Positions 1-64,000 of a DNA stretch of 64,000 nt are shown here, one piece after another. The first letter of the stretch is position 1, and every line of letters begins with the position of its first letter. Origin of the DNA: an uncultured Anaerolineae bacterium (lineage in GTDB: Bacteria > Chloroflexota > Anaerolineae > Promineifilales > Promineifilaceae); the NCBI GenBank assembly GCA_937943625.1, contig CALEAD010000006.1, positions 1 through 64,000 on the forward strand. Reading direction: 5' to 3'. Made by a program: the position numbers and the translations under genes. Under the pieces are notes generated by a model. It was not told the DNA's origin. It worked only from the letters and a program-made list of their open reading frames with translations, and did no database searches.

Positions 1-23
1 AGAGTAGGTAGAACGAGAGCCGG

Positions 24-50
24 AGCTAGAGTTATGTTCTTCCTCTAGCT
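24..50 (-). terminator. Hairpin downstream of the first operon
   Basis: Arms AGCTAGAG (24-31) and CTCTAGCT (43-50) form a perfect 8 bp stem about 35 bp beyond the stop of the thioredoxin-like gene. It lies in a stretch (1-80) made of short degenerate GAGAGC/GAGCGA repeats. There is no strong T-run beyond the hairpin, so termination is only a guess. Confidence 0.35.
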
Positions 51-83
51 CTCGCTCTGGCTTTCGCTCTCGCTCTGACTTTT

Positions 84-329
84 TTAGTTCATGGCATTGG
101 CCAGCCAGGTCATCACTTCCGATTCCTTAGGGATGCGGCCAGCAGCTACCAGCTTTTCGTTGATGACCAGGCCGGGCGTGGCCAGGATGTTGTAGGCCAT
201 CATTTGCCTATAGTCGGTTATCTTGATGATTTCGGCCTCTACACCCATATTGGCAATGGCGCTCCTGGCAATGGATTCTACTTTGTGGCAGTTGGAACAA
301 CCAGGACCTAAAACTTTGATCGTTAACAT
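84..329 (-). CDS. Small thioredoxin-like redox protein (MTH895 type)
   Basis: An 81-residue protein of the small-disulfide (MTH895/TM0996) thioredoxin family. The redox motif GCSNCHKV sits at residues 10-17 and the cis-proline turn is ATPGLVI near residue 52. It is shorter than classical thioredoxin (about 105 residues) and has no signal peptide, so it should be cytoplasmic. It is the last gene of a leftward operon, 13 bp after an OsmC gene. It probably shuttles electrons or sulfur for the OsmC and DGC proteins upstream; the partner is inferred only from position. A second small thioredoxin of this kind (CPKC) is at 26734-26970. Confidence 0.88.
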   Translation of the reverse strand: MLTIKVLGPGCSNCHKVESIARSAIANMGVEAEIIKITDYRQMMAYNILATPGLVINEKLVAAGRIPKESEVMTWLANAMN

Positions 330-342
330 GTCTCGTTTCCTT

Positions 343-795
343 TTATTCTATGATTTCAATGGTTGGTTCTACAATGATGTCTGATTTCACCGAGTTGGCG
401 ACCAGACTGTACTTTTGCGCCGATTGTAGCCCCTTTTTGATGCGAGCTTCAATCACGGCCGTTTTCTCCCCATTGGCGGCCACGCGAATATGCGGCCAGA
501 GCTTGACCTGGGTGAAAATTTCCGTGCGGTCGAGTTCGATGAGCTTGGTGCCCTCGGCGCGGCATTCGTAGCTTTGCAGGTCCAACTTGTAGCGCTCGGT
601 GGCCCAAATGAACATCATCATCACGCAGGTGTTGACGGCGGCGACGAAGGCATCTTCAGGCGTGAAGACGCCGGGGTGGCCCTGGGCGTCGGGTGGAGCG
701 GAGAAGGGCATTTCTGGCCCGTTGCCCATGATGAGGTGACCCCAGTGTTCCCCTTTCCACTGCACGGTGGTGTGGTAAACGGCCGTTCTGCTCAT
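343..795 (-). CDS. OsmC family protein
   Basis: A 150-residue OsmC/Ohr-fold protein. The family uses paired cysteines to reduce organic hydroperoxides or handle reactive sulfur. The expected pair is present: one Cys in AAVNTCVMMMF and one in LQSYECRAEG about 25 residues later. Start chosen at the ATG at 795 because it overlaps the upstream stop as ATGA; the frame stays open 7 codons further, but that would extend into the upstream gene. This is one of three OsmC paralogs in the window (others at 24788 and 25251). The true substrate is unknown. Confidence 0.85.
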   Translation of the reverse strand: MSRTAVYHTTVQWKGEHWGHLIMGNGPEMPFSAPPDAQGHPGVFTPEDAFVAAVNTCVMMMFIWATERYKLDLQSYECRAEGTKLIELDRTEIFTQVKLWPHIRVAANGEKTAVIEARIKKGLQSAQKYSLVANSVKSDIIVEPTIEIIE

Positions 796-1529
796 GCCGC
801 CACTCCCTCCGCACAAAACAGGGCATATTCCTGTGCCAGCACTTCCTGGTACTGGCTCTCCATGGCGTCGGGCACGTCGTTGTAAATTTTGACTTGCGCC
901 AGCAGCTCAGCGGCTGTTTCCGGCGACGGCCGTTTGCCCATCTGCTTAAACTGCGCCAATAGCGGCGGCAGGGCAATCAGCGTCACCTGCTGGCCGTTGA
1001 CCTGCACCGTCTGGACGGGAATGCCGGAACCGCAGGCGCAAGAGGCGGCTGATTTTGCTACTGCCTCTTCTTGCATAACCGGTTCGCTTTCCAGGAAGCG
1101 TCCTTCGCGGCGACTCCACTTTTTATCCAGCAGGGTATCTACCAGGTCGGCGACGGTAGCGGCCGTTTCCGCCACCGCCTGCTGCCCCGCCTCATTCAAG
1201 CGGCGCAAGCCCGCCACCGGGCCAATGCCGCGTTCGGCGACAATGTCCGTGACCACCACGCTGGCAGCCGGTTTGCCAGAATACTGCTCGGTGGCGCGGG
1301 CAGCGCAGCGCAGCGCGCACCCATCCACGGCAATGGTGGGATAGAAGCGGGCAAACGCGCGGTCCCCTTCGCCACCGGCCAAAAAGAGCGGCAGACAAAT
1401 GGTCACCGTCTCATTGGGGCGCAATTCTTCCAACACTTTCAATGCGGCCAGGCGCGTCACCGTGCCTTCAGCCATTTCTTCACCGGAACAGGCGACAATG
1501 CCGACTTTCTTTTGCGGTAAGTTTGGCAT
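792..1529 (-). CDS. DGC-domain zinc-binding protein with C-terminal extension
   Basis: A 245-residue protein. Residues 1-125 match the putative zinc-binding DGC family: an early Cys in VGIVACSGEE, then the signature VDGCALRC. After a linker with CACG, the last 75 residues form a separate region (VQTVQVNGQQVTLIALPP ... KIYNDVPDAMESQY) that I do not recognise. The next gene upstream encodes a DGC domain without this tail, so the two look like paralogs, one extended. The RBS GAGG lies 8 nt before the ATG. Function is unknown; the family is often found beside sulfur, selenium or metal redox genes. Confidence 0.78.
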   Translation of the reverse strand: MPNLPQKKVGIVACSGEEMAEGTVTRLAALKVLEELRPNETVTICLPLFLAGGEGDRAFARFYPTIAVDGCALRCAARATEQYSGKPAASVVVTDIVAERGIGPVAGLRRLNEAGQQAVAETAATVADLVDTLLDKKWSRREGRFLESEPVMQEEAVAKSAASCACGSGIPVQTVQVNGQQVTLIALPPLLAQFKQMGKRPSPETAAELLAQVKIYNDVPDAMESQYQEVLAQEYALFCAEGVAA

Positions 1530-1550
1530 AATTTCATCCTCTGCAAAGAT

Positions 1551-1994
1551 TTAGAAACAGGGCGCGGAGCTTCTTAATTTCTCATCTCCCGTCTCCACTT
1601 TCCCATTCAATTTATCTACCACTGCAGCCACTTCCTCAGCCAGGGCGTGGGCCAACTGCTGCCCGCCTTCATTCAACTCGGCGATACCTTGTGGCTTTAG
1701 CTTGCGGTTGCGGCGGAACACGTCCAACACGGCAAAGTCTTGCGCTATGGTACCGCCGCTTTCCTGCACCATTTTGGTGGCGCAGGCCAGTTTACAGCCA
1801 TCAATGGTAATGGCCGGACTGGCGGCGACGGCGGCACGGGCGTTTTCTTCGCCCAGCACCAGCATGGAGAGGGGCACAAGCTGTGCGGATTCAGGACGCA
1901 GCTCTTCAATGACTTCGTAGGCAGCCTCGCGGCTAACCGTGCCGTAGGTTTTGCCAATACCGCTGCACGGCACAATCACGATTTTTTCATTCAT
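1551..1994 (-). CDS. DGC-domain zinc-binding protein
   Basis: A 147-residue single-domain DGC protein. It has the early Cys in IVPCSGIGK, the signature IDGCKLACATKM near residue 83, and a C-terminal Cys (SAPCF) that could complete a metal site. It aligns along its length with the first half of the neighbour at 792-1529, sharing IDGC/VDGC and ELNEGGQQ/RLNEAGQQ. The ATG at 1994 overlaps the stop of the lipoyl protein gene as ATGA, indicating translational coupling. The molecular function of the family is not established. Confidence 0.8.
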   Translation of the reverse strand: MNEKIVIVPCSGIGKTYGTVSREAAYEVIEELRPESAQLVPLSMLVLGEENARAAVAASPAITIDGCKLACATKMVQESGGTIAQDFAVLDVFRRNRKLKPQGIAELNEGGQQLAHALAEEVAAVVDKLNGKVETGDEKLRSSAPCF

Positions 1995-2440
1995 AGGTTT
2001 TCTGCCTCCTCTTGCGCCTGGACTTTCATGTGCTCAAAGTATACCTCCGGCGTCATCAGATTGGCTTGATCGGCGGCCCAATTGGCTGCGGCGATGACGG
2101 CCAGCCAGCCCTCACCGTATGGGTCCTGGTTGATTACCTCCGCTTCCAGCTCCAGTTTTTCGTTGACCGCAGCAATCGTGCCGCTGACGGGGCAGGGCAA
2201 TTCGACGTCTACTTTGATGGTTTCGATGGTGGCAAATTCGTCGTTGGCAGCAACGGCCGTACCCACATCCTTCACCTCCGCAAAAGCCACATCCCCGTTA
2301 CGCTGCTGGAAAAAGTCTGACACGCCAACGGTCACCTGGTTACCTTCCGCTTTGGCCCAGACCCCTTCGGGGTTATAGAAACGGTCCGTCGCGACTTTGA
2401 AGGTAAATTTATCCAGGGTGTATTCTAAAAATTCGGCCAT
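1991..2440 (-). CDS. GcvH-like lipoyl-carrier protein
   Basis: A 149-residue homolog of glycine cleavage H protein. The lipoyl lysine is predicted at Lys76 in ATIETIKVDVELPCPVSG, followed by INQDPYGEGWL, as in GcvH. Start taken at the ATG at 2440 because GGAGG lies 9 nt upstream; the in-frame ATG at 2449 has GGAGG touching it. It is the first gene of the operon and directly follows a promoter with two inverted repeats. GcvPA/GcvPB are 11 kb away, and the operon partners are DGC, OsmC and thioredoxin proteins. A sulfur-carrier role like that of lipoate-binding proteins in sHdr pathways is therefore as plausible as glycine cleavage. Confidence 0.85.
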   Translation of the reverse strand: MAEFLEYTLDKFTFKVATDRFYNPEGVWAKAEGNQVTVGVSDFFQQRNGDVAFAEVKDVGTAVAANDEFATIETIKVDVELPCPVSGTIAAVNEKLELEAEVINQDPYGEGWLAVIAAANWAADQANLMTPEVYFEHMKVQAQEEAENL

Positions 2441-2478
2441 GTTATGCATCCTCCGGTTTAATCTGTCGGACAAACTAC

Positions 2479-2536
2479 TTCAATGTACATTGAATTATAG
2501 TTTACTCAATACCTATCCTATTAGTGACAAATGTCA
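2479..2536 (-). promoter_or_regulatory. Promoter A with two inverted-repeat operators
   Basis: On the minus strand there is a perfect -10 hexamer TATAAT at 2499-2494, overlapping by one base the perfect 16 bp palindrome TTCAATGTACATTGAA (2479-2494) that spans the likely start point. Upstream, TGACA-AA-TGTCA (2525-2536) is centred about 43 bp from the inferred start, a class II activator position. There is no good -35 hexamer, which fits activator dependence. The same two elements recur at 32643-32710. Protein identities are inferred: an ArsR-type repressor downstream and a CRP/FNR-type activator upstream. Confidence 0.6.
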
Positions 2537-2693
2537 TACAATCCGTGTGATATTTGCCGCGGCCTACCTCTTTCGTGAACCAATAGCGCGGTTGCAAACG
2601 GACTGCATAAATCCATCAGAGTCTTCATGCGTGGGCACATCACTACGCATAAAACCGTAACGCAGGTTGCTAAACCTGCGCGCATCGGGTTAA

Positions 2694-2744
2694 GTTTGTC
2701 GTAACCGCTTCAGCGGGTAACTGGATAAAGCCGTTACTACGAAC
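2694..2744. repeat. 51 bp hairpin repeat, copy A
   Basis: It is about 78 percent identical over 51 bp, without gaps, to 50026-50076. The ends GTTTGTCGTAAC and GTTACTACGAAC pair as an imperfect 12 bp stem, and an inner CCGC...GCGG hairpin is kept. At stem pair 10, A-T here is replaced by G-C in the other copy, so pairing is conserved while sequence changes. This looks like a REP- or MITE-like mobile hairpin. Confidence 0.6.
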
Positions 2745-2825
2745 CTCACAAATTTAGTTTGTTGAAGTACCAGGCTTCATTTTCACGGGGGTTAATCATG
2801 CAGCAAAGCTGCGCCATGAGGAATG

Positions 2826-2886
2826 AAAATGGAGTGCAGGCATCCCTGCCTGCCGCGAGCGGACAAGGGTGTCCGCGCTCCATTTT
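2826..2886 (-). terminator. Branched hairpin, probable terminator of the fmdE-end operon
   Basis: The outer stem AAAATGGAG (2826-2834) / CTCCATTTT (2878-2886) encloses two perfect hairpins, GCAGG-CATC-CCTGC (2836-2849) and GCGGACA-AGGG-TGTCCGC (2859-2876). Read on the minus strand it begins 29 bp after the stop of the FmdE-like gene and ends in TTTT. The elaborate branching is unusual for a plain terminator. Confidence 0.5.
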
Positions 2887-2914
2887 TCGGACAGAATTAA
2901 ATCCAGAAGGTTTG

Positions 2915-3565
2915 TTATCTAGGTTTTGCCGTCATTGAGGGTAGGGTGAAGGAAACGGCCGTTTCCCCCAATGCAAACAGCAGTTCTTCTGGCTCATAAT
3001 AGGTTGGTGCGGCGCAAGCCTGACAAATAAGCTGCCCATTTCGCAACACTTCCCGTTCGTTGATGATCTCCTCGCCACAGATGGCGCAGTTGACCCGCAC
3101 CCCGGCGCGGCTGACAATCTGGCTGACCGGGGTGCTGAGACGCACGGGCTGAATGGTCAGCAGTTCACTGATCGGCATGCGTTGGTACCCAATCAACTGG
3201 GCGTAATAATGCTTTCTCTCTTCCGGGGCGTAGGCGCAGGCTTTTTGGCGGATGTCAAGTTGGAGCGTCAGGCGCACGGCCGTTTCCGTCTTTACATCCA
3301 CAAACGTCGCCCCGGTTTTGCCATAATCCACCACCCGCAGCGTGCGATGGCGCACCGAACAGCCTGTCGCCGCTTCCACACCGCTGGTAAAGCAGCCGTC
3401 CGTTTCCGTAAAAACCAGCAGCCGCTTATCCTTGCGTGGCAGTTCCAGTCCCAATGCGGCCGCGCCGGCCAGACCAATGCGTGCTCCTAACACCTGGCGC
3501 GGGCAGAGATGCTTATGCCAGGAGGAAGAGCGTTCTAAAATCTCTTGTAAATCACTCATTGCCAT
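2915..3565 (-). CDS. FmdE-family protein with C-terminal zinc ribbon
   Basis: A 216-residue protein. Residues 15-130 resemble the FmdE domain (named after formylmethanofuran dehydrogenase subunit E): the metal-site motif WHKHLCPRQVLG near residue 16, then TDGCFTSGVEAATGCS and VVDYGKTG. A treble-clef-like zinc finger CAICGEE ... ICQAC follows near residues 165-185. FmdE proteins often accompany molybdenum or tungsten enzymes, and a role in cofactor or metal handling is inferred from that. It is the last gene of the molybdoenzyme cluster, but a hairpin and T-run lie directly before its ATG, so its expression may be uncoupled. No clear RBS; an alternative ATG is at 3559. Confidence 0.8.
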   Translation of the reverse strand: MAMSDLQEILERSSSWHKHLCPRQVLGARIGLAGAAALGLELPRKDKRLLVFTETDGCFTSGVEAATGCSVRHRTLRVVDYGKTGATFVDVKTETAVRLTLQLDIRQKACAYAPEERKHYYAQLIGYQRMPISELLTIQPVRLSTPVSQIVSRAGVRVNCAICGEEIINEREVLRNGQLICQACAAPTYYEPEELLFALGETAVSFTLPSMTAKPR

Positions 3566-3606
3566 AAAAAGATCGGCCGGCTGGCCCTACTTTAAGACCA
3601 GCCGGC
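3566..3606 (-). terminator. Intrinsic terminator or attenuator between nrfD and fmdE
   Basis: On the minus strand the perfect 9 bp stem GCCGGCTGG/CCAGCCGGC (3606-3598 with 3584-3576) is followed by CGATC and five T residues. The T-run ends exactly at the ATG (3565) of the FmdE-like gene. It should partly stop transcripts from the molybdoenzyme genes. Confidence 0.6.
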
Positions 3607-3652
3607 GCGAAAATAAGTCACAAATGTTAGCTATGTTACTCCTTCCTGCTGG

Positions 3653-4852
3653 TCACGCTTTTGGTTTTACCGGTAGCCAGCGCAGCCCCAGGCCATATAG
3701 CAGCGCGCCCAGGCCAGCGATGAACGTTACCAATAACCACTCGGCTGTATTGGGCACGTAGTCATAGCGCATCTTGGGATCGACGTAGGACAGCGCCAGC
3801 CCTTCCAGTTCGGGCGTTGCCAGCACAGGAATGACCACATTGAGCGTCACGGCCACAAATGTAATCACGCTCAGGGTGGCGGCCACACCAACCCAGGCAG
3901 GTTTATCGGGCTGATTGAACAAAATCAGAATGGGTACGACGACGCCCAGCAAAATATGAACAATCCAGAAACTCCACCAGAATGGCCCGGTCAGCATCAG
4001 CATCAGCGCCTCGGCGCGGGCCGGGCTGCCCTGATAGAGAAAGGTCAGGCCAATGATGCTGGCAGCGAAGGCGCCGCCCAGCAGCAGCCAGGCTGTCAAC
4101 CGGGCCAGCCGACCTACGACCTGGCGGTATTCGGCCGCTTTCTTGTCTGGCCAAAACAGGACTGCCAGGAGAGCCAGCAAGCCGCTGCCAGCCGCCAGAG
4201 AGGAAATCAGGAACATCAGGGGCAGCGACGAGGTGTTCCACAAAGGCCGGGCGGTAACCACGCCAAAAACAGAACCGCTCACGATAATGAGCGCCAACCC
4301 CATTGGCAGGCTGAGATAGGCCAATCCTTTGAGGATCCGCTCTTTCGGCCCTTCAGCAACTGAGAGCCAGCCCATGACCAGGAGCAATTCAGCCAGCAAC
4401 ACGACCAGGTAAAGGGTGTGCAGCCAGACCATCCAGGTGATCATGGAGCCAAAGTCGGGATAAATGTAGACGTGCCAGAAACGAAGCGGCCGTCCCAGGT
4501 CCAGCAACACGATGAGCAAAGCAGCAAACAAAATCACCAGCCCGGTGAAAAGCACAATGGGCTTCAGCCGGTTCAGAGCTTTAAAACCAACCAGGTAGAC
4601 CAGGGTGGTGAAAACCAGCAAGCTGCCCACTTCCAGCCAGACCAGATAGTCGTAAAAGCCGACCCACAAGCCCCAGGGAACGTAGCTGTTTAACGATGTG
4701 GGGAAAAGCCCGTAGGCCACCCGCTGCCACATGCCCCAGGCGCCTATCAACAGCAGGATGAGACCGGCAATCCACACCAGGTCGGTTGCCTGCCACTTAA
4801 ACGAAGAGCGAGCCGGCGGCGTTTCTTGATTTGATATGGGTAGTTGAGCCAT
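3653..4852 (-). CDS. NrfD/PsrC-type membrane anchor, quinone-reacting subunit
   Basis: A 399-residue polytopic protein with about nine or ten hydrophobic helices starting near residue 27 (DLVWIAGLILLLIGAW). It fits the NrfD/PsrC/TtrC family, which exchanges electrons between the quinone pool and a four-cluster FeS subunit. The conserved early loop SYVPWGLWVGFYDYLVWLEV is present near residues 56-75. It follows the TorD gene directly in the order FeS subunit, catalytic subunit, TorD, NrfD. The electron direction (reductase or oxidase) cannot be read from the sequence. Confidence 0.88.
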   Translation of the reverse strand: MAQLPISNQETPPARSSFKWQATDLVWIAGLILLLIGAWGMWQRVAYGLFPTSLNSYVPWGLWVGFYDYLVWLEVGSLLVFTTLVYLVGFKALNRLKPIVLFTGLVILFAALLIVLLDLGRPLRFWHVYIYPDFGSMITWMVWLHTLYLVVLLAELLLVMGWLSVAEGPKERILKGLAYLSLPMGLALIIVSGSVFGVVTARPLWNTSSLPLMFLISSLAAGSGLLALLAVLFWPDKKAAEYRQVVGRLARLTAWLLLGGAFAASIIGLTFLYQGSPARAEALMLMLTGPFWWSFWIVHILLGVVVPILILFNQPDKPAWVGVAATLSVITFVAVTLNVVIPVLATPELEGLALSYVDPKMRYDYVPNTAEWLLVTFIAGLGALLYGLGLRWLPVKPKA

Positions 4853-4853
4853 T

Positions 4854-5504
4854 TTAGCCTCCTAAAACACGAGTTTCTAGAATTGTTGCCAACCAGTCCA
4901 GGTCTGCCTGCACGGCCGTTTGCGTAAAACGCGCCAGTCCGGCAAAGAAGGGTTCGTCAGCCGCTTTCGCCATTGCGCCGCAAAACTGTGGCAACCAGGG
5001 CATTACCTGCTGGCGCAAGAAATCATAGCTGGCCGCCAAAGCAGCTGCCCCATTTGCCTCATCGGCCAGAGCCAGTTGGCCCAGGTAGGCTAGAAAACCA
5101 AATTCCAAAGCCAGGTGGTCATCTGGCAGGCGCGTTTCGCCGTCAGGCAACGCTTGCCAGGTCAGGTATTGGCGACGCGCCTCTGTTGCTGATGGTCCCA
5201 TCAACTGCCCACCGTGGAGATAGAACGAGGCGTAAGGAGGCGCCGGCGTACGGCCTGGCCCCTCTAGCAGGCGTGTCATCTCCACGTTGAGCGCTGCCGT
5301 ACGGCCGGTCAGCGACCCGTCTGGGTGACCATTGGCCGGTTTCAGGCCAGCGTGCATCAGCGCCAGGCCGTCGCGCAGCGACGATGTAGGCAGCAGCGTC
5401 AGGGCCATGATCTGCTCCAGCAGGGAATCTGACAACGGGTAGGTATACAGGGCGCGCAGCAGGCTGTAAAGCCCAATGCGTTCAGCCAAATCTTGCTGGT
5501 CCAT
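4854..5504 (-). CDS. TorD-family molybdoenzyme maturation chaperone
   Basis: A 216-residue all-alpha protein of the TorD/DmsD/NarJ superfamily. These chaperones bind the Tat signal of a molybdoenzyme and hold it until the cofactor is inserted. Family landmarks are PPYASFYL near residue 90 and the signature LPDDHLALEFGFLAYL near residue 127. It lies between the catalytic subunit and NrfD genes with spacers of a few bases, so it almost certainly serves the enzyme encoded by the preceding gene. Confidence 0.87.
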   Translation of the reverse strand: MDQQDLAERIGLYSLLRALYTYPLSDSLLEQIMALTLLPTSSLRDGLALMHAGLKPANGHPDGSLTGRTAALNVEMTRLLEGPGRTPAPPYASFYLHGGQLMGPSATEARRQYLTWQALPDGETRLPDDHLALEFGFLAYLGQLALADEANGAAALAASYDFLRQQVMPWLPQFCGAMAKAADEPFFAGLARFTQTAVQADLDWLATILETRVLGG

Positions 5505-5505
5505 C

Positions 5506-8334
5506 TTACACCTTCTTGACCTTGACGATCATATCGCAATAAACAGGTTGTCCCATGACCGGCGAAAGACCTTCGGGGTCCACAATGGCATTGTGGTTGG
5601 GCGACACGTCGCGGAAATCATACGTCTTGCCCAGACCAGGGCTGAAACGACCGCCGCCGCCCAACGGCACGCGCAATACCCCCGGCATGATCGTTTCCAC
5701 CAGGTTTACCTTGCCGCGCGTGCTGTGACCCAATGGCGTTGACAGTTCCACCAGATCGCCGCTTTGTAACCCCATCCCTTCGCCCTCGCTGCGATTCATC
5801 TGGATGACGCCAATACACCACGTTCCCTTGTCAATACGCACCTGGCGACCAGTCGGCGCCGGTCCATCCGGGCCAATGATAATTTCTTCAACGATCCGCT
5901 CTTCGTTGTATGGCATCCACAGGTCTTCAGTGGGAATACGCCCCAGCCAGTCTACCATTTGTGTGCCGGACATGGCGTGGTGGATACGTCCCGAAACAAC
6001 CAGGAAGGGATACTCATCCTTGTATTGGGCGTAATCAGGATTGGTGTAAGGGTTCCAAATTGTCTCAAACCAATAGAAGCTCTTGGGGAATTTGTCCCAG
6101 CCTAGTTTGCGAATGCTGGGCGGCGCTTCGCCAGCTTCTTCGATAAGCTTGTTGTATTTGGCGTATCGCCCTTTGCGCTGTGTTTCACCGTTGCTTTCCA
6201 TTTCGAAGTCCCAGACGAACTCTACTTTCTTGCTGTCGGTTTGCAGTACGCCGCCATCGTGGAAACGGTACCAGCTCATGGGCCAGACAGCCACGCCGTT
6301 ATGGTCGCGGAACCACTGCGCCGTGACTGGCTCGCCGCGCACCTCTTTCTTTTCGTCATCTACCTCAACCCGGCCAGCCTCCAGGGAATCGGGGGTACCA
6401 ATCAGGCGGTAGTTGACTGGATACTGGGGATAGGGAAGCGGAACGCCGGCGTTGGCCCGCCCTGGAGAAACTTTGAGAGCCTCATTCCAAAAATCTTCTT
6501 CGGTAGGATATTTTTCCCAAAATTCAGCCGGATCAATGTCGGGATCGCCCTTTTCGTGCAGCTTACGCGCCAGAGCTATCATAAAGTCGTACTGGGATTT
6601 AGATTCGTACATCTTATCAATGACGAAGTCGCGCAGGTAAATGAGGGGATGGCTGGGATAGATATCAGCCAGGCTCATCCGTTCCAGATAGCTGCACTCT
6701 GGCAGTACCACATCAGCGTAAAGGCCCGTCTCCAGGAAAGGCGTGTCAATATAGACCACCAGGTCTACAGCGTAATCGTTGCCCTTCTTGGCGGTGAGCG
6801 CATCTACCCAGGTTTGGGTATTAGAGCCGGTAATGACCGGGTTGCCGGTGCGCAGGAAGAAGGCGCGCAGAGGATATTCATGGCCGCGGAACGGTCCATA
6901 GCGGAGCTTAACCCCTTCAATGAAGCGGCGGGGATAATCGCCCACCACGTCATCCCAACCGGCCGGCCAGTCGCCGTACCAGTCCATGTGCAGTTGTTCT
7001 TGCTTGCCGGTTACGTCCACGCCATTGATGCGGCGCGTTACATCACGGCCGTTGAAGAAGCCGCCGCCAGCCCGGCCGCCCTTGCTGCTCTTGACGATCT
7101 CGGTGTCAATTGCGCCGCCGGGCACTTCCATGTTGCCGGTAATAACGTTGAGGGCAGTGCCAATAATGGCCGCCACGTAGCCATTGTAATGGTGGCCGAT
7201 GCCGTTCATGCCCCAAACCCAGGCCGCCGGCTTGGTGATGCCAAAGGTATGGGCCAGTTCGGCGATGGTCTTGGCGTCAATCAAGGTGCGCTGCGCCGCC
7301 CATTCCAGGGTGAAGTAATCCAGGCCGTTGATGGGGTCTTTCTTATTCCACCAGCTTCTAAAGTCCGCCTCAAACTCTTCCCAACCCTGGCTGTACTCCA
7401 GGAACGACCAATCAATGTAGCGGCGGAAGGGATCGTCATCACGGTGGTTTTCCAGGATGTAGCGCAAAACGGCTGCAAACAGATCTGGGTCCGTGCCAGG
7501 ACGAATGGGAATCCATTGGTCGGCTTTCGTGGCCGTGTTGGAGAGGGCGGGGTCAATGACCACAATGCGCGCCCCGGCCAGCTTGGCCTCCACCGTGCCC
7601 CGCGATTCATACACAATGCGGGTGGCGGTAAACGGGTTCCAGCCAGCGTAAACGATGAGCCGGGTGCGATATTTATAACTGTTTTTCAGACTGCCATCTG
7701 GCTGCCGCACCAGCACCGGGCGCATGATGTCCGGCTCGACACGCTTGCCGCCGAACATCAGCTTAGGTCCATGGCGGCGCGGCGTGTCGCATATGGAGCC
7801 ATGTTCCACCGTGTGCGGCGTGCCAAAGGCGCGAAACAGGTAATAGTAGGGGTCGCGGTCGGTCACGTCGCCAGCATCCATGATGACCGACTCTGGTCCA
7901 TGCTCGCGCTTAATTTGTAGCAGTTTATCCGCAATATAGTCCAGGGCTTCGTCCCAGGAGGCGCGGCGGAACTTGCCTTCACCCCGCTCGCCCACGCGAA
8001 TCATGGGGTATTTGATCCGGTTGGCGTTATAGGTCATCTGTAAACCGGACGCCCCTTTGGCGCAGACAACGCCAGAGTTAAGGGGTGCGTGATTATTGCC
8101 ATAAATGGCCGAAGCCACGCCATTTTCCACGCGCACGGCCAGGCCGCACTCGGCCGGGCACATGACGCAGGCAGTGTAAACTGTCTTGCTCTGCAACTGA
8201 TTCCGGGCGTCCTGGGCGCTGATCATCTTGAAGCCGCTGCCCAGCGCACCGTAGGTCGCCAGACCGCCGGCCGTGATGGCCCCCGCCTTGAGGAAATCAC
8301 GCCGCGAGAGGGTAAAATTTGTCTCTTTACTCAT
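5506..8334 (-). CDS. Tat-exported molybdopterin oxidoreductase, catalytic subunit (PsrA/TtrA/ArrA-like)
   Basis: A 942-residue member of the complex iron-sulfur molybdoenzyme family. A twin-arginine signal SRRDFLK is at residues 10-16. The N-terminal [4Fe-4S] site is C56-x2-C59-x3-C63-x27-C91, and Cys182 in HGSICDTPRRHG is the likely molybdenum ligand, which points to the thiosulfate/polysulfide, tetrathionate or arsenate branch rather than the Ser or Asp branches. Export places it outside the membrane, docked to the FeS and NrfD subunits. The RBS AGGAGG precedes the ATG. Substrate cannot be set from sequence alone; the PhnD-like sensor suggests a sulfur or arsenic oxyanion. Confidence 0.88.
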   Translation of the reverse strand: MSKETNFTLSRRDFLKAGAITAGGLATYGALGSGFKMISAQDARNQLQSKTVYTACVMCPAECGLAVRVENGVASAIYGNNHAPLNSGVVCAKGASGLQMTYNANRIKYPMIRVGERGEGKFRRASWDEALDYIADKLLQIKREHGPESVIMDAGDVTDRDPYYYLFRAFGTPHTVEHGSICDTPRRHGPKLMFGGKRVEPDIMRPVLVRQPDGSLKNSYKYRTRLIVYAGWNPFTATRIVYESRGTVEAKLAGARIVVIDPALSNTATKADQWIPIRPGTDPDLFAAVLRYILENHRDDDPFRRYIDWSFLEYSQGWEEFEADFRSWWNKKDPINGLDYFTLEWAAQRTLIDAKTIAELAHTFGITKPAAWVWGMNGIGHHYNGYVAAIIGTALNVITGNMEVPGGAIDTEIVKSSKGGRAGGGFFNGRDVTRRINGVDVTGKQEQLHMDWYGDWPAGWDDVVGDYPRRFIEGVKLRYGPFRGHEYPLRAFFLRTGNPVITGSNTQTWVDALTAKKGNDYAVDLVVYIDTPFLETGLYADVVLPECSYLERMSLADIYPSHPLIYLRDFVIDKMYESKSQYDFMIALARKLHEKGDPDIDPAEFWEKYPTEEDFWNEALKVSPGRANAGVPLPYPQYPVNYRLIGTPDSLEAGRVEVDDEKKEVRGEPVTAQWFRDHNGVAVWPMSWYRFHDGGVLQTDSKKVEFVWDFEMESNGETQRKGRYAKYNKLIEEAGEAPPSIRKLGWDKFPKSFYWFETIWNPYTNPDYAQYKDEYPFLVVSGRIHHAMSGTQMVDWLGRIPTEDLWMPYNEERIVEEIIIGPDGPAPTGRQVRIDKGTWCIGVIQMNRSEGEGMGLQSGDLVELSTPLGHSTRGKVNLVETIMPGVLRVPLGGGGRFSPGLGKTYDFRDVSPNHNAIVDPEGLSPVMGQPVYCDMIVKVKKV

Positions 8335-8345
8335 GGTTATACCTC

Positions 8346-9254
8346 CTAGACGAGATAGAAGACCTTGGGGTCGGTGCCCAACTCTTCTTTAAGCCGCATG
8401 ATGTTTGGCTGGGCGATCAGCTCTGAAACCAGGCTCCTGGGATCATTCATGTCGCCAAAGTACGTGGCCCGCCCCATGCAGCTTAGGACACAGGCCGGCA
8501 GGTCGCCCCGTTCAATGCGGTGGATGCAAAAGTGACATTTGCGCACGTTGCCAATGGGCGATCCACCCCTGTCTCGCAGGTAGTTTTTGCCGTACTCAGG
8601 GGTGGGCAGCAGCTCATAAGGCTGGCGTTCGCCCCCTTCGGAATCGCCATAAAATGTGCCAAAATCGTAATAGCGGGCCGAATAGGGGCAGGCGGTCATG
8701 CAGTAGCGGCAGCCGATGCAGCGATCGTAGTCAATGACGGTGATGCCATCGGCGCGTTTCCAGGTGGCCTTAACCGGGCAAACTGGGGTGCAAGGGGGAT
8801 TGTCACATTGCAGACAGGGGCGGGGTACAAAGCGCCGGGCGACGTTGGGAAACGTGCCCTGGGTTTCGGTCATAACCGGGCGATAGGTGACGCCTGGCGG
8901 CAGTTTGTTTTCGGTGACGCAGGCAATGTTACAGCCACTGCAGCCGGTGCATTTACGCAGGTCAATCACCATACCCCACTTGCGCTGATCCATGGGCTTT
9001 TGTAAGGCTCGCCGCAGGTCATCCATCATGCGCTCTACCGGGTGTTCGCCTTCAATCGCTTCTGGCAGGTTCAGCAGTGGCACCAGGTTACCTGCTTGCG
9101 TCGCTGGCGCGGCGTGAAGCGGTTCGACTTTGCCGGCTACTGCCGGGGCCACCAGCCCAGCAAAAACGGCGCTGGCAAACTTGCCCAGGAAGGAGCGACG
9201 AGAAACCTCATCACCGTGGAGCGCCTCCTTTAATAAATCATCTTCTTGGCTCAT
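8346..9254 (-). CDS. Four-cluster FeS electron-transfer subunit with Tat signal (PsrB/TtrB-like)
   Basis: A 302-residue subunit with a twin-arginine signal SRRSFLGK at residues 18-25. Four cysteine sets are visible: [35 protein letters not shown] and CHFC...CVLSC, as in DmsB/PsrB/TtrB. It passes electrons between NrfD and the catalytic subunit. Start chosen at 9254 because GAGGAG lies 8 nt upstream and this gives a normal Tat N-region; an in-frame ATG at 9344 would add 30 residues with no clear RBS. It is the first gene of the enzyme operon, 247 bp beyond the response regulator. Confidence 0.87.
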
Positions 9255-9501
9255 AGCAATTTCTCCTCTTAGTCGTTGATCGTGGACAGCCTTGATTTGT
9301 TGCTGCACCTCAACTGGAGTGAAAGGTGTATAGCTTATTGCCATACCACAGCCTGGCGTCTTACCTCATGCTTGCATGGCCATTAAAACATGGAGCAAAG
9401 ATCAACCAGTCTGCCTTCCCATTATTTTAGTTTGCAGATATGAGGCGGATAACTGGGTAAGTGCCGGGGGGATACCTGGGGAAATTCCTAGTATGGGAAG
9501 C

Positions 9502-10140
9502 TTAAATCAAGCTGCGCTGCATGGCAAAGCGGGTGAGATCGGCGCGGTTTTCCAGGCTGAGTTTGCGCATGATGTTGGCCCGGTGGAAGTCAACTGTTTT
9601 GACGCTGACAAAAAGGGTTTCGGCCGTTTCCTGATAGGTATACCCTTTGGCCAACAGTACTAGAACTTCGCGCTCTCGCTCTGTCAGGCTGTCGTAAGGG
9701 TCGCGGGGCTGCCCCTGTTCCTGGCGGTGCATATCGTCTAGCAAAACGCTGCTAACGCCTGGGTCCAGATAGGTGCCGCCAGCGTGAACGATGCGAATGG
9801 CGCGAATGAGCGCGTCGTCTGGCGCGCGCTTGAGGACGTAACCAGCCGCCCCCACACGCATGGCCGGCATGACGTACTCACGATTTTCGTGTTGGGTTAG
9901 TATCAGAACGCGTGTATTAGGGCAGGCGTAGACAATTTCGCGCGTGGCGGCCAGACCATCCATGCCTGGAAGACCAATGTCCATCAGGATAACGTCTGGT
10001 TGGTAGGCTTTGGCCTGACGCAGCGCATCCAGGCCATCGGCTGCCTCCGCCACGACCTGCATATCATCTTGAAATTGCAGTAAAGCGCGAATACCGGCGC
10101 GCAATATGGCATGATCGTCAACCAACAAAACGCGAATCAT
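9502..10140 (-). CDS. NarL/FixJ-family response regulator
   Basis: A 212-residue regulator. The receiver domain has acidic pair D8-D9, phospho-acceptor Asp54 ([11 protein letters not shown]) and Lys in YVLKR. The C-terminal LuxR-type helix-turn-helix contains [16 protein letters not shown] and [17 protein letters not shown]. The ATG at 10140 overlaps the kinase stop as ATGA. The obvious target is the molybdoenzyme promoter that follows. TtrR of the tetrathionate system is also LuxR-type, whereas AioR of arsenite oxidase is a sigma-54 activator, so this slightly favours a Ttr-like reading. Confidence 0.9.
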
Positions 10141-11981
10141 GATATGTTCCTTAAAGGTAGGACTGCTGTAAGGCAAGCGCCGCCGCCTGGTTTACTCTCC
10201 ACGCGCATCTGGCCGCCTAGCAGAGCAGCTCTTTCTTGCATGCCCAACAAGCCTAATCCTTGCCGCTGGCCATGCCGGTTTAGGGCATCGGGCAGCACAA
10301 AGCCAATGCCATCGTCACATACCATAATCTGTATCTGCTCTGGCGCGAACTGAACGGCAAGGTGCACCTGATGCGCATCGGCGTGGCGGCTGATGTTGGT
10401 GATGGCTTCCTGACCAATACGGAATAAGGCTGTCTCCAGTTCGGCGGGCAGCCGCTGCGCGTCGCCAGATACAGACAGGTTAACCTGGACTCCCTGGGGT
10501 TCAAGGCGCTCCTGCGCGTACCAGCGCAAAGCTGGGATTAAACCCAGATCATCGAGCAAAGACGGCCGTAAATCGTAAATGATCGTTTGCAGCTCTTTAA
10601 CCGTATCGCTGGCCGAGATTTTCAGGCGTTCGATCAGCTCTGGCGCACTCTCCGGCTCCTTTGCTAAAGCAGCGTTCACGGCATTCAGACCAAAAACGAG
10701 GGCGTTCAGGGATTGGCCGGTGGCATCGTGCAGTTCGCGGGCGATGCGCTGCCGTTCATCTTCCTGGGCACGTATTGCCCGCGCCAATAATTCGCCGCGC
10801 AGCTGCTCTTTTTGCTGCAACTCCTGCCAAAGACGGGCATTTTCTGCTTCGCGCACTTTTCGTTCGGTCACATCGCGGGTGAACCAGGCCAGGGCGCGTT
10901 TGCCCTGGTAATCCACCAGGGTGCCAGCCGTCTCCAGGACATATTCCTCGCCGTGCCGGTTAACCAGGACCAGCTCATCGGAAATGGTGGGCATGGTCCT
11001 GGCGCGGATCGTTTGCCAGATGTGACGGGCATTTTCCAGTGAATCGGGATGGAGGATGGTGGCCGCATTAGCGCCGATCAGCTCATCTGGCTGGAAGCCG
11101 GCCAGGCGGGCGAAGGTATCGTTGACAAAGAGAAATTCGCCCTCTTGAGGCCCGTCGTCGCAAATCAAAGCAATACCCTCGCCAACCGCGCTGGCTGCCG
11201 TCAACAAATCCCGGTAACCACTTTCTGAGGTCTGCAATTGTTGAATGGCCTGGGCAATTTCGGCTGCCATCTGGTTGAATGCCAGGGCCAGGTCGCCTAT
11301 TTCGTCGCCGGGTGGCAGGTCAATGCGCTCCTCCAGGCTGCCCTGGCCCAGCCGCTGCACCCGATAAGTCAATTCGGCCAGCGGACGGGTGGCCAGATGA
11401 CTGAAAACGTAGGTGATAACGGCCGCTGCCAGACAGCCAACGGCCGTTAACAAAATAACGATAGTGGTGATCCGCGCCTGTTCCACGGCAATTCTGGCCT
11501 GGCTCACGCCGACGTGAATTTCGGCCGGCAAGCCGTCAAAGGGTTGGTAGACAAAGTGGTGGACCAACCCTTGCTCGGTACGCAACAAAACGCCGGAATC
11601 TGCCAGGGAATTATGCGCTGATAACAGATACGTCAGGTCAGCCGGAAAACCCCCTGGAAAGGTATGTACCACCGGCGTACCTGGCCCAAAGGCAAACGCA
11701 TAAACAATGTCAGGGTTATTGTTTATGGCGCCATCTAGCGTTTCGCGCACCGTGACCAGATTTCCTTCAACCAGAGCGTTGGCCAGGCTCTCGCCCAGGG
11801 CTAAGGTGAGGGCTTCGCCATACCGCACCAGCTCGTTCGTCAGGCTGCGGGACAACACCACGTTCACCGCTACCGTGGTGATCAACCCGGCGGCGATGAC
11901 GATGACCACCATTGCGAGCGTGATTCTACTTGTCAGGCGGCGGGGCAATTTTCGGTCTAGCCAGATCAACCAGGCAGGCAT
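10137..11981 (-). CDS. Membrane histidine kinase (HAMP, PAS, HisKA_3)
   Basis: A 614-residue sensor kinase. The order is: TM1 near residues 18-40 ([20 protein letters not shown]), an extracytoplasmic domain of about 125 residues, TM2 near 175-195, HAMP, PAS (near 250-370, ending [10 protein letters not shown]), HisKA_3 with phospho-His in [15 protein letters not shown], and an ATPase domain with [13 protein letters not shown]. Start taken at the ATG at 11981, one base after the stop of the PhnD-like gene, with GGAG upstream; the frame extends 47 codons further but overlaps that gene. It forms a sensor set with the flanking lipoprotein and regulator. Confidence 0.9.
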
Positions 11982-11982
11982 G

Positions 11983-12924
11983 TTATGGCTCCAGAAGGCC
12001 GACTGTTCGGGCAACGTGGCGCAGCGTTTCGTAATCTTCATCGCTGGCCAGCACAAAGCCCAGGGGCATCTCGGAACGCTCCCATTGGTACAGGGCGGCC
12101 GCATCTCGCCCGGCTGGGTCAAGGGTCAACAAGGCCTGTTGGATGAGCGCTACTGTTTTTTCCGGCACGTCTGGCCCGGCAATGATGCCACTGGCGGGAT
12201 AAAAACCTGAGTAGGCCAACACGCGAACCAGGCCGCGCTGCGCCAACTCCCTGGCCAAGGTATCTTGTAAGGCGCCGGCTTCATAACGGCCGCTGGCCAC
12301 GGCGTTAGCCGCCGCCGTGTGCGAACCGCTAAAGCTGTAGGCGCGCAATTCTTCCAGGGCAACACCTGCCTCCTGCAACATCAAGCGAGGAATCAGGTGA
12401 CCCTGGGTAGAATTGGGCGCGCCGAAAACAAACGTGTGCTGGCGCAAATCGGCGACGTTTTGCAAGGGGCTGTCGGCCGGCACGACAATGGCGGCGCGGT
12501 AAGTGTCGTTGCCGTCGCCGTTACGGCCACGCACCAGAATGCGCGCGCCGCATAAATCATGGGCTTGCAAGTAAGAGACCGTGCCTACAGCGGCCAAGGC
12601 AACGTCGCCGTCGCACAGATCATCCACAATGGTACGGCCGTCGTTGTGCGAAACGTAGACGCTGATCGGCAAGCCAGTTTGGTGCGTCAGCCAATTCGCC
12701 AGAGAAGCGATCTGGCGCACGTCTTCTTTTGGTTCCAGGCGGCGGTCGAAACCAATTTGCCAACCGGCCGCCTGACTTGAGGCAGCTGGATAGAGATCGC
12801 TTTCTATCAGGTTGCCTGCCAGACTGACGCTCAGCGACGGCGCACCAGATTGACAGGCAACCAGCAACAAAAGTAATAGAAACGGCAGCATCAAGCCAGC
12901 CAAACCATTTCTGGGCATTCCCAT
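11983..12924 (-). CDS. PhnD-like periplasmic binding lipoprotein, probable sensor component
   Basis: A 313-residue solute-binding protein with a signal peptide ending in the lipobox LLVACQSG, so it should be lipid-anchored outside the membrane. The body matches the PhnD/phosphonate-binding fold: [49 protein letters not shown] and [21 protein letters not shown]. No transporter genes accompany it; it is coupled to a histidine kinase. TtrS carries such a domain fused at its N-terminus, and AioX/ArxX are separate PhnD-like sensors. It probably binds the substrate oxyanion. Start may be 12924 or 12918. Confidence 0.85.
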
Positions 12925-12938
12925 CTTCTGTGGTTTAG

Positions 12939-12967
12939 CCCTGGGTGATTTACCCAGCACCCCAGGG
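12939..12967 (-). terminator. Hairpin between gcvPB and the sensor operon
   Basis: CCCTGG...CCAGGG flanks an inner GGGT...ACCC pairing (12939-12967), downstream of the gcvPB stop and just upstream of the lipoprotein start. It lacks a strong T-run. It could be a weak terminator or a leader structure. Confidence 0.3.
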
Positions 12968-13038
12968 CGGTAGGAATTACTCACCGATAGACACCAATGC
13001 CCAATTGTATCACGGCCGTACGGGGCGGCAGTTGGCAA

Positions 13039-14523
13039 TTAGGCTATTTCCGGGATCGCCCGGCACAGCACCAGCTTCTTGGCCGCGTACACCTCGTCCA
13101 CCCGCCCCACTGGCGCGTTGTGCGGCGCGCCGCGCAGCAGTTCCGGCTCTTCCCGCGCCTCCTGACGGATGGCAATCATCGCCTCAGCGTATCGGTCCAG
13201 CGTCTGTAAAGATTCTGTTTCCGTTGGTTCCACCATTAGCGCCTCGTGAACCTTGAGGGTGGTGTGCGGCGTGCCCAGCGGAAAGTAGTTGGAAGGTGGG
13301 TGGAAGCCGTAATCAATCAGCCGCTTGGAGATGTCTAAAGCGCGAATTCCTTCCTCGTCCAACTTCCCCTCGGCCACAAACTCGTGCATACAGATGCGGT
13401 CGTAAGGGATTTCATACGCCTGGCCGATTTTGACGCGCAGGTAGTTGGCGTTAAGCACGGCGTTTTCGGAGACGGCGCGTAGTTCGGCCGGACCGTGGGC
13501 GCGCAGGTAAGCGTAGGCGCGCACCAGAATGCCAAAGTTGCCGTGAAAGGCTTTCAAACGGCCGATGCTCTGCGCGGGCATGGCGTAGACGTAAGACGGC
13601 GGGGAGGTTGTCTCGTCCAGGGCGACGATTGGCCCCGGCAGGAAGGGGGCTAATGCTTCACCGGCGGCTACCGGCCCCGCGCCCGGCCCGCCGCCGCCGT
13701 GCGGTGTGGAGAAGGTTTTGTGCAGATTGTAGTGCATGACGTCGAAGCCCAGTTCGGCCAGTTTGACGATACCCATCAGGGCGTTCATGTTGGCGCCGTC
13801 CGCGTACATCAGGCCGCCGCATTCGTGTACCAGCCGCGCTACCTCCAGGATTTGTTCCTCGAACAAGCCCAGCGTGTTGGGGATAGTGATCATCATCGCC
13901 GCCACGTGGGGTCCCAGGTTGGCTTTCAGCGCATCCATCTCCACGTTGCCACGGCCGTCGGTGGGCAGTTCCACCACGCGGAATCCGGCCATACTACTGG
14001 TGGCGGGGTTGGTACCGTGGGCGGAGTCGGGCAGGAGAATTGTGTCGCGTGCCGTGTCGCCCCGGCTGCGATGGTAGGCGCGCACCATGAGAATGCCGGT
14101 GAACTCACCCTGCGCCCCGGCGGCCGGCTGCAAGCTGGTGGCCGTAAAGCCGTTTAGCTCGCTCAGCCAGGTTTGCAAGTTGAACAGCATTTCCAGGCTG
14201 CCCTGCACGGTGGCGGCGTCTTGCAAAGGATGGGGTTCCAGAAATCCGGGCAGGTGAGCCATCGCTTCGTTCAGGCGCGGGTTGTACTTCATGGTGCAGG
14301 AGCCGAGGGGGTACATGGTGGTGTCTACGCCGAAGTTTTGCCGCGAGAGGCGGGTGTAATGGCGCACGACGTCGGCCTCACTGACTTCGGGTAGATTTAG
14401 CTCGTCGCGCAGCAGGCCAGCGGGCAAGGGTGTGGCGGGGAATGGGGCTGTGGGCATGGTTACTCCTGTCCTCCCCGGCGCGCCCAGTTCGTAAATCAGC
14501 GGTTCGTACAGTGGATCGTTCAT
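13039..14523 (-). CDS. gcvPB: Glycine dehydrogenase (decarboxylating) subunit 2
   Basis: A 494-residue C-terminal half of the P-protein, of the two-subunit type found in many anaerobes and Gram-positives. The pyridoxal-phosphate lysine is in MHYNLHKTFSTPHGGGGPG, near residue 267. With GcvPA it decarboxylates glycine and passes the aminomethyl group to the lipoyl arm of GcvH. Its ATG (14523) overlaps the gcvPA stop as ATGA. No gcvT is in the window; the only H-like protein is at 1991-2440. Confidence 0.94.
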   Translation of the reverse strand: MNDPLYEPLIYELGAPGRTGVTMPTAPFPATPLPAGLLRDELNLPEVSEADVVRHYTRLSRQNFGVDTTMYPLGSCTMKYNPRLNEAMAHLPGFLEPHPLQDAATVQGSLEMLFNLQTWLSELNGFTATSLQPAAGAQGEFTGILMVRAYHRSRGDTARDTILLPDSAHGTNPATSSMAGFRVVELPTDGRGNVEMDALKANLGPHVAAMMITIPNTLGLFEEQILEVARLVHECGGLMYADGANMNALMGIVKLAELGFDVMHYNLHKTFSTPHGGGGPGAGPVAAGEALAPFLPGPIVALDETTSPPSYVYAMPAQSIGRLKAFHGNFGILVRAYAYLRAHGPAELRAVSENAVLNANYLRVKIGQAYEIPYDRICMHEFVAEGKLDEEGIRALDISKRLIDYGFHPPSNYFPLGTPHTTLKVHEALMVEPTETESLQTLDRYAEAMIAIRQEAREEPELLRGAPHNAPVGRVDEVYAAKKLVLCRAIPEIA

Positions 14524-15863
14524 GATCTAATCTCCTTCAGCGCCGCTACCAGCGCGTCCATTTCCGCAGTGGTGGTCATTTCTGTGGCACAAAGCAGCAG
14601 GTGATGGTCTAAATGGGGATAATCCTGGCCGAGATCGTAGCCGCCGAGGATGTTGTATTGCGCCAACAGGGCTTGTTTCATCTCTGCCGCCGGGCGGGGA
14701 CATTCGACGACGAATTCCTGGAAGAACGGCCGTTCCCGCCAAACGTGGTAGCCAGGCAAGGCGTCAATTTGGTCCGCCAGGTGCTGGGTGTTTTGGTAAC
14801 AGAGTTCGGCCGTTTGCCGCAATCCTTGTTTACCCATCAAGGCCATGTAAATCCCGGCGGCCAAAGCCATCAAGCCCTGGTTAGAGCAGATGTTGGAGGT
14901 GGCTTTGGCGCGGCGGATGTGCTGCTCGCGGGTAGAGAGGGTGAGGGTGTAACTGCGACGGCCGTCGGCGTCAATCGTCTCACCCACCAGCCGGCCAGAC
15001 ATTTTACGCACATGTTTGTCGCGGGTGCAGAAGTAGCCCAGGTACGGGCCGCCGAAGCTCAGCGGCAGCCCCAGCGACTGCCCTTCACCGCAGACAATAT
15101 CCGCGCCGTAGTCGCCGGGCGGCCGGAACAGCGCCAGGTGTAGCGGTTCGGCCACCACGCAGAGCAGCGCCCCGGCGGCGTGGACGCGTTCGGCCAGACC
15201 GTCCAGCGATTCTAGCTGGCCGAAGAAGTTGGGCGTTTGCACGATGACCAGGGCGGTCTCTTCGTTCAGGAAGGCCAGGGCGTCAGCCAGCGAGCCGCCG
15301 GGATCGGCGTCGCCCACGATTTCCAGCCCCATGCCCTGGGTGTAGGTGCGGGTCACTTGCCGGTATTGGGGATGTACGGTGGGGGCAATGACGACGCGCT
15401 TCCGTTTGGGCAGCACGTTGACGGCCATGATCACGGCTTCGGCAACGGCCGTTGCCCCGTCATAGTGGCTGGCGTTAGATACATCCATCCCGGTCAGCGC
15501 CGCCATCATCGTCTGGTACTCAAAGATGGCTTGCAGCGTGCCCTGACTCACTTCCGGCTGGTAGGGAGTGTAGGCGGTGAGGAATTCGCCGCGGCTGATC
15601 AGATAATCCAGGGCTGGCGGCGTATAGCGGCGGTACGCGCCCGCGCCCAAGAAGCTGGTGATGTCGTTACCGGGGACACGGTTTTGCGCCGCCAGGGCAG
15701 CCATCTCCCAGCTGATTTCCATCTGGCTCAGGCCGGGCGGCAGGCTCAACTGCGGAAAGCGGACCTGCGCCGGAACATCGGCGAACAGGTCCGCAATGGT
15801 GGCAACGCCAATCGTTTGCAGCATTTGCTGCCGTTCTGCGTCGGTGTGGGGATAGTAGGTCAT
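14520..15863 (-). CDS. gcvPA: Glycine dehydrogenase (decarboxylating) subunit 1
   Basis: A 447-residue N-terminal half of the glycine decarboxylase P-protein, full length for the split type. Landmarks are FLGAGAYRRYTP near residue 54, TAYTPYQPEVSQGTLQ near residue 95, and GEGQSLGLPLSFGGPYLGYF near residue 258. It forms an alpha2-beta2 enzyme with GcvPB, translated from the next, overlapping gene. It starts 22 bp after the hypB stop, so the order hypB, gcvPA, gcvPB could be one transcript. Confidence 0.94.
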   Translation of the reverse strand: MTYYPHTDAERQQMLQTIGVATIADLFADVPAQVRFPQLSLPPGLSQMEISWEMAALAAQNRVPGNDITSFLGAGAYRRYTPPALDYLISRGEFLTAYTPYQPEVSQGTLQAIFEYQTMMAALTGMDVSNASHYDGATAVAEAVIMAVNVLPKRKRVVIAPTVHPQYRQVTRTYTQGMGLEIVGDADPGGSLADALAFLNEETALVIVQTPNFFGQLESLDGLAERVHAAGALLCVVAEPLHLALFRPPGDYGADIVCGEGQSLGLPLSFGGPYLGYFCTRDKHVRKMSGRLVGETIDADGRRSYTLTLSTREQHIRRAKATSNICSNQGLMALAAGIYMALMGKQGLRQTAELCYQNTQHLADQIDALPGYHVWRERPFFQEFVVECPRPAAEMKQALLAQYNILGGYDLGQDYPHLDHHLLLCATEMTTTAEMDALVAALKEIRS

Positions 15864-15885
15864 GTCAACCTCCTGGTTATAACCT

Positions 15886-16599
15886 TTAAGCAGGCGCTAC
15901 GGCCGTTTCTGCCCCCTGAGAACTCCGAATCCGTTCCCGCAGCCAATCTGTCCACGCCGCGATACCTTCGCCCGTCTCACACGAGATCGGGAAGAAAGTC
16001 ACGCCGGGATTCAGGATTTCAATGCCCCGGCGGAAGTAGTCTATGTCGAAGTGCACGTAGGGCAGCAAGTCCACCTTGTTTAGAATCAGCGCGTCAATGC
16101 CGCGATAGATGCCAGGATATTTGTACGGCTTGTCGTCCCCTTCCGGCACGCTGGCAATAACCACGTTGAAGTGCGTGCCCAGATTAAAAGCAGCCGGACA
16201 GATAAGGTTGCCAACGTTCTCCACGATCATTAAGTCCAAATCCTCCAGCGGTAACTGGTGGATTGCGCTGGACAGCATTACCGCGTCTAAATGGCACTGG
16301 CCGCCGGTATTGATCTGGATGGCCGGCATCCCGGCGGTAATAATTTTGTCAGCGTCCAGGGTGACAGGGGCGGTGTCCCCTTCCACGACGCCCAGCTGCA
16401 ATTCCGGCCGCAGCGCTGCGATGGTATGCAGGATAAGGCTGGTTTTACCCGCGCCTGGCGCAGCCATGATGTTGATACCCAGGACGTGGTTCTGGTCCAA
16501 GTGGCTGAGGTTGTGCGCCGCCACCATATCGTTGGCGCTCATGATTTGCGCGCCGATACTTATATTTTGGGCATGAGAATGAGAAGGGTTTTCACACAT
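15886..16599 (-). CDS. hypB: HypB-like nickel-insertion GTPase
   Basis: A 237-residue SIMIBI-class GTPase. The P-loop is MAAPGAGKTSL near residue 45, followed by VVEGDTAP, the metal-site motif NTGGQCHLDA, IVENVGNLICP and the base-recognition motif LNKVDLLPY. HypB delivers nickel to [NiFe]-hydrogenase with HypA. No hypA and no hydrogenase gene lies in the window. Cys2 begins MCENPSHSHAQN, a short metal-binding-like N-terminus without the long His-rich tract of some HypBs. The start overlaps the ArsR gene by 8 bp and has GGAG 7 nt upstream, so metal-responsive control by that ArsR is likely. Confidence 0.88.
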   Translation of the reverse strand: MCENPSHSHAQNISIGAQIMSANDMVAAHNLSHLDQNHVLGINIMAAPGAGKTSLILHTIAALRPELQLGVVEGDTAPVTLDADKIITAGMPAIQINTGGQCHLDAVMLSSAIHQLPLEDLDLMIVENVGNLICPAAFNLGTHFNVVIASVPEGDDKPYKYPGIYRGIDALILNKVDLLPYVHFDIDYFRRGIEILNPGVTFFPISCETGEGIAAWTDWLRERIRSSQGAETAVAPA

Positions 16600-16927
16600 A
16601 TTGTTTCTCCTGTGAGTTGTTTCTGGGGTGAATGTCGCTTTGCTGCACCCGAATAAATCGGCGCGTGATTTCCTGACAGCATTCGGCTACACATTCCTGG
16701 TTAGCCCGGTAAAACACCCATTTGCCCTCCTGTCGCGTCGTCACCAGATTAGCCTGGCACAATACAGCCAGGTGGTGGGAAATGGTGGGCTGCTGCTGGT
16801 CAAAATGATCACAAAGATCGCTGACGCTCATTTTCCCGCTTTGCAGCAGTTGTAAAATCTGCTGCCGCGTTTCGTCGGCCAGCGCCCGCAGAAAATCGTC
16901 AAAGTCGCAACAGCCGGTCTGGCTCAT
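16592..16927 (-). CDS. ArsR/SmtB-family repressor, cysteine-rich
   Basis: A 111-residue winged-helix protein. The HTH reads SVSDLCDHFDQQQPTISHHLAVL. Cysteines at the N-terminus (QTGCCDF) and in the last helix (QECVAECCQEI) give several possible metal or thiol ligands. Start at ATG 16927, overlapping the upstream stop as ATGA. It overlaps hypB downstream, so it probably controls nickel or other metal handling of that operon. It is distinct from the second ArsR protein at 32192-32608, with different cysteine positions. Confidence 0.86.
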   Translation of the reverse strand: MSQTGCCDFDDFLRALADETRQQILQLLQSGKMSVSDLCDHFDQQQPTISHHLAVLCQANLVTTRQEGKWVFYRANQECVAECCQEITRRFIRVQQSDIHPRNNSQEKQYV

Positions 16928-17163
16928 GCTAATTTGCCAATGGCCGCGTGCATAGATACACTGACCTGCTGGCGACAACGTGGGCACAGAGCTGCCAGCG
17001 AGAAATGCACCAATTGACGTAACTCTGGCAAGCACGCATCTCGCTGCTGTTCATCCAGGCTTTGTGCCGTAGACAGAACCGTGTCTAGACAGTTACCCAG
17101 CAAAGCCAAAATAGCGCGCTCATTGTATTTTTTGGCTTGCCGGAGGGCTTTCAGGGCGTGCAT
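16924..17163 (-). CDS. Small CxxC protein of unknown function
   Basis: A 79-residue mostly helical protein with one CPRC motif near residue 60 and two more cysteines. I do not recognise a family. The frame stays open for another 28 codons upstream without a good start codon; GGGGA lies about 5 nt before the ATG at 17163. It is coupled by ATGA to the ArsR gene, which supports translation and suggests an accessory metal or redox role. Confidence 0.5.
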   Translation of the reverse strand: MHALKALRQAKKYNERAILALLGNCLDTVLSTAQSLDEQQRDACLPELRQLVHFSLAALCPRCRQQVSVSMHAAIGKLA

Positions 17164-17237
17164 CAGGTCCCCGTTTTGGAATAGCGTTTGCGCCTGCTCT
17201 ATCTTTTGTACGGCAACTTCCAGGCTACCGGTAATTT

Positions 17238-17287
17238 CCTGCTTTTTTTACGTGTTCATGTACTATTATCGCCCTGCTTTTTTTACG
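17238..17287. repeat. Direct repeat pair, 15 bp copies 35 bp apart
   Basis: CCTGCTTTTTTTACG occurs at 17238-17252 and again, identical, at 17273-17287; the second copy covers the end of the zinc-ribbon gene. A recent local duplication of about 35 bp is the simplest reading. Confidence 0.5.
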
Positions 17288-17552
17288 AGCTATTTTCTGT
17301 GCGGTCTTCTGCTGCGGGCGCTTTGATACCACGCCGCTCACAATCAGCGCACAGGTCTGTGGCGCGATTTGTCCAATAAACCAGGCCACAGCCAGGGCAG
17401 ACTACTTGACGTAAGCCACGCATGGGTGGCGCCACCTGGGGGCGTAGTTCAGGCGGCAGGGCGGCAAAAGGGTCCTGGGAGCAGTCACAGCCGGCTAAAT
17501 TGGGTAACGGCCGTTGCGTCTTTCGACTAGAGCTAGGGTTTGCAGTATTCAT
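17283..17552 (-). CDS. Small zinc-ribbon protein
   Basis: An 89-residue protein with a C-terminal rubredoxin-like zinc ribbon, CPGCGLVYW ... LCADCERRG, and an N-terminal CDC. The start at 17552 is preferred because GGAG lies 9 nt upstream; the ATG at 17561 touches it. The N-terminal third looks disordered (SSSRKTQRPLP). The family cannot be named. It sits between a thioredoxin-fold gene and the small CxxC/ArsR/HypB genes, so a metal-binding accessory role is plausible. Confidence 0.55.
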   Translation of the reverse strand: MNTANPSSSRKTQRPLPNLAGCDCSQDPFAALPPELRPQVAPPMRGLRQVVCPGCGLVYWTNRATDLCADCERRGIKAPAAEDRTENSS

Positions 17553-17584
17553 CCGTTTCATCTCCTGTTAGCGAACAAATTGTC

Positions 17585-18022
17585 TTATGGTGCTATCAGT
17601 AGCCCGATTTTTTCCTGCATACGCTCCAGGTTAAAGACCGTCGGGCTACTGGCGACACCCCACTCACGCCAGACAATTTGCCCTTTGGCGTCTAGCAGCA
17701 CGAGCATGGGTGCTCGTTCCACTTTGTAACGGTGCTGTAAATCGGGTCGCTGGTACAGCAGGATGCGCTGCACAGGTACCTGTCTGCGCTGTTCGAGGGG
17801 CCAGGCAGCAATAGCTTTGTCGGCCCTGGCGTACAGGGGCAGCACGCACTCACACCCCTCATCGTTGTTAAAAAAGAGCAGCACAGGCTGGTTGTTGAGT
17901 TCAATGGGCGGACCAGCCAGAATGAACAACGGCCGTCCTAGCTTCAGACCCAGCAACAGCACAACCGCCCCCAGCAGCGCAAACCAGATTCGTGGTTTGT
18001 GAATTTCAACTAAGCCAGCCAT
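17585..18022 (-). CDS. Membrane-anchored thioredoxin-fold protein with CxC motif
   Basis: A 145-residue protein. Residues 12-37 are a signal anchor (IWFALLGAVVLLLGLKLG), followed by a thioredoxin-like domain whose active site is DEGCECVLPLY rather than CxxC. A cis-Pro-like segment RAPMLVLLDAKG follows. The ATG at 18022 lies 13 bp inside ccdA; the reading frame is open much further upstream, but that part is the antisense-free shadow of ccdA. Coupled to CcdA, it likely receives electrons outside the membrane, as TlpA or ResA proteins do. Confidence 0.75.
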   Translation of the reverse strand: MAGLVEIHKPRIWFALLGAVVLLLGLKLGRPLFILAGPPIELNNQPVLLFFNNDEGCECVLPLYARADKAIAAWPLEQRRQVPVQRILLYQRPDLQHRYKVERAPMLVLLDAKGQIVWREWGVASSPTVFNLERMQEKIGLLIAP

Positions 18023-18687
18023 AGAAAGTATAACCCTACACCTATCAGCACCAGGCCACTGCCCGTCTCCAGTGCGGCTGACCAGCGGCCGGCCTGCCGC
18101 AGCCCTTTTAGCGCCGCTGTAAAGGTGCCAGCCAAAACGATGGGCACCCCCCGACCTAGGGCATAGACAAAGAGTAGCGCCGCACCATAGGCAACGGCCG
18201 TCTGCTGCACCATGACGTAGGTCAAAATCGCCAGCAGCACCGGCGTGGCGCACTGCGAAGCGACTAACCCGGAAAGCAACCCCAGGGCGAGTGCACCGGG
18301 CAGCCCGCGCCAGCCAATGCGCTCGCGCAGCCGGGCGATGCTGCCAGGAATATTGATTTGCAACGCGCCCAGCATATTCAGTGCCAGAGCAAAACAAACG
18401 ATGGACACCAGGTAATACCCCCAGCCGCGCAGGCCGGTGAAGGCGCTGCCCAGCAGCGCGGCGACCACGCCCAGCAGCATGAAGGTGGTGGCCAGCCCGA
18501 CGGCAAAACCCAAGGAAAGGGTAAAAGCGCGCGCGCGGGTGGGCGTCGTCGTGCCGCCGACGTAGCCCACCAGCAGCGGGATCATGGCCACGTTGCAGGG
18601 GCCAATGCTGGTGACAATCCCACCTAAAAAGACGAGGCCAAAGGCAATGAGCGTGCCTTGCGTGAAGATAGTGGTGTCAATTTCCAT
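18010..18687 (-). CDS. ccdA: CcdA/DsbD-type thiol-electron transmembrane protein
   Basis: A 225-residue protein with about six hydrophobic helices, of the CcdA family. The two characteristic cysteines are in TSIGPCNVAMIPLL (helix 1) and VASQCATPVLLAIL (helix 4). CcdA carries reducing equivalents from cytoplasmic thioredoxin to extracytoplasmic thiol proteins. The next gene encodes an anchored thioredoxin-fold protein and the previous gene a thioredoxin-VKOR protein, so this is a compact extracytoplasmic dithiol module. The RBS is weak. Confidence 0.88.
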   Translation of the reverse strand: MEIDTTIFTQGTLIAFGLVFLGGIVTSIGPCNVAMIPLLVGYVGGTTTPTRARAFTLSLGFAVGLATTFMLLGVVAALLGSAFTGLRGWGYYLVSIVCFALALNMLGALQINIPGSIARLRERIGWRGLPGALALGLLSGLVASQCATPVLLAILTYVMVQQTAVAYGAALLFVYALGRGVPIVLAGTFTAALKGLRQAGRWSAALETGSGLVLIGVGLYFLWLA

Positions 18688-18712
18688 CAGTCAGTCTGAG
18701 CAACCAGCTCAA

Positions 18713-19843
18713 TCATCTCTTGCGCTTCCCCTTCATCGCTTTCACCGTTATCGCTTCATGGGACACGGCCATTTCCAGACTCAGCAGCATCAGGGCTGTC
18801 ATCACCACGGCCGAGGTCAGACACCAGGCGCAAACTGCACCAATGACAAAGGGTTCCAGGTAAGTCAGATAAATGGAAAAGAATACGCCAAAAGCGGTCA
18901 TGGCCAACAGCGCCAGCGCTGCGCGCCTGTCACCTTGCCATTTGCCCCAACCCCAGGCAGCGAGAATGGCCACATAGCCCAACACGCCCAGCACGCCAAT
19001 GGGAATGCCGAAGAGATAGGCATATTCGCTGGTTTGCACCGTGTTGCAGTCGCCCACGGGGCCGCAGACGGCAGCAACGGCCTGGGTCTCCACATAGGCC
19101 AGGTAGGCAGCAACGCCTAGGCCAATGAGAGCCAATATGGGCAACGCAATTTGCAGCCAGGCCGGCGGCCGTTGTTTGATGCGGCCCTGCTGCGCCTGCC
19201 AGAAGCGCACGGCCGTATAGCCCAGGGCCAACACCATGCCAATTAGAATCACAATGGCCAGCAAGAAGCCATCACGGACGGGGGTCGCAGACGCACTCTC
19301 CGAGAGAGGCACATTTTGCGGCTTCAACAGTGCGGCCGCCAATTCGGGTTCAGGTACAGGTACAGGCGCAGCGTCTGTGGCAGCGGTAATTTCGCCAGAA
19401 ACGGCCGTGCTCACCTCTGGCAAAAACCACTCCAACCCAGGCGCCTGCGGCCACCCTACGCCGCCCGCAGCCAGGTAGGCTTCAATCAGGCCTGGCAGCT
19501 GGTTTGGAATCTGATCCGAACCGATGAGGACGGCATCTCCAATTAATAAAAATGGCACGCCAATGTTTTGCCGCGGCACGCCGATGGCGGCGCCCAGGTC
19601 AAACAGACGGTCAAAATCGGCAGCGCTGCGCAGTTCAATTAAAGCCAACTGCCATTGGTCGCCGTGCTTGGCCTGCAGTGGGGGCAGCACATTGGCTTTC
19701 ACCCAGTCACAATGGCCGCAGCCTTCCATCCAAAACATCACCGCTTTGACAGTGGGTTGATCCTGCGCGTAGGTGTTTGTGGGAGTAACGGCCGTTACGC
19801 CCCACAGGAACCCAATCAACAACAAAAGAATTCGTTTCTGCAT
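18713..19843 (-). CDS. Thioredoxin-VKOR fusion, exported N-terminal thioredoxin domain
   Basis: A 376-residue fusion. A signal peptide (residues 1-27) is followed by a thioredoxin-like domain with MEGCGHCDWV near residue 42, a Pro/Ala-rich linker, and from about residue 195 a VKOR domain with CGPVGDCNTVQTSEY and the helix active site CAWC. VKOR oxidises quinone-linked disulfides and drives disulfide formation. Most bacterial VKOR-thioredoxin fusions place thioredoxin after VKOR; here it is first. Start at 19843 is preferred (AGGA 9 nt upstream); 19849 is the alternative. CcdA next door moves electrons the opposite way. Confidence 0.85.
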   Translation of the reverse strand: MQKRILLLLIGFLWGVTAVTPTNTYAQDQPTVKAVMFWMEGCGHCDWVKANVLPPLQAKHGDQWQLALIELRSAADFDRLFDLGAAIGVPRQNIGVPFLLIGDAVLIGSDQIPNQLPGLIEAYLAAGGVGWPQAPGLEWFLPEVSTAVSGEITAATDAAPVPVPEPELAAALLKPQNVPLSESASATPVRDGFLLAIVILIGMVLALGYTAVRFWQAQQGRIKQRPPAWLQIALPILALIGLGVAAYLAYVETQAVAAVCGPVGDCNTVQTSEYAYLFGIPIGVLGVLGYVAILAAWGWGKWQGDRRAALALLAMTAFGVFFSIYLTYLEPFVIGAVCAWCLTSAVVMTALMLLSLEMAVSHEAITVKAMKGKRKR

Positions 19844-19891
19844 TATCATTTTTCCTTTCGCATCACCAAACCTGCGCTACGCGCACCAGGT

Positions 19892-19943
19892 TTAGCAACG
19901 TGGGCTACATTTACAGCGGTCTGCGGTCTGCGGTTGGCCGTCG
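19892..19943 (+). repeat. Intergenic repeat, 52 bp, inverted copy at 34569-34620
   Basis: It is about 79 percent identical over 52 bp to the reverse complement of 34569-34620; both read CAAC-TGGGC-AC-TTTACA then degenerate GCGGTCT units. A shorter relative is at 36447-36480. It lies between the YlbF and VKOR genes and does not code for protein. Confidence 0.5.
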
Positions 19944-19953
19944 GCGGTCATTG

Positions 19954-20319
19954 TCAAGACAACGCCATCGTCACAAAATCCAGGCTCAAGGTACGGTTTA
20001 ATTCGGCGCCAACGTTGGCTAAGTATCCTTTGGCCATGTTTAGCGCGTTATCCCGGTTTTCAATCAAAGAATTCGCCGTGACGGCGTCCCGCAGGGCGTA
20101 AAAAGCCTGCACTTCATCAGCCGGTAAATCCTCACCAGCACGCTGCCGGGCAATCAGGTTGGCGCGCACGGTCTCAAAATGCTCGTCCAATTCCTGCGCT
20201 TCCACATTGTTCGCCAGTTCCGCAACGGCTTGCAGATATTGCTGCACCGCCTCATGCTGGCGCAGCGCCAGGCCAAAATCCTGGGCAACCTGTTGTAATT
20301 CAGGGGATAAAGATGTCAT
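19954..20319 (-). CDS. YlbF/YmcA-family protein
   Basis: A 121-residue all-helical protein of the YlbF (RicF) family; the segment ELDEHFETVRANLIARQRAGEDL resembles the family core. In Bacillus, YlbF, YmcA and YaaT (RicT) form a complex that binds [4Fe-4S] clusters and governs mRNA processing through RNase Y. This copy has no cysteine. It is the last gene of the long thiol/Fe-S cluster, and a RicT homolog is 25 kb away at 45833-46864. GGAGG lies 6 nt before the ATG. Confidence 0.75.
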   Translation of the reverse strand: MTSLSPELQQVAQDFGLALRQHEAVQQYLQAVAELANNVEAQELDEHFETVRANLIARQRAGEDLPADEVQAFYALRDAVTANSLIENRDNALNMAKGYLANVGAELNRTLSLDFVTMALS

Positions 20320-20321
20320 GG

Positions 20322-20690
20322 TTAACCTCCACAGCAGCTGCGCCTGGCGTTGGCAGCAAAGGGGATGCCGGCTGCTTCGCTAATGGCTTCATCTATGGCG
20401 ACGATCAGGTCATGCAATTCTTCCTCGGCAATCTGGTAGGCTTTCACCGCTGGCCGGCCGTAGAACTGGGTCAGCAGCCGGTGATAGTCACCCTCGCTCA
20501 TACCCTGGTATTGCCGGGCGCGCAGTTCGGCCAGCAGGTCCTGCGCTTCGGTGTCGGCCTGCATGGCGCGGTAAGCGTCAAAAAACCGGGCGTAGGCTGG
20601 ATGGGCTTTGATTTGGGAAGCCATGCGGTACAGTGGATCGGTCACGTCACTGGCGGCAAATACAGGGATACTTGTTTGTAAGTCAATCAT
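20322..20690 (-). CDS. YlbF/YmcA-family protein with C-terminal Cys pair
   Basis: A 122-residue helical protein related to its neighbour at 19954-20319. It ends NARRSCCGG, a terminal cysteine pair that could bind a metal or Fe-S cluster, as reported for the YlbF/YmcA/YaaT complex. RBS GGAG is 6 nt upstream; only 2 bp separate it from the next YlbF gene. Two tandem members could form the hetero-oligomer with RicT. The position just after an Mrp-type Fe-S carrier gene supports a cluster-binding role. Confidence 0.76.
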   Translation of the reverse strand: MIDLQTSIPVFAASDVTDPLYRMASQIKAHPAYARFFDAYRAMQADTEAQDLLAELRARQYQGMSEGDYHRLLTQFYGRPAVKAYQIAEEELHDLIVAIDEAISEAAGIPFAANARRSCCGG

Positions 20691-20702
20691 CTTTTACTCC
20701 AT

Positions 20703-21779
20703 TTAAACTGCGGCAATTTCTTTGGGCTGTGGTGTAACCCCTTCGGATGCCAACAGCCCCAATGCTTGTACCAGTGCAGTCACTTCTGGTTCGTCAACTG
20801 CTTCCACAGCACCTTCATCACAGAGTGCGGCGATCAGGGGTTTTAGCGGCAGCCGGACCAGCAGTGGGGCATCGGCCGCGTCCGCAATCTCTTGGGCATG
20901 GCTAGGGCCAAATACGTCGTATAGCTGGCCGGTGTCCGGAGCGACAAAACCAGCCATATTTTCTACAATGCCCAGAATCGGCGTGTGGATGGTCTGGGCC
21001 ATTTTTACGGCCTTGCGCACCACCATGGCCGCCAGTGCCTGCGGTGTGGTGACCATGATAATGCCGTTTAGCGGCAGGCTTTGCATTACCGTCAGGGCCG
21101 CGTCGGAGGTGCCTGGCGGCAGGTCTACCAGCAGGTAATCAAGCTGGCCCCAGTTAACGTCATTCCAGAACTGCTCAATGACCTGGGAGATCATAGGACC
21201 GCGCCAGATGACGGCCTGCCCCTCGTCTTCCAGGAGAAAGTTAATGGACATGAGCTTGACACCGGTGCGGCTGGCGACTGGCTGCAGGCGGTTGCCCGGC
21301 GCAATTTGTACCGGGCCACGGGCGCCGAACAGCCGGGGAATGCTGGGTCCGGTGACGTCGGCATCTAGAATGCCCACCCGATAACCGGCCTTTTTCAGTC
21401 CCGCCGCCAACAGGCCGGTGACAAGGGATTTGCCCACGCCGCCCTTGCCGCTCATGACGGCGATTACCTGTTTAACCTGCGTGCTTTCGGGCGATAACTG
21501 GCTGCTAATGCCAAAGGCAGCGCGCCGCTCGGCCATGTTCATGGCGTCCAGGTTGATGTTGACTTCGGTGACGCCAGGTAAATTGGCAACGGCCGTGCGC
21601 GCCTCGGCAACGAGCTGATCACGCAGCGGGCACTCTGGTATGGTCAGAGCCAGCGTGAAATTGACAGTCCCGTTGTTGGTTTGCAAATCGCGTACCATGC
21701 CCAGGTCCACAATATTCCGGCGTAACTCGGGATCGTGGATCTGGCGTAGGGCTTCTAAAATCTCTTTTTCGTTTGACAT
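20703..21779 (-). CDS. Mrp/ApbC-type P-loop Fe-S carrier
   Basis: A 358-residue protein. Residues 5-80 are a MIP18/DUF59 domain (EILEALRQIHDPELRRNIVDLGMV). The remainder is the ParA-like ATPase with deviant Walker A SGKGGVGKSLVTG near residue 109 and LVDLPPGTSDA. Family members carry or insert Fe-S clusters. The typical C-terminal CxxC is not apparent; the equivalent region reads VENMAGFVAPDTG without cysteine, so cluster binding may differ. Start at 21779 with AGGA 8 nt upstream; 15 further codons are open. Confidence 0.9.
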   Translation of the reverse strand: MSNEKEILEALRQIHDPELRRNIVDLGMVRDLQTNNGTVNFTLALTIPECPLRDQLVAEARTAVANLPGVTEVNINLDAMNMAERRAAFGISSQLSPESTQVKQVIAVMSGKGGVGKSLVTGLLAAGLKKAGYRVGILDADVTGPSIPRLFGARGPVQIAPGNRLQPVASRTGVKLMSINFLLEDEGQAVIWRGPMISQVIEQFWNDVNWGQLDYLLVDLPPGTSDAALTVMQSLPLNGIIMVTTPQALAAMVVRKAVKMAQTIHTPILGIVENMAGFVAPDTGQLYDVFGPSHAQEIADAADAPLLVRLPLKPLIAALCDEGAVEAVDEPEVTALVQALGLLASEGVTPQPKEIAAV

Positions 21780-21836
21780 AATCATTTTCCTGGCGGTGAC
21801 CGGCGCCTGTTTGGCGCTGGTCACCGGATATAAGGC

Positions 21837-22229
21837 TCAATTCATGGAGCGCAAGGCAGAGACCATGCAGATGTCATGAATGACCTCTATGCCTTGCGCT
21901 TCGGCCTGGTCAACCACCTGGTCTGACCAGGAACCAGGCGGCATCCACATGGTTTTGATGCCCAGACGGCCGCTGCTGGCGACAACTTGCTCGGTCACGG
22001 CCGGCGGTACAACGGTCACAACGACTTCCGGTTTTTCTGGCAGGGCTTCTATATCGGGGTAACAGGGACGGCCGTCAATGGTGTCGTATTTGGGGTTCAC
22101 GGCATAAGCCTGGTACCCTTTGGCCAACAGCGTTGCAAAAACCTCGCAACTGTACTTTTCTTTGTCTTGCGAAACGCCGACGACGGCAAAAACGTGATTG
22201 TTGCGTAACACATCGGATACGATACTCAT
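21837..22229 (-). CDS. CoA-binding domain protein (YccU-like)
   Basis: A 130-residue Rossmann-fold protein of the small CoA-binding family: VFAVVGVSQDKEKYSCEVFATLL at the N-terminus, then AVNPKYDTIDGRPCYPDI and MWMPPGSWSDQVV. Single-domain members bind CoA or a similar nucleotide, but their role is undefined. It lies between mrp and a ferredoxin gene with a good RBS (AGGAG, 7 nt spacing). Two conserved cysteines (KYSCEV, GRPCYP) fit the thiol theme of the cluster. Confidence 0.86.
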   Translation of the reverse strand: MSIVSDVLRNNHVFAVVGVSQDKEKYSCEVFATLLAKGYQAYAVNPKYDTIDGRPCYPDIEALPEKPEVVVTVVPPAVTEQVVASSGRLGIKTMWMPPGSWSDQVVDQAEAQGIEVIHDICMVSALRSMN

Positions 22230-22247
22230 CTTTCATCTCCTGGCCAA

Positions 22248-22532
22248 TCAGGCCGCATTTTCCAGCTGCTGCTTTTGTAATTGTTGGATTAAAACAGCAA
22301 TCTCTTTTAATGTAGGGAAGCTAATCGCCTCAGTTGCGCAAATTTTGGCGCAGGCGCTGCAGCCAATGACGCAGTTATAAGGATTGACCACAACGGGATG
22401 CCCGTCGTTGTCGTCCCAATCGTAAACGCCATTGCCGCAAAAATCGAAGCATTCCTGGCAACCGGCACAAACGTCCACGTCAACAGTCGGAAACCAGGGG
22501 ATAACCTCTCTGGGTAGTCCATAATATGACAT
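22248..22532 (-). CDS. Two-cluster ferredoxin with unusual second site
   Basis: A 94-residue ferredoxin-like protein. Site 1 is CAGCQECFDFC (normal spacing). Site 2 is CVIGCSACAKIC, with three rather than two residues after the first Cys. Before site 1 comes IPWFPTVDVDV, also found in the longer paralog at 27853-28497, so the two form a distinct pair. Start at 22532 with GGAGG 7 nt upstream; the longer frame reading is not supported. It may pair electronically with the HdrA N-domain protein encoded upstream. Confidence 0.83.
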   Translation of the reverse strand: MSYYGLPREVIPWFPTVDVDVCAGCQECFDFCGNGVYDWDDNDGHPVVVNPYNCVIGCSACAKICATEAISFPTLKEIAVLIQQLQKQQLENAA

Positions 22533-22608
22533 AGTTTCACCTCCAATCCGCAAAAAGAGGGACGCGGTGAAGGGGAACCGTTCCCCTTCACCAACGAGAG
22601 GATTGCGG

Positions 22609-22959
22609 TTACCGAATGACCTCGGCCACTTTAGCAAAGGCTTCCTCGGCCGGCATATTCCGCAGATCCAGCGCTATCACCTGGTCGTCGTAATTGCCAC
22701 CTACGTCGGCAATGGTGTCTTTGAACATTTTGCGCTGCATACGCGGATCGCAGCCGCCGACGATGTAGCGATTGCCGGGTTTCAGGTTGTCGCGCCAGAA
22801 GCGGTCGCCGTCGTCCACGCAGAGCTGGGGATGCACGATGGCATATTCCACATCCAGTTCGTTGCGGACGCGGTTGATCAGTTGCCACAGGTTCATGCCC
22901 TGGAAGCCAGGGCACTCTCCGGTGCAGTAACACATAACGAATCTCGGTTTGTCAGACAT
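22609..22959 (-). CDS. Stand-alone HdrA N-terminal-domain-like protein
   Basis: A 116-residue protein resembling the N-terminal domain of heterodisulfide reductase subunit A. It has an opening Cys cluster (VMCYCTGECPGF), a middle Cys (HPQLCVDDG) and the family-like GGCDPRMQRKMFKDTI, which mirrors the ASCSPRMHE motif of HdrA. No flavin domain follows. In HdrA this domain binds a [4Fe-4S] cluster. It is followed by a ferredoxin gene, so a small electron-transfer or sulfur-binding pair is likely. The start has AGGAG at good spacing. Confidence 0.72.
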   Translation of the reverse strand: MSDKPRFVMCYCTGECPGFQGMNLWQLINRVRNELDVEYAIVHPQLCVDDGDRFWRDNLKPGNRYIVGGCDPRMQRKMFKDTIADVGGNYDDQVIALDLRNMPAEEAFAKVAEVIR

Positions 22960-22992
22960 TTTTCAGCTCCTTTACCAAAAATGGTTTTACGC

Positions 22993-23997
22993 TCAATTGA
23001 ACATGCCTCGAATAATCACGTCTACGGCCTCGTCTTCGTCGAGACCGCGGGACATCAACGTTTCTAACTCTTTTTTGCTGACGCTGCCGATGGCGGCTTC
23101 GTGAGTGACGCGGGCCTCGTCGTTGCGCACCAGGACAATGGGCATGTTTTGCGCCTCGGCCTGGTCACGCACAATTTCGGTGCAGTCCATGTGCCCCACG
23201 GCGCCGGCCGCGTTGCCTTCGGTGACGGTGTGAATGGCGCTGTGGGCGCGGTCGCGCACGGCGACGCGGGTTTTGGTGAGGCCGCGGGCGTCACGGCCGT
23301 TCAAGCGCACCACCTCGCGCACGTGCACGTCGTCATCTGCATGGCCGTATACTTTCGTGGTTAGTTCCGCCACGCCGCCTGCGGCCACGTCAAGCTCGTA
23401 ATCAATGGCCATATAGCCAACGCGGCCGTGGCTGAGGCTGAAGGTAGTGTGGAAACGGCCGTTTTCGCCCACATCCACCCGCGTTTTGGGAATAACCCGA
23501 ATGCCGCCATTCTCCCCATGATAGTGGGATTCGGTGTACTTCATCGTCGCCCCTGCGCCCACGTGAATATCGGCGTCCATCACGTGCTCCACCTGGACAG
23601 CATTGGGGAAGGTGCAGTGGGCCAGGAAGGCCACTTTAGCGCCGGCGCCAATTTCGTAAGAGGCGATGATTTCCTGCCGCCCCTGGGCCGGCAGCAGGCC
23701 GAAGCAGAGATGCACCAGCCGCTCGATGGTCACGCCGGGTGCGACGATGATGCGCGCCTTTACGCCCTGGGGCAGCTCTTCAGCCTCAAAGCGCAACCCT
23801 GCAATGTCGTGGGCCATCAGCACCTGGCTGCCGCTGACCACCAGCGTGGCCACATTGGCCTGGCGAATAGCTTCCGGGTCGCCGCCGGCCTGGCGATAGG
23901 CTTCCATCAGGCTGTCCAGGTCATTGGCCCAAACGGGTGGAGCGGCGCCCCGGCCGTGTAAAACAGATGGGGTGGGTACAGCAGTCACGGCGTTCAT
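22993..23997 (-). CDS. SufB/SufD-family Fe-S scaffold protein
   Basis: A 334-residue SufBD-fold protein with the beta-helix core (VKARIIVAPGVTIERLVHLC ... DADIHVGAGATMKYTESHYHG) and the C-terminal region ARVTHEAAIGSVSKKELETLMSRGL typical of the SufB/D interface. It is shorter than E. coli SufB (about 495). Together with the overlapping sufC (ATGA at 23997) it forms a minimal two-gene SufBC set with no cysteine desulfurase, like the SmsCB systems of anaerobes. It presumably assembles Fe-S clusters from sulfide or persulfide. Confidence 0.9.
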   Translation of the reverse strand: MNAVTAVPTPSVLHGRGAAPPVWANDLDSLMEAYRQAGGDPEAIRQANVATLVVSGSQVLMAHDIAGLRFEAEELPQGVKARIIVAPGVTIERLVHLCFGLLPAQGRQEIIASYEIGAGAKVAFLAHCTFPNAVQVEHVMDADIHVGAGATMKYTESHYHGENGGIRVIPKTRVDVGENGRFHTTFSLSHGRVGYMAIDYELDVAAGGVAELTTKVYGHADDDVHVREVVRLNGRDARGLTKTRVAVRDRAHSAIHTVTEGNAAGAVGHMDCTEIVRDQAEAQNMPIVLVRNDEARVTHEAAIGSVSKKELETLMSRGLDEDEAVDVIIRGMFN

Positions 23998-24788
23998 CGC
24001 GCTAACTCCTTGATGGGCTGGATAACGCCATTCCAGGGTTGTTCGCCCAGCGCTGCCAGATGCGGCTGGCAGCCGTTCCGGTAGAAGGCCTGCGCGGCGG
24101 TCGTTTCGCCGGTGAAAAGAATCGTGCCCAGGCACATGATGGAAGCCATGTCGGCGGCGGCGGCCATTTCGTCGCGGTGGGTGATGAGCAGCACGGCCGT
24201 GCCGTTTTGGGCCATGCGGCGCAGCAAGGCGCGAATATCGTCCAGGGATAGCGTATCTATACCGGAATCCGGTTCGTCGAGAATGGCCAGGCGGGGCCGC
24301 ATAGCATAGACAGCGGCCAGCTCAATGCGTTTGCGCTCACCGCCGGATAGCGTTGCGTCAACGCTGCGGCGCAGGTAGGTTTTGGCCGGCATGTTAACGG
24401 CCGCCAGCGCAGCTTGTACCCGTTCGCGGTCGGTCTTGCTCAGCGCCGCATCATGGGGCCTGTCCATGCCCAAACTGAGATAGCTGCCTACGGGCAGCCC
24501 CTCGAACCGGGCCGGTTCCTGCCAGGCCAGGGTCAGCCCCAAGCGGGCGCGTTCGTCAATGGGCAGGCCGGTGATTTCCTGGCCGTCAAACCAGATGCGG
24601 CCACTGTCCGGCTGGTAGCCGGCACAGCCCATGAGGGCGTAAGCCAGCGACGATTTGCCGGAGCCGTTGATGCCCAGCAGTGCGTGAACCTGGCCGGGGT
24701 AGACACGCAAGTTCACATTTTGCAAAATGGCCCGGCCGTCCCGGTTTAGCGATAGGTTTTGTACTTCTAGCAAAGGCTGCGTGTTCAT
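23994..24788 (-). CDS. sufC: SufC-type ATPase for Fe-S cluster assembly
   Basis: A 264-residue ABC-type ATPase. Walker A is LLGINGSGKSSLAYAL near residue 38, the signature is LSGGERKRIELAA, and Walker B is PRLAILDEPDSGIDTLSLDDI, all close to SufC consensus. Known SufC binds SufB/D dimers in the cytoplasm and is not a transporter. It is coupled to the downstream sufB-like gene by ATGA, and its own ATG shares a base with the stop of the OsmC gene upstream (TAATG). Confidence 0.92.
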   Translation of the reverse strand: MNTQPLLEVQNLSLNRDGRAILQNVNLRVYPGQVHALLGINGSGKSSLAYALMGCAGYQPDSGRIWFDGQEITGLPIDERARLGLTLAWQEPARFEGLPVGSYLSLGMDRPHDAALSKTDRERVQAALAAVNMPAKTYLRRSVDATLSGGERKRIELAAVYAMRPRLAILDEPDSGIDTLSLDDIRALLRRMAQNGTAVLLITHRDEMAAAADMASIMCLGTILFTGETTAAQAFYRNGCQPHLAALGEQPWNGVIQPIKELAR

Positions 24789-25237
24789 TAGATTTTTTCG
24801 GCTTGAACGGTATTAGCCAGGGTAAGATGCCCTTGTGGGGTTAACCCTTGCATCAGCGTGCTGGTGACGGTGCCCCATTTCACGGATAGGCGATACAGTT
24901 CTTCTAGTTTTTCCGGCAGTTCCGGGCTGTCCAAGACTAGCTCGTAGCGGATTTCGGTGAGAATGGGCGGTTCGTCCTGGCGCACGGCCGTAAACCTCAT
25001 TTGCGCGTCGTTTAGCTGCAGCCGCATTTTAGCAGCGATGGTGTTGACGTTGGTTAGCATGCACGCCCCCAGGGCAGCCAGCAGCGTTTCGGCGGCATTG
25101 AACCCGGCCGAGCCGTCCCCCTTTTTGATATTCAGCTTTAGTTCATGGCCGCGCGCGGCGGCGATGGCCTGGCGCTCATCTTGCCGGGTGACGGTAACGG
25201 CGTAGCTCATGCCAGCATTGACAGCTTGTTTATCCAT
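24788..25237 (-). CDS. OsmC family protein, single-cysteine
   Basis: A 149-residue OsmC-fold protein. The first conserved Cys is in LAALGACMLTNVNTIAAKM, but the partner cysteine normally found about 60 residues from it is absent, so peroxidase chemistry by an intramolecular disulfide is unlikely. It may bind or transfer sulfur or another thiol. It lies directly upstream of sufC, overlapping by one base, and 13 bp after another OsmC gene. RBS GAGGAG. Confidence 0.84.
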   Translation of the reverse strand: MDKQAVNAGMSYAVTVTRQDERQAIAAARGHELKLNIKKGDGSAGFNAAETLLAALGACMLTNVNTIAAKMRLQLNDAQMRFTAVRQDEPPILTEIRYELVLDSPELPEKLEELYRLSVKWGTVTSTLMQGLTPQGHLTLANTVQAEKI

Positions 25238-25250
25238 CTAGCACACTCCT

Positions 25251-25706
25251 CTAGCCCCGCACTACGGCGATCTGCGTGTCAGCGCGAATGTTGTCGGTAA
25301 CCGGACAGCGCTCTTCTGTCTCTTGCATCCAATTGGCAATTTCTTCGTCACTGGCGCCTTCCATGTCGGGGGTGATAGTCACCTGGATTTTCTGAAAACC
25401 GGCCCGCTCTGCAAATGAACAGCCGATAAAGGTGCAGGGGTTCATGACGCCCTCGATTTTGACTTTCATGCCGTTCAGTTTTAGCCCTTTTTGCCGGGCT
25501 ACCTCATGCCCGGTTACGTTTAAGCAGCCAGCCAGGGACATGAGCAGTACCTGAACCGGCGAGGGGCCGTCATCGGTACCGCCCATCTGCTGCGGCTCGT
25601 CAATGACGAGGTGGAATTTACCGGCGCGCAGATTCATTTTGGTGGCGTTTTCGCTTTCGCCGCTAACTAAGACTTGTACTTCTCGAATAGGCGTTGTTGT
25701 TGACAT
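25251..25706 (-). CDS. OsmC family protein
   Basis: A 151-residue OsmC-fold protein. Cysteines are in MSLAGCLNVTGHE, VMNPCTFIGCSFAE and ERCPVTDN; the first and last sit where the redox pair of OsmC/YhfA proteins is expected (the ERCPV motif is typical). It could reduce hydroperoxides or persulfides. It is the upstream member of a tandem OsmC pair before sufC/sufB. Confidence 0.86.
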   Translation of the reverse strand: MSTTTPIREVQVLVSGESENATKMNLRAGKFHLVIDEPQQMGGTDDGPSPVQVLLMSLAGCLNVTGHEVARQKGLKLNGMKVKIEGVMNPCTFIGCSFAERAGFQKIQVTITPDMEGASDEEIANWMQETEERCPVTDNIRADTQIAVVRG

Positions 25707-25715
25707 TGGTAACTC

Positions 25716-26297
25716 TTATGTGGTTGTGCCTTTATAGGCAGTGATGACGTAGGCGTTGGCGTCGCGCCACGCTTCGGTGACCTGGGTAAAACCGGCCTGC
25801 TGCAAAGCCAGCTTGACTTCATCGGGCCAAACGCGATGGTCGCCGGGCGGGCCGGATTGGTCGGCGGCGTCGGGTCGCCATTCCAGGATGGCGACCTGCC
25901 CGCCGGGGCGGCTGACGCGCAGCATTTCAGCGGGTAAATCACCGTCCACTTCGTGGTAAACAAAAGCGCTCCAGATGAAGTCGGTAACGGCCGTTGCCAA
26001 TCCAATCTCCGGCAGTTCTCCCAAAACGGGGATGACGTGCGCCGGAGGCTGCTGTTCGGCCAGCGTGTCCAGCATCTCCTGGCTCACGTCCAGCGCCCAC
26101 ACTTTGCCGGTGGGGCCAACGATCTCCGCCAGGGGCAGCGCCCAGAAGCCGGGGCCGCAGCCCAGGTCCAGCGCGGCGTGACCGGGCTGGAGGCCGAACT
26201 GCTGCAGAAATTGGGGCGGGTTCCAGCGCGCCTGCCGCTCCTGGCTGAGGAGGCCGTGACGTTTCTCCGGGTTAAAACGTTTGTCGTTATTGCTCAT
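25716..26297 (-). CDS. SAM-dependent class I methyltransferase
   Basis: A 193-residue methyltransferase with the SAM motif AALDLGCGPGFWALPLAE near residue 40, the acidic loop VWALDVSQEML and a third motif VSRPGGQVAILEW. The fold resembles UbiE/ArsM-like small-molecule methylases, but the cysteines needed for arsenite methylation are missing apart from Cys in the SAM loop. Substrate is unknown. The context of thiol and metal genes suggests methylation of a small thiol or chalcogen compound. Confidence 0.85.
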   Translation of the reverse strand: MSNNDKRFNPEKRHGLLSQERQARWNPPQFLQQFGLQPGHAALDLGCGPGFWALPLAEIVGPTGKVWALDVSQEMLDTLAEQQPPAHVIPVLGELPEIGLATAVTDFIWSAFVYHEVDGDLPAEMLRVSRPGGQVAILEWRPDAADQSGPPGDHRVWPDEVKLALQQAGFTQVTEAWRDANAYVITAYKGTTT

Positions 26298-26332
26298 GTG
26301 GCTAATTCCTTATAAATATATGACGCCCCGGC

Positions 26333-26737
26333 TTAGTGCAGGCGTTCCGTGTGATCGGCCAGGCTGCCGGTGAGGTAAGCCTGTATGGCTTCATCAATTG
26401 TTACAGCGTCTGTGACCACCGGGCGAATGTTCGCCTGTTCCATGCTGGAATAGACGCCAGCGCCCATGCCTCTGGACACCATCAGGTCGCAGTCGGCAAT
26501 AGCCTGGGCCATGAGTGCATGGCGATCTTGGGACGCCGGGCTGAAACCATGCCCGCGGGGATCTTGTTCATGTTCCTCATCGTGGGATTGGTTCGCAAAG
26601 TGTTGGTGCCCCATTTTGGAGCGCTGTTCGCGGGCTACGATCTGCCCATTTTCCACGGTGAGCACAATGTAATATGGGGCGCGGCCAAAATGTTGGCTGA
26701 TGGTGACACCATCCTCAGATACGAATGCAATTTTCAT
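26333..26737 (-). CDS. NifX/NafY-type dinitrogenase-cofactor-like protein
   Basis: A 134-residue protein of the NifB/NifX cofactor-binding fold: it begins MKIAFVSEDGVTISQHFGRAPYY and has CDLMVSRGMGAGVY. A His-rich insert (KMGHQHFANQSHDEEHEQD) near residue 42 could bind metal. Outside nitrogen fixation, members bind metal-sulfur clusters and are of unknown function. No nif genes are in the window. It is coupled by ATGA to the thioredoxin gene upstream. Confidence 0.85.
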   Translation of the reverse strand: MKIAFVSEDGVTISQHFGRAPYYIVLTVENGQIVAREQRSKMGHQHFANQSHDEEHEQDPRGHGFSPASQDRHALMAQAIADCDLMVSRGMGAGVYSSMEQANIRPVVTDAVTIDEAIQAYLTGSLADHTERLH

Positions 26738-26970
26738 AGTTGCTCCTCTAATAGTTTTTGAATGCTGGCACGCCCACGGTAACGAAACCGCGCCAGTTGG
26801 CCATTGATCATCAACTGTGGCAGGGTGAAGATACCCATCTGGGCGATAGTGAAGGGGTCGTCAATACGGCCAATTTCCGCTTCCAGGCCAAGCTGGGCGA
26901 CCGCGGCCGTTACTTCGGCCGTCATCTGGCGGCACTTGGGGCAGCCGACGCCGACAATGTCAATTTTCAT
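26734..26970 (-). CDS. Small thioredoxin-like protein, CPKC
   Basis: A 78-residue MTH895-type disulfide protein. The redox motif GVGCPKCRQM is at residues 7-16 and a cis-Pro segment FTLPQLMINGQ follows. It is related to the protein at 84-329. It is linked by ATGA overlaps on both sides (CDF transporter upstream, NifX-like protein downstream), an unusually tight arrangement that suggests fixed stoichiometry. Confidence 0.87.
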   Translation of the reverse strand: MKIDIVGVGCPKCRQMTAEVTAAVAQLGLEAEIGRIDDPFTIAQMGIFTLPQLMINGQLARFRYRGRASIQKLLEEQL

Positions 26971-27851
26971 GCCGTCACTTCCTCAAGCTGGCAGCATTCG
27001 TCGCTGAATTCGATTTCCACAGCCGTGTGCGTAAATTCATGCCCGTTCAGCAGCGCCCGCACCTGTCGCTTTAACTCGTTGGCTTCGGCCCGGCTGACGG
27101 CTTCATCTACCACCAGATGGGCGCTGAAAACGTGGTGTTCGCCGTCCAGCGACCAGGTGTGCACGTGGTGGACGGCCTGTACCTGAGGCAGTTCGGCAAT
27201 TTGCCGCTCCAGGGCGCCCGTGTCCAGCCCATCAGGCGAGCCTTGCAGGAAGAGCACGGCCGTTTTCCTTAAATTACGGGCGACGTTTACCAGCACATAC
27301 AGGGTGATGAGAATGGATAGCAGTGGGTCGAGGATGTACGCTTCGGTAAAGAACAACACGATGCTGACCACGAACACTGCCACCCAACCCAGCACGTCTT
27401 CGATCATGTGCCAGGAGACGACACGGGCGTTGAGGCCCGCTTCGCCGCGCAGCCGCCAGGCCGCCGCGCCGTTGACCAGGATGCCGACAATGGCAAAGGC
27501 CAGCATACCAGGGGCGTTGGTCGGTTCCGGGTTGAGCAGGCGAGGCACGGCGCGTGACAGCACCAGCAGGGAGCCGGTGATCAGGACAATGGTATTGAGC
27601 AGAGCAGACAGGAGGGAGAGACGGCCGTAGCCATAAGAAAACGTGGCGTCGCTGCCCTTCTGCGCCCGCCGCTCCAGCAGCCAGGCCATACCCAATGAGA
27701 AGCTGTCGCCCAAATCATGCACGGCGTCTGACAGGATGGCCATGCTGTTGGTCCACAGCCCGCCGATAATTTCCAGCAGGGTAAAGCCCAGGTTCAGCCA
27801 GAAAGCCAGACCGATATTTTCAGTGGTACGGTGATCGTGATCGTGACTCAC
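26967..27851 (-). CDS. Cation diffusion facilitator (CDF) metal exporter
   Basis: A 294-residue CDF transporter with a His-rich N-terminus (SHDHDHRTTENIG), six predicted helices and metal-site motifs HDLGD in SDAVHDLGDSFSLG (TM2) and HMIED in SWHMIEDVLGW (TM5). The C-terminal cytoplasmic domain contains HVHTWSLDGEHHVFSAHL, and the protein ends with a Cys pair, DECCQLEE. Family members export Zn, Co, Fe or Cd by proton exchange. A GTG start at 27851, one base after the upstream stop, is preferred; a longer reading to 27890 would overlap the ferredoxin gene. Confidence 0.9.
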   Translation of the reverse strand: MSHDHDHRTTENIGLAFWLNLGFTLLEIIGGLWTNSMAILSDAVHDLGDSFSLGMAWLLERRAQKGSDATFSYGYGRLSLLSALLNTIVLITGSLLVLSRAVPRLLNPEPTNAPGMLAFAIVGILVNGAAAWRLRGEAGLNARVVSWHMIEDVLGWVAVFVVSIVLFFTEAYILDPLLSILITLYVLVNVARNLRKTAVLFLQGSPDGLDTGALERQIAELPQVQAVHHVHTWSLDGEHHVFSAHLVVDEAVSRAEANELKRQVRALLNGHEFTHTAVEIEFSDECCQLEEVTA

Positions 27852-27852
27852 G

Positions 27853-28497
27853 TTACAGTTTCCCTTGCTCGTCCACCCATACCAGGTCATTCGCGGCCAC
27901 CAACGCTTTCAGTTCTTCAACCATCCCGGTCACGTCAGCTTGTTCCGTGGAAGTGAGCCGGAAAGTCATGTAGGCGGGCGCTCCCTGGTAAAGACCCTTC
28001 AGCGTGGGCACGGTGAGCTGTAACTCTTCGACATCGCATGGGCGCTCGGCGATGAATTCTTCCAGCTTGACCAAAAACCGCTTTTCGCCAAACAGACCGG
28101 CAATTTTTACCGGCAGACGGGTAACGGCCGTTGGTTCTGCGGGAGCCGGTTCCGAGGCGTCTTTTCCCCGTTTGGCGGCTGCTTCTTTGCGTACCGTGCC
28201 AAAAATTTTGTACCGTTTTTCGATTTCCCAAACGACATCTCGGCCGGGGAAGGAAATGGCTTGTGTGGGACAAACCATCGAGCAGGTAGAGCAGCCAACC
28301 ATGCAGTTGTACGGCCGTTCTGCCACCGCTTTAACGTGCCTGCCATCCGCCTGCTGCTCAATTTCGTACACTTCTCGGCCACAGGTGACAAAACAGAGTT
28401 CGCAACCGATGCAGGCTTCCGCATTCACTGTGGGAAACCAAGGAATTTCCTGGCGCGGCACGCCGTGCCATTTGCTCTGACTTAAATCTTTAACCAT
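27853..28497 (-). CDS. Ferredoxin with C-terminal extension
   Basis: A 214-residue protein. Residues 18-85 form a two-cluster ferredoxin (CIGCELCFVTC and CMVGCSTCSMVCPTQAI) with the same extra residue in site 2 and the same preceding IPWFPTV as the paralog at 22248-22532. After a charged linker (KRGKDASEPAPAEP) comes a second domain of about 85 residues starting near VKIAGLFGEKRF, unknown to me. Its RBS (AAGGAG) lies inside a copy of a dispersed intergenic repeat. Confidence 0.82.
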   Translation of the reverse strand: MVKDLSQSKWHGVPRQEIPWFPTVNAEACIGCELCFVTCGREVYEIEQQADGRHVKAVAERPYNCMVGCSTCSMVCPTQAISFPGRDVVWEIEKRYKIFGTVRKEAAAKRGKDASEPAPAEPTAVTRLPVKIAGLFGEKRFLVKLEEFIAERPCDVEELQLTVPTLKGLYQGAPAYMTFRLTSTEQADVTGMVEELKALVAANDLVWVDEQGKL

Positions 28498-28505
28498 GGT
28501 TCATG

Positions 28506-28688
28506 CTCCTTCGTAAATGACCGCCGACTGGCTGACCCGCACTCCGGTTTTTATTGATGGTGTCCGGCGGCCGCCGGTGAACTCTCCTTCGTAAATCGAA
28601 CTTCCAGTTCGATACGCGGTTTGGAAAACCGCGCTACTGGTGTTTGGCGGCCGCCAGTAAACTCTCCTATAAAAATGACTGCCGACTG
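28506..28688. repeat. Intergenic repeat array between ferredoxin and SDR genes
   Basis: Two 39 bp units start at 28559 and 28639, each with GGCGGCCGCC then CTCTCCT-rich sequence, 80 bp apart and about 80 percent identical. CTCCTTCGTAAAT recurs at 28506, 28585 and, degraded, at 28663. Inside are perfect hairpins ATCGAAC-TTCCA-GTTCGAT (28595-28613) and CGCGGTTT-GGA-AAACCGCG (28615-28633). The rest of the 247 bp gap holds no gene. Confidence 0.6.
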
Positions 28689-28744
28689 CTGCCGGCCGAT
28701 CTCTGGCGGCTGGCCGGCCGGGCATTCTACTAAGCATTGTCTCG

Positions 28745-29500
28745 TTACTGCGCCGTGTAACCACCGTCAACGAGATAGTAACTACCGGTGACAAAGGAAG
28801 CCTCATCCGAGCAAAGCCAGGCAACCAGGTACGCTACTTCATCTGGTTCACCCAGGCGGCCGATAGGATGAACGCTAACGAGCATCTTCATTGTGTTGGG
28901 GTCTTCTTCTAACGGGGCCAGTAACGGTGTTTTGATAAAGGCCGGCCCTACGGAATTAATACGGATTCCTTGCGCCGCATACTCCAACGCAGCCGCTTTG
29001 GTTAGCCCCAATACGCCATGCTTGGCTGCCACATAAGCTGGCGCAGTGGCAAACCCAACCGATCCAAGAATGGAGGCCATGTTGACAATGGCCCCCCCAC
29101 CAGATTTGAGCATTGCCGGAATCTGATAACGCAACCCGTAGAAAACACCACTCAAATTGATATCAATCACTTTTTGCCAGCTTTCGATTGGATACTCCCC
29201 GGTAGGTGCGGCGTCGCCACCAATACCGGCGTTGTTGACGGCAATGTCTAAGCGGCCATACGTAGCAACGGTAGTGGCGACTAACATTTCCACATCTGCT
29301 GCCCGGCTAACGTCTGTCTTCACAAAAATGGCTTCGCCACCCATTTCTTGAATTAATTTTGCCGTCTCTTTACTTTTGGCGACATCAATATCTGAGACGA
29401 CTACTTTTGCCCCTTTTTGGGCCATAACGATAGCGCAAGAACGGCCAATGCCTGAGCCGGCGCCAGTAATCAAGGCAACTTTTCCTGTCAGGTCTGACAT
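28745..29500 (-). CDS. Short-chain dehydrogenase/reductase
   Basis: A 251-residue classical SDR. The cofactor motif is ITGAGSGIGRSCA near residue 12, NNAGIGG follows near residue 90, and the catalytic Ser-Tyr-Lys set is in MASILGS ... YVAAKHG. The C-terminus ends VDGGYTAQ, as in glucose 1-dehydrogenase-like and 3-oxoacyl-ACP reductase-like SDRs. Substrate unknown. RBS AGGAG. It lies within the leftward run but is set off from the ferredoxin gene by a repeat-filled gap. Confidence 0.88.
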   Translation of the reverse strand: MSDLTGKVALITGAGSGIGRSCAIVMAQKGAKVVVSDIDVAKSKETAKLIQEMGGEAIFVKTDVSRAADVEMLVATTVATYGRLDIAVNNAGIGGDAAPTGEYPIESWQKVIDINLSGVFYGLRYQIPAMLKSGGGAIVNMASILGSVGFATAPAYVAAKHGVLGLTKAAALEYAAQGIRINSVGPAFIKTPLLAPLEEDPNTMKMLVSVHPIGRLGEPDEVAYLVAWLCSDEASFVTGSYYLVDGGYTAQ

Positions 29501-29539
29501 CTTATTACTCCTTTTGCTTTGTGCAAGCCGTTTTAGGGA

Positions 29540-30295
29540 CTAGCTTGCCAATAAAATCCAGGCTCGTTGAATAGCCAAAAAAACTAAAGCGACGGCAAAC
29601 AGGCGGCTCAGGGTCAGGCTTTTGACACGCTTCGCCATAAACCTGGCGCCTAATTGCGCACCAATGACGGCGGCAATGCTGGTGACAATCAGCATTGTCC
29701 AATCAAACTGGGCAGCGGCCAGGTGGCGGGCAAAGGCGGAAAAAGAGGGCAGGGTGACGATCACGGCCGTTGTCGCCGCGGCAATTCGCGCTGTGTATCC
29801 TAACATGACCAGGGTCGGCAACACGAGAAAGCCCGGCCCCACGCCAAGAAAACCGGCAAAAATGCCAATACCAGTGCTGGCCACGCCAGCCTTCACCCGC
29901 GTCGTGTCAGGAATGACCGGTGGATGGGCGTCGTCCATCTTTGGCGGAAAGGCCATACGGTAGGCCAGAAACAGTAGAACGCCGACGTAAATCCACCAGA
30001 TGATGTGGGTGGGCACAAAATCCAGCAGCCAGACGCCAATAGGAGCGACGATGGTGGTTATAATGAGCAGCGGCCAGGCCGTGCGCCAATCCACCAGATG
30101 CGCCCGCGCCAGAGCGATGGCTGTGGAGATGGCTGTGATGCCATTCAGCCACAGCGACCAGGGCATGATGACATGCTTTAACTCAAAGCCAAACAAGCCG
30201 AGGACGGGCGTGGCGATAAAAGCGACGCCCAGCCCCATCATGCCAGCAACGAAAGAGAGAGTAAATAAGATGACAGTGATAAAAGTGATTAGCAT
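29540..30295 (-). CDS. TauE/SafE-family anion or sulfite exporter
   Basis: A 251-residue membrane protein with about eight helices in two inverted halves, each with the family motif (GMMGLGVAFIATPVL near residue 18 and AGFLGVGPGFLVLPTLVML near residue 150). TauE/SafE proteins move sulfite, sulfoacetate or thiosulfate-type anions and are frequent in persulfide-responsive regulons. Here it follows a YraQ-type permease and an ArsR gene, consistent with export or import of sulfur anions. Confidence 0.87.
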   Translation of the reverse strand: MLITFITVILFTLSFVAGMMGLGVAFIATPVLGLFGFELKHVIMPWSLWLNGITAISTAIALARAHLVDWRTAWPLLIITTIVAPIGVWLLDFVPTHIIWWIYVGVLLFLAYRMAFPPKMDDAHPPVIPDTTRVKAGVASTGIGIFAGFLGVGPGFLVLPTLVMLGYTARIAAATTAVIVTLPSFSAFARHLAAAQFDWTMLIVTSIAAVIGAQLGARFMAKRVKSLTLSRLFAVALVFLAIQRAWILLAS

Positions 30296-30378
30296 ATGAA
30301 CCTCAGTTTTGTATTGTTGACCGCAGACAGCCTTCCACCGTCTCTCTCGTTCTCACTGTCTCCCGGGCATGAACGCTT

Positions 30379-31440
30379 CTAGCGAATCACAAAATTGAAC
30401 AGATAGCCGGTAAGCATGATGGCAAAAGCCACAATGGTGACGAACATCACAATCAGCGGCGTTTTGATCACCCGTTTCAAGATGAGCATCTCTGGCAGGC
30501 TGAGCGCAACCACAGACATCATGAAAGCTAACACCGTGCCCAGCGCTGCGCCTTTGCTCACCAGGGCGTGCACAACGGGAATAACGCCGGCAGCATTGGA
30601 GTAAAGAGGTACGCCCAGGATAACGCCGGCAGGAACGGCCCACCAGGAGCCACGCCCCAGGATATCGGCCAGGAAATCTTCGGGCACGTAGCCATGAATG
30701 CCCGCACCTACGGCAATGCCAATGACAACAAAGAGCCACACCTTGCCCACAATTTCCTTTGCACTGCGGCCAGCGTCGCGAATGCGCTCGTCCCAGGTTG
30801 GCTTATAAGTGACGCCTGCTTGCTGTCCGACCTTAATTTGCCAGACAAAATCTTCCACGTAACGCTCTGGCTTGAGCCGACCAATAACCATGCCACCAAT
30901 GATGGCAATCGTCAGGCCGCTAACCAGATACAGCGCAGCAATTTGCCAGCCGAACATGCCAAAAAGCATGGCCAGGGCGACCTCATTAACCACTGGCGTG
31001 GCAATGAGGAAAGAAAAGGTGACACCCAACGGCACGCCGCTTTCCACAAAGCCGATGAACAAGGGTACGGCCGAACAGGAACAAAAAGGGGTTAGGACAC
31101 CTAACCCGGCGGCCAGCACGTTACCCACGCCTTCCCGCTTACCACCCAACGCTGCCCGCGCCTGCTCTGGACTGAAAAAGGAGCGCGCAATGGTGACAAG
31201 GAAAATCATCCCGGTCAGTAGCATCAAGATTTTGGGCACATCGTAAAAGAAGAAGTTAAGTGACTGGCCAAAATGGGATTCCGGCGATAAGCCAATGAGG
31301 CTGTATGTCAGCCAGTCGGCAAAGTTTTGTAGTTGGCCCCAAACCAGCCACCAGAGAATGGCCAGGGCTATGACCAAAGCGGGCAGCTTCCACCCCTGTT
31401 TGGGTTGTGAGACGGTTATCTGCTCAGTTGTTGTAGACAT
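30379..31440 (-). CDS. YraQ/ArsP-type permease
   Basis: A 353-residue polytopic protein of the PF03773 permease family. The hallmark TPFCSCSAVPLFIG is near residue 118 and repeats partly as LGVPLYSNAAGVIPV near residue 275. Related proteins include ArsP (export of organoarsenicals). The CxC could bind soft metals, arsenic or thiols. Its ATG shares a base with the PIG-L gene stop (TAATG), placing it third in the ArsR-headed operon. Substrate is unknown. Confidence 0.86.
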   Translation of the reverse strand: MSTTTEQITVSQPKQGWKLPALVIALAILWWLVWGQLQNFADWLTYSLIGLSPESHFGQSLNFFFYDVPKILMLLTGMIFLVTIARSFFSPEQARAALGGKREGVGNVLAAGLGVLTPFCSCSAVPLFIGFVESGVPLGVTFSFLIATPVVNEVALAMLFGMFGWQIAALYLVSGLTIAIIGGMVIGRLKPERYVEDFVWQIKVGQQAGVTYKPTWDERIRDAGRSAKEIVGKVWLFVVIGIAVGAGIHGYVPEDFLADILGRGSWWAVPAGVILGVPLYSNAAGVIPVVHALVSKGAALGTVLAFMMSVVALSLPEMLILKRVIKTPLIVMFVTIVAFAIMLTGYLFNFVIR

Positions 31441-32195
31441 TATGGTATGCTCCTCGAATAATTTTTGTCACGTTTGACGTCGCTGAGTGCAGCAAATAAA
31501 TCTGTTTCCCATTCATGCCCGTTTACCGATACTTGTGGCCGGGCCAGGCGAAAGAGTTCATGACAGGCCATCTTTTGCGCTTTGCTTTCCGGGTCGCCCT
31601 GGAAGGGCGGGTTCTGGCTCTGGTGCTGCTGCGCGGCGCGCACTTTTTGCACCAGGTAGTTGCCCACGTCAATGAAGGCGACCGGCCCACCAACTGCCTC
31701 CGCCGGCGGCGGGACGCCACAACCTTGCCAGGTAGCCTCTGAAGGGGCGATGTAGTAGAGGCGCAACGGCCGTTCCACTTCCTGTGCGTATTGGTCAAAG
31801 GCAACCGTCACCCAGCGGTGAATGGCCAGGTGGTCAGGATGGCCAGAAATGCCGTCCGGACCAAAGGTGACAACGACATCAGGCGACGATTTGCGCATCA
31901 AAGCTAGCAGGCGAGCCGCACCAACGTTGTCTGGGATGTCGGCCAATGTGCCATCCACATAGTCCAGAAAGGTGAGATACTGCACGCCCAGTTCAGCACA
32001 AGCGCGACGCAGTTCAGCTTCACGCAGTACGGCCGTTTCTGTTGCGCTCTTGCCGGGAATCCCCCGTTCGCCGCGCGTGGCCGTTACCAGATGAATCAGC
32101 TTGCCTTCAGCGACCGCTTTAGCCAGCGTGCCACCCATAGGGAAAGTTTCATCATCGGGGTGGGCCAGGATGGTCATGAGAGTAGGAGGCGTCAT
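31440..32195 (-). CDS. PIG-L family zinc deacetylase (BshB/MshB-like)
   Basis: A 251-residue LmbE/PIG-L hydrolase. The zinc motif AHPDDE is at residues 11-16 (ILAHPDDETFPMGG), and the third ligand region is GISGHPDHLAIHRW. Family members deacetylate GlcNAc conjugates; BshB and MshB make the low-molecular-weight thiols bacillithiol and mycothiol. A thiol role here is inferred from the surrounding genes. Start at ATG 32195, overlapping the ArsR stop as ATGA; the 6 codons upstream (from 32213) would overlap ArsR. Confidence 0.88.
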   Translation of the reverse strand: MTPPTLMTILAHPDDETFPMGGTLAKAVAEGKLIHLVTATRGERGIPGKSATETAVLREAELRRACAELGVQYLTFLDYVDGTLADIPDNVGAARLLALMRKSSPDVVVTFGPDGISGHPDHLAIHRWVTVAFDQYAQEVERPLRLYYIAPSEATWQGCGVPPPAEAVGGPVAFIDVGNYLVQKVRAAQQHQSQNPPFQGDPESKAQKMACHELFRLARPQVSVNGHEWETDLFAALSDVKRDKNYSRSIP

Positions 32196-32608
32196 ATGGT
32201 TGTGGTCTCCCACACAAAATTTGCCGCCGGATTATTACTACCCTTGGCGGCTACTTCCGGGCCACACAGGCGCGGCTGTAAAGCGGCGCGGTCTGGGTCC
32301 AGAAACGTACTCAGCCATTGATGGATCAAGGCCAACACGACCACATCCACTTGATAGTAAATCCAACGGCCGTCTACAGAGTCACGTCGGTCTTGCACCA
32401 AACCAACCTCACGCAGCACCCGCAAGTGGTGGGAAAGGAGATTAGCGGGCAACCCCAATTCCTCGGTCAACCAGCCACTGCACGATGTCCCACGCAGCAA
32501 GGCAGCAAAAATGCGCAGGCGATTTGGATCAGCCAGTGCCTTGAGGACAGGCACAATGATCTCCGGTATGTCTACGTTATCTGCCATTTCTTTCTGCATA
32601 TCTGCCAC
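32192..32608 (-). CDS. ArsR-family repressor heading the thiol/Fe-S operon
   Basis: A 138-residue winged-helix regulator: LKALADPNRLRIFAALL, then TSCSGWLTEELGLPANLLSHHLRVLREVGLV, and a beta-hairpin (DRRDSVDGRWIYYQV). The classical arsenic site ELCVCDL is reduced to one Cys (TSCSGWL), and a second Cys lies near the C-terminus (PRLCGPE), a two-cysteine arrangement that recalls persulfide sensors more than metal sensors (inference). GTG start with GGAGG 11 nt upstream. Promoter B lies directly upstream, so autoregulation is likely. Confidence 0.85.
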   Translation of the reverse strand: MADMQKEMADNVDIPEIIVPVLKALADPNRLRIFAALLRGTSCSGWLTEELGLPANLLSHHLRVLREVGLVQDRRDSVDGRWIYYQVDVVVLALIHQWLSTFLDPDRAALQPRLCGPEVAAKGSNNPAANFVWETTTI

Positions 32609-32642
32609 CGAGTCAATTACCTCCGATTTATTTGGATATTAT

Positions 32643-32710
32643 TTCAACGACCATTGAATCATTGTCTGAATTTTACTCTGTTACGCAGCCTAAAGTAGTG
32701 ACGTTCGTCA
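32643..32710 (-). promoter_or_regulatory. Promoter B with the same two operators as promoter A
   Basis: TTCAACGACCATTGAA (32643-32658) keeps the TTCAA-N6-TTGAA arms of promoter A, and TGACGTTCGTCA (32699-32710) keeps TGAC-N4-GTCA, flanked in both promoters by TAGTGAC...GTCATACAA. A -10 candidate TAAAAT (32675-32670, minus strand) puts the upstream site near -41.5. The two elements are 53 bp apart, against 43 bp in promoter A, a difference of about one helical turn. Confidence 0.6.
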
Positions 32711-32806
32711 TACAAAGAGGTGAAATATGTAATAAAATTCAATGGGGGTTGAAATATTTGGGTATAATACGGCGAAGCTACCAACTGGAAATCAGCGTCT
32801 GCCGTG

Positions 32807-32830
32807 AAAAAGGCGCTCGAGCGCCTTTTT
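32807..32830. terminator. Perfectly palindromic bidirectional terminator
   Basis: A 24 bp perfect palindrome: AAAAAGGCGCTC followed by its exact complement GAGCGCCTTTTT. The GC stem is flanked by A5/T5, so it can stop transcription from both sides. It probably ends the dtd transcript and insulates promoter B. Confidence 0.85.
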
Positions 32831-32919
32831 GTGCCAGCATGTGAATTTCAGCGGTCGGCGGTCCGCCGTCAACGGCCATTTTTCGAGAAGAGGGAAGCTG
32901 TATGGGGCCAGCGTTTTTC

Positions 32920-33357
32920 TCAGCGCTCCAGCAGCAGCGTCACCGGGCCGTCGTTGTGGATGGTGACGCGCATGGTTGCGCCGAAGACGCCGGTTGCCAC
33001 GTTGACCCCTTGGGCACGTAACTGCTGGCAAAAGTAGTCTACTAGGGGTTCGGCAATTTCTGGGGGCGCGGCATCGGTAAAAGAGGGCCGTTTTCCCTTG
33101 CGCGCGTCTCCATACAGCGTAAACTGCGAGACAACCAATACACTGCCGCCCACATCGAGCAGGGAGCGATTCATTTTGCCTGCCTCGTCGTCAAAGATGC
33201 GCAACCCGGCTACTTTGGCGGCCAGCCAGTCCGCTTCGGCGCTGGTATCTGTGTGGGTAACGCCCAGCAGCAGCACAAAGCCATGACCAATTTCGCTGAC
33301 AAGACGGCCGTTGACCGCCACACTACCATACGTGACCCGCTGCACCAAAGCACGCAT
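32920..33357 (-). CDS. dtd: D-aminoacyl-tRNA deacylase
   Basis: A 145-residue DTD-fold enzyme that hydrolyses D-amino acids (and glycine) mischarged on tRNA. The signature [20 protein letters not shown] is near residue 78, and the C-terminal [10 protein letters not shown] carries the Gly-cisPro motif that gives chiral selectivity. The start at 33357 (MRALVQRV) matches the conserved N-terminus; the longer frame has no homologous extension. Housekeeping gene; length is normal for the family. Confidence 0.93.
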
Positions 33358-33408
33358 CATTGCCTCCAACCAGGGCCTGTAACTGCTGGCGAACCATGAG
33401 ACATAAAA

Positions 33409-33453
33409 CGTAAAGCGTGAGGGTGGGGCTCTGACCACATCTCACGCTTCACG
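33409..33453. repeat. TAAAGCGTGA inverted repeat, copy 1
   Basis: CGTAAAGCGTGAG (33409-33421) pairs with CTCACGCTTCACG (33441-33453), with one mismatch. A related perfect 12 bp inverted repeat is at 40610-40655. It lies between the nucleotidylyltransferase and dtd genes and may end or process the transcript. Confidence 0.5.
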
Positions 33454-33483
33454 CCTTCCGCATCAACGCTTCACAAACCCGTT

Positions 33484-34551
33484 TCACAAAATGCCCACCT
33501 GACTGTTATCTGCCAGCGTCAGCTTGAGCGCCTTGGGGCGGATGGGAGACTTGGTAATAATGACGTCACGGCCGATCAGGCTGTCTTGAATGCGCGCATC
33601 AATGTTGCGTATCTGGCTATTTTCCAACACCATCGAATGCTCGATTTCGCTGTTTTCGATGATGACATTGTGCAAAATGCTGGTAAACGGCCCCACGTAG
33701 CTATTTACAATGCGCGTGTTCTCGCCAATGACCGAGGGGCCACGCACGATGCTGTTGATAATTTCTGCACCACGCTCAATGCGCACACGCCGGTCTACGG
33801 TGCTATCACGGTCTACATACCCATTTACGGCGTATTCAATCTCTTCCAGTACCAAATCGTTTGCTTCTAGCATGTCGCCGGGGCGCCCGGTATCAATCCA
33901 CCAACCGCAATGGATGTAGGGATGCACGGCATACCCCTGCTCTACCAACCATTGGATGGCGTCTGTAATCTCTAGTTCACCACGCCAGGAGGGTTTGATG
34001 GCGTTAACCGCCTCGAAGATGTGGTGGTCGAACATGTAGATACCTACCAGTGCCAGGTCACTGGGCGGATTTTTGGGCTTTTCTATCAGGCGGATGACAC
34101 GGCCGTCGTCGTCCAACTCTGCCACGCCATACTGCTCCGGGTGCTCAATGCGCGTCAGCACAATCTGGCTATTCCATTCGCTGTTGGCAAATTGCGAGAT
34201 AAGGGGACTGATACCGCCCTGGATCACGTTATCGCCCAGGAACATGACAAAGCGCTCGTCGCCCAAAAAATCTTGTGAAATTTTGACGGCGTGCGCCAGA
34301 CCTAACGGCGCTTCCTGGGGAATGTAGGTGATGTTGACACCCCAGCGTCCTCCTCGGCCAACCGCTTCTTTAATCTGGTCACCGGTACTGCCAATGACAA
34401 TACCAATTTCGGTAATGCCCGCGTCGCGGATGGTCTCGATGACGCGGAAGAGGACGGGCTTATTGGCTACAGGGATAAGCTGTTTGGCGCTGGTATAGGT
34501 AAGTGGATACAGGCGAGAGCCTTTGCCCCCGCTGAGAATAAGTCCTTTCAT
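33484..34551 (-). CDS. Glucose-1-phosphate thymidylyltransferase, long form
   Basis: A 355-residue sugar nucleotidyltransferase. The nucleotide-binding motif GGKGSRLYPLTYTSAKQLIPVANKP is at the N-terminus, the metal Asp is in MFLGDNVIQGG, and GELEITDAIQWL follows. The last 110 residues are a left-handed beta-helix of hexapeptide repeats (INSIVRGPSVIGENTRIVNS), absent from short RmlA proteins. It likely makes dTDP-glucose for deoxysugar synthesis. The start at 34551 has AAGGAG 5 nt upstream. The usual rmlBCD partners are not adjacent. Confidence 0.9.
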   Translation of the reverse strand: MKGLILSGGKGSRLYPLTYTSAKQLIPVANKPVLFRVIETIRDAGITEIGIVIGSTGDQIKEAVGRGGRWGVNITYIPQEAPLGLAHAVKISQDFLGDERFVMFLGDNVIQGGISPLISQFANSEWNSQIVLTRIEHPEQYGVAELDDDGRVIRLIEKPKNPPSDLALVGIYMFDHHIFEAVNAIKPSWRGELEITDAIQWLVEQGYAVHPYIHCGWWIDTGRPGDMLEANDLVLEEIEYAVNGYVDRDSTVDRRVRIERGAEIINSIVRGPSVIGENTRIVNSYVGPFTSILHNVIIENSEIEHSMVLENSQIRNIDARIQDSLIGRDVIITKSPIRPKALKLTLADNSQVGIL

Positions 34552-34568
34552 GGCTGCTCCTTGGACAA

Positions 34569-34620
34569 CGACCGCAAACCGCAGATCGCCGACGGTTGTA
34601 AAGGTGGCCCAGGTTGGCAA
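34569..34620 (-). repeat. Intergenic repeat, inverted copy of 19892-19943
   Basis: Its reverse complement matches 19892-19943 at about 79 percent. It sits just upstream of the nucleotidylyltransferase RBS and creates an open frame upstream of the true start, which should not be taken as coding. Confidence 0.5.
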
Positions 34621-34691
34621 GCCTAGCAGACGCAGGTCCTGGTAACCTGGATTCCATTATCATTCATGGTGGTCGGTATAGCCGATGCAGT

Positions 34692-34714
34692 CCCCTTCGT
34701 AAATGACCGCCGAC
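34692..34714 (-). repeat. RBS-like dispersed repeat, copy in the rmlA-DUF302 gap
   Basis: Reads CCCTTCGTAAATGACCGCCGAC on the plus strand in all but one edge base, matching 28508-28528. On the minus strand it ends GAAGGGG, but no gene starts directly after it. Nearby 34725-34755 has degenerate GCGGTCTGCGGTC units. Nothing else is seen in the 34621-34807 gap. Confidence 0.5.
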
Positions 34715-34807
34715 CGCGATTTTGCCAGTGATGGGCGGTCGGCCGTCTGTGGTCTGCGGTCAAATTTGCCAGAATGATTGAACTCACCCTGGCCTTGGTG
34801 TACCTGG

Positions 34808-35209
34808 TTACGGATTAGCGCTAAGGGCTGCGGCTACCCGTTGAAAGCGTGCTTTGGCATCGTAGGCCAGCTCGGTGAGGACGGGATGCGAGATAACGCC
34901 CAACATGACCTCAGGGTCAATCAGGCTGACGAGAATACGGCCGTCCTCCTCTTGCGCCACCGTCACATTGCAGGGCAACATCAGCCCTATCTCCGGCGCA
35001 GTTGAGAGCGCCTTGTGCGCCAGCGGCGGATTGCAGGCGCCCAAAATTTTGTAAGGGCGGAACTCTACGTCTAGCTTTTGCTTCATTGTGGCCTTGACGT
35101 CAATTTCGGTGAGCAGGCCAAAGCCCTCTTTTTTTAGCTCGCCAATGACGTTGGCAACCGCCGTATCAAAGTCTGTTTCCAGGAAAACATTAATGCCTAA
35201 CTGAGTCAT
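34808..35209 (-). CDS. DUF302 family protein
   Basis: A 133-residue protein with the DUF302 core: a start like DFDTAVANVIGELKKEGFGLLTEIDVKATMKQKL, then YKILGACNPPLAHKAL with its conserved Cys, and LPCNVTV. The fold is known, but the biochemical role is not established; one Cys in ACNPP is the usual conserved residue. RBS AGGAG. It follows the aspartoacylase-like gene by about 47 bp on the upstream side of transcription order. Any link with it is uncertain. Confidence 0.87.
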   Translation of the reverse strand: MTQLGINVFLETDFDTAVANVIGELKKEGFGLLTEIDVKATMKQKLDVEFRPYKILGACNPPLAHKALSTAPEIGLMLPCNVTVAQEEDGRILVSLIDPEVMLGVISHPVLTELAYDAKARFQRVAAALSANP

Positions 35210-35256
35210 TTTTTTACTCCTTTGAGATGAGAGAGTGAAGGCTCCAGTCCTTAGTC

Positions 35257-36408
35257 TTAGTCTCCAGGCTTCACCTCTCCCTCTACTGCCAAAAAGAAAC
35301 GTTCCGGGTACGGCCCCACCGGCGGGTGCTCATCGCGAATTGCCAGGTGCAGCACCGTATCCCCAGGATAGTAATAAATACCAAACCCGCGCCCAAAAAC
35401 AAAGCCATCCTGTTCGGCGCGCAGTGGGCTTTGCGGCAACGGCCGTCCCCACACGTCGCGCAGTTCCGCCACCGCCTCACCTGCCTGCACCAGGTCGCCT
35501 GCCTCTTTCAGGTGCAAGGCAATGCAGGGCACAGGGGCGCGCAAGGTCATGGTGCGCCGCACGGGAAAACCGGGGTCAACCAGCTGAATACCGCTAATCG
35601 GCTCCATTTCGCCGGCCAACATGCCTGCCCAGCGCAGCACGTTGCGCGTGCCCGCCAGCGCCGCCCGCACCATAGCGGGATCGGGCATATGGCCTGTGCC
35701 CAATTCGGCTGTAAACGCGGGAATACGCCCCACCAGCAGCGCCGCACCAGAAGTAGAACGGTGCAGGTCATTTTTAATGTACTGTTCAACGGCAAATTCG
35801 TTGATGATGGTGTGGCCATAAGCGCGCAGCATCTCATCCAGACGCGCGGCCAGCGCCTCTGCTTCTGCTTTGTTTGGCGCCGCGTTTTCGTCGGCACGGT
35901 ACAGCACACGATCGCGAAAGGCAAAGGAGATAGAACCGGTCATGGCGTTGTGGTAATCAATCAGGTAATCGGCCGTTTCCTGAATGAGCGCGAACAGGTG
36001 TTTGTAGGCTACTTCCAGCGAGGAAGGCGGCCGTTTTTCTGGGTCGCGTTGTGCCGCTTCTGGTTTGCCATCTGGCCAGAGGCGATTGGGGTTGGTGTCT
36101 ACGATGTAGGGCACGTACTTATGCACGCGCGCGCCCATCGGGCACAGGGAGGGAATAGCAACAATTGTGCCGCGCAGATTATCTACCAATTCCTGCGTCA
36201 GCAGCTCGTATAGCACCCAGGGGCCGGCATGTTCCGTGCCGTGAATGCCCGCTGTCAGCCAGATGCAGGGGCCGTCTACACGCGCCTGGGCAATGATGAC
36301 GGGCAAGAATTCATCATGCCCCGTGGGGTGCGTCAGGGCGCTCCATTGGCCGTATTGCAATGTACCGGGTTGGGAAACGGCCGTACCGACCCTGATTTCT
36401 TGTGGCAT
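35257..36408 (-). CDS. Succinylglutamate desuccinylase/aspartoacylase-like zinc hydrolase
   Basis: A 383-residue M14-like amidohydrolase. The zinc motif is TAGIHGTEHAGPWVLYEL near residue 54 (His and Glu ligands), the third ligand is in DYHNAMTGSISFAF near residue 152, and the catalytic Glu is in AFTAELGTGHM. A C-terminal beta domain follows. Related enzymes remove acyl groups from N-acyl amino acids or act as carboxypeptidases. It lies after the peptide transporter genes, which suggests hydrolysis of an imported peptide or N-acyl amino acid. Start at 36408 with GGAG upstream. Confidence 0.85.
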   Translation of the reverse strand: MPQEIRVGTAVSQPGTLQYGQWSALTHPTGHDEFLPVIIAQARVDGPCIWLTAGIHGTEHAGPWVLYELLTQELVDNLRGTIVAIPSLCPMGARVHKYVPYIVDTNPNRLWPDGKPEAAQRDPEKRPPSSLEVAYKHLFALIQETADYLIDYHNAMTGSISFAFRDRVLYRADENAAPNKAEAEALAARLDEMLRAYGHTIINEFAVEQYIKNDLHRSTSGAALLVGRIPAFTAELGTGHMPDPAMVRAALAGTRNVLRWAGMLAGEMEPISGIQLVDPGFPVRRTMTLRAPVPCIALHLKEAGDLVQAGEAVAELRDVWGRPLPQSPLRAEQDGFVFGRGFGIYYYPGDTVLHLAIRDEHPPVGPYPERFFLAVEGEVKPGD

Positions 36409-36478
36409 CCTATTTCTCCATAGTTCAAGCTGTGCTGCGAAATGCTTTGCCAACTTGTCAGCCGTCTGCGGCTTGCGG

Positions 36479-37480
36479 TCAAAAACCCTGTTTCGGCTCT
36501 ACCTCATGGCAAGCCACCCAGTGATCGGGCTGCGCCTGCCGCCATTCGGGCACAACTTGGGCACAATGCGGCTGAGCAATAGGGCAGCGCGTGTGAAAGC
36601 GGCAGCCCGGTGGCGGATTAATCGGGCTGGGCACATCCCCTTGCAGCACAATACGCTGCCGTTTGCGCGCCACCTTCGGATCGGCCACAGGCACGGCCGA
36701 AAGCAGTGCCTGCGTGTATGGGTGCAGCGGATGCTCATACAGCACATCACTGGCGGCCAGTTCCACCAATCCGCCCAGGTACATCACCGCCACCCGGTCA
36801 CAAATGTGGCGCACCATGCTCAGATCATGCGCAATAAAGAGGTAGGTAAGGCCAAGTTGCGTTTGCAGGTCTTCTAACAAGTTAACAACTTGCGCCTGAA
36901 TCGAAACATCTAGCGCCGCAATTGGCTCGTCACAAACAATAAAGTCAGGATTAGAGGCCAGGGCGCGGGCAATGCCAATACGCTGCCGCTGCCCGCCAGA
37001 AAATTCGTGCGGGAAGCGGTTGACATGCCGCCCACTCAGCCCCACCAGCTCTAACAACTCCTTCACACGCTCGTCACGCCGCTGCCTATCCGGTTCCAGA
37101 TTGTGAATGCGCAACGGTTCCCCCACAATGGCGGAAACGGTCCAGCGCGGATTGAGCGAGGCAAAGGGGTCCTGGAAGATCATTTGCGCCTTGCGCCGCA
37201 ACAGGCGCATTTGCGCGCCGCGCGCAGTTGTCACCTCAATGCCGGCAATGTTCACGCTGCCGGCGGTGGGCGGATACAGCCCCAGCATGGTACGGCCGAT
37301 TGTACTTTTGCCACAACCGCTTTCGCCAACCAGCCCCAGGGTTTCGCCACGGTAGATGTCGTAGCTGACGCCATCTACGGCTTGCACGATTCCGACGGTA
37401 CGCTCAAAAACAATGCCGCGCCGGATGGGGAAATGTTTTTTCAGATTCCTTACGCGCACCAGAGGTTCGTTTGTTTCCAT
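36479..37480 (-). CDS. oppF: Oligopeptide ABC transporter ATP-binding protein, OppF type
   Basis: A 333-residue ATPase with Walker [18 protein letters not shown] near residue 54, Q-loop [15 protein letters not shown], signature [16 protein letters not shown] and Walker [16 protein letters not shown]. The C-terminal oligopeptide/dipeptide extension [16 protein letters not shown] is the Cys-rich tail that in related proteins binds a [4Fe-4S] cluster. It pairs with OppD from the gene 20 bp upstream. The exact substrate (peptide, nickel or sugar) cannot be told from the ATPase. Confidence 0.92.
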
Positions 37481-37500
37481 TCAGGTTCACCTTTTACGGC

Positions 37501-38499
37501 TCAGGCTCTTTCTTCGCCCGTATGCGGGTTGACGAAACAGGCAGTTTTTTGCGTGGGGGAGACGGGTTGCAGCAACGGCCGTTCGCGCCAGCACCGGTCA
37601 CGCACAAATTCGCAGCGCGGCGCAAACGGGCAGCCTGTCAACTCCAAAATCAGGTGCGGCGGCGCGCCGGGGATTGCCTTCAGACGACTCTGGCGCCGCT
37701 GGTGCACGCGCGGCAGCGCCGCCAGCAAGGCCAGCGTATACGGGTGCTGCGGACGCTCATACAGGCTCTCCACATCCGCCTCTTCCACAATCGTGCCGCC
37801 ATACATCACCAGCACGCGGTCAGCCAGCCCGGCCACCACCCCCAGGTCATGCGTAATCCAGATCAGCGACATGCGCAGTTTGGCGCGAATCTCTTGCACC
37901 AGCTCCACAATTTGCGCCTGAATGGTTACATCTAGCGCCGTTGTCGGTTCGTCGGCAATCAGCAGCTTGGGGTTACAGGCCAACATCATGGCAATCATCA
38001 CCCGCTGGCGCATCCCCCCAGAAAATTGGTGTGGGTAGTTGCCCAGGCGACTGGCTGCATCAGGAATCCCGACCAATTGCAGGAGTTCAATGGCGCGGTT
38101 GCGCGCTTCTTCGGCCGTCAGGTTAAAGTGGCGCACAAGCGCTTCGGTCAGTTGCCGTCCCAGGGTCAGCACAGGGTTGAGCGAGGTCATGGGGTCCTGG
38201 AAGATCATGCCAATATCGCGCCCGCGCACCAGCTCCAGCTCTTTCTCCGGCAATTTTAGCAAATCTCGTTCCAGGAAAACGGCCGTACCGCTGACAATCT
38301 CCCCCGGCGGAATGGGAATCAGCCCTAAAAGAGACATCATGCACACAGACTTACCGCTGCCGCTTTCTCCTACCACCGCCACCGCCTCGCCCTCAGCAAT
38401 GTGGAAAGAGATGCCATTAACGGCATAAATGGTACCCTCAGGCGTATGAAAACGCACCTGCAAATCGTGCACGTTCAGCAAAGCAGGGTCTTGTTTCAT
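37501..38499 (-). CDS. oppD: Oligopeptide ABC transporter ATP-binding protein, OppD type
   Basis: A 332-residue ATPase: Walker [18 protein letters not shown] near residue 40, [15 protein letters not shown], signature [16 protein letters not shown], Walker [16 protein letters not shown]. Its C-terminal tail also has the Cys-rich motif [15 protein letters not shown]. It starts 7 bp after the OppC stop. Full length for the family. Confidence 0.92.
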
Positions 38500-38506
38500 G
38501 CGTCAC

Positions 38507-39457
38507 CTATTCGGGCCGGCTGCGCGGGTCGAGCGCATCGCGCAGGCCATCCCCCACAAAGTTAATACTCAGCACCGTTAGCAAAATCAACAGGCCGGGA
38601 AAGAACCATAGCCAGGGCGCGCCCTCGATATAATTGGTAGAGCCAGTAATCATATTGCCCCAGGTTGCGGTAGGGGGCTGCACGCCCAGGCCCAAGAAGC
38701 TGATGTATGCTTCAGAAATAATCGCGCCGGCCACCGAAAGCGTCGCCGTTACCACAATGGGCGCCACAGTATTGGGCAAAATGTGCCGGAAGATAATCTG
38801 GCTGTTGGGTGTGCCAGTGGCGCGTGCAGCGGTGATAAAGTCGTTCTCTTTCAGCGCCAGAAATTCAGCGCGCACAATGCGCGCCAGGCGCGGCCAACTG
38901 GTCAGGCCAATGATCAGCACAATCACCACGACACTGCCGCTGTAGGTGCGCCCCAATAAGGTGATATCGGGCACTTTGCCGGTGAAATACTTGGCCATAA
39001 TCAGCAGCAAAAAGAGACCAGGAATCGTCAGCACGGCCTCGGTAAAGCGCATCAGCAGACTGTCTAACAATCCTCCGTAGTAGCCGGCCAATGCGCCAAT
39101 GAGAATGCCGATGACGAGCTGAACGAGAACGGCTGTGATCCCAATCAACAACGAAATCTGCCCACCGTAAATGGTGCGCGCCAAAATATCGCGGCCGATG
39201 GTGTCTGTGCCAAAGGGGTGCTCCCAGGAAGGAGGCTGCAACCGTTTAGTAGTGTCATTGTAGTTGGCATACGCCTCACTATAAACAAAGGCGCCGCCAA
39301 ACGAATAGACAAACAGCAGAATCAGCAGCACCGCATTGGCCATTGCCAGCTTGTGCCGGCGAAAGCGTCGCCAGGCCATTTGCCCTGGTGATAGCGGCGG
39401 CGCTTCGACATCCCCACCTGCAAGGCCAATTCTGGCCGGAGGTTCTATCGTTGTCAT
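38507..39457 (-). CDS. oppC: Oligopeptide ABC transporter permease, OppC type
   Basis: A 316-residue inner-membrane permease. The cytoplasmic N-terminus (MAWRRFRRHKLAM) leads to TM1, and the EAA loop ALKENDFITAARATGTPNSQIIFRHILPN is near residue 196. The start at 39457 has AGGAGG 4-5 nt upstream; the frame extends 24 codons further without support. It is separated from oppB by a 100 bp spacer with an AC/GT-rich inverted repeat. Confidence 0.93.
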   Translation of the reverse strand: MTTIEPPARIGLAGGDVEAPPLSPGQMAWRRFRRHKLAMANAVLLILLFVYSFGGAFVYSEAYANYNDTTKRLQPPSWEHPFGTDTIGRDILARTIYGGQISLLIGITAVLVQLVIGILIGALAGYYGGLLDSLLMRFTEAVLTIPGLFLLLIMAKYFTGKVPDITLLGRTYSGSVVVIVLIIGLTSWPRLARIVRAEFLALKENDFITAARATGTPNSQIIFRHILPNTVAPIVVTATLSVAGAIISEAYISFLGLGVQPPTATWGNMITGSTNYIEGAPWLWFFPGLLILLTVLSINFVGDGLRDALDPRSRPE

Positions 39458-39490
39458 TGGGCCTCCTGCGAGGAGTTGGTTAAGTTTGCT

Positions 39491-39557
39491 GGCTGGTTGG
39501 GTTTGTTGGTCAGCTAATAAACCATCCAACTAACCAACCGAACCAACCCAACCAACC
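39491..39557. repeat. GGTTTGTTGGT inverted repeat between oppB and oppC
   Basis: GGCTGGTTGGGTTTGTTGGT (39491-39510) faces ACCAACCGAACCAACCCAACC-like sequence (about 39533-39557), able to fold into a long hairpin in the oppB-oppC mRNA. Related single arms (GGTTTGTTGGTTGG) occur at 48864-48900 beyond moeA. Confidence 0.5.
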
Positions 39558-40592
39558 CTAATCATAGCGAATTCGCGGGTCAAAGACGGCATATACAATG
39601 TCAGTGAGAATTTGCGAGAGAATCACGGCTACCGCCAGAAGAATCACAATGCCCATCACCACCGCCCCATCCGAGCGTTCCAGGTGGTCTAAAAAGAGCC
39701 GTCCCATGCCCGGCCAGGCAAAAATACGCTCTGTAACTACTGCGCCCGCCAGCAAGAAAGGCAAATCCAGCCCTACCAGGGTAATAATCGGCAACGATGC
39801 ATTGCGCAGTGCATGAACCATAATAATGGTCACTCGCCGCAGCCCTTTGGCTTTGGCCGTGCGAATGTAATCCTGGCTCATGACCTCCAACATGGCGCTG
39901 CGCACATAGCGGCTGTAGCGCGCCACATCAATAAAGGCAATGGCAAAGATGGGCAAGATCATATGTTTGGCGATCTGTGCGGCCGTTTTGCCCACCTGTG
40001 GGTCAAACATGCCATTTGCGGGCAGATAGGGCAAGCCCCAACGTTGAAACAGGACAGAAAACAAGTAAATGCTCAGTAACGCGATCAGGAAAATAGGCAT
40101 AGAGAAGCCCACAAACGAAAGCGTTGTGACGGCATTATCTACCCAAGAGTATTGGCGCAGTGCTGAGTATATGCCTACGCCCAGCCCCAGCACCAAGATC
40201 ACAATTTGCGCCGGAATCATTAACAACAGCGTGTTGGGGATACGCTCCCAAATAATATCTAGCGCAGGCTTACCGCGTGTCAAAATCGAAATGCCAAAAT
40301 CACCGCGCAGCACCCCCTTACGCCGACCCGGCGTTTCCGGCTCACCGTCTCCGTCCACGTCAATCATCGTCCAATCATTGCCTACTAGCCAATAGACGTA
40401 TTGCATGAGGATAGGCTGATCTAGCCCAAGCTGGCGCGCTAACCGCTCCCGATCTTCGGGGCGCGTCGGGTTGCGCCCACCCATCATGGTCAGCGGATCG
40501 CCGATATTGTTCAATAGCACAAACAAAATCAGGCTGACAACAAAAAGAAGCGGAATAGATTGTAAAAGCCGCCGGATGACGTAGCGAGTCAT
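39558..40592 (-). CDS. oppB: Oligopeptide ABC transporter permease, OppB type
   Basis: A 344-residue permease starting MTRYVIRRLLQSIPLLFVVSL, the usual OppB/DppB opening. It has the conserved DRERLARQLGLDQPI loop, about six helices, and the EAA loop MSQDYIRTAKAKGLRRVTIIMVHALRN. The start at 40592 has AGGAGG 6 nt upstream. It forms the channel with OppC. Confidence 0.93.
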   Translation of the reverse strand: MTRYVIRRLLQSIPLLFVVSLILFVLLNNIGDPLTMMGGRNPTRPEDRERLARQLGLDQPILMQYVYWLVGNDWTMIDVDGDGEPETPGRRKGVLRGDFGISILTRGKPALDIIWERIPNTLLLMIPAQIVILVLGLGVGIYSALRQYSWVDNAVTTLSFVGFSMPIFLIALLSIYLFSVLFQRWGLPYLPANGMFDPQVGKTAAQIAKHMILPIFAIAFIDVARYSRYVRSAMLEVMSQDYIRTAKAKGLRRVTIIMVHALRNASLPIITLVGLDLPFLLAGAVVTERIFAWPGMGRLFLDHLERSDGAVVMGIVILLAVAVILSQILTDIVYAVFDPRIRYD

Positions 40593-40609
40593 GGGCTGCC
40601 TCCTGAGGT

Positions 40610-40655
40610 GTAAAGCGTGAAGCGCGATCAAATAGCTCCACGTTTCACGCTTTAC
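40610..40655. repeat. TAAAGCGTGA inverted repeat, copy 2
   Basis: GTAAAGCGTGAA (40610-40621) pairs perfectly with TTCACGCTTTAC (40644-40655). It lies directly upstream of the oppB RBS and could affect oppB translation. Related to 33409-33453. Confidence 0.55.
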
Positions 40656-40702
40656 GCTCAATTCTAGGCCCTAAGGGTTTGGGTAGGCCTCAGCAACTAT
40701 TC

Positions 40703-40745
40703 AGACCTGACAGGTTTTTACCAGAGGCGAAAACCTGTCAGGTCT
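40703..40745. repeat. Perfect 16 bp stem hairpin between oppA and oppB
   Basis: AGACCTGACAGGTTTT (40703-40718) and AAAACCTGTCAGGTCT (40730-40745) are exact reverse complements around an 11 nt loop. It lies in the 244 bp gap between the binding-protein and permease genes. A stable hairpin there would protect the upstream oppA message and lower permease expression, a known pattern in binding-protein operons. It also looks like a dispersed REP-type element. Confidence 0.7.
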
Positions 40746-40836
40746 TGAGAAACTGGTTTGTGCTGACCTCTGGCAACATAACGCGATTTTGGCAAATCGC
40801 ACCACACTGGCGGCCAGCAAAAACGCCGGCCCAGCC

Positions 40837-42561
40837 CTATTGCTTAATATCCCACTCTGCAATGCTGTAGAAGGGGGAAGCGCCGGAAATTTTTACATTT
40901 TCCATGCGCGCACTAATAGCCCAGGTATCCAGGTCTTGCCAGACGCCCAGCCAATACACGTTGTCGTACATAATCTCGCCAATTCGCCAAAAAGTTTTCT
41001 GGCGCTCTTCAAAGTCAATCTGCGTAGCCTGCAAGCGGAAAAGGCGATCTAGCTCCTCATCGCAGATTTTTTGGTCATTGACGCCGTCAGGATACTGATC
41101 GGTAGGAATTTCAGAACAGAGCCAGCGGCTGGAATCTGGGTCTGGGAAGGCTTCTGAGGCAGACCACTGGCCAATGTCTAGCTGGCCGGTAGGCATGGGA
41201 CCGCCGCCGCCATAGCTCTGGAAGAAAACGTTGGAGGCAAAGCCAACAGGCTCCAGGCGAATGCCGCAACCGGCCAGGTTTTGCTGCGCCACTGCCTGTG
41301 TATCCTGGCGAATGGCGCGAGTAGTTGTGCCATGTTTCAAAATGAGTTCAACCCCATCTTTGTCACGCACGCCGTCACCGTTGCTATCAATCCAGCCTGC
41401 TTGGTCTAGCAGGGCGTTGGCCGAGGCTGGATCATAGGGCCAGGGAGCCAGATTGGGGTTGGCGTAGGGGGTGTTGTCCCAGAAGGTTACGGCCGGTTGG
41501 GTCAGGCCCAATAGCAGGTCGCGGTTGATCGAGAAGCGATCAAAGCACATGGCAATGGCCTGGCGCACGCGCTTGTCGGCCAGGGCGGGGTGCGCTTCTT
41601 TACCAAAGTAGATGTACCAGCCTTCGTCGTAGCCAGAGACAACGGCAAAAACTTCGATGCCTGCCTGCTCCAGGGTGGGAATGTCGGCCTGGGAGATGAA
41701 GGTACCCAGGTCGCCTGTGCCGGTGCGCAACGCCGCCACCTGGGCAGCGTCATCGGGCACAAAGCGGAAGAAGATTTCGTCAATTTTGGCGGGCGTGCCG
41801 TAGTAGTTTTCGTTGCGCACAAAGCGAGCATAACTGCCAGATTCCCACTCGGCAAAGACATAGGGGCCGGCGCTAACGGTGGGCGCCAGGTTCCAGGGGG
41901 CCGTATCCAGGCTGCCTTCGGCCTCAAAGACAGGCTCCAGGATGTGCTTGGGCAGCACAAAGCCCCACAGGTTTGCCACCCAGGGGATGAAGGGTTCTTC
42001 AAAGGTGGTGACAACGGTGCGCTCATCTGGAGCGCTGATTTCGGTGATCAGGCTGTAGGGGTAGGTGGAGTTGACGGTGTTGGCCGGGTTCATGAGCATC
42101 TCGTAGCTGAAAATGAAATCAGCAGAGGTGATGGGTGTGCCGTCTGACCATTTGATATCGTCACGCAGCTTAATGGTGATGGTACGGCCGTCTGGAGAAA
42201 TGCCCCCGTTCTCCGGGCTGGGAATTTCTGTGACCAACACGGGGTTAGGGTTGTTGTCTACGTCAAAGTTCCAGGCTGAGGCGTTCCAAATTTGCTGGGT
42301 GATAGCAGAAAACCACATGTTGGTGTACATGGGATTCAGGTTATCAAATTCCTGCGTCCAGATAAAGGTGGCAACCTTACGCGCTGTAGGGGCTGTCGGG
42401 GCGGTGGTTGGCGCAGCGGGTTGGGCGGGGGCGTCTGTGGTTGTGCCACCTGTGTTGGCAGCAGGCTCGGTGGTTGTGGTCTGGCCACCACAGGCAGCCA
42501 GGGCAGCCAACAGCAGCACAACCAGAAAGAGAAAGGCTACATTTTTGGTTTTAGTCAACAT
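40837..42561 (-). CDS. oppA: Peptide-type solute-binding lipoprotein (SBP family 5)
   Basis: A 574-residue extracellular binding protein. The signal peptide ends in lipobox LLAALAACGGQ, followed by a Thr/Pro/Ala-rich linker. The family 5 core has YTNMWFSAITQQIWNASA, RDDIKWSDGTPITSADFIFSYE near residue 140 and HPALADKRVRQAIAMCFDR. The start at 42561 has GGAGGAG 5 nt upstream. It delivers substrate to OppBC. A 92 bp gap separates it from the gntR gene upstream. Confidence 0.92.
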   Translation of the reverse strand: MLTKTKNVAFLFLVVLLLAALAACGGQTTTTEPAANTGGTTTDAPAQPAAPTTAPTAPTARKVATFIWTQEFDNLNPMYTNMWFSAITQQIWNASAWNFDVDNNPNPVLVTEIPSPENGGISPDGRTITIKLRDDIKWSDGTPITSADFIFSYEMLMNPANTVNSTYPYSLITEISAPDERTVVTTFEEPFIPWVANLWGFVLPKHILEPVFEAEGSLDTAPWNLAPTVSAGPYVFAEWESGSYARFVRNENYYGTPAKIDEIFFRFVPDDAAQVAALRTGTGDLGTFISQADIPTLEQAGIEVFAVVSGYDEGWYIYFGKEAHPALADKRVRQAIAMCFDRFSINRDLLLGLTQPAVTFWDNTPYANPNLAPWPYDPASANALLDQAGWIDSNGDGVRDKDGVELILKHGTTTRAIRQDTQAVAQQNLAGCGIRLEPVGFASNVFFQSYGGGGPMPTGQLDIGQWSASEAFPDPDSSRWLCSEIPTDQYPDGVNDQKICDEELDRLFRLQATQIDFEERQKTFWRIGEIMYDNVYWLGVWQDLDTWAISARMENVKISGASPFYSIAEWDIKQ

Positions 42562-42653
42562 GATCTCTCCTCCGTAAGAGTGTTGGGTGAAAAACGGCCG
42601 TTTCCGGCCAAAACAATGAGAAACAAGCAGCGTTTCTTTAGGCATCACCTCCC

Positions 42654-43376
42654 TTAAAAATTCTCGTGGCGAATTCCATTCATAGGGGATTCCTGTTGCA
42701 ACATCGCCAAAAGCTCGGCGGCAACGGTTTCAATGTGCTGGCGCATGGCGCGCTCAGCCCCCTGGGCGTCTCTGGCAGCCAGGGCGTGGAGGATAGCGGC
42801 GTGTTCTTGTTGATCGGTGGCATCGCGGGAGGGCAGTGTGGCAACGGCCGTTTGCACAAAATTACCCCACAGCATCGTCGGAAAAGCCGACCAGAGCTGG
42901 CTCAGCGTGCGGATCAGGTACGGCCGGCGGCTGGCACGAAAAATCAGCTCGTGAAATTGGCGATTAAGCTGGCGATACTCACCAACCTGTTCTGGCAAGC
43001 GGCACTGCGCCATCTGTTCATGAATCTGCCAGAGGGCTGCCAGCTCATCTGGGCGAATGCTAAGCGCCGCTCTGGCCGCTGCCTGTCCTTCCAAAAAGCT
43101 GCGGTGCGCGTACAAATCCACCACGTCTTCAGGCGAGATATTGACCACACGCACGCCACGGTAGGGAATGTGCTCCACCAACCCCTCGGCGACTAACCTT
43201 TTCAGCGCCTCACGCACGGGCATCTGGCTTACGCCCAGGTCTTGGGCAATGTGCTGCTGGCGCAACCAGGTGCCAGGGCGATAGTCACCCTGCAAAATAG
43301 CGGCGCGAATTCGTTCCGAAACCCACGCATTTAGCTGACGATGAGAAGAAGGAGGGTCTTCTTTGGCGCGCATCAT
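42654..43376 (-). CDS. GntR-family (FadR subfamily) regulator
   Basis: A 240-residue regulator. The N-terminal winged helix is ERIRAAILQGDYRPGTWLRQQHIAQDLGVSQMPVREALKRLVAEGLV. The C-terminal all-alpha FCD domain has the metal-binding residues expected in LNRQFHELIFRAS and AMRQHIETV. It is the first gene of the opp operon and probably represses it until a small carboxylate or amino-acid-like ligand binds. The ligand is unknown. No clear RBS at the ATG ATG start. Confidence 0.9.
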   Translation of the reverse strand: MMRAKEDPPSSHRQLNAWVSERIRAAILQGDYRPGTWLRQQHIAQDLGVSQMPVREALKRLVAEGLVEHIPYRGVRVVNISPEDVVDLYAHRSFLEGQAAARAALSIRPDELAALWQIHEQMAQCRLPEQVGEYRQLNRQFHELIFRASRRPYLIRTLSQLWSAFPTMLWGNFVQTAVATLPSRDATDQQEHAAILHALAARDAQGAERAMRQHIETVAAELLAMLQQESPMNGIRHENF

Positions 43377-43475
43377 GGTTGCAAAGAAAACAAAAGGTCA
43401 ATCGGGAGTGGTGATAATTGTCAGGTGTATCCGCCCTGATGCTTGCTCAGAACCCCAAAACCCGCAAGTGAAAAG

Positions 43476-43497
43476 TTGGATATTATATCTAATCCCA
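43476..43497 (-). promoter_or_regulatory. Candidate gntR/opp promoter and operator
   Basis: TTGGAT...ATCCCA arms frame a 22 bp imperfect palindrome that contains TATAAT on the minus strand, 100 bp upstream of gntR. A -10 inside a dyad is a typical autorepression site. No clear -35. The rest of the 187 bp gap up to tex shows nothing else. Confidence 0.4.
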
Positions 43498-43563
43498 GGC
43501 GGTTAAGTGCAGCATAACACGAAGTAAGAAGTGCGTCAAGAAATTTGTCGTTCTGGCGCTCTA

Positions 43564-45696
43564 TTATCCATCGGGCCAACCCAGGCCAATGCGGTTGCGT
43601 TCTGGCTCTACGCTAAGAACGGCCACCTCAATCACGTCCCCCACGCCCAGGCGAACGTGGTGCGGGATGTGGCTGCGGTGCAGCAGCCCATCTTGCTTGA
43701 CACCAATGTCTACAAAAGCGCCAAAATCTACAACGTTGCGCACTGTGCCGTTCAGCCTCATACCAGGGCGCAAATCTTCCATAGATAGGACGTCGCTGCG
43801 CAGTAGCGGTGGGGGCAGCTCCGCACGGGGATCACGGCCAGGGCGAATGAGCTGGGCAAAAATATCGGTCAGGGTGGGTAGGCCCACATGCAGCCTGGCA
43901 GCCAGTTCGGGCAGCGGGTGTTTTTGCTGCAAGGCAGTCAGGGCGGCCTGGCGCTGCGGCAATGGGGCAGTGGGCGAGAGTTGGGCAAGCTGTAACACGG
44001 CCGTTGCTACGGCATAGCTCTCCGGGTGAATGGCGCTGGCATCCAGGGGATTGTCGCCATCGCGAATACGCAAAAAGCCGGCGCACTGCTCAAACGCCTT
44101 GCTGCCCAACCCGCTGACGGAAAGCAACGATTGACGATTGGGGAAACGGCCGTGCTGCTCACGCTGCGCCACAATTTTCTCTGCCAGCTTTGGCCCAATA
44201 CCCGACACATACGTCAAAAGTGCCGGTGAGGCCGTGTTCACGTCTACCCCCACATGGTTCACCACGCTCTCCACGACCCCGACCAGCGTTTCTGCTAGCT
44301 GTTTTTGGTTCACATCATGCTGATACAGGCCAACGCCAATCGCCTTCGGCTCAATCTTCACCAATTCTGCCAGCGGGTCTTGCACGCGCCGCGCAATGGA
44401 AACCGCGCCACGCAGCGTTACATCCAGGTGGGGCAACTCCTCTTTGGCCAGCTTACTGGCGCTGTAGACGCTGGCGCCGGCCTCATTCGCCATCAGGTAA
44501 TGCACGCCATCCTGCGTCCGCGTCAGCTCTGCCACGAGCTGCTCCGTCTCGCGGGAGGCTGTGCCGTTGCCAATGGCAATCAGCGTTACCTGGTAGCGGC
44601 TGACCCAGGCAGCCAACTGCATCAATGCCTCTTGCCACCTGTTTTGCGGTGGGTGCGGGTAAATCGTCCCCGTGTCCAGCACCTTACCGGTGGGGTCTAC
44701 AATGGCCACTTTGCAGCCGGTGCGGTAGCCGGGGTCAATGCCCAAAACCGTGTGCCCTGCCAGCGGGGGCTGTATAAGCAGGTTGCGCAAATTTTCGCCA
44801 AAAACGGCAATGGCGTGCGCTTCGGCCTGCTCGGTCAGGGCACGGCGAATGTCGCGCTCGATGGCGGGCAGCAGCAACCGTTGTGCGCTGTCTGCCATCG
44901 CCATCTGCAACTGTTCGGCCAGGGGGCTGCGCGGGTCGGGACGCACCACGCTGCGCATGGCCAGGAGCCAATCTTTTTCGTCTACGTCCAGGTGCACGCG
45001 CAGCACTTTTTCTGCTTCACCACGATTGATGGCAAGGATTTGATGCGGCTTCAGGCGGTCTACGCGAAAATCAGCCTCGTAGTACAGGGCGTAAACCTGC
45101 CGCTCGTCAATAGCGTCGGCAATTTTGCGCGCGCGCAGCGTGCCCTGCTGCCGCGCTTTTTCGCGCACGCGCTGGCGAATGACGGCGTGGTCGCTGAGCA
45201 TTTCGGCCACAATGTCGCGCGCGCCGACCAGGGCAGTGGCAGCATCGGGCAGTTCGGTGGAAAGAAAGGGGGCAGCCAGGTCAATGGCCGTTTCCCGTGT
45301 GCGTATTTGCTGCCAGATGAGCTGTGCCAATGGTTCCAGCCCCTGGGCACGGGCCACACTGGCGCGCGTTTTACGTTTGGGCTTATAGGGCTGGTACAGG
45401 TCTTCCAGTTCTGTCAGGGTGGCGACGGCCTCAATTTGCTGTTGCAGCTCTGGCGTCAGCTTTCCCTGTGCTGCAATAGTGGCGAGAATGGTCTGGCGGC
45501 GTTCATCCAGCGCTTGCAGGCGCGCTGCCATGTCGTTAATCTGGCGGATTTGCTCTTCATCCAGGCTACCAGTTGCCTCTTTGCGGTAACGGGCAATAAA
45601 GGGGATAGTGTTGCCAGCAGCGAGGAGGTCGAGAACGGCCGTTGCCTGCGTGGCGCGAATCTTCAGGGCATCTGCGATGAGCGTGGCGTGATTCAT
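43564..45696 (-). CDS. tex: Tex-like RNA-binding transcription accessory protein
   Basis: A 710-residue Tex protein. The N-terminal helical region begins MNHATLIADALKIRATQATAVLDLLAAGNTIPFIARYRKE-like (conserved opening), then the YqgF nuclease-like domain (TVLGIDPGYRTGCKVAIVD near residue 320), a helix-hairpin-helix domain (LLTYVSGIGPKLAEKIV) and a C-terminal S1 domain (GMRLNGTVRNVVDFGAFVDIGV). Slightly shorter than E. coli YhgF. It is divergent from ricT across a 136 bp gap. Confidence 0.94.
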   Translation of the reverse strand: MNHATLIADALKIRATQATAVLDLLAAGNTIPFIARYRKEATGSLDEEQIRQINDMAARLQALDERRQTILATIAAQGKLTPELQQQIEAVATLTELEDLYQPYKPKRKTRASVARAQGLEPLAQLIWQQIRTRETAIDLAAPFLSTELPDAATALVGARDIVAEMLSDHAVIRQRVREKARQQGTLRARKIADAIDERQVYALYYEADFRVDRLKPHQILAINRGEAEKVLRVHLDVDEKDWLLAMRSVVRPDPRSPLAEQLQMAMADSAQRLLLPAIERDIRRALTEQAEAHAIAVFGENLRNLLIQPPLAGHTVLGIDPGYRTGCKVAIVDPTGKVLDTGTIYPHPPQNRWQEALMQLAAWVSRYQVTLIAIGNGTASRETEQLVAELTRTQDGVHYLMANEAGASVYSASKLAKEELPHLDVTLRGAVSIARRVQDPLAELVKIEPKAIGVGLYQHDVNQKQLAETLVGVVESVVNHVGVDVNTASPALLTYVSGIGPKLAEKIVAQREQHGRFPNRQSLLSVSGLGSKAFEQCAGFLRIRDGDNPLDASAIHPESYAVATAVLQLAQLSPTAPLPQRQAALTALQQKHPLPELAARLHVGLPTLTDIFAQLIRPGRDPRAELPPPLLRSDVLSMEDLRPGMRLNGTVRNVVDFGAFVDIGVKQDGLLHRSHIPHHVRLGVGDVIEVAVLSVEPERNRIGLGWPDG

Positions 45697-45742
45697 AGCG
45701 CCGCATTATGGCACAGACCCCATCATAAAACCAGATATGAGT

Positions 45743-45771
45743 TTGGTGATTTTTATGAAATTCGCTATAAC
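45743..45771 (+). promoter_or_regulatory. Probable promoter of the ricT-HD-moeA operon
   Basis: TTGGTG (45743-45748), a 17 bp spacer and TATAAC (45766-45771) form a reasonable sigma-70-type promoter about 60 bp before the ricT start in the only rightward operon. Confidence 0.5.
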
Positions 45772-45832
45772 TATCTCGCACACCCCCTTGGGGTTCGCAA
45801 ATACACGCGCAAAACTTGAGAACGGAGAAAGT

Positions 45833-46864
45833 ATGACAATCGCGGAAACAGACGTGCAAACATCCAATGTGGTTGGCGTGCGCTTTCAGAAATTAGGCAA
45901 GCTCTATCACTTTAAGGTACGCGAAGGCGACCAGATAGAGCCAGGCGATCACGTCGTGCTGGAAACCAAGCGTGGCCGCCAGCTAGGGCAGGTGATTGCC
46001 TACATTGACCAGGAAGACGTACACGCGCAAAAAGGGATGAAATACATTGACCGCAAAGCCACCCCGCGCGACCTGGTCATGAAGCAGGTGTGGGAAGCCA
46101 AAGAGCTGGATGCCCTGATCACCTGTCGCGAAAAAGCCAGCCAACTTGGCATCCGTGACGCCAAATTTGTTAAGGCAGAGTATAGCTTCGATGGCTCTTG
46201 GCTAGCCTTCCTCTACACAACGGAAAACAAGAAGCTCAACATCCAGCCGCTGCACAATGCCCTGAGCCAGGCATTTTCCGCCAAGATCGAAATGCGCCTG
46301 ATTGGCCCTCGTGATGTCGCCCGCCTGATGGGTGGCTTTGGCGCCTGCGGCGCGCCGCGCTGCTGCTCCACCTTCCTCACCGAATTTAGCCCCATCTCCA
46401 TTCGCATGGCCAAAGAGCAAGGTATCTCTCTCAGCCCGCAAGAGATCACCGGCATGTGCGGCCGTTTGCGCTGCTGTCTCATTTACGAGTATGAGCAATA
46501 CGTGGCGGCGAAAAAGACCCTGCCACGCCTGAACAAGCGCGTGGGCACGCCCTACGGTGAAGGGCGTGTGAAAGATGTGCGCGTGCTGCGCGAATCGGTC
46601 ATCGTTGAGATAGAGGGTGACCGGTACGAAGTGTTCCGCCATGAGTTAGAGCCTCTGGATGAGCTGGAAGCGCTGCAAAAGAAGGCAGAGCAAGGCTGCG
46701 CCAAACACGAAGGAGGCGGCTGCGACTGTGGCGCGAAAGCAGCAACGTCTGCAGCTAACCTGGTTGACCCCGAAAATGAGCTGATAGACGAGCTGGCAGA
46801 CGAGTTTCCAGATGAGTTGGCGGATGAGCCAGACGACGAGTCTGAAATGGACTTTTTGGCGTAG
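45833..46864 (+). CDS. ricT: RicT/YaaT-family PSP1-domain protein
   Basis: A 343-residue PSP1 protein. The C-terminal PSP1 core contains GGFGACGAPRCCSTFL and GMCGRLRCCLIYEYEQY, the cysteine clusters that hold Fe-S clusters in the Bacillus RicAFT complex. An additional Cys/His tail (GCAKHEGGGCDCGAK) and a repetitive acidic C-terminus (DELADEFPDELADEPDDE) follow. RicT partners YlbF and YmcA, and two YlbF-family genes are at 19954-20690. Start at 45833 (GGAG 5 nt upstream) rather than the longer frame from 45737. Confidence 0.9.
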   Translation: MTIAETDVQTSNVVGVRFQKLGKLYHFKVREGDQIEPGDHVVLETKRGRQLGQVIAYIDQEDVHAQKGMKYIDRKATPRDLVMKQVWEAKELDALITCREKASQLGIRDAKFVKAEYSFDGSWLAFLYTTENKKLNIQPLHNALSQAFSAKIEMRLIGPRDVARLMGGFGACGAPRCCSTFLTEFSPISIRMAKEQGISLSPQEITGMCGRLRCCLIYEYEQYVAAKKTLPRLNKRVGTPYGEGRVKDVRVLRESVIVEIEGDRYEVFRHELEPLDELEALQKKAEQGCAKHEGGGCDCGAKAATSAANLVDPENELIDELADEFPDELADEPDDESEMDFLA

Positions 46865-46875
46865 CTAAAAGAAGA

Positions 46876-47481
46876 ATGGCAGCAAAGACACCAGAAGAAG
46901 CGTGGCAGCTTGTCACAGAATTTGTGCAAGATGAAGGACTGCGGCGGCACATGCTGGCCGTTTCTGCGGCCATGCAGGGCTATGCGGCGCGCCTGGGTGA
47001 AGATGTCATCTATTGGGGCGTTGTGGGGCTGATCCATGACTTTGATTGGGAAATTCACCCGAACCTGGATGAGCATCCCATCAAAGGGGCGGCCATTTTG
47101 CGCGCGCGTGGCTGGGATGAGGAGACAATTCGCACGATTTTGTCCCATTATACGGCCGGTACGGGCGTGGAGCGCGTCAGGCCGATTGATTTTGCCCTGC
47201 TGGCCTGCGACGAAATTACAGGGCTGATTACTGCTACGACGCTGGTACGGCCGTCTAAAAACATCGCCGACGTCACGATGAAATCTTTACGTGGCAAGTG
47301 GAGAGATGCGCGATTTGCCGCCGGCGTGGACCGCGCGCACATGGCGGAGGTGACGGCCGATTTCAGCCGTGCCTGTTTTGCCGGGCAGCTAGAGCTTTGG
47401 CAACATATCGAGAATGTGTTGACGGCTATGCAGCAACAGGCGGCGCAGTTGGGGCTGGACGGCCGTTTAAGCCAGAGCTAG
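46876..47481 (+). CDS. HD-domain phosphohydrolase
   Basis: A 201-residue HDIG-type hydrolase. The metal ligands are in RRHMLAVSAAM, the HD pair LIHDFDWEIHP, and HPIKGAAIL ... ILSHYT. Similar small HD proteins act on nucleotides, but the substrate is not known. It starts 12 bp after ricT. RicT-type complexes work with the HD-domain nuclease RNase Y; this protein lacks the KH domain and membrane anchor of RNase Y. Confidence 0.87.
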   Translation: MAAKTPEEAWQLVTEFVQDEGLRRHMLAVSAAMQGYAARLGEDVIYWGVVGLIHDFDWEIHPNLDEHPIKGAAILRARGWDEETIRTILSHYTAGTGVERVRPIDFALLACDEITGLITATTLVRPSKNIADVTMKSLRGKWRDARFAAGVDRAHMAEVTADFSRACFAGQLELWQHIENVLTAMQQQAAQLGLDGRLSQS

Positions 47482-47498
47482 AACCAGAGCTGGCTACG

Positions 47499-47547
47499 GT
47501 CATTTGCACAGGAATATAGTCGGCCGTCGGCGATCATTTGCAAAGGA
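47499..47547 (+). repeat. RBS-carrying dispersed repeat, two copies before moeA
   Basis: GGTCATTTGCACAGGA (47499-47513) is followed by GTCGGCGATCATTTGCAAAGGA (47526-47547, with edge bases). They match the reverse complement of 28506-28530 and 34692-34714. The AAAGGA at the end of the second copy is the ribosome binding site of moeA, 7 nt before its ATG. Confidence 0.6.
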
Positions 47548-47554
47548 AAAACGC

Positions 47555-48817
47555 ATGGCAGAAAAGGAATACCTGACCGTTGCTGAGGCGCTAGAACTGG
47601 TGCTGGCAGGCATTGAGGTGCTGCCGCCAGAACACGTGGAACTGGCGCAAGCCCTGGGTCGCATTCTGGCGCAGCCCATTGTGGCGCGAGACAGCCTACC
47701 CCCCTTTGCCAATTCCTCTATGGACGGCTATGCGCTGCGCGCTGCCGACCTGGCCGGCGCAACGCCGCAGTCGCCGGTCAGCCTGCGCGTGCTGGGGGAA
47801 ATTGCCGCGGGCGCGGTGGGTGATGTACCTGTCTTGCCCGGAACGGCCGTGCGCATTATGACAGGCGCTCCCCTCCCTCCTGGCGCAGATGCCGTCGTGC
47901 CGGTAGAAGACACCAATGAACCCTGGCGCGATGCCGAACGGCCGTTGGCCAGCCACGTTCTCATTTTCCGCCAGGTAGCTCCTGGCGCCTACGTGCGCCG
48001 CGTGGGCGAAGATATTCAGACAGGACAGGTTGTCCTGGCTGCCGGTCACCTCATTCGCCCCCAAGAGATAGGGGTGCTGGCCTCGCTAGGCGTCAGCAGC
48101 GTGCCTGTTGTGCGCCGCCCGCGCGTGGGCGTATTGGCAACCGGAGACGAGCTAATCGCCGTTGAGGAACCCCTGCGCCCCGGCAAAATTCGCAACAGCA
48201 ACGGCTATACGCAGGCGGCCCAGGTGGCGGCGCTGGGTGCCGTGCCTGTGCCCCTGGGCATTGCGCCCGACAGCGAAACGGCCGTGCGCGCGCGTTTACA
48301 GGCGGGTCTAGCAGCCGGGGTTGACCTGTTCATCAGCTCCGCTGGTGTCTCTGTGGGCGCATACGACGTGGTAAAAACGGTGCTGGAAAAAGAGGGGAAC
48401 GTTGACTTCTGGCGCGTGCGCATGCGCCCCGGCAAGCCACTAGCTTACGGCCGTTACGGGAGCATACCCTACCTGGGATTACCGGGCAACCCGGTTTCCG
48501 CCATGGTCTCCTTTGAGCGCTTTGCCCGCCCCGCCATCCTCAAAATGGCCGGGCACACACGCCTGGAACGGCCGCAAGTACAAGCCATCGTGCAAGAAGA
48601 GATTTATTCAGATGGGCGCGAGAGCTACATTCGCGCAGTTGTGCGGCGAGAGGGGGAGGTGTATACGGCCGTTACCACGGGCGCCCAGGGGTCACACATG
48701 ATGACCTCCCTCATTGCCGCCAATGCGCTCTTGATCGTGCCCGAGGGCGTAACGCACGTGCCTGCCGGGCAATCCTTGTCAGCCATGATGATCAACTGGC
48801 CAGAAACGGTTTTTTAG
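47555..48817 (+). CDS. moeA: Molybdopterin molybdenumtransferase
   Basis: A 420-residue MoeA that inserts molybdate into adenylylated molybdopterin. Motifs: PPFANSSMDGYAL near residue 48, VRIMTGAPLPPGADAVVPVED near residue 105, VLATGDEL, SAGVSVGAYDVV and RMRPGKPLAYG. Domain IV follows at the C-terminus. The start at 47555 uses the AAAGGA RBS lying in a dispersed repeat. It would serve the molybdoenzyme at 5506-8334. No other moa/mob genes are in the window. Confidence 0.95.
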   Translation: MAEKEYLTVAEALELVLAGIEVLPPEHVELAQALGRILAQPIVARDSLPPFANSSMDGYALRAADLAGATPQSPVSLRVLGEIAAGAVGDVPVLPGTAVRIMTGAPLPPGADAVVPVEDTNEPWRDAERPLASHVLIFRQVAPGAYVRRVGEDIQTGQVVLAAGHLIRPQEIGVLASLGVSSVPVVRRPRVGVLATGDELIAVEEPLRPGKIRNSNGYTQAAQVAALGAVPVPLGIAPDSETAVRARLQAGLAAGVDLFISSAGVSVGAYDVVKTVLEKEGNVDFWRVRMRPGKPLAYGRYGSIPYLGLPGNPVSAMVSFERFARPAILKMAGHTRLERPQVQAIVQEEIYSDGRESYIRAVVRREGEVYTAVTTGAQGSHMMTSLIAANALLIVPEGVTHVPAGQSLSAMMINWPETVF

Positions 48818-48947
48818 CGCCATGCCTAAGGTTTTATGGAAAAGTTTGATGGTTTGCTGATTGGTTTGTTGGTTGGCATTTGATAGTTGGTTTGTTGGTC
48901 GAAAACGAACGTACCACAACAGCCTGGCAGTCACTTTTCAGACAATC

Positions 48948-48975
48948 AAAAAGACCCGCTGTGGCAGGTCTTTTT
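48948..48975. terminator. Bidirectional terminator between moeA and the S1 gene
   Basis: AAAAAGACC (48948-48956) and GGTCTTTTT (48967-48975) form a stem flanked by A and T runs between convergent genes, so it ends both transcripts. Confidence 0.8.
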
Positions 48976-48986
48976 GCTGATTTTGC

Positions 48987-49808
48987 TCAATCTTGCAGCT
49001 GCAAGGTGCGACGCAGTAACTCTTCTTGCTGTGAGCGACTGCGCTCGCGCTGACGCGCCTTTTTGTTCTTTTTACGGCCGTCCATCATGGCATCCAGGCG
49101 CTCACTGCCCATTGCGCGACGCAATGCCACTTCCATGGCCGTGGGCAGTTCTTCCTCCTCCTCGTCCATTGCGTACTCTTCAACCTCAACCTGCTGAGCG
49201 CCGCGTCCACGCCGGCCACCGCCACGACCTTCGCTTACTGGCTCATGGTGCACAGGTTCCGGTTTTTCCAGCAGTGCTTTCATGCTCAGGTCAATACGCC
49301 GCTTCCGCTTGCTAAAACCAAGCACCTGCACCTGCACCTCATCACCCACCTTCACCACTTCGCCAGGGCTTTTCACGTAATCATGGCTAAGTTCGCTGAT
49401 GTGCACCAACCCTTCCCGCTCGGCGCCAATGTTGACAAAAGCGCCAAAATTCTCCAGACGGGTCACCGTTCCCGTGTAGACGTTTCCCACCTTCAGGTCA
49501 CTCCAATCTACAGCCAGGGGCTGGATCATCGTGACCATAATTTGTTGTGTCTGCCGGTCAACTTTTTCAACCCACACCGTCACTTCGTCACCCACTTTCA
49601 GGGCATCAGAAACGCGGTTAACACGCCCTTCACTGAGCTGGGAAATGTGGATGAGGGCGTTCACACCTACGCCAATGTCAATAAAAGCGCCATAAAGCTC
49701 CAGCCGCTCGACCTTGCCCGTTAGCTTCATTTTTGGCTTCAGGTCATTAATTGTTAAAGGAGCAGCCACTTCAGGCGCTCCTGTTGTTTCGGTCACTTCT
49801 TCACGCAT
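48987..49808 (-). CDS. Double S1-domain RNA-binding protein
   Basis: A 273-residue protein with two S1 domains (residues 24-95, GKVERLELYGAFIDIGVGVNALIHISQL; residues 105-180, GTVTRLENFGAFVNIGAEREGLVHISEL). A basic Gly/Arg-rich linker (GRGGGRRGRG), an acidic stretch (DEEEEE) and a Lys/Arg-rich tail follow. It is shorter than ribosomal S1 (4-6 domains) and resembles the S1-like proteins of Chloroflexota and Firmicutes. A near-consensus promoter is 125 bp upstream. Confidence 0.88.
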   Translation of the reverse strand: MREEVTETTGAPEVAAPLTINDLKPKMKLTGKVERLELYGAFIDIGVGVNALIHISQLSEGRVNRVSDALKVGDEVTVWVEKVDRQTQQIMVTMIQPLAVDWSDLKVGNVYTGTVTRLENFGAFVNIGAEREGLVHISELSHDYVKSPGEVVKVGDEVQVQVLGFSKRKRRIDLSMKALLEKPEPVHHEPVSEGRGGGRRGRGAQQVEVEEYAMDEEEEELPTAMEVALRRAMGSERLDAMMDGRKKNKKARQRERSRSQQEELLRRTLQLQD

Positions 49809-49931
49809 GTTGAGTTCTCCTACGCAGGGATGTATTGCTCAGCGCTCTGCGCATCCGTCGCAATATGTTGTTCATAATACATGGGGGGGCAGAACGCATA
49901 GTTTTGCTTTTGCTCCAAAATTCAGAAGGCA

Positions 49932-49959
49932 ATTATAGCAATGGCATAGGGTGTGTCAA
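49932..49959 (-). promoter_or_regulatory. Consensus sigma-70-type promoter of the S1 gene
   Basis: On the minus strand: TTGACA (49959-49954), a 16 bp spacer, TATAAT (49937-49932). Both hexamers are perfect. It gives a leader of roughly 115 nt before the S1 gene ATG. Confidence 0.8.
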
Positions 49960-50025
49960 CCTGAAAACGAGATTACAGCGATTGTAAATTTGAAACCATG
50001 CGGGTGGGCGGGACAGCGCGGAAAA

Positions 50026-50076
50026 GTTTGTAGTGGCCGCTTTAGCGGGCAACTGATTAAAGTCGGCACTACAAAC
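50026..50076. repeat. 51 bp hairpin repeat, copy B
   Basis: Ends GTTTGTAGTG and CACTACAAAC are perfect 10 bp inverted repeats, with an inner CCGC-TTTA-GCGG hairpin. About 78 percent identical to 2694-2744 and in the same orientation. Confidence 0.65.
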
Positions 50077-50188
50077 GGGTATATACAGCTTTGTGAAGCA
50101 GGCTTAAATTGAGAATTACTGGTAACTTCCAGCTGAATACCATTGTTGAAACGCAAGCTGTCAGGAGCAAAAGTGCCGCGAAAATAAA

Positions 50189-51214
50189 TCACCCGTCATG
50201 ATTGCCGAAAACGGCCGTTTCTCCCCGGTGTACCCGCTCTAACTGATAAATTGCATACAAAGCCACTAATGCTGTTACCCCCGCCATCAGATATGCCTCC
50301 AGGACCGTGGCTTTGGAGACAAACACCCCTACCATACCAAAGGTTCCCGCTATCAAGTACAAAATCAGCACCGCTTCGCGCTGGCTAAAGCCCATTTTTA
50401 CCAGACGGTGGCTGGTATGATCCTTGCCCGCCGTATTCGGGCTGACGCCACGGCGCAGGCGCGAGAAAACCACCAGGGTCATATCAAAAATGGGCAAGCC
50501 TAACACAAAGACAGGAACCATCCAGGTGACCGTATTGGGGCTGCCAGGAAAGCGTAATTGCAGGCCCAGGACAGCCAGCACAAACCCTAAGAAAAGCGAC
50601 CCTACATCCCCCATGAAAATTTGTGCGGGCTTGAAGTTGTAGCGCAAAAAGCCCAGGCAGGCACCCAATACGCCCGCTGCCAACGCCGAAACCAAAAACT
50701 GCTCATTGAGTGCTCCCAACAGCAACATAAACGCGGCCGCCACGGCGCTGACTCCGGCGCTAAGGCCGTCCATGTTGTCCAGGAAATTGATGGCGTTGCT
50801 GATGCCTGCTAGCCACAGTAGGGTAATGGCATAGTTTGCCAGATCAGGAATAGGGAGCTGCACACGCACCTGGAAGAAAATGAGCACAACCCCAGCCACA
50901 AGCTGCCCTCCCAACTTGGCCCAGGCAGGCATACCGTAGCGGTCGTCCCACAGGCCAACCAGCGTTACCAGCGTCAGCGCCAGCAAAATGCCCAACACCT
51001 GACGCGGGGGCTGTCCGGCGTAGATGATCAGCACGGCCAGAATCGCCCCGCCAAAAATTGCCAGCCCACCCAGCAGCGGCATCGGCGTGCTGTGCAGCTT
51101 GCGCTGCGCCGGCGCATCCACAAAGCCCAGGGCAATGGCCACGCGGCGAATGGGCGGAATGCTGAACGCAGAAACAGCCAGGGCAATGAAGAAAACGGCA
51201 ATTGCAGCACGCAT
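50189..51214 (-). CDS. WecA/TagO-type undecaprenyl-phosphate sugar-1-phosphate transferase
   Basis: A 341-residue polytopic glycosyltransferase family 4 (MraY/WecA) protein with about ten helices. Catalytic and metal motifs: ISNAINFLDNMDGLSAGV near residue 135, MGDVGSLFLGF near residue 200, and the C-terminal GKDHTSHRLVKMG. It starts polysaccharide synthesis by loading a sugar phosphate on the lipid carrier. Length fits WecA rather than MraY. It follows the fused ligase gene after 6 bp. Confidence 0.9.
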   Translation of the reverse strand: MRAAIAVFFIALAVSAFSIPPIRRVAIALGFVDAPAQRKLHSTPMPLLGGLAIFGGAILAVLIIYAGQPPRQVLGILLALTLVTLVGLWDDRYGMPAWAKLGGQLVAGVVLIFFQVRVQLPIPDLANYAITLLWLAGISNAINFLDNMDGLSAGVSAVAAAFMLLLGALNEQFLVSALAAGVLGACLGFLRYNFKPAQIFMGDVGSLFLGFVLAVLGLQLRFPGSPNTVTWMVPVFVLGLPIFDMTLVVFSRLRRGVSPNTAGKDHTSHRLVKMGFSQREAVLILYLIAGTFGMVGVFVSKATVLEAYLMAGVTALVALYAIYQLERVHRGETAVFGNHDG

Positions 51215-51220
51215 AGGGTG

Positions 51221-54200
51221 TTATTGGGTTACTTCTACAATATCTATACGCAAAATCCGGTCGCCCAAATAATCCGGGTTGGCCATCGGGTCGCGCAGAG
51301 TCAGGTTGCTCAGCACCTCATCACCGGCAATTACTTCGCCAAAAATTGTGTGGCGGTTATCTAGCCAGGGCGTGGGGGCAAAGGTAATGAAGAACTGGCT
51401 GCCGTTTGTGCCGGGGCCGGCGTTTGCCATGGCCAGCAGACCGCGCCGGTCAAAGACCAGACCATTGTTCACTTCGTCGGCAAACTGGTAACCAGGGCCA
51501 CCGGCGCCGCTGCCGGTTGGGTCACCAGCCTGCGCCATGAAATCTGGCAGCACGCGGTGGAAGGTTGTGTCATCATAAAAGCCTTGCTCGGCCAGGAAGA
51601 CGAAGTTGTTGACGGTGAGCGGCGCGGCATCGTCAAAGAGGCGCAGGCGAATGTCGCCACGTTCCGTCTGGATGATGGCTTCGTAGCTTTTGTTGACGTC
51701 TATGACGAACGGAGGCGGCGCGTTGTAGTAGTTGTTGCGCTGCGCAGGGGGCAGGCTGGCCAACGGCCGTTCCCCTTGCAGGCCCTCGCCTTGTGGACGC
51801 GCACTTTCTGAGGCTGGCGGTTCAGGCAGGGAGGAAGCGTCCACGCCCAGGGAGAACAAAAGCTGCTGTACCTGGGGCACGGCCTGGGCTGGCGCCTGGC
51901 TCAATGCCAGCCGCGCTTTTTGTTCCGCCTGCGCCGTGTCGCCCAGCGCCTGGTACGCTTCAGCAATCAGGTAGTTCACGTTCCAGGCGGGCAACTGCGC
52001 GCGCGGGTCGTTGGCCAGGGCATTCTCATAAGCCAGGATTGCTTCGGCATACTGCCCCAGTTCTCGCTCCACTTGCGCCAGTTGCAACCAGGCGCGCGCA
52101 TTTTGCGCATCCCGCTCCAGGCCTGCGCGCAGCGCCTCAGCCGCTTCGCGGTAGAAAGCGATGCGACTATCGCCATCGGGGTCGGCGCAGGAGATTAGCC
52201 CATCTGCCAGGGCATAATGGGCTGTGGCAAAGTAGGGATCAATGATAACCGCCTGGCGATATACCGCCAGCGCCTCTTCGCAGCTTCCCTTTAGCTCCAA
52301 CAAAAGCACGCCCAACTCGTTGCGGATAACTGAGTTTTGGGGGCTGAGGGTCAGGGCGGTGCGGTAGTAGGATTCGGCCGTTTGCAGCCGTGCTGCGCGC
52401 TCAACGTCATCAGCAGCAAGCTGCACCAGGCGCGTATTGAGGCGCGCCAGGTTGGCAGTATGATCGGTGTTCAGCGGGTTAATGGCCTGGGCGCGCAGCA
52501 GTCGCTCTTCTGCTTGCTGGAAAAGTTGCTGCCGCTTGATAGGGTCCGGTTCAATGGTGGAACGCTCCAGATAAGCACGTCCCAGGAAGAGGTAGTAAAA
52601 GTCTTCGCGTGGGGCCAGTTCCAGGGCATGTTCATAAATGGCGATGGTGCTGTCCCAGGCGGCAATGGCTTGTTGTGAGCCGCGTGGAGCCTGGGCTGCC
52701 TGGCCTTCAAACGGCTTGCCGCGCTTGAAGACCATATCTGCCTGCACGACGCGCAGGTTTGTTTGCACAACGCCGTAGAGCGCCAGGGCAAAGATGAAGA
52801 CGAGGGCCACAAAGGCTGGGGTGCTGCCATAGGCGCGCACGTGGCTGCTGGCGTGTCGTGCCAGCACAAAAGCGCCGACAATCAGCAGCACAATCACAAA
52901 GGCATAGAAGAGCGTCAGAAAGCCGTTGACCAATCCGGCCTCGAAGACACGCAGTTCTTGTGTGGTCGCAAATTGCCGTGGCGCTGTGGGTGTAATGGAG
53001 CCTTTGAGCTGATTGGCCTGCAAAAAGCCCAATAAAAGCCCAAAGCTGACAGAGGTCACCCCCATCACAAGAGCGGGCATCACGCTTTGCTTCCAGTGAC
53101 GATCCCACAGGGAGTAGAGCAGGGCCAGGGTGAGCGCGGCCAGCAGCAGCGCCTGCCACCAGGCGCCGGCTACAAACAGGGGAATGACAAACAGGAAGCC
53201 GGCAAGAGCAACTAGGGCAGCCAGCAAACGGCCGTTTTGCCATTGCCGATAGAGTGCAGCGGTGCTGACGGCGCTGAGAAGCAGCCAGATGAGCAGCAGG
53301 GCGCGCCCCAGCGTGCCGGATGCGGTTACGGGTGCGGCTGTGTAGCTGTAGATGATGCCTCCCAGGCTGAGCAGGATGGAAACGCCCAGCAAGACGAGGC
53401 TGTTCTGGCGGCGGTTGGCTGGCCAGGTAGACGTGGCAACGGCCGTAAAGGTCAGCTCGCCTCCTTTCACCAGCTCACTCAGCGACACCAGCACGCCCAA
53501 TGTCCAGGTAAGGACGATCATCATAAAAATGAAGGGAGAGTCGGCAAAATCTTGCCTGGCATTGAGGAAGAGGGATTGATAGAAAATCTCTACCGGGGAG
53601 AGATCGGCAGGCGAGGCAATGGTTTTGCCGGGCGGCAAGGAATAGGTGATGTATTGGAAGGAGAGAATGCCCACCATGAGCAGCAAAATGAGGCCATGCA
53701 GCAGCACCGGTCCCCACACATCCTGGCCACTACTTTCCACCGCAACCGGGATGCGCTTGCGCCGCGCTGCTTTGGCAGCACTTTTGCCAGTTGCAGGTGT
53801 GACAACGGCCGTTTCCTTCCCCTCTTTTTGTGCTTCTTTTAGACGTGGCAAGGCGTACCCCAGCACAAACATCAGCCCCACGTAGGCAAAAAAGTGCAGC
53901 CGTGTGGCCGCAATGGCAATGCCAAAGTGAATTTCCACATAGTGGGCCAGCACGGCCGTTACCAGGCCAATGAGCAGGAGCCGCTCCATCTGAAAAGCTT
54001 CTTGCGCCTCCCCCTCTGCGTGGGCAGGCACAAAGATGGCGTAATATGTCAGGTAAAGAACCAGACCAATGATGCTGCCAAAGGGAACCGCCACGCCAAA
54101 GAACGGCAGACCCATCAGGGGCACGATCACGGCCGTTGTCCCCACCGCGCTACCAATCCACAAGCCAATCAGCAAGTTGCGGTCGCGCGGGCGGCGCACA

Positions 54201-55756
54201 ACACCCAACCACTTAAAGCCATAGTAAAACATGCTGAGGTAAAGCGCCTGCCACACCAAAAAGCCGGCCCAACCAGTAATCACCAGCGCATCAAACGTCT
54301 CATTGTGCGAACGATCCGGCGAGGCGTTGCGCGCCTCGACGGTGGCCAGCAGCGGCGGATAGAAGCGGTTATAGGCCACGTACATAGACTCTGGCCCGTA
54401 GCCAAGCAACGGCCGTAAAAAGTTCAGCGCATCCTGACGACCGTCGGGGAACTGCAACGGTTCGTGAATACCAATCAGCTCAAGCGCCCCTTCCCAAATG
54501 AGCACGCGCACCCGCCCCGTCGCCCGATCAGACTCCAACAAGCGGCCCAGGCGCCCTAGGGAAGGTTCCTCTTTCCACGCGACTAACGTTTCCGTCACGC
54601 GGCCAAGCAGGGGTGTCTGGCCAAACTGTGCGTTGAGTGGCTCGGCAAAGTTAAACGCACCCAGGCCGGTTGCGACGAAAAAGGCCAGCAATAGCCAGGA
54701 AAGCCACAGCCAGCGCCACCCGCGGCGCATGGCCATGAGCACCAAAATGAGCAGCGTTACCACGCCAACCGCGGCAGCAAAGGCCAGAAACGAGGCCAGT
54801 GAACGGGAAAGCGAGTCCAGCCGCCCTGAAGCAATAATTTGCCCCAGCAGCAGGTTAATGACCCCAAAAGAGAGCGAGAGTCCGCCCAAGAGCAGCGCCA
54901 GCACCTTGCCGACGTCTGCCAGACCCAATTTCCGCCCAGTGGTTTCGGCGTTGCGCAGCGAGACAAGCAAGATGAGGACAAAGGCAAAGAGAGCGACAGC
55001 CAGACCCATCCAGGGGCCGCGGCTGCTGGTCCAGTAAATGGCCGCCAGCTGTAGCGCCATGGTAAAGATGTAAATGGAGGCACGAATGACGTCAGCAGCA
55101 GATAGTTCTGCATCTTCAAGGATATTCGTGAAGGCGTCTATGATGCGCGCCAGCGTGAGCGGGAGCACCATGATCAGGTACGCGGCAATGAAAATGGCGT
55201 TGCCCATGTGCCCGGCAATGCGGCGCTGGGTGTCGCCTCCCCAGGGTAAGGGGTCTAGCTGAAAACGCTGCAAAATACCGTAGAAGGAAATGGGGATGCT
55301 GGTCAGGATCACGGCCGTTGCCACGCGCTGCACTTGCTTCCTGGTGCGCATGGTAGCAGCCAGTAAGGCAAAGATGACGATGTAAGAGAGGGTCGTGTAG
55401 GTTCCCTGCAACCGCTGGTAGGAGCCGGCCCAACTGACCTGCGGCGTAATGGAGGCAAGCGTGGAGAGCAGATAGACAATGACGAGCAAGAAAACGGGCA
55501 GGACAAACGGCCGTTTCCACACCGAATCTTCATCCCGCCAACGCAGCCAGTTTAACTGCCGCCATCCTTCCTCATTAATAAACTTCACCAGCCAGGCAGC
55601 GCTCATCAGCAGGGCAATCGAGCGCAGCAGCGTTAGCTTGTCCGGCTCAAAAACGCGGTCGGAGTGAATGTTGAAAAAGAGGGGAATAGAAACAATAGCG
55701 GCTAACCAGCCAATTTCGAGAAAACCGTTGCACCAATGGGATAGTTTTGAGTTCAT
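51221..55756 (-). CDS. O-antigen-ligase-like membrane protein fused to TPR and cyclophilin domains
   Basis: A 1511-residue fusion. Residues 1 to about 1040 are mostly hydrophobic, with a Wzy_C/O-antigen ligase-like segment near 430-560 ([11 protein letters not shown] ... [17 protein letters not shown]). Residues of about 1050-1320 are TPR-like helical pairs ([36 protein letters not shown]). From about 1365 comes a complete cyclophilin with [41 protein letters not shown], so the catalytic Arg, Gln, Phe, Trp and His are kept. Start at ATG 55756; a TTG at 55786 is the alternative. The frame is unbroken throughout. Confidence 0.82.
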
Positions 55757-55766
55757 ACGTATTCTT

Positions 55767-56249
55767 TCAAGGCAGGTTGGAATCAAGACCTAATTTTTCT
55801 AGAAACAACGCCACGTCACGCGCCAACAGTGGCCTTAATTGCCAGGCTCGTTCTGTATTTTCGACGACGCGCTGCGGCTGGATTGGAACACCATAAGCAT
55901 GACGAAAGAAGTGGCGAAAAGCGCGCAACTCATTGAGCAAGGCCACCGATTCGGCAGACAACAATGCGGGGCGCGTTTCTCGAATTTCCAGGGCCATGCG
56001 CTGTATCAGGGCCATATGCCAGCGTGATGGATCAGAAACGCGGTTCTCGAATGCTTTTGCCACAATGAGCAACAAATCTTCTATGGCGCTGTAAAGATTG
56101 TGCAATTGATAGGCGGCGCTTTCGACGTAAGCAGGAACCTCGTCTGACATTTCGGCCGTTCGTTGGCGCAGTAACTCGTATACCTGATTGATGTTCGCCA
56201 TCTGTGCTTTTACTTCCGCCTCAAGCGTTCTCAAGCCGACGCTGTCCAT
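55767..56249 (-). CDS. HepT-like toxin or DUF86-related protein
   Basis: A 160-residue all-helical HEPN-fold protein with the catalytic RNase-type motif R-x4-H-x-Y in [12 protein letters not shown] near residue 117. HepT toxins are HEPN RNases or are AMPylated by a partner MntA on this Tyr. It overlaps the nucleotidyltransferase gene by 19 bp, the normal pairing. It is somewhat longer than typical HepT (about 110-145). AAGGAG lies 5 nt upstream. Confidence 0.82.
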
Positions 56250-56590
56250 AAGACTCCTTCTCGTTTGATTTTTGCCGCAAAATGGCAGGTATGCAATTCT
56301 AGCAAATCCACTTCCCGTTCCAGCAGCAAGGAAAGGGCAGCAGCGAAAGCAAAAAAACGGCCGTTGGCCACATCCACTACCGCTACATCTACGTCAGAAT
56401 GATCGCTAAAGCGACCGGGCTGGACCAGCGAGCCGAAGATGTACGCCTGTGTTACGCCATAGTTAGTGGCGTTTTCATTCAGCCAGGCCAGCAACTGTGC
56501 CAGCAAGGCTTGCCGCTCCGCTTCCCACTTTTCCTGGCGCGCGGCAAGGGTTTGGTCTAAAACGGCCGTACTGAAAACTGCGGTACTCAC
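56231..56590 (-). CDS. MntA-like minimal nucleotidyltransferase antitoxin
   Basis: A 119-residue nucleotidyltransferase with the motif AYIFGSLVQPGRFSDHSDVDVAVVD (GS-x10-DxD) near residue 50. In type VII systems MntA adds AMP to HepT and blocks it. GTG start at 56590. The pair sits between two polysaccharide gene groups, so either it is a passenger stabilising the locus or it is unrelated to glycan synthesis. The upstream gap 56591-56731 has only degenerate GCGGTC repeats. Confidence 0.82.
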   Translation of the reverse strand: MSTAVFSTAVLDQTLAARQEKWEAERQALLAQLLAWLNENATNYGVTQAYIFGSLVQPGRFSDHSDVDVAVVDVANGRFFAFAAALSLLLEREVDLLELHTCHFAAKIKREGVLWTASA

Positions 56591-56731
56591 TGATCTTCTT
56601 CCTCAATCAGGTGCTCGAAAAGGCGATAATGCCATGATGGGCTAATGATAACACAAGCAGCAGTGGGAAACAGGGTGTGCGCAAATCAACGCTAACAAAT
56701 TTGACGGCAGACGGCGGTCAGCGGTCGGCGA

Positions 56732-57904
56732 TCACCCATGTAACAAAGATTGATAAAGGGCATCTATCTCCCGCACCATTTTTTCAGCGCCGAACTCAGG
56801 GGCGCGCGCACGGCCGTTTTCGCCCATGCGGCGGCGCAGCTCCCCATCTGCCAGCAATTGCACCACACGGTCGGCAAGCACGGCCGTTTCCCCCTTCCCC
56901 ACCAGGAAGCCATTCACCCCCTCTTCAATGGCCTCCGCCGAGCCATCGGCAGCGGTGCAGACGATGGGCAGACCAGAGGCCATCGCCTGGGGCAAGACGC
57001 GGGGCAGCCCTTCCCATAAACTGCTGAGGACAAACAGGTCAAAGGCGGCCATCAGTTCCGGCACGTCGCGGCGCAGGCCGGTGAGAATGGTTTGCGCCGT
57101 AAGGCCGCCCATCTGCAAGGCGCTTTCTACCTCTGGACGCAGCGCTCCATCGCCGACGATGATGAACCAGGTGTTGGGCATCTTACTGGCTATGCGAACA
57201 AACGCATTTACCAAATCTAGCGGCGCTTTTTGCGGCGAGAGGCGGGTAACGCTGCCGACAACCAGCGCATCGGCCGGGATGCCCAATTGACGGCGCATCT
57301 CCGCCGGGGGGATTTGCGGGTGGCCGAAGCGGTCTAGCTCGATGCCGCTGCGGATAACCACATAATCGGCAGTGCGAATGCCTTGCGCCAACCCCTTTTC
57401 CCGGTCTTTTTCAGCGACCAGAATGGCGGCATGGCCGCACCAGTCCCCTATTTTCTCCAGGGCAACGTAGAAGCGCAGTTTGCGCGGGGACATTTGCTCG
57501 TGGAAGCTCCAGCCGTGTACGGTGTGGACGATGACGGGGACACGGGCAATTTTGGCGGCGATGCGCCCCAGGACGCCGGCTTTGGAGCTGTGGGTGTGGA
57601 CGATCTGGTAACGGCCGTTGCGCATGACCCGCACCATTTTCAGCAGCGCCTTCAGGTCGTTGGCCGGGCTGACTTCGCGCACCAGTTCTGGCAGGATGGT
57701 GAGGGGGATGTTGCGCTGGCGCACTTCTTCGATGAGCGACCCTTCTGGCCCGGTCTGCGGACCGGAAAGGATGGAGACCTGGTAACGGCCGTCGCCCACC
57801 ACACCTTTGTTCATCAGGTCGGCCGTGAGCATGGTATTCTCTTGCGCCCCGCCAATGATGAGGCGAGTGATGGGGTGGAGGACGCGGATGGGTGTTGGCA
57901 TCAT
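56732..57904 (-). CDS. Family 4 glycosyltransferase
   Basis: A 390-residue GT-B glycosyltransferase. N-terminal acceptor domain with ITRLIIGGAQENTMLTADLM; C-terminal donor domain with VGSVTRLSPQKAPLDLVNAF and the E-x7-E motif in LSSLWEGLPRVLPQAMASGLPIV. It probably adds one sugar to a surface polysaccharide on the inner membrane face. Sugar and linkage are unknown. It ends the glycosyltransferase group; spacing to the upstream GT is 15 bp. Confidence 0.9.
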   Translation of the reverse strand: MMPTPIRVLHPITRLIIGGAQENTMLTADLMNKGVVGDGRYQVSILSGPQTGPEGSLIEEVRQRNIPLTILPELVREVSPANDLKALLKMVRVMRNGRYQIVHTHSSKAGVLGRIAAKIARVPVIVHTVHGWSFHEQMSPRKLRFYVALEKIGDWCGHAAILVAEKDREKGLAQGIRTADYVVIRSGIELDRFGHPQIPPAEMRRQLGIPADALVVGSVTRLSPQKAPLDLVNAFVRIASKMPNTWFIIVGDGALRPEVESALQMGGLTAQTILTGLRRDVPELMAAFDLFVLSSLWEGLPRVLPQAMASGLPIVCTAADGSAEAIEEGVNGFLVGKGETAVLADRVVQLLADGELRRRMGENGRARAPEFGAEKMVREIDALYQSLLHG

Positions 57905-57919
57905 TTGTTGATCCGCAGA

Positions 57920-59047
57920 TTACGCCGATTGACGCAGATTTTTTTCGGTTAGTAAGCGATTATATAGGGCTTCTGTCTGCTGTACCATGCGTTCGATGGT
58001 GAATTGCGCGGCGGCGCGTTGACGGCCGTTCTGCCCCATTTGCGCCGCCAGTTTCGGGTGATCGAGCAGTTGGCTGATGGCCTGGGCTAACGCTTCCGGG
58101 CTTTGCGGCGGGACGAGGAGGCCGGTCTGGTTGTGGATGACGAGTTCGGGTGTGCCGCCAACGGCCGTTGCCACTACCGGCAGTCCGGCGGCCATCGCTT
58201 CCAAAACGACGTTGGGCAATCCTTCCCAGAGGGAGGGGAGAACGAGTATGTCCAGCCCGGCCAGCAGGCGCGGGATGTCTGGTTGATCGCTAAGAAAAAG
58301 AACCCGATTGGCATCTGGGAGTTGGGCGGCGGCAGCTTGCAACGGCCGTTTCTCCGGCCCATCTCCCACAAAAATGAGATAGAGGTCGGGGTAGGCAGGG
58401 GCGATTTGCGCAAATGCCTGTAGCAAAAAAGTGTAGCCCTTCACCGGGCGCGGCCGGCCGATGGCGGCGATGAGTTTGCCCTGCGCCGGCAGGTCAAATT
58501 CAGCTCTGGCGGTTTGGGAGTCGGGCAGATTGTCAAATTGCGTCAGGTCAATGCCGTTGCGAATGACGCTTAATTTGGCGGGCGGCAGGCCAATCTCCTG
58601 GGCAGCGAAATTGGCTACCTGCTGCGAGACACAAATGATGCTGTCGGGCAGGCGACCGGTCAGCCGGTTCAGCGCGCGGCGCAGGCGACCCTCCTGCCCC
58701 ATCGTTCGCTCAGCGGAGATAATGACGGGCACGCCCGCCAATCTGCCCAGAACGCGGCCGGGGATGTTGGCGTGGAACATCCAGGTGTGCAGGAGGAACG
58801 GCCGTTCCCGGCGCAATAACCGGTACAACCGCCACAACGCATCCAGCCGCCATTGCGCCGTCATGCCCAAATCGCTAACGGGAGTACCGAGTTGGCGAAT
58901 TTGTTGGGCGCCAACTTTGTCACCGTTGTAGAGGCAAACGACCTGATGAGCGAATTTTTGCCGGTCGGCATGGCGCAACAGCCGGTAAAGCGCCATCTGC
59001 GCCCCACCCCGGTCGAGTTCGGTGATGAAGTGAACGACTTTAATCAT
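57920..59047 (-). CDS. Family 4 glycosyltransferase
   Basis: A 375-residue GT-B enzyme: VVHFITELDRGGAQMALYRLL at the N-terminus, IAAIGRPRPVKGYTFLLQAFAQI and VLPSLWEGLPNVVLEAMAAGLPVV (E-x7-E) in the donor domain. Related to its neighbour at 56732-57904. Its ATG shares a base with the asparagine-synthase stop (TGATG), so the two are co-translated. Confidence 0.9.
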   Translation of the reverse strand: MIKVVHFITELDRGGAQMALYRLLRHADRQKFAHQVVCLYNGDKVGAQQIRQLGTPVSDLGMTAQWRLDALWRLYRLLRRERPFLLHTWMFHANIPGRVLGRLAGVPVIISAERTMGQEGRLRRALNRLTGRLPDSIICVSQQVANFAAQEIGLPPAKLSVIRNGIDLTQFDNLPDSQTARAEFDLPAQGKLIAAIGRPRPVKGYTFLLQAFAQIAPAYPDLYLIFVGDGPEKRPLQAAAAQLPDANRVLFLSDQPDIPRLLAGLDILVLPSLWEGLPNVVLEAMAAGLPVVATAVGGTPELVIHNQTGLLVPPQSPEALAQAISQLLDHPKLAAQMGQNGRQRAAAQFTIERMVQQTEALYNRLLTEKNLRQSA

Positions 59048-60978
59048 CAGAATAAATCGGCCGGGGGCGCAGTCAGCGCCGCACGCGGGCGGTCTATGTA
59101 GGCGCGAAACCAGAGTTCCAGCATCAGCAGTTGCCAGATGGGGTAGCGGTGATTGGCTTTGCCGGCGATATGCTCGTCCAGCAGTTGGGCAACGGCCGTT
59201 TCCCGCAAAATTCCCCGTCCAACCGCCCGCTCATCTAGCAAAACCGCCCGCACCGTTTCGCGCAGTTCGCGGCGAAACCAGCCCGCCAATGGCACAGCAA
59301 AACCCTGCTTCGGGCGGCGCAAAATCGGCGCGGGCAGGTAGGGGGCCAGCGCCTTTTTCAGCAAATACTTACCCTGCCGCCCGCGAATTTTGTATTGGCT
59401 GGGCAACCGCGCCACAAATTCCGCCAGTTCGTGGTCTAAAAAGGGTGAGCGTCCCTCCAGCCCGTGGAGCATGGTGGCGATGTCTACCTTCACCAGCAAA
59501 TCGTCAGGTAGATAGGTGTGTGTATCCAGGCGCAGCAACCGATCCAGCCAGGGAAGAACGGCCGTTTGTCCATACACCTCACCCAATGGCGCAAACGCAT
59601 CATACGGCCGTACCTGCGCGGCAAACTCTGGCGTGTACAGGGCGAACTTTTGGGCGTCGTCCATCAGTGTCAGCCAACGGCCGTAGCGCCGGTCAAGAGG
59701 CTGCTTTTGCGCCAGCAAAAAATGCTTCAGTCGGCGCGTGGGGCTGCTGTAGGCGTCCGATTCCGGCAGGAGGAAGGCAAACGCGGGCAAGGCTTTCTGG
59801 CGCAGCCAGTGGGGCAGGCGCTCATAGGCCAGCGCCAGCCGGTGCGCCTGATAGCGCGCATAACCGCCAAACAGCTCATCGCCGCCGTCCCCGTTCAGGG
59901 CTACGGTAACGTGCTGGCGCGTCATCCTGGCGACATAGTAGGTAGGCAAGGCGGAGGAATCGGCAAAGGGTTCGCCATAGCCCCACACCAGCTCCGGCAA
60001 AATGGTCAGCCCCTCTGGGGCGACGATAAATTCCCGATGTTCGGTCTGGAAATAAGCAGCAACCTGGCGGGCATAGGCGGTTTCGTCGTAAGAATCGGCG
60101 CCAAAACCGATAGAAAAGGTTTTAACCGGTGCGCTCATCGCTTCGGCCATAAAGGCGACGACGGCGCTGGAGTCTATGCCACCGCTGAGGAACGCGCCCA
60201 AGGGCACGTCGCTCATCAGGCGAATTTGCACCGCTGCGCGCAGATGGTGGATGAGTTGTTCCGCCGCCTCCGCTTCGCTCAGGTCCAGTTTGGGCAGGTA
60301 ATTGAGTGACCAGTAGCGCGCAAGGGTGAGACGGCCGTTTTGCCAGCAGAGCGTATGCGCCGGGGGTAATTTACGTATCTGGCGAAAGATGGTGCGCGGC
60401 GCGGGAATAAAGCCATAGGTCAGGTAATGGTGCAGGGCTACCTCGTCTATCTCGCGTGAAACCTGCGCATCTTGCAGCAGCCCCTTGAGTTCAGAAGCAA
60501 AAATCAGGCCGTCGGCCGTTTCGGCGTAAACGAGCGGCTTTTTGCCAAAGCGGTCACGTGCCAGCAGCAGCGTTTGCTGCCGCTCGTCCCACAGGGCAAA
60601 GGCGAACATGCCGCGCAAATGGGTGACACAATCACGGCCGTACTCTTCGTACAGGTGCAAAATCGTTTCTGTGTCAGACGTGCCGCGATAGTGGTGCCCC
60701 CTGGCCTCTAGCTGCGGGCGCAGAGTGGGATGGTTGTAGATTTCGCCGTTGTAGGTGATCCAGACGGAGCCATCCTCGTTGCTCATGGGCTGGTGGCCGG
60801 TGGGAGAAAGGTCTACAATGGCTAAACGGCGCTGGCCCAGAGCAATACGGCCGTTGCCCCCCAGCCATATGCCTTCATCATCCGGCCCGCGATGGCGCAA
60901 GACGCCATTCATCTGGCCAATCAGTGACGACAGCATAGGGTCAGGATGGTGGGTAAGTTTGCCAGAAATCCCGCACAT
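59047..60978 (-). CDS. Asparagine synthase (glutamine-hydrolysing) family amidotransferase
   Basis: A 643-residue AsnB-like protein. Mature Cys1 (MCGISGKL) starts the Ntn glutaminase domain, with MNGVLRHRGPDDEG and ITYNGEIYNH. The synthetase domain has the PP-loop LSGGIDSSAVVAF near residue 258 and VALNGDGGDELFGGY near residue 365. In a glycosyltransferase cluster such proteins usually amidate a sugar acid or peptide of the polymer rather than make free asparagine; that role is inferred from context. Confidence 0.9.
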   Translation of the reverse strand: MCGISGKLTHHPDPMLSSLIGQMNGVLRHRGPDDEGIWLGGNGRIALGQRRLAIVDLSPTGHQPMSNEDGSVWITYNGEIYNHPTLRPQLEARGHHYRGTSDTETILHLYEEYGRDCVTHLRGMFAFALWDERQQTLLLARDRFGKKPLVYAETADGLIFASELKGLLQDAQVSREIDEVALHHYLTYGFIPAPRTIFRQIRKLPPAHTLCWQNGRLTLARYWSLNYLPKLDLSEAEAAEQLIHHLRAAVQIRLMSDVPLGAFLSGGIDSSAVVAFMAEAMSAPVKTFSIGFGADSYDETAYARQVAAYFQTEHREFIVAPEGLTILPELVWGYGEPFADSSALPTYYVARMTRQHVTVALNGDGGDELFGGYARYQAHRLALAYERLPHWLRQKALPAFAFLLPESDAYSSPTRRLKHFLLAQKQPLDRRYGRWLTLMDDAQKFALYTPEFAAQVRPYDAFAPLGEVYGQTAVLPWLDRLLRLDTHTYLPDDLLVKVDIATMLHGLEGRSPFLDHELAEFVARLPSQYKIRGRQGKYLLKKALAPYLPAPILRRPKQGFAVPLAGWFRRELRETVRAVLLDERAVGRGILRETAVAQLLDEHIAGKANHRYPIWQLLMLELWFRAYIDRPRAALTAPPADLF

Positions 60979-60984
60979 GAGAAC

Positions 60985-62190
60985 TCAGTTGGGTGGTTGA
61001 TTTGACCGCTGACGGCTGACCGCTGACAATTGCAAACAGTGCAGCATCTCATCCACCCGCCTGCTCCAGGAGTGGTTTTGCGCAAAAGCGCTGCGCGCCT
61101 GCTGCTGTGTGGGAGTATCTTCGGCCAGGGCACGGGCAACGGCCGTTGCCCATCCCGCCCCGTCGTCCGCCAGATAGACCCAGTCTGCCAATTCTAGCAC
61201 CTCTGGGTTGGCGGTGGCGACCACCGGCTTGCCGGCCGCCAGGTATTCGTACAATTTCAGCGGGCTGCGAAAATAGGCGTGTTCGCTGACCGCATAAGGC
61301 AGCAGGCAAACATCCATCCCCTTAACGATGGCGGGCATTTCGGTAAAAGGGAATTTGCCCAAAAAGTGAACGTTGGCTAATGCCTGTAAGCGCCGCAAGG
61401 GTGGCGCGTCCATTGTCCAGGGGTAAGTGTCGCCTACCAAAACCAGCGAAGCCTGGGGATAAGCCTGCGCCAGGTGGGTCAACAGCGCATAATCGAGCCG
61501 CTCGTTGATGTTGCCGATGTAACCCAGGCGGGGCGCAGGCAAAGCAGCAATGGCGGGGTGAACGGCAAAATCGGCGCGTAGCGCCTGAGCAAAATGCGCC
61601 ACGTCTACGCCACTGGGGATGCGGTAGGTGTGCGGATTAAACAGCCGTTTTGCATCATACGTCGGTGGGGAATTGGCAAACACAACGTCCGCGCGCTGCA
61701 AAAGCGTCTGCTCCAGCTGCGCAATTACGGCGCGCTTGCGCCCGCTTGTGCCCACGGTGAATTCATCAATGCAGTGGTAGACAACGGCCGTTTCGCCAAA
61801 GCGACCGATCAATGGTGCATGTTCCGGCTGGTAAAGCCAGAGGATGGGCTTGGTAAAGGCTAGTTCGCGGAGAAATGGCCGTAGCCATTGCGTCACTAGG
61901 ACGGCATTTAACCGGGCAACAATTGGCGCGTAGTAGCGCCCTGGCGGCAGCACTGGCGGTGTCCAGCCCCAGATGTGCGGCTGAATGACACGCGTTTGCG
62001 GCCACAGGCGGCGCGCGGCGCGCAACGCGGGATACTTCCAAACGTGCTCCAGCCCTGCCAGGCGCTCCCCAAAGAGAACGCGATGGCCACGCCGTGCCAA
62101 TTCCCTGGCCACCTGCTGGCGGCTGCCCCAGGGCCAGGCCCAATCGGAGGAAGAAAAGAAGAGGAAATCCGCCATAATGGGTGGTTTCAT
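60985..62190 (-). CDS. GT-B glycosyltransferase
   Basis: A 401-residue glycosyltransferase: SRQQVARELARRGHRVLFGER near residue 23, IPSGVDVAHFAQAL, LGYIGNINERLDYALL and SPLKLYEYLAAGKPVVATANPEV with the donor-site E. It is more distant from classical GT4 than its neighbours. The last residues (QLSAVSRQRSNQ) are encoded by a degenerate GCGGTC-type intergenic repeat that has entered the 3' end. The ATG overlaps the upstream GT stop as ATGA only in reverse order: its start at 62190 lies on the stop at 62187. Confidence 0.86.
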   Translation of the reverse strand: MKPPIMADFLFFSSSDWAWPWGSRQQVARELARRGHRVLFGERLAGLEHVWKYPALRAARRLWPQTRVIQPHIWGWTPPVLPPGRYYAPIVARLNAVLVTQWLRPFLRELAFTKPILWLYQPEHAPLIGRFGETAVVYHCIDEFTVGTSGRKRAVIAQLEQTLLQRADVVFANSPPTYDAKRLFNPHTYRIPSGVDVAHFAQALRADFAVHPAIAALPAPRLGYIGNINERLDYALLTHLAQAYPQASLVLVGDTYPWTMDAPPLRRLQALANVHFLGKFPFTEMPAIVKGMDVCLLPYAVSEHAYFRSPLKLYEYLAAGKPVVATANPEVLELADWVYLADDGAGWATAVARALAEDTPTQQQARSAFAQNHSWSRRVDEMLHCLQLSAVSRQRSNQPPN

Positions 62191-63299
62191 TTGTTCAGCA
62201 GTTGGCGATACAGAGCCAATTCTTGCTGCGCAACCTGGTCAAGGCTGTAATGTGCCACGGCAAATTGACGGCCGTTTTCCCCCAACCGCCGCCGCAGGTT
62301 AGCATCCGCCAGCAACGTCTGGATGGCCTGGCGCAATCCCTCTACTGTGGGCGGGCAGAGCCAGCCCGTCTTGCCGTGGCGGATGACGTCGCGAATCCCT
62401 TCGACATCGGTACCCAAAACGGCCGTACCGCAGGCCATGGCCTCAATCAGCGCCTTAGGATGGCCCTCAAAGCGCGAAGGCAGCACAAACAGCGCGGCGC
62501 GGTTAAGCGCAGCCGGTAGCTGCTCGTGCGGCAGTTGACCGGCAAACGTTACAGCCACGCCCAGCCTTTGCGCCAGTTCAGCCAGGCGGGACTGCTCCTC
62601 ACCCTGGCCGATAAGCAGCAGGTGCGCTTCTGGTATGCCGGTTAGCGCCTTAATGAGCAGATCTAGATTTTTCACCGCATTGAGACGGCCGATAAAAATG
62701 AGACGGCCGTTTTCCTTCTGCACAAATGGGTCGGGGGCAAACTGCTGCGTGTCCACGTAATTGGGAATGACAGTGACTTTGGTCGCCGGAATGCGGTACT
62801 GCGCCACATAATGCGCCTCCATCGCCACCGTCGTCACCACCAGATGCGTGGCCGCGCGCAGCATCCAGGTTTGCAGGGCGGAAATCAACTGCGCTTTCGC
62901 CCCCGAACCCTGCTCACGGACAAAGTGCTCTGCCCACAGGTAGCCCGCGCGCACAATGACTGGTTTATGGTGCAGCTTGGCGGCAAGAACGGCCGTCCAT
63001 GCCCCGTCTAGCTGATTCGTCTTCAACAAGTCTACCTGACGCAGCGCCGCGCGGTGCAGCCAGGGAGCCAGCAGGCTGTAAACGTTGGCCGACAGCCCCC
63101 AGCGATTGGCCAGAATCTGCATCTCGCCCAGGCGCGCGGCGTAAGTCTGCTCCGCTATGCCGCCGCTGGTGACTAATGAATAGGCCACCTGCCCACCCAG
63201 GTGACGATAAAGCGCTGTTTCCCGCGCCAGCACGCCCAGCCGATCCCAGCGCGCCAGGGGTGTGTTGCGCGAAAGGAAAAGTGCCACACGCGGTTTCAT
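62187..63299 (-). CDS. Family 4 glycosyltransferase
   Basis: A 370-residue GT-B enzyme. Donor domain motifs: LIFIGRLNAVKNLDLLIKAL near residue 203 and VLPSRFEGHPKALIEAMACGTAVL (E-x7-E) near residue 272. The N-terminal half contains VVTTVAMEAHYVAQYRIPATKVTVIPNYVD, the usual inter-domain link. Coupled by ATGA to the next glycosyltransferase gene and 7 bp from the methyltransferase gene upstream. Confidence 0.9.
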   Translation of the reverse strand: MKPRVALFLSRNTPLARWDRLGVLARETALYRHLGGQVAYSLVTSGGIAEQTYAARLGEMQILANRWGLSANVYSLLAPWLHRAALRQVDLLKTNQLDGAWTAVLAAKLHHKPVIVRAGYLWAEHFVREQGSGAKAQLISALQTWMLRAATHLVVTTVAMEAHYVAQYRIPATKVTVIPNYVDTQQFAPDPFVQKENGRLIFIGRLNAVKNLDLLIKALTGIPEAHLLLIGQGEEQSRLAELAQRLGVAVTFAGQLPHEQLPAALNRAALFVLPSRFEGHPKALIEAMACGTAVLGTDVEGIRDVIRHGKTGWLCPPTVEGLRQAIQTLLADANLRRRLGENGRQFAVAHYSLDQVAQQELALYRQLLNK

Positions 63300-63306
63300 G
63301 CGCCAG

Positions 63307-63981
63307 TTACCCCTGCCTTTCTTTCTCCAGCACTGCCCACATCGTGCTGATAAAAAAATTTTCCGCGTTCACCTTGCTGAAGCGCAGAAGCAAGTGGGCG
63401 GCAGCACGAAATGTGCGATTGCGCCACCTTTGCCAGTTGATGGCATAGTAGGGGTCTATCTGTACCACCCGCATCTGATTTTTCTGCGCCCGCGTCGCCA
63501 CAAAGTGAGCGGCCTCCTCATAAGAAAGAAACCACTTGTGCCGGTCTACCGGCTTCTCTGGGGGCAGGCCGTAATACTTCAGGTGATGGCGCAGCGCATA
63601 ATCACCAAACAGGGCGACTTGCAAGATGCCAGCCCAGGCGTTGGGTAACGAGATGATCACGTAACGACTGCTAACACGACACAGCTCGTCAAAAACAGCG
63701 TGCAGATTATCCAGGTGCTCCAAAACGTCCAGGCACAAAACCGTCTCGAAGCTGCCCGCGGCAAACGGAATGACGCCCGCTTCCAAATCCACCTCCTGGT
63801 CAGGGCTGCCCCCCAGGCCAATTCCCCAATAGCGCGTCTCTGGCGGCAAATAGCGGGTCAGATATTTTTCATCCGCGCCCACATCCAGGACGGAGGTACG
63901 CAAAATGGATTGGTACTTGTCCCAGACATAGTGCGCTTTTTCGGCGCGGTTCTCGTAGCGCAGCCTGGTTTGGAATTGCAT
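63307..63981 (-). CDS. SAM-dependent methyltransferase, polysaccharide cluster
   Basis: A 224-residue class I methyltransferase: the SAM loop is SVLDVGADEKYLTRYL near residue 30, with VDLEAGVIPFAAGSFETVLCLDVLEHLDN as the acidic and DVLEH motif. The C-terminal third (KWFLSYEEAAHFVATRAQ ... RFRAAAHLL) is helical. Likely methylates a sugar or caps a glycan chain. AAGGG lies 4 nt before the ATG; the gene is complete, 19 bp from the window edge. Confidence 0.85.
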   Translation of the reverse strand: MQFQTRLRYENRAEKAHYVWDKYQSILRTSVLDVGADEKYLTRYLPPETRYWGIGLGGSPDQEVDLEAGVIPFAAGSFETVLCLDVLEHLDNLHAVFDELCRVSSRYVIISLPNAWAGILQVALFGDYALRHHLKYYGLPPEKPVDRHKWFLSYEEAAHFVATRAQKNQMRVVQIDPYYAINWQRWRNRTFRAAAHLLLRFSKVNAENFFISTMWAVLEKERQG

Positions 63982-64000
63982 AACGCCCTTTTATGCTTCC

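Follow-up and report, generated by a model that had tools for sequence, protein, structure and literature searches.

An Operon Headed by a GcvH-like Gene

The 64,000-nucleotide stretch of DNA that we analysed (the window) begins with five co-directional, tightly spaced genes on its reverse strand, in the order GcvHx, DGC, DGC, OsmC, thioredoxin. GcvHx is the name used here for the GcvH-like protein encoded by the first of them. Stop and start codons overlap by 4 bases at 1991–1994 and at 792–795, and the ATG of GcvHx at 2440 is preceded by GGAGG. The initial annotation was right to place the gene at the head of a DGC/OsmC/thioredoxin operon. The window opens on the first base of contig C6, so genes past the thioredoxin are out of view. 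The features discussed below are:

1991..2440 (-), GcvHx, predicted lipoyl carrier of H-protein fold with lysine K76 in an ETIK motif (from PF01597, fold and clade)
1551..1994 (-), DGC1, DGC-domain protein with invariant PCSGIGK and DGCxxxC cysteines (PF08859, 53.4 bits)
792..1529 (-), DGC2, second DGC-domain protein, with a C-terminal extension (CxCGSGIP) (PF08859, 61.6 bits)
343..795 (-), OsmC-like protein with invariant C64, C85 and Glu54 (PF02566, 40.4 bits)
84..329 (-), MTH895/ArsE-type thioredoxin-like protein with a CxxC motif, the last operon gene before the contig end (PF13192, 90.9 bits)
2479..2499 (-), TATAAT (-10) overlapped by the palindrome TTCAATGTACATTGAA, putative ArsR-family operator (from upstream motif counts)
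2525..2536 (-), palindrome TGACATTTGTCA near -40, putative activator site (recurs upstream of GcvHx in relatives)
32643..32753 (-), second copy of the promoter elements, with two TTCAA-N6-TTGAA palindromes around TGACGAACGTCA
32192..32608 (-), ArsR-family regulator gene (ORF), candidate regulator, heading a PIG-L/ArsP-like/TauE operon

Sequence, Fold and Phylogeny of GcvHx

The 149-residue ORF matches Pfam GCV_H (PF01597) with 106.9 bits against a cut-off of 22.2. Its AlphaFold model (mean pLDDT 92.3) has the H-protein fold, with a TM-score of 0.94 against the T. thermophilus H-protein 1onl, and GcvHx shares with solved H proteins the lipoyl-lysine hairpin and about 30–36% identity. It falls short of the curated NCBIfam GcvH models, scoring 91.6 with TIGR00527 (cut-off 115.85) and 113.8 with PRK01202 (cut-off 117), and scores 47.4 with NF045810, the 'GcvH-related protein' model, whose cut-off is 150. 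The lipoyl-accepting lysine K76 is kept in 56 of 56 aligned GcvHx relatives, and would be lipoylated. The window protein has a single cysteine, beside the lipoyl site; relatives have serine or alanine there, and a functional role for it was rejected on that ground.

The relatives that we compared, 82 in number, fall into three groups. A careful tree of 53 gave support of 100/99 for GcvHx, 99/96 for LbpA-like proteins and 63/84 for canonical GcvH. An AU test rejected placing the window protein within canonical GcvH (p = 0.0126) and also joining it to LbpA (p = 0.0141). On the 144 columns used, the separateness of GcvHx is backed by good evidence, the branching order not. Each group has its own signature at the lipoyl site: ET[IMV]K in GcvHx, ESVK in canonical GcvH and ESGK(W) in LbpA. 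GcvHx differs further from GcvH in a DKFxF N-terminal extension and in the loss of the Glu before Trp (HEW), where it has V, L or I. LbpA is defined by two conserved cysteines near the N and C termini (PMC6067878). The LbpA-like proteins of genomes G016 and G029 have both of them; GcvHx has neither. Taken with the gene order described below, these features make it very probable that GcvHx is a separate clade with a conserved operon. The GcvH-L of SirTM/macrodomain operons (5a35) is likewise a GcvH-like protein from a stress operon, but its similarity to GcvHx is weak (19% identity), and neither a sirtuin nor a macrodomain gene stood out among the GcvHx neighbours that we read.

Cysteine Proteins of the Operon

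In DGC1, C10, C67 and C71 are 100% conserved in about 50 relatives, and in DGC2 the same holds for C14, C45, C71, C75 and C164 across the aligned relatives. Neither a DGC profile search of the PDB nor a fold search of it with DGC2 (E ≤ 0.001) returned a match, and no DGC relatives were found in the plasmid collection searched.

The OsmC-like protein, whose residues are numbered on a 157-residue ORF starting at 816, carries E54 ten residues before C64, which in an alignment to 2d7v is the peroxidatic Cys and Glu arrangement of Ohr/OsmC proteins. At the position of the Ohr resolving cysteine (Cys125), alignment to 2d7v and 2onf shows KYS instead, and the second invariant cysteine, C85, stands away from that position. 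The N-terminal loop, corresponding to the region of the Ohr catalytic Arg19, aligns unreliably. Lacking the resolving cysteine, the protein is of doubtful peroxidase chemistry. The thioredoxin-like protein passes TIGR00412 (MTH895/ArsE) with 90.5 bits against a cut-off of 62, and its C11 and C14 are 100% conserved in the aligned relatives.

Promoter Elements and ArsR-family Regulators

Ahead of GcvHx, at 2536–2479, TGAC-N4-GTCA is followed by a TTCAA-N6-TTGAA palindrome. The same two-element arrangement stands at 32710–32643, ahead of the ArsR-family gene at the head of the PIG-L/ArsP-like/TauE operon, and homologues of that gene lie near GcvHx in other genomes. A shared sulfur-type promoter had been proposed for the GcvHx operon; these palindromes bear out the sharing in part, and the sulfur type is not established. 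The exact palindrome has 10 sites in the whole 4.1-Mb genome, 3 of them within the window. Allowing up to one mismatch, TTCAA-N6-TTGAA was found upstream of 10 of 53 GcvHx genes, compared with 39 of the 2240 random control stretches, and the two elements recur in the same order and at similar spacing upstream of GcvHx in six loci (L055, L063, L064, L065, L066 and L067); because such copies come mostly from the window's relatives, this conservation is partly kinship. Many other loci have ArsR and Lpd genes preceding GcvHx and no such promoter of its own.

Many of the adjacent ArsR proteins have CVCHL together with a C-terminal CxCPxC, and a second ArsR type near GcvHx has a C-terminal CGPE-like motif. 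CVC motifs in the ArsR family are known from sensors of As, Cd and Pb.

Distribution and Gene Neighbourhoods

A GcvHx profile matched in 57 of the 396 genomes of the class, a slight overcount because the weakest of these matches include a few canonical GcvH proteins (L129, L130); outside the class it matched in G416, G420 and G722. The carrier assemblies that have names are from Anaerolineae, Ardenticatenia and other Chloroflexota. Conservation of the operon extends over many families within the class and, outside it, to G416, G420 and G722. We surveyed 56 GcvHx loci, among which three genomes contribute two loci each and related genomes are not independent. DGC is present in 54 of the 56, OsmC in 45, thioredoxin in 44 and an ArsR-family gene in 46.

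Two further neighbours are less frequent. An AhpD-like gene occurs in 13 of the 56 loci (there is none in the window) and Lpd in 7 (not in the window operon). Lpd lies directly upstream of GcvHx on the same strand in L095, L098, L103, L106 and L118, and tblastn shows it ending at GcvHx in L104 and L157; the L103 copy passes TIGR01350 with 515 bits (cut-off 408.8). The AhpD-like protein has the AhpD core domain above the cut-off, and its best structural match is 5dik, an AhpD structure. Its E62, C74, C77 and H81, invariant in 12 aligned rows, make up the Glu-x11-CxxC-x3-His active site.

Arsenic genes are a recurrent part of the neighbourhood, with ACR3 in 10 of the 56 loci, an ArsP-like gene in 10, LMW ArsC in 9, ArsA in 5 and ArsD in 5. 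Neighbouring copies exceed curated cut-offs for ACR3 (468.9 against 282.8 bits) and ArsD (110.5 against 90). Under stricter score limits, an ars effector (ACR3, ArsA, ArsD, ArsP or ArsC) was found in 21 of 56 GcvHx loci versus 0 of 16 controls, which were the other loci at hand from the same genomes, few and unmatched. The stretches read at the other 35 loci, many of them short, have no ars effector. TauE/SafE and ArsP-like permeases are also frequent neighbours. In the window's own genome no ACR3 gene scored over the cut-off, and no ars effector gene did so beside the window operon.

A radical SAM/SPASM gene lies near OsmC/Trx3 in about 15–17 of the 56 loci. One such protein (L057:5406–6659) and its relatives, recurrent in the GcvHx operon, have an AbrB-like start. 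A cysteine-rich, zinc-ribbon-like small protein is encoded between ArsR and Lpd/GcvHx in many relatives (12 related loci); its window counterpart, at 17283–17561, is near another ArsR gene (16592–17035) instead.

A Possible Lipoyl Thiol-Redox Relay

Lipoyl-dependent peroxidase systems (Lpd, lipoylated E2, AhpD, Ohr/OsmC) have partners of similar kinds. In published reports, lipoyl proteins with NADH reduce AhpD, and lipoylated proteins are required by Ohr and OsmC (PMC8945050; PMC5962072). Electrons are reported to flow there from the lipoyl group through AhpD to OsmC, with OsmC restored by way of AhpD in C. glutamicum (PMC8945050). In those systems, however, the carrier is a 2-oxoacid dehydrogenase E2, whereas here it would be a dedicated H-protein type in the operon; the OsmC protein here is without the Ohr resolving Cys, and DGC proteins are added.

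We propose, with confidence evenly divided for and against, that GcvHx is a lipoyl carrier of H-protein fold outside glycine cleavage that serves a dedicated, ArsR-controlled thiol-redox relay. An NADH-dependent Lpd, encoded next to the gene in some relatives and elsewhere in the window's own genome, would keep the lipoyl dithiol reduced. Reduced lipoyl-GcvHx would then act on the cysteine proteins of the same operon: the AhpD-like protein where present, the OsmC-like protein, the ArsE-type thioredoxin and the two DGC proteins. ArsR-family repressors would control the operon, and the agent that releases them would most likely be trivalent arsenic or something similarly reactive towards thiols. 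The data show the clade, the gene order and associations, and the cysteines and promoter elements that are conserved; we infer the lipoylation, the direction of electron flow, the order of partners and the inducing chemical; as the simplest model, the chain from NADH through Lpd and lipoyl-GcvHx to AhpD, OsmC, thioredoxin and DGC has roughly an even chance of being correct. Lipoylation itself is assumed, because the genome has no LipA match and only one lipoate-ligase-family gene.

Given its regulators and neighbours, a trivalent metalloid is the most probable stressor. Regulators and neighbours are also what the operon shares, in 21 of 56 loci, with ars operons (ArsR, ACR3, ArsA/ArsD, ArsC, ArsE-type thioredoxin), whereas the core of GcvHx, DGC and OsmC was not found described for ars operons in the literature searched. 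Arsenic as the main stressor is a tentative reading, somewhat short of an even chance, and sulfur species are possible stressors as well. Lipoyl dithiols are a classical target of arsenite poisoning, and a lipoyl protein beside arsenic genes thus poses a sharp, testable question.

It can also be suggested, with a little less than even confidence, that GcvHx represents a third functional branch of H proteins, a dedicated lipoyl redox carrier that is controlled by ArsR, has its own Lpd, AhpD, OsmC and DGC partners and serves to detoxify metalloids or to counter the thiol stress that they cause. If true, arsenic defence would gain a lipoyl chemistry that had not been attributed to it before, and the literature searched contains no description of a GcvHx-DGC-DGC-OsmC-thioredoxin operon. 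Few lipoate-dependent systems are known to us, and we know of only one well-shown role of GcvH relatives outside central carbon metabolism, that of LbpA in sHdr. A lipoyl carrier devoted to a stress operon would add to these systems, and it would place the uncharacterised DGC family in a biochemical setting.

The same genes could instead describe ligand transfer, in which the lipoyl dithiol carries As(III) or a persulfide that is passed among GcvHx, the DGC proteins and either an exporter or an enzyme of sulfur metabolism. In its favour, As(III) is bound by vicinal dithiols, the DGC proteins hold invariant cysteine sets, and arsenic efflux genes, TauE/SafE and ArsP-like permeases often adjoin GcvHx. 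We consider this unlikely, since the presence of Lpd and AhpD nearby favours electron transfer and the sole cysteine near K76 is unconserved. It is improbable that the operon matures a metalloenzyme, with the radical SAM/SPASM and DGC proteins modifying a target and lipoyl-GcvHx giving reductant or sulfur. The radical SAM gene lies near OsmC/Trx3 in 17 loci and its product is nearest to TIGR04317, a tungsten-oxidoreductase maturase (289.5 bits, below the cut-off of 380), but the gene is missing from most loci and from the visible part of the window operon, and no conserved target gene was seen.

Glycine Cleavage, Lipoate Genes and LbpA

The window also contains glycine cleavage genes. GcvPB and GcvPA lie at 13039–15863 (-), 10.6 kb from GcvHx with other genes between, in keeping with the initial annotation, and no gcvT or gcvP adjoins GcvHx. 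Given its H-protein fold, its lipoyl lysine and this distance, GcvHx might be a glycine cleavage H protein, perhaps for the split GcvPA/GcvPB, which has no gcvH beside it. We regard this as very improbable. The split P protein is the second in the genome, and a canonical gcvH on C7 (C7:233910–234263, 135.6 bits) stands directly ahead of a fused gcvP of ~1020 residues. In relatives L052, L129 and L130, split GcvP sits with a canonical ESVK gcvH. Among 40 GcvHx genomes probed with GcvPA, 12 have fused-type GcvP only, and G323 and G330 gave no GcvP match at E ≤ 1e-30 though the GcvHx operon is present; a role tied to the split GcvPA/GcvPB was rejected on these counts. Each of ten genomes of the family with GcvHx also has a second, canonical-type GcvH match.

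Classical GcvH membership was rejected on the scores below the NCBIfam GcvH cut-offs, the tree and the second gcvH: the AU test rejects the canonical position, and another gcvH does exist. The earlier view of a lipoyl-type protein outside glycine cleavage is thus supported, and a dedicated lipoyl carrier would caution annotators that a 'gcvH' without an adjoining gcvP or gcvT may not mean glycine cleavage. Within the genome (G000), the fused GcvP lies in the region C7:226000–242000 (L051), and gcvH adjoins the fused GcvP only, not the split one.

The search for related genes recovered, besides the gcvH on C7, three GCV_T-domain genes and one lipoate-ligase-family gene; no lipoate-ligase gene was seen in the window operon. 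One dihydrolipoamide dehydrogenase scored above the cut-off (569.3 bits). LipA (TIGR00510) had no match in the assembly, which is 94.6% complete, so that absences from it are weak. With gcvH and a ligase-family gene present, the LipA miss could mean that lipoate is scavenged, that a different lipoyl synthase makes it or that the assembly has a gap.

That GcvHx is an LbpA-type protein of sHdr-like sulfur oxidation, the kinship originally suggested, is highly improbable: it is, like LbpA, a GcvH-derived lipoyl protein with a non-glycine role and its own gene cluster, and genes of sulfur type (a Psr/Phs-like molybdoenzyme, TauE) occur in the wider window, but GcvHx has neither the paired N- and C-terminal cysteines nor ESGKW, no shdr or lipoate-ligase genes were seen to adjoin it, we recognised no sHdr cluster in its neighbourhood or elsewhere in the 94.6% complete genome, and the AU test separates it from LbpA, the LbpA-like genes of G016 and G029 with both cysteines and an Hdr context being another clade. 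LbpA membership was rejected on cysteines, context and AU test. From their lengths and neighbouring genes, we judged the CCG-domain matches in the genome to be hydrogenase-linked Hdr, GlcF-like and LutA-like genes. GcvHx may have a sulfur role other than sHdr/LbpA.

Neighbouring Modules and Related Loci

The genes at 3653–13038 encode NrfD, a TorD-like protein, a 942-residue Psr/Phs-like molybdoenzyme, an FeS protein, a response regulator, a kinase and a PhnD-like binding protein, and form an unassigned respiratory module with a three-component sensor. The molybdoenzyme was rejected as an ArrA/Arx arsenate enzyme, with 143 bits against 1600 for ArrA; its 241.6 bits against 694 for PhsA gave no assignment either. 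At L158, from another class, GcvHx-DGC-DGC-OsmC-Trx3 runs directly into PhnD-HK-RR-FeS-NrfD-MopB.

In L049 and L050 (G016 and G029), paired GcvH-like genes with both LbpA cysteines adjoin Hdr-like genes, and a neighbouring protein clusters with the lipoate-ligase family; these are probably sHdr/LbpA clusters in Chloroflexota. The 44-kb plasmid pACF1 of Acidithiobacillus ferrooxidans (L167) carries a GcvH-like gene at 787–1233, with neighbours encoding a thioredoxin, a hemerythrin, a DUF2249 protein, an Hdr-related Fe-S protein and a carboxymuconolactone decarboxylase.
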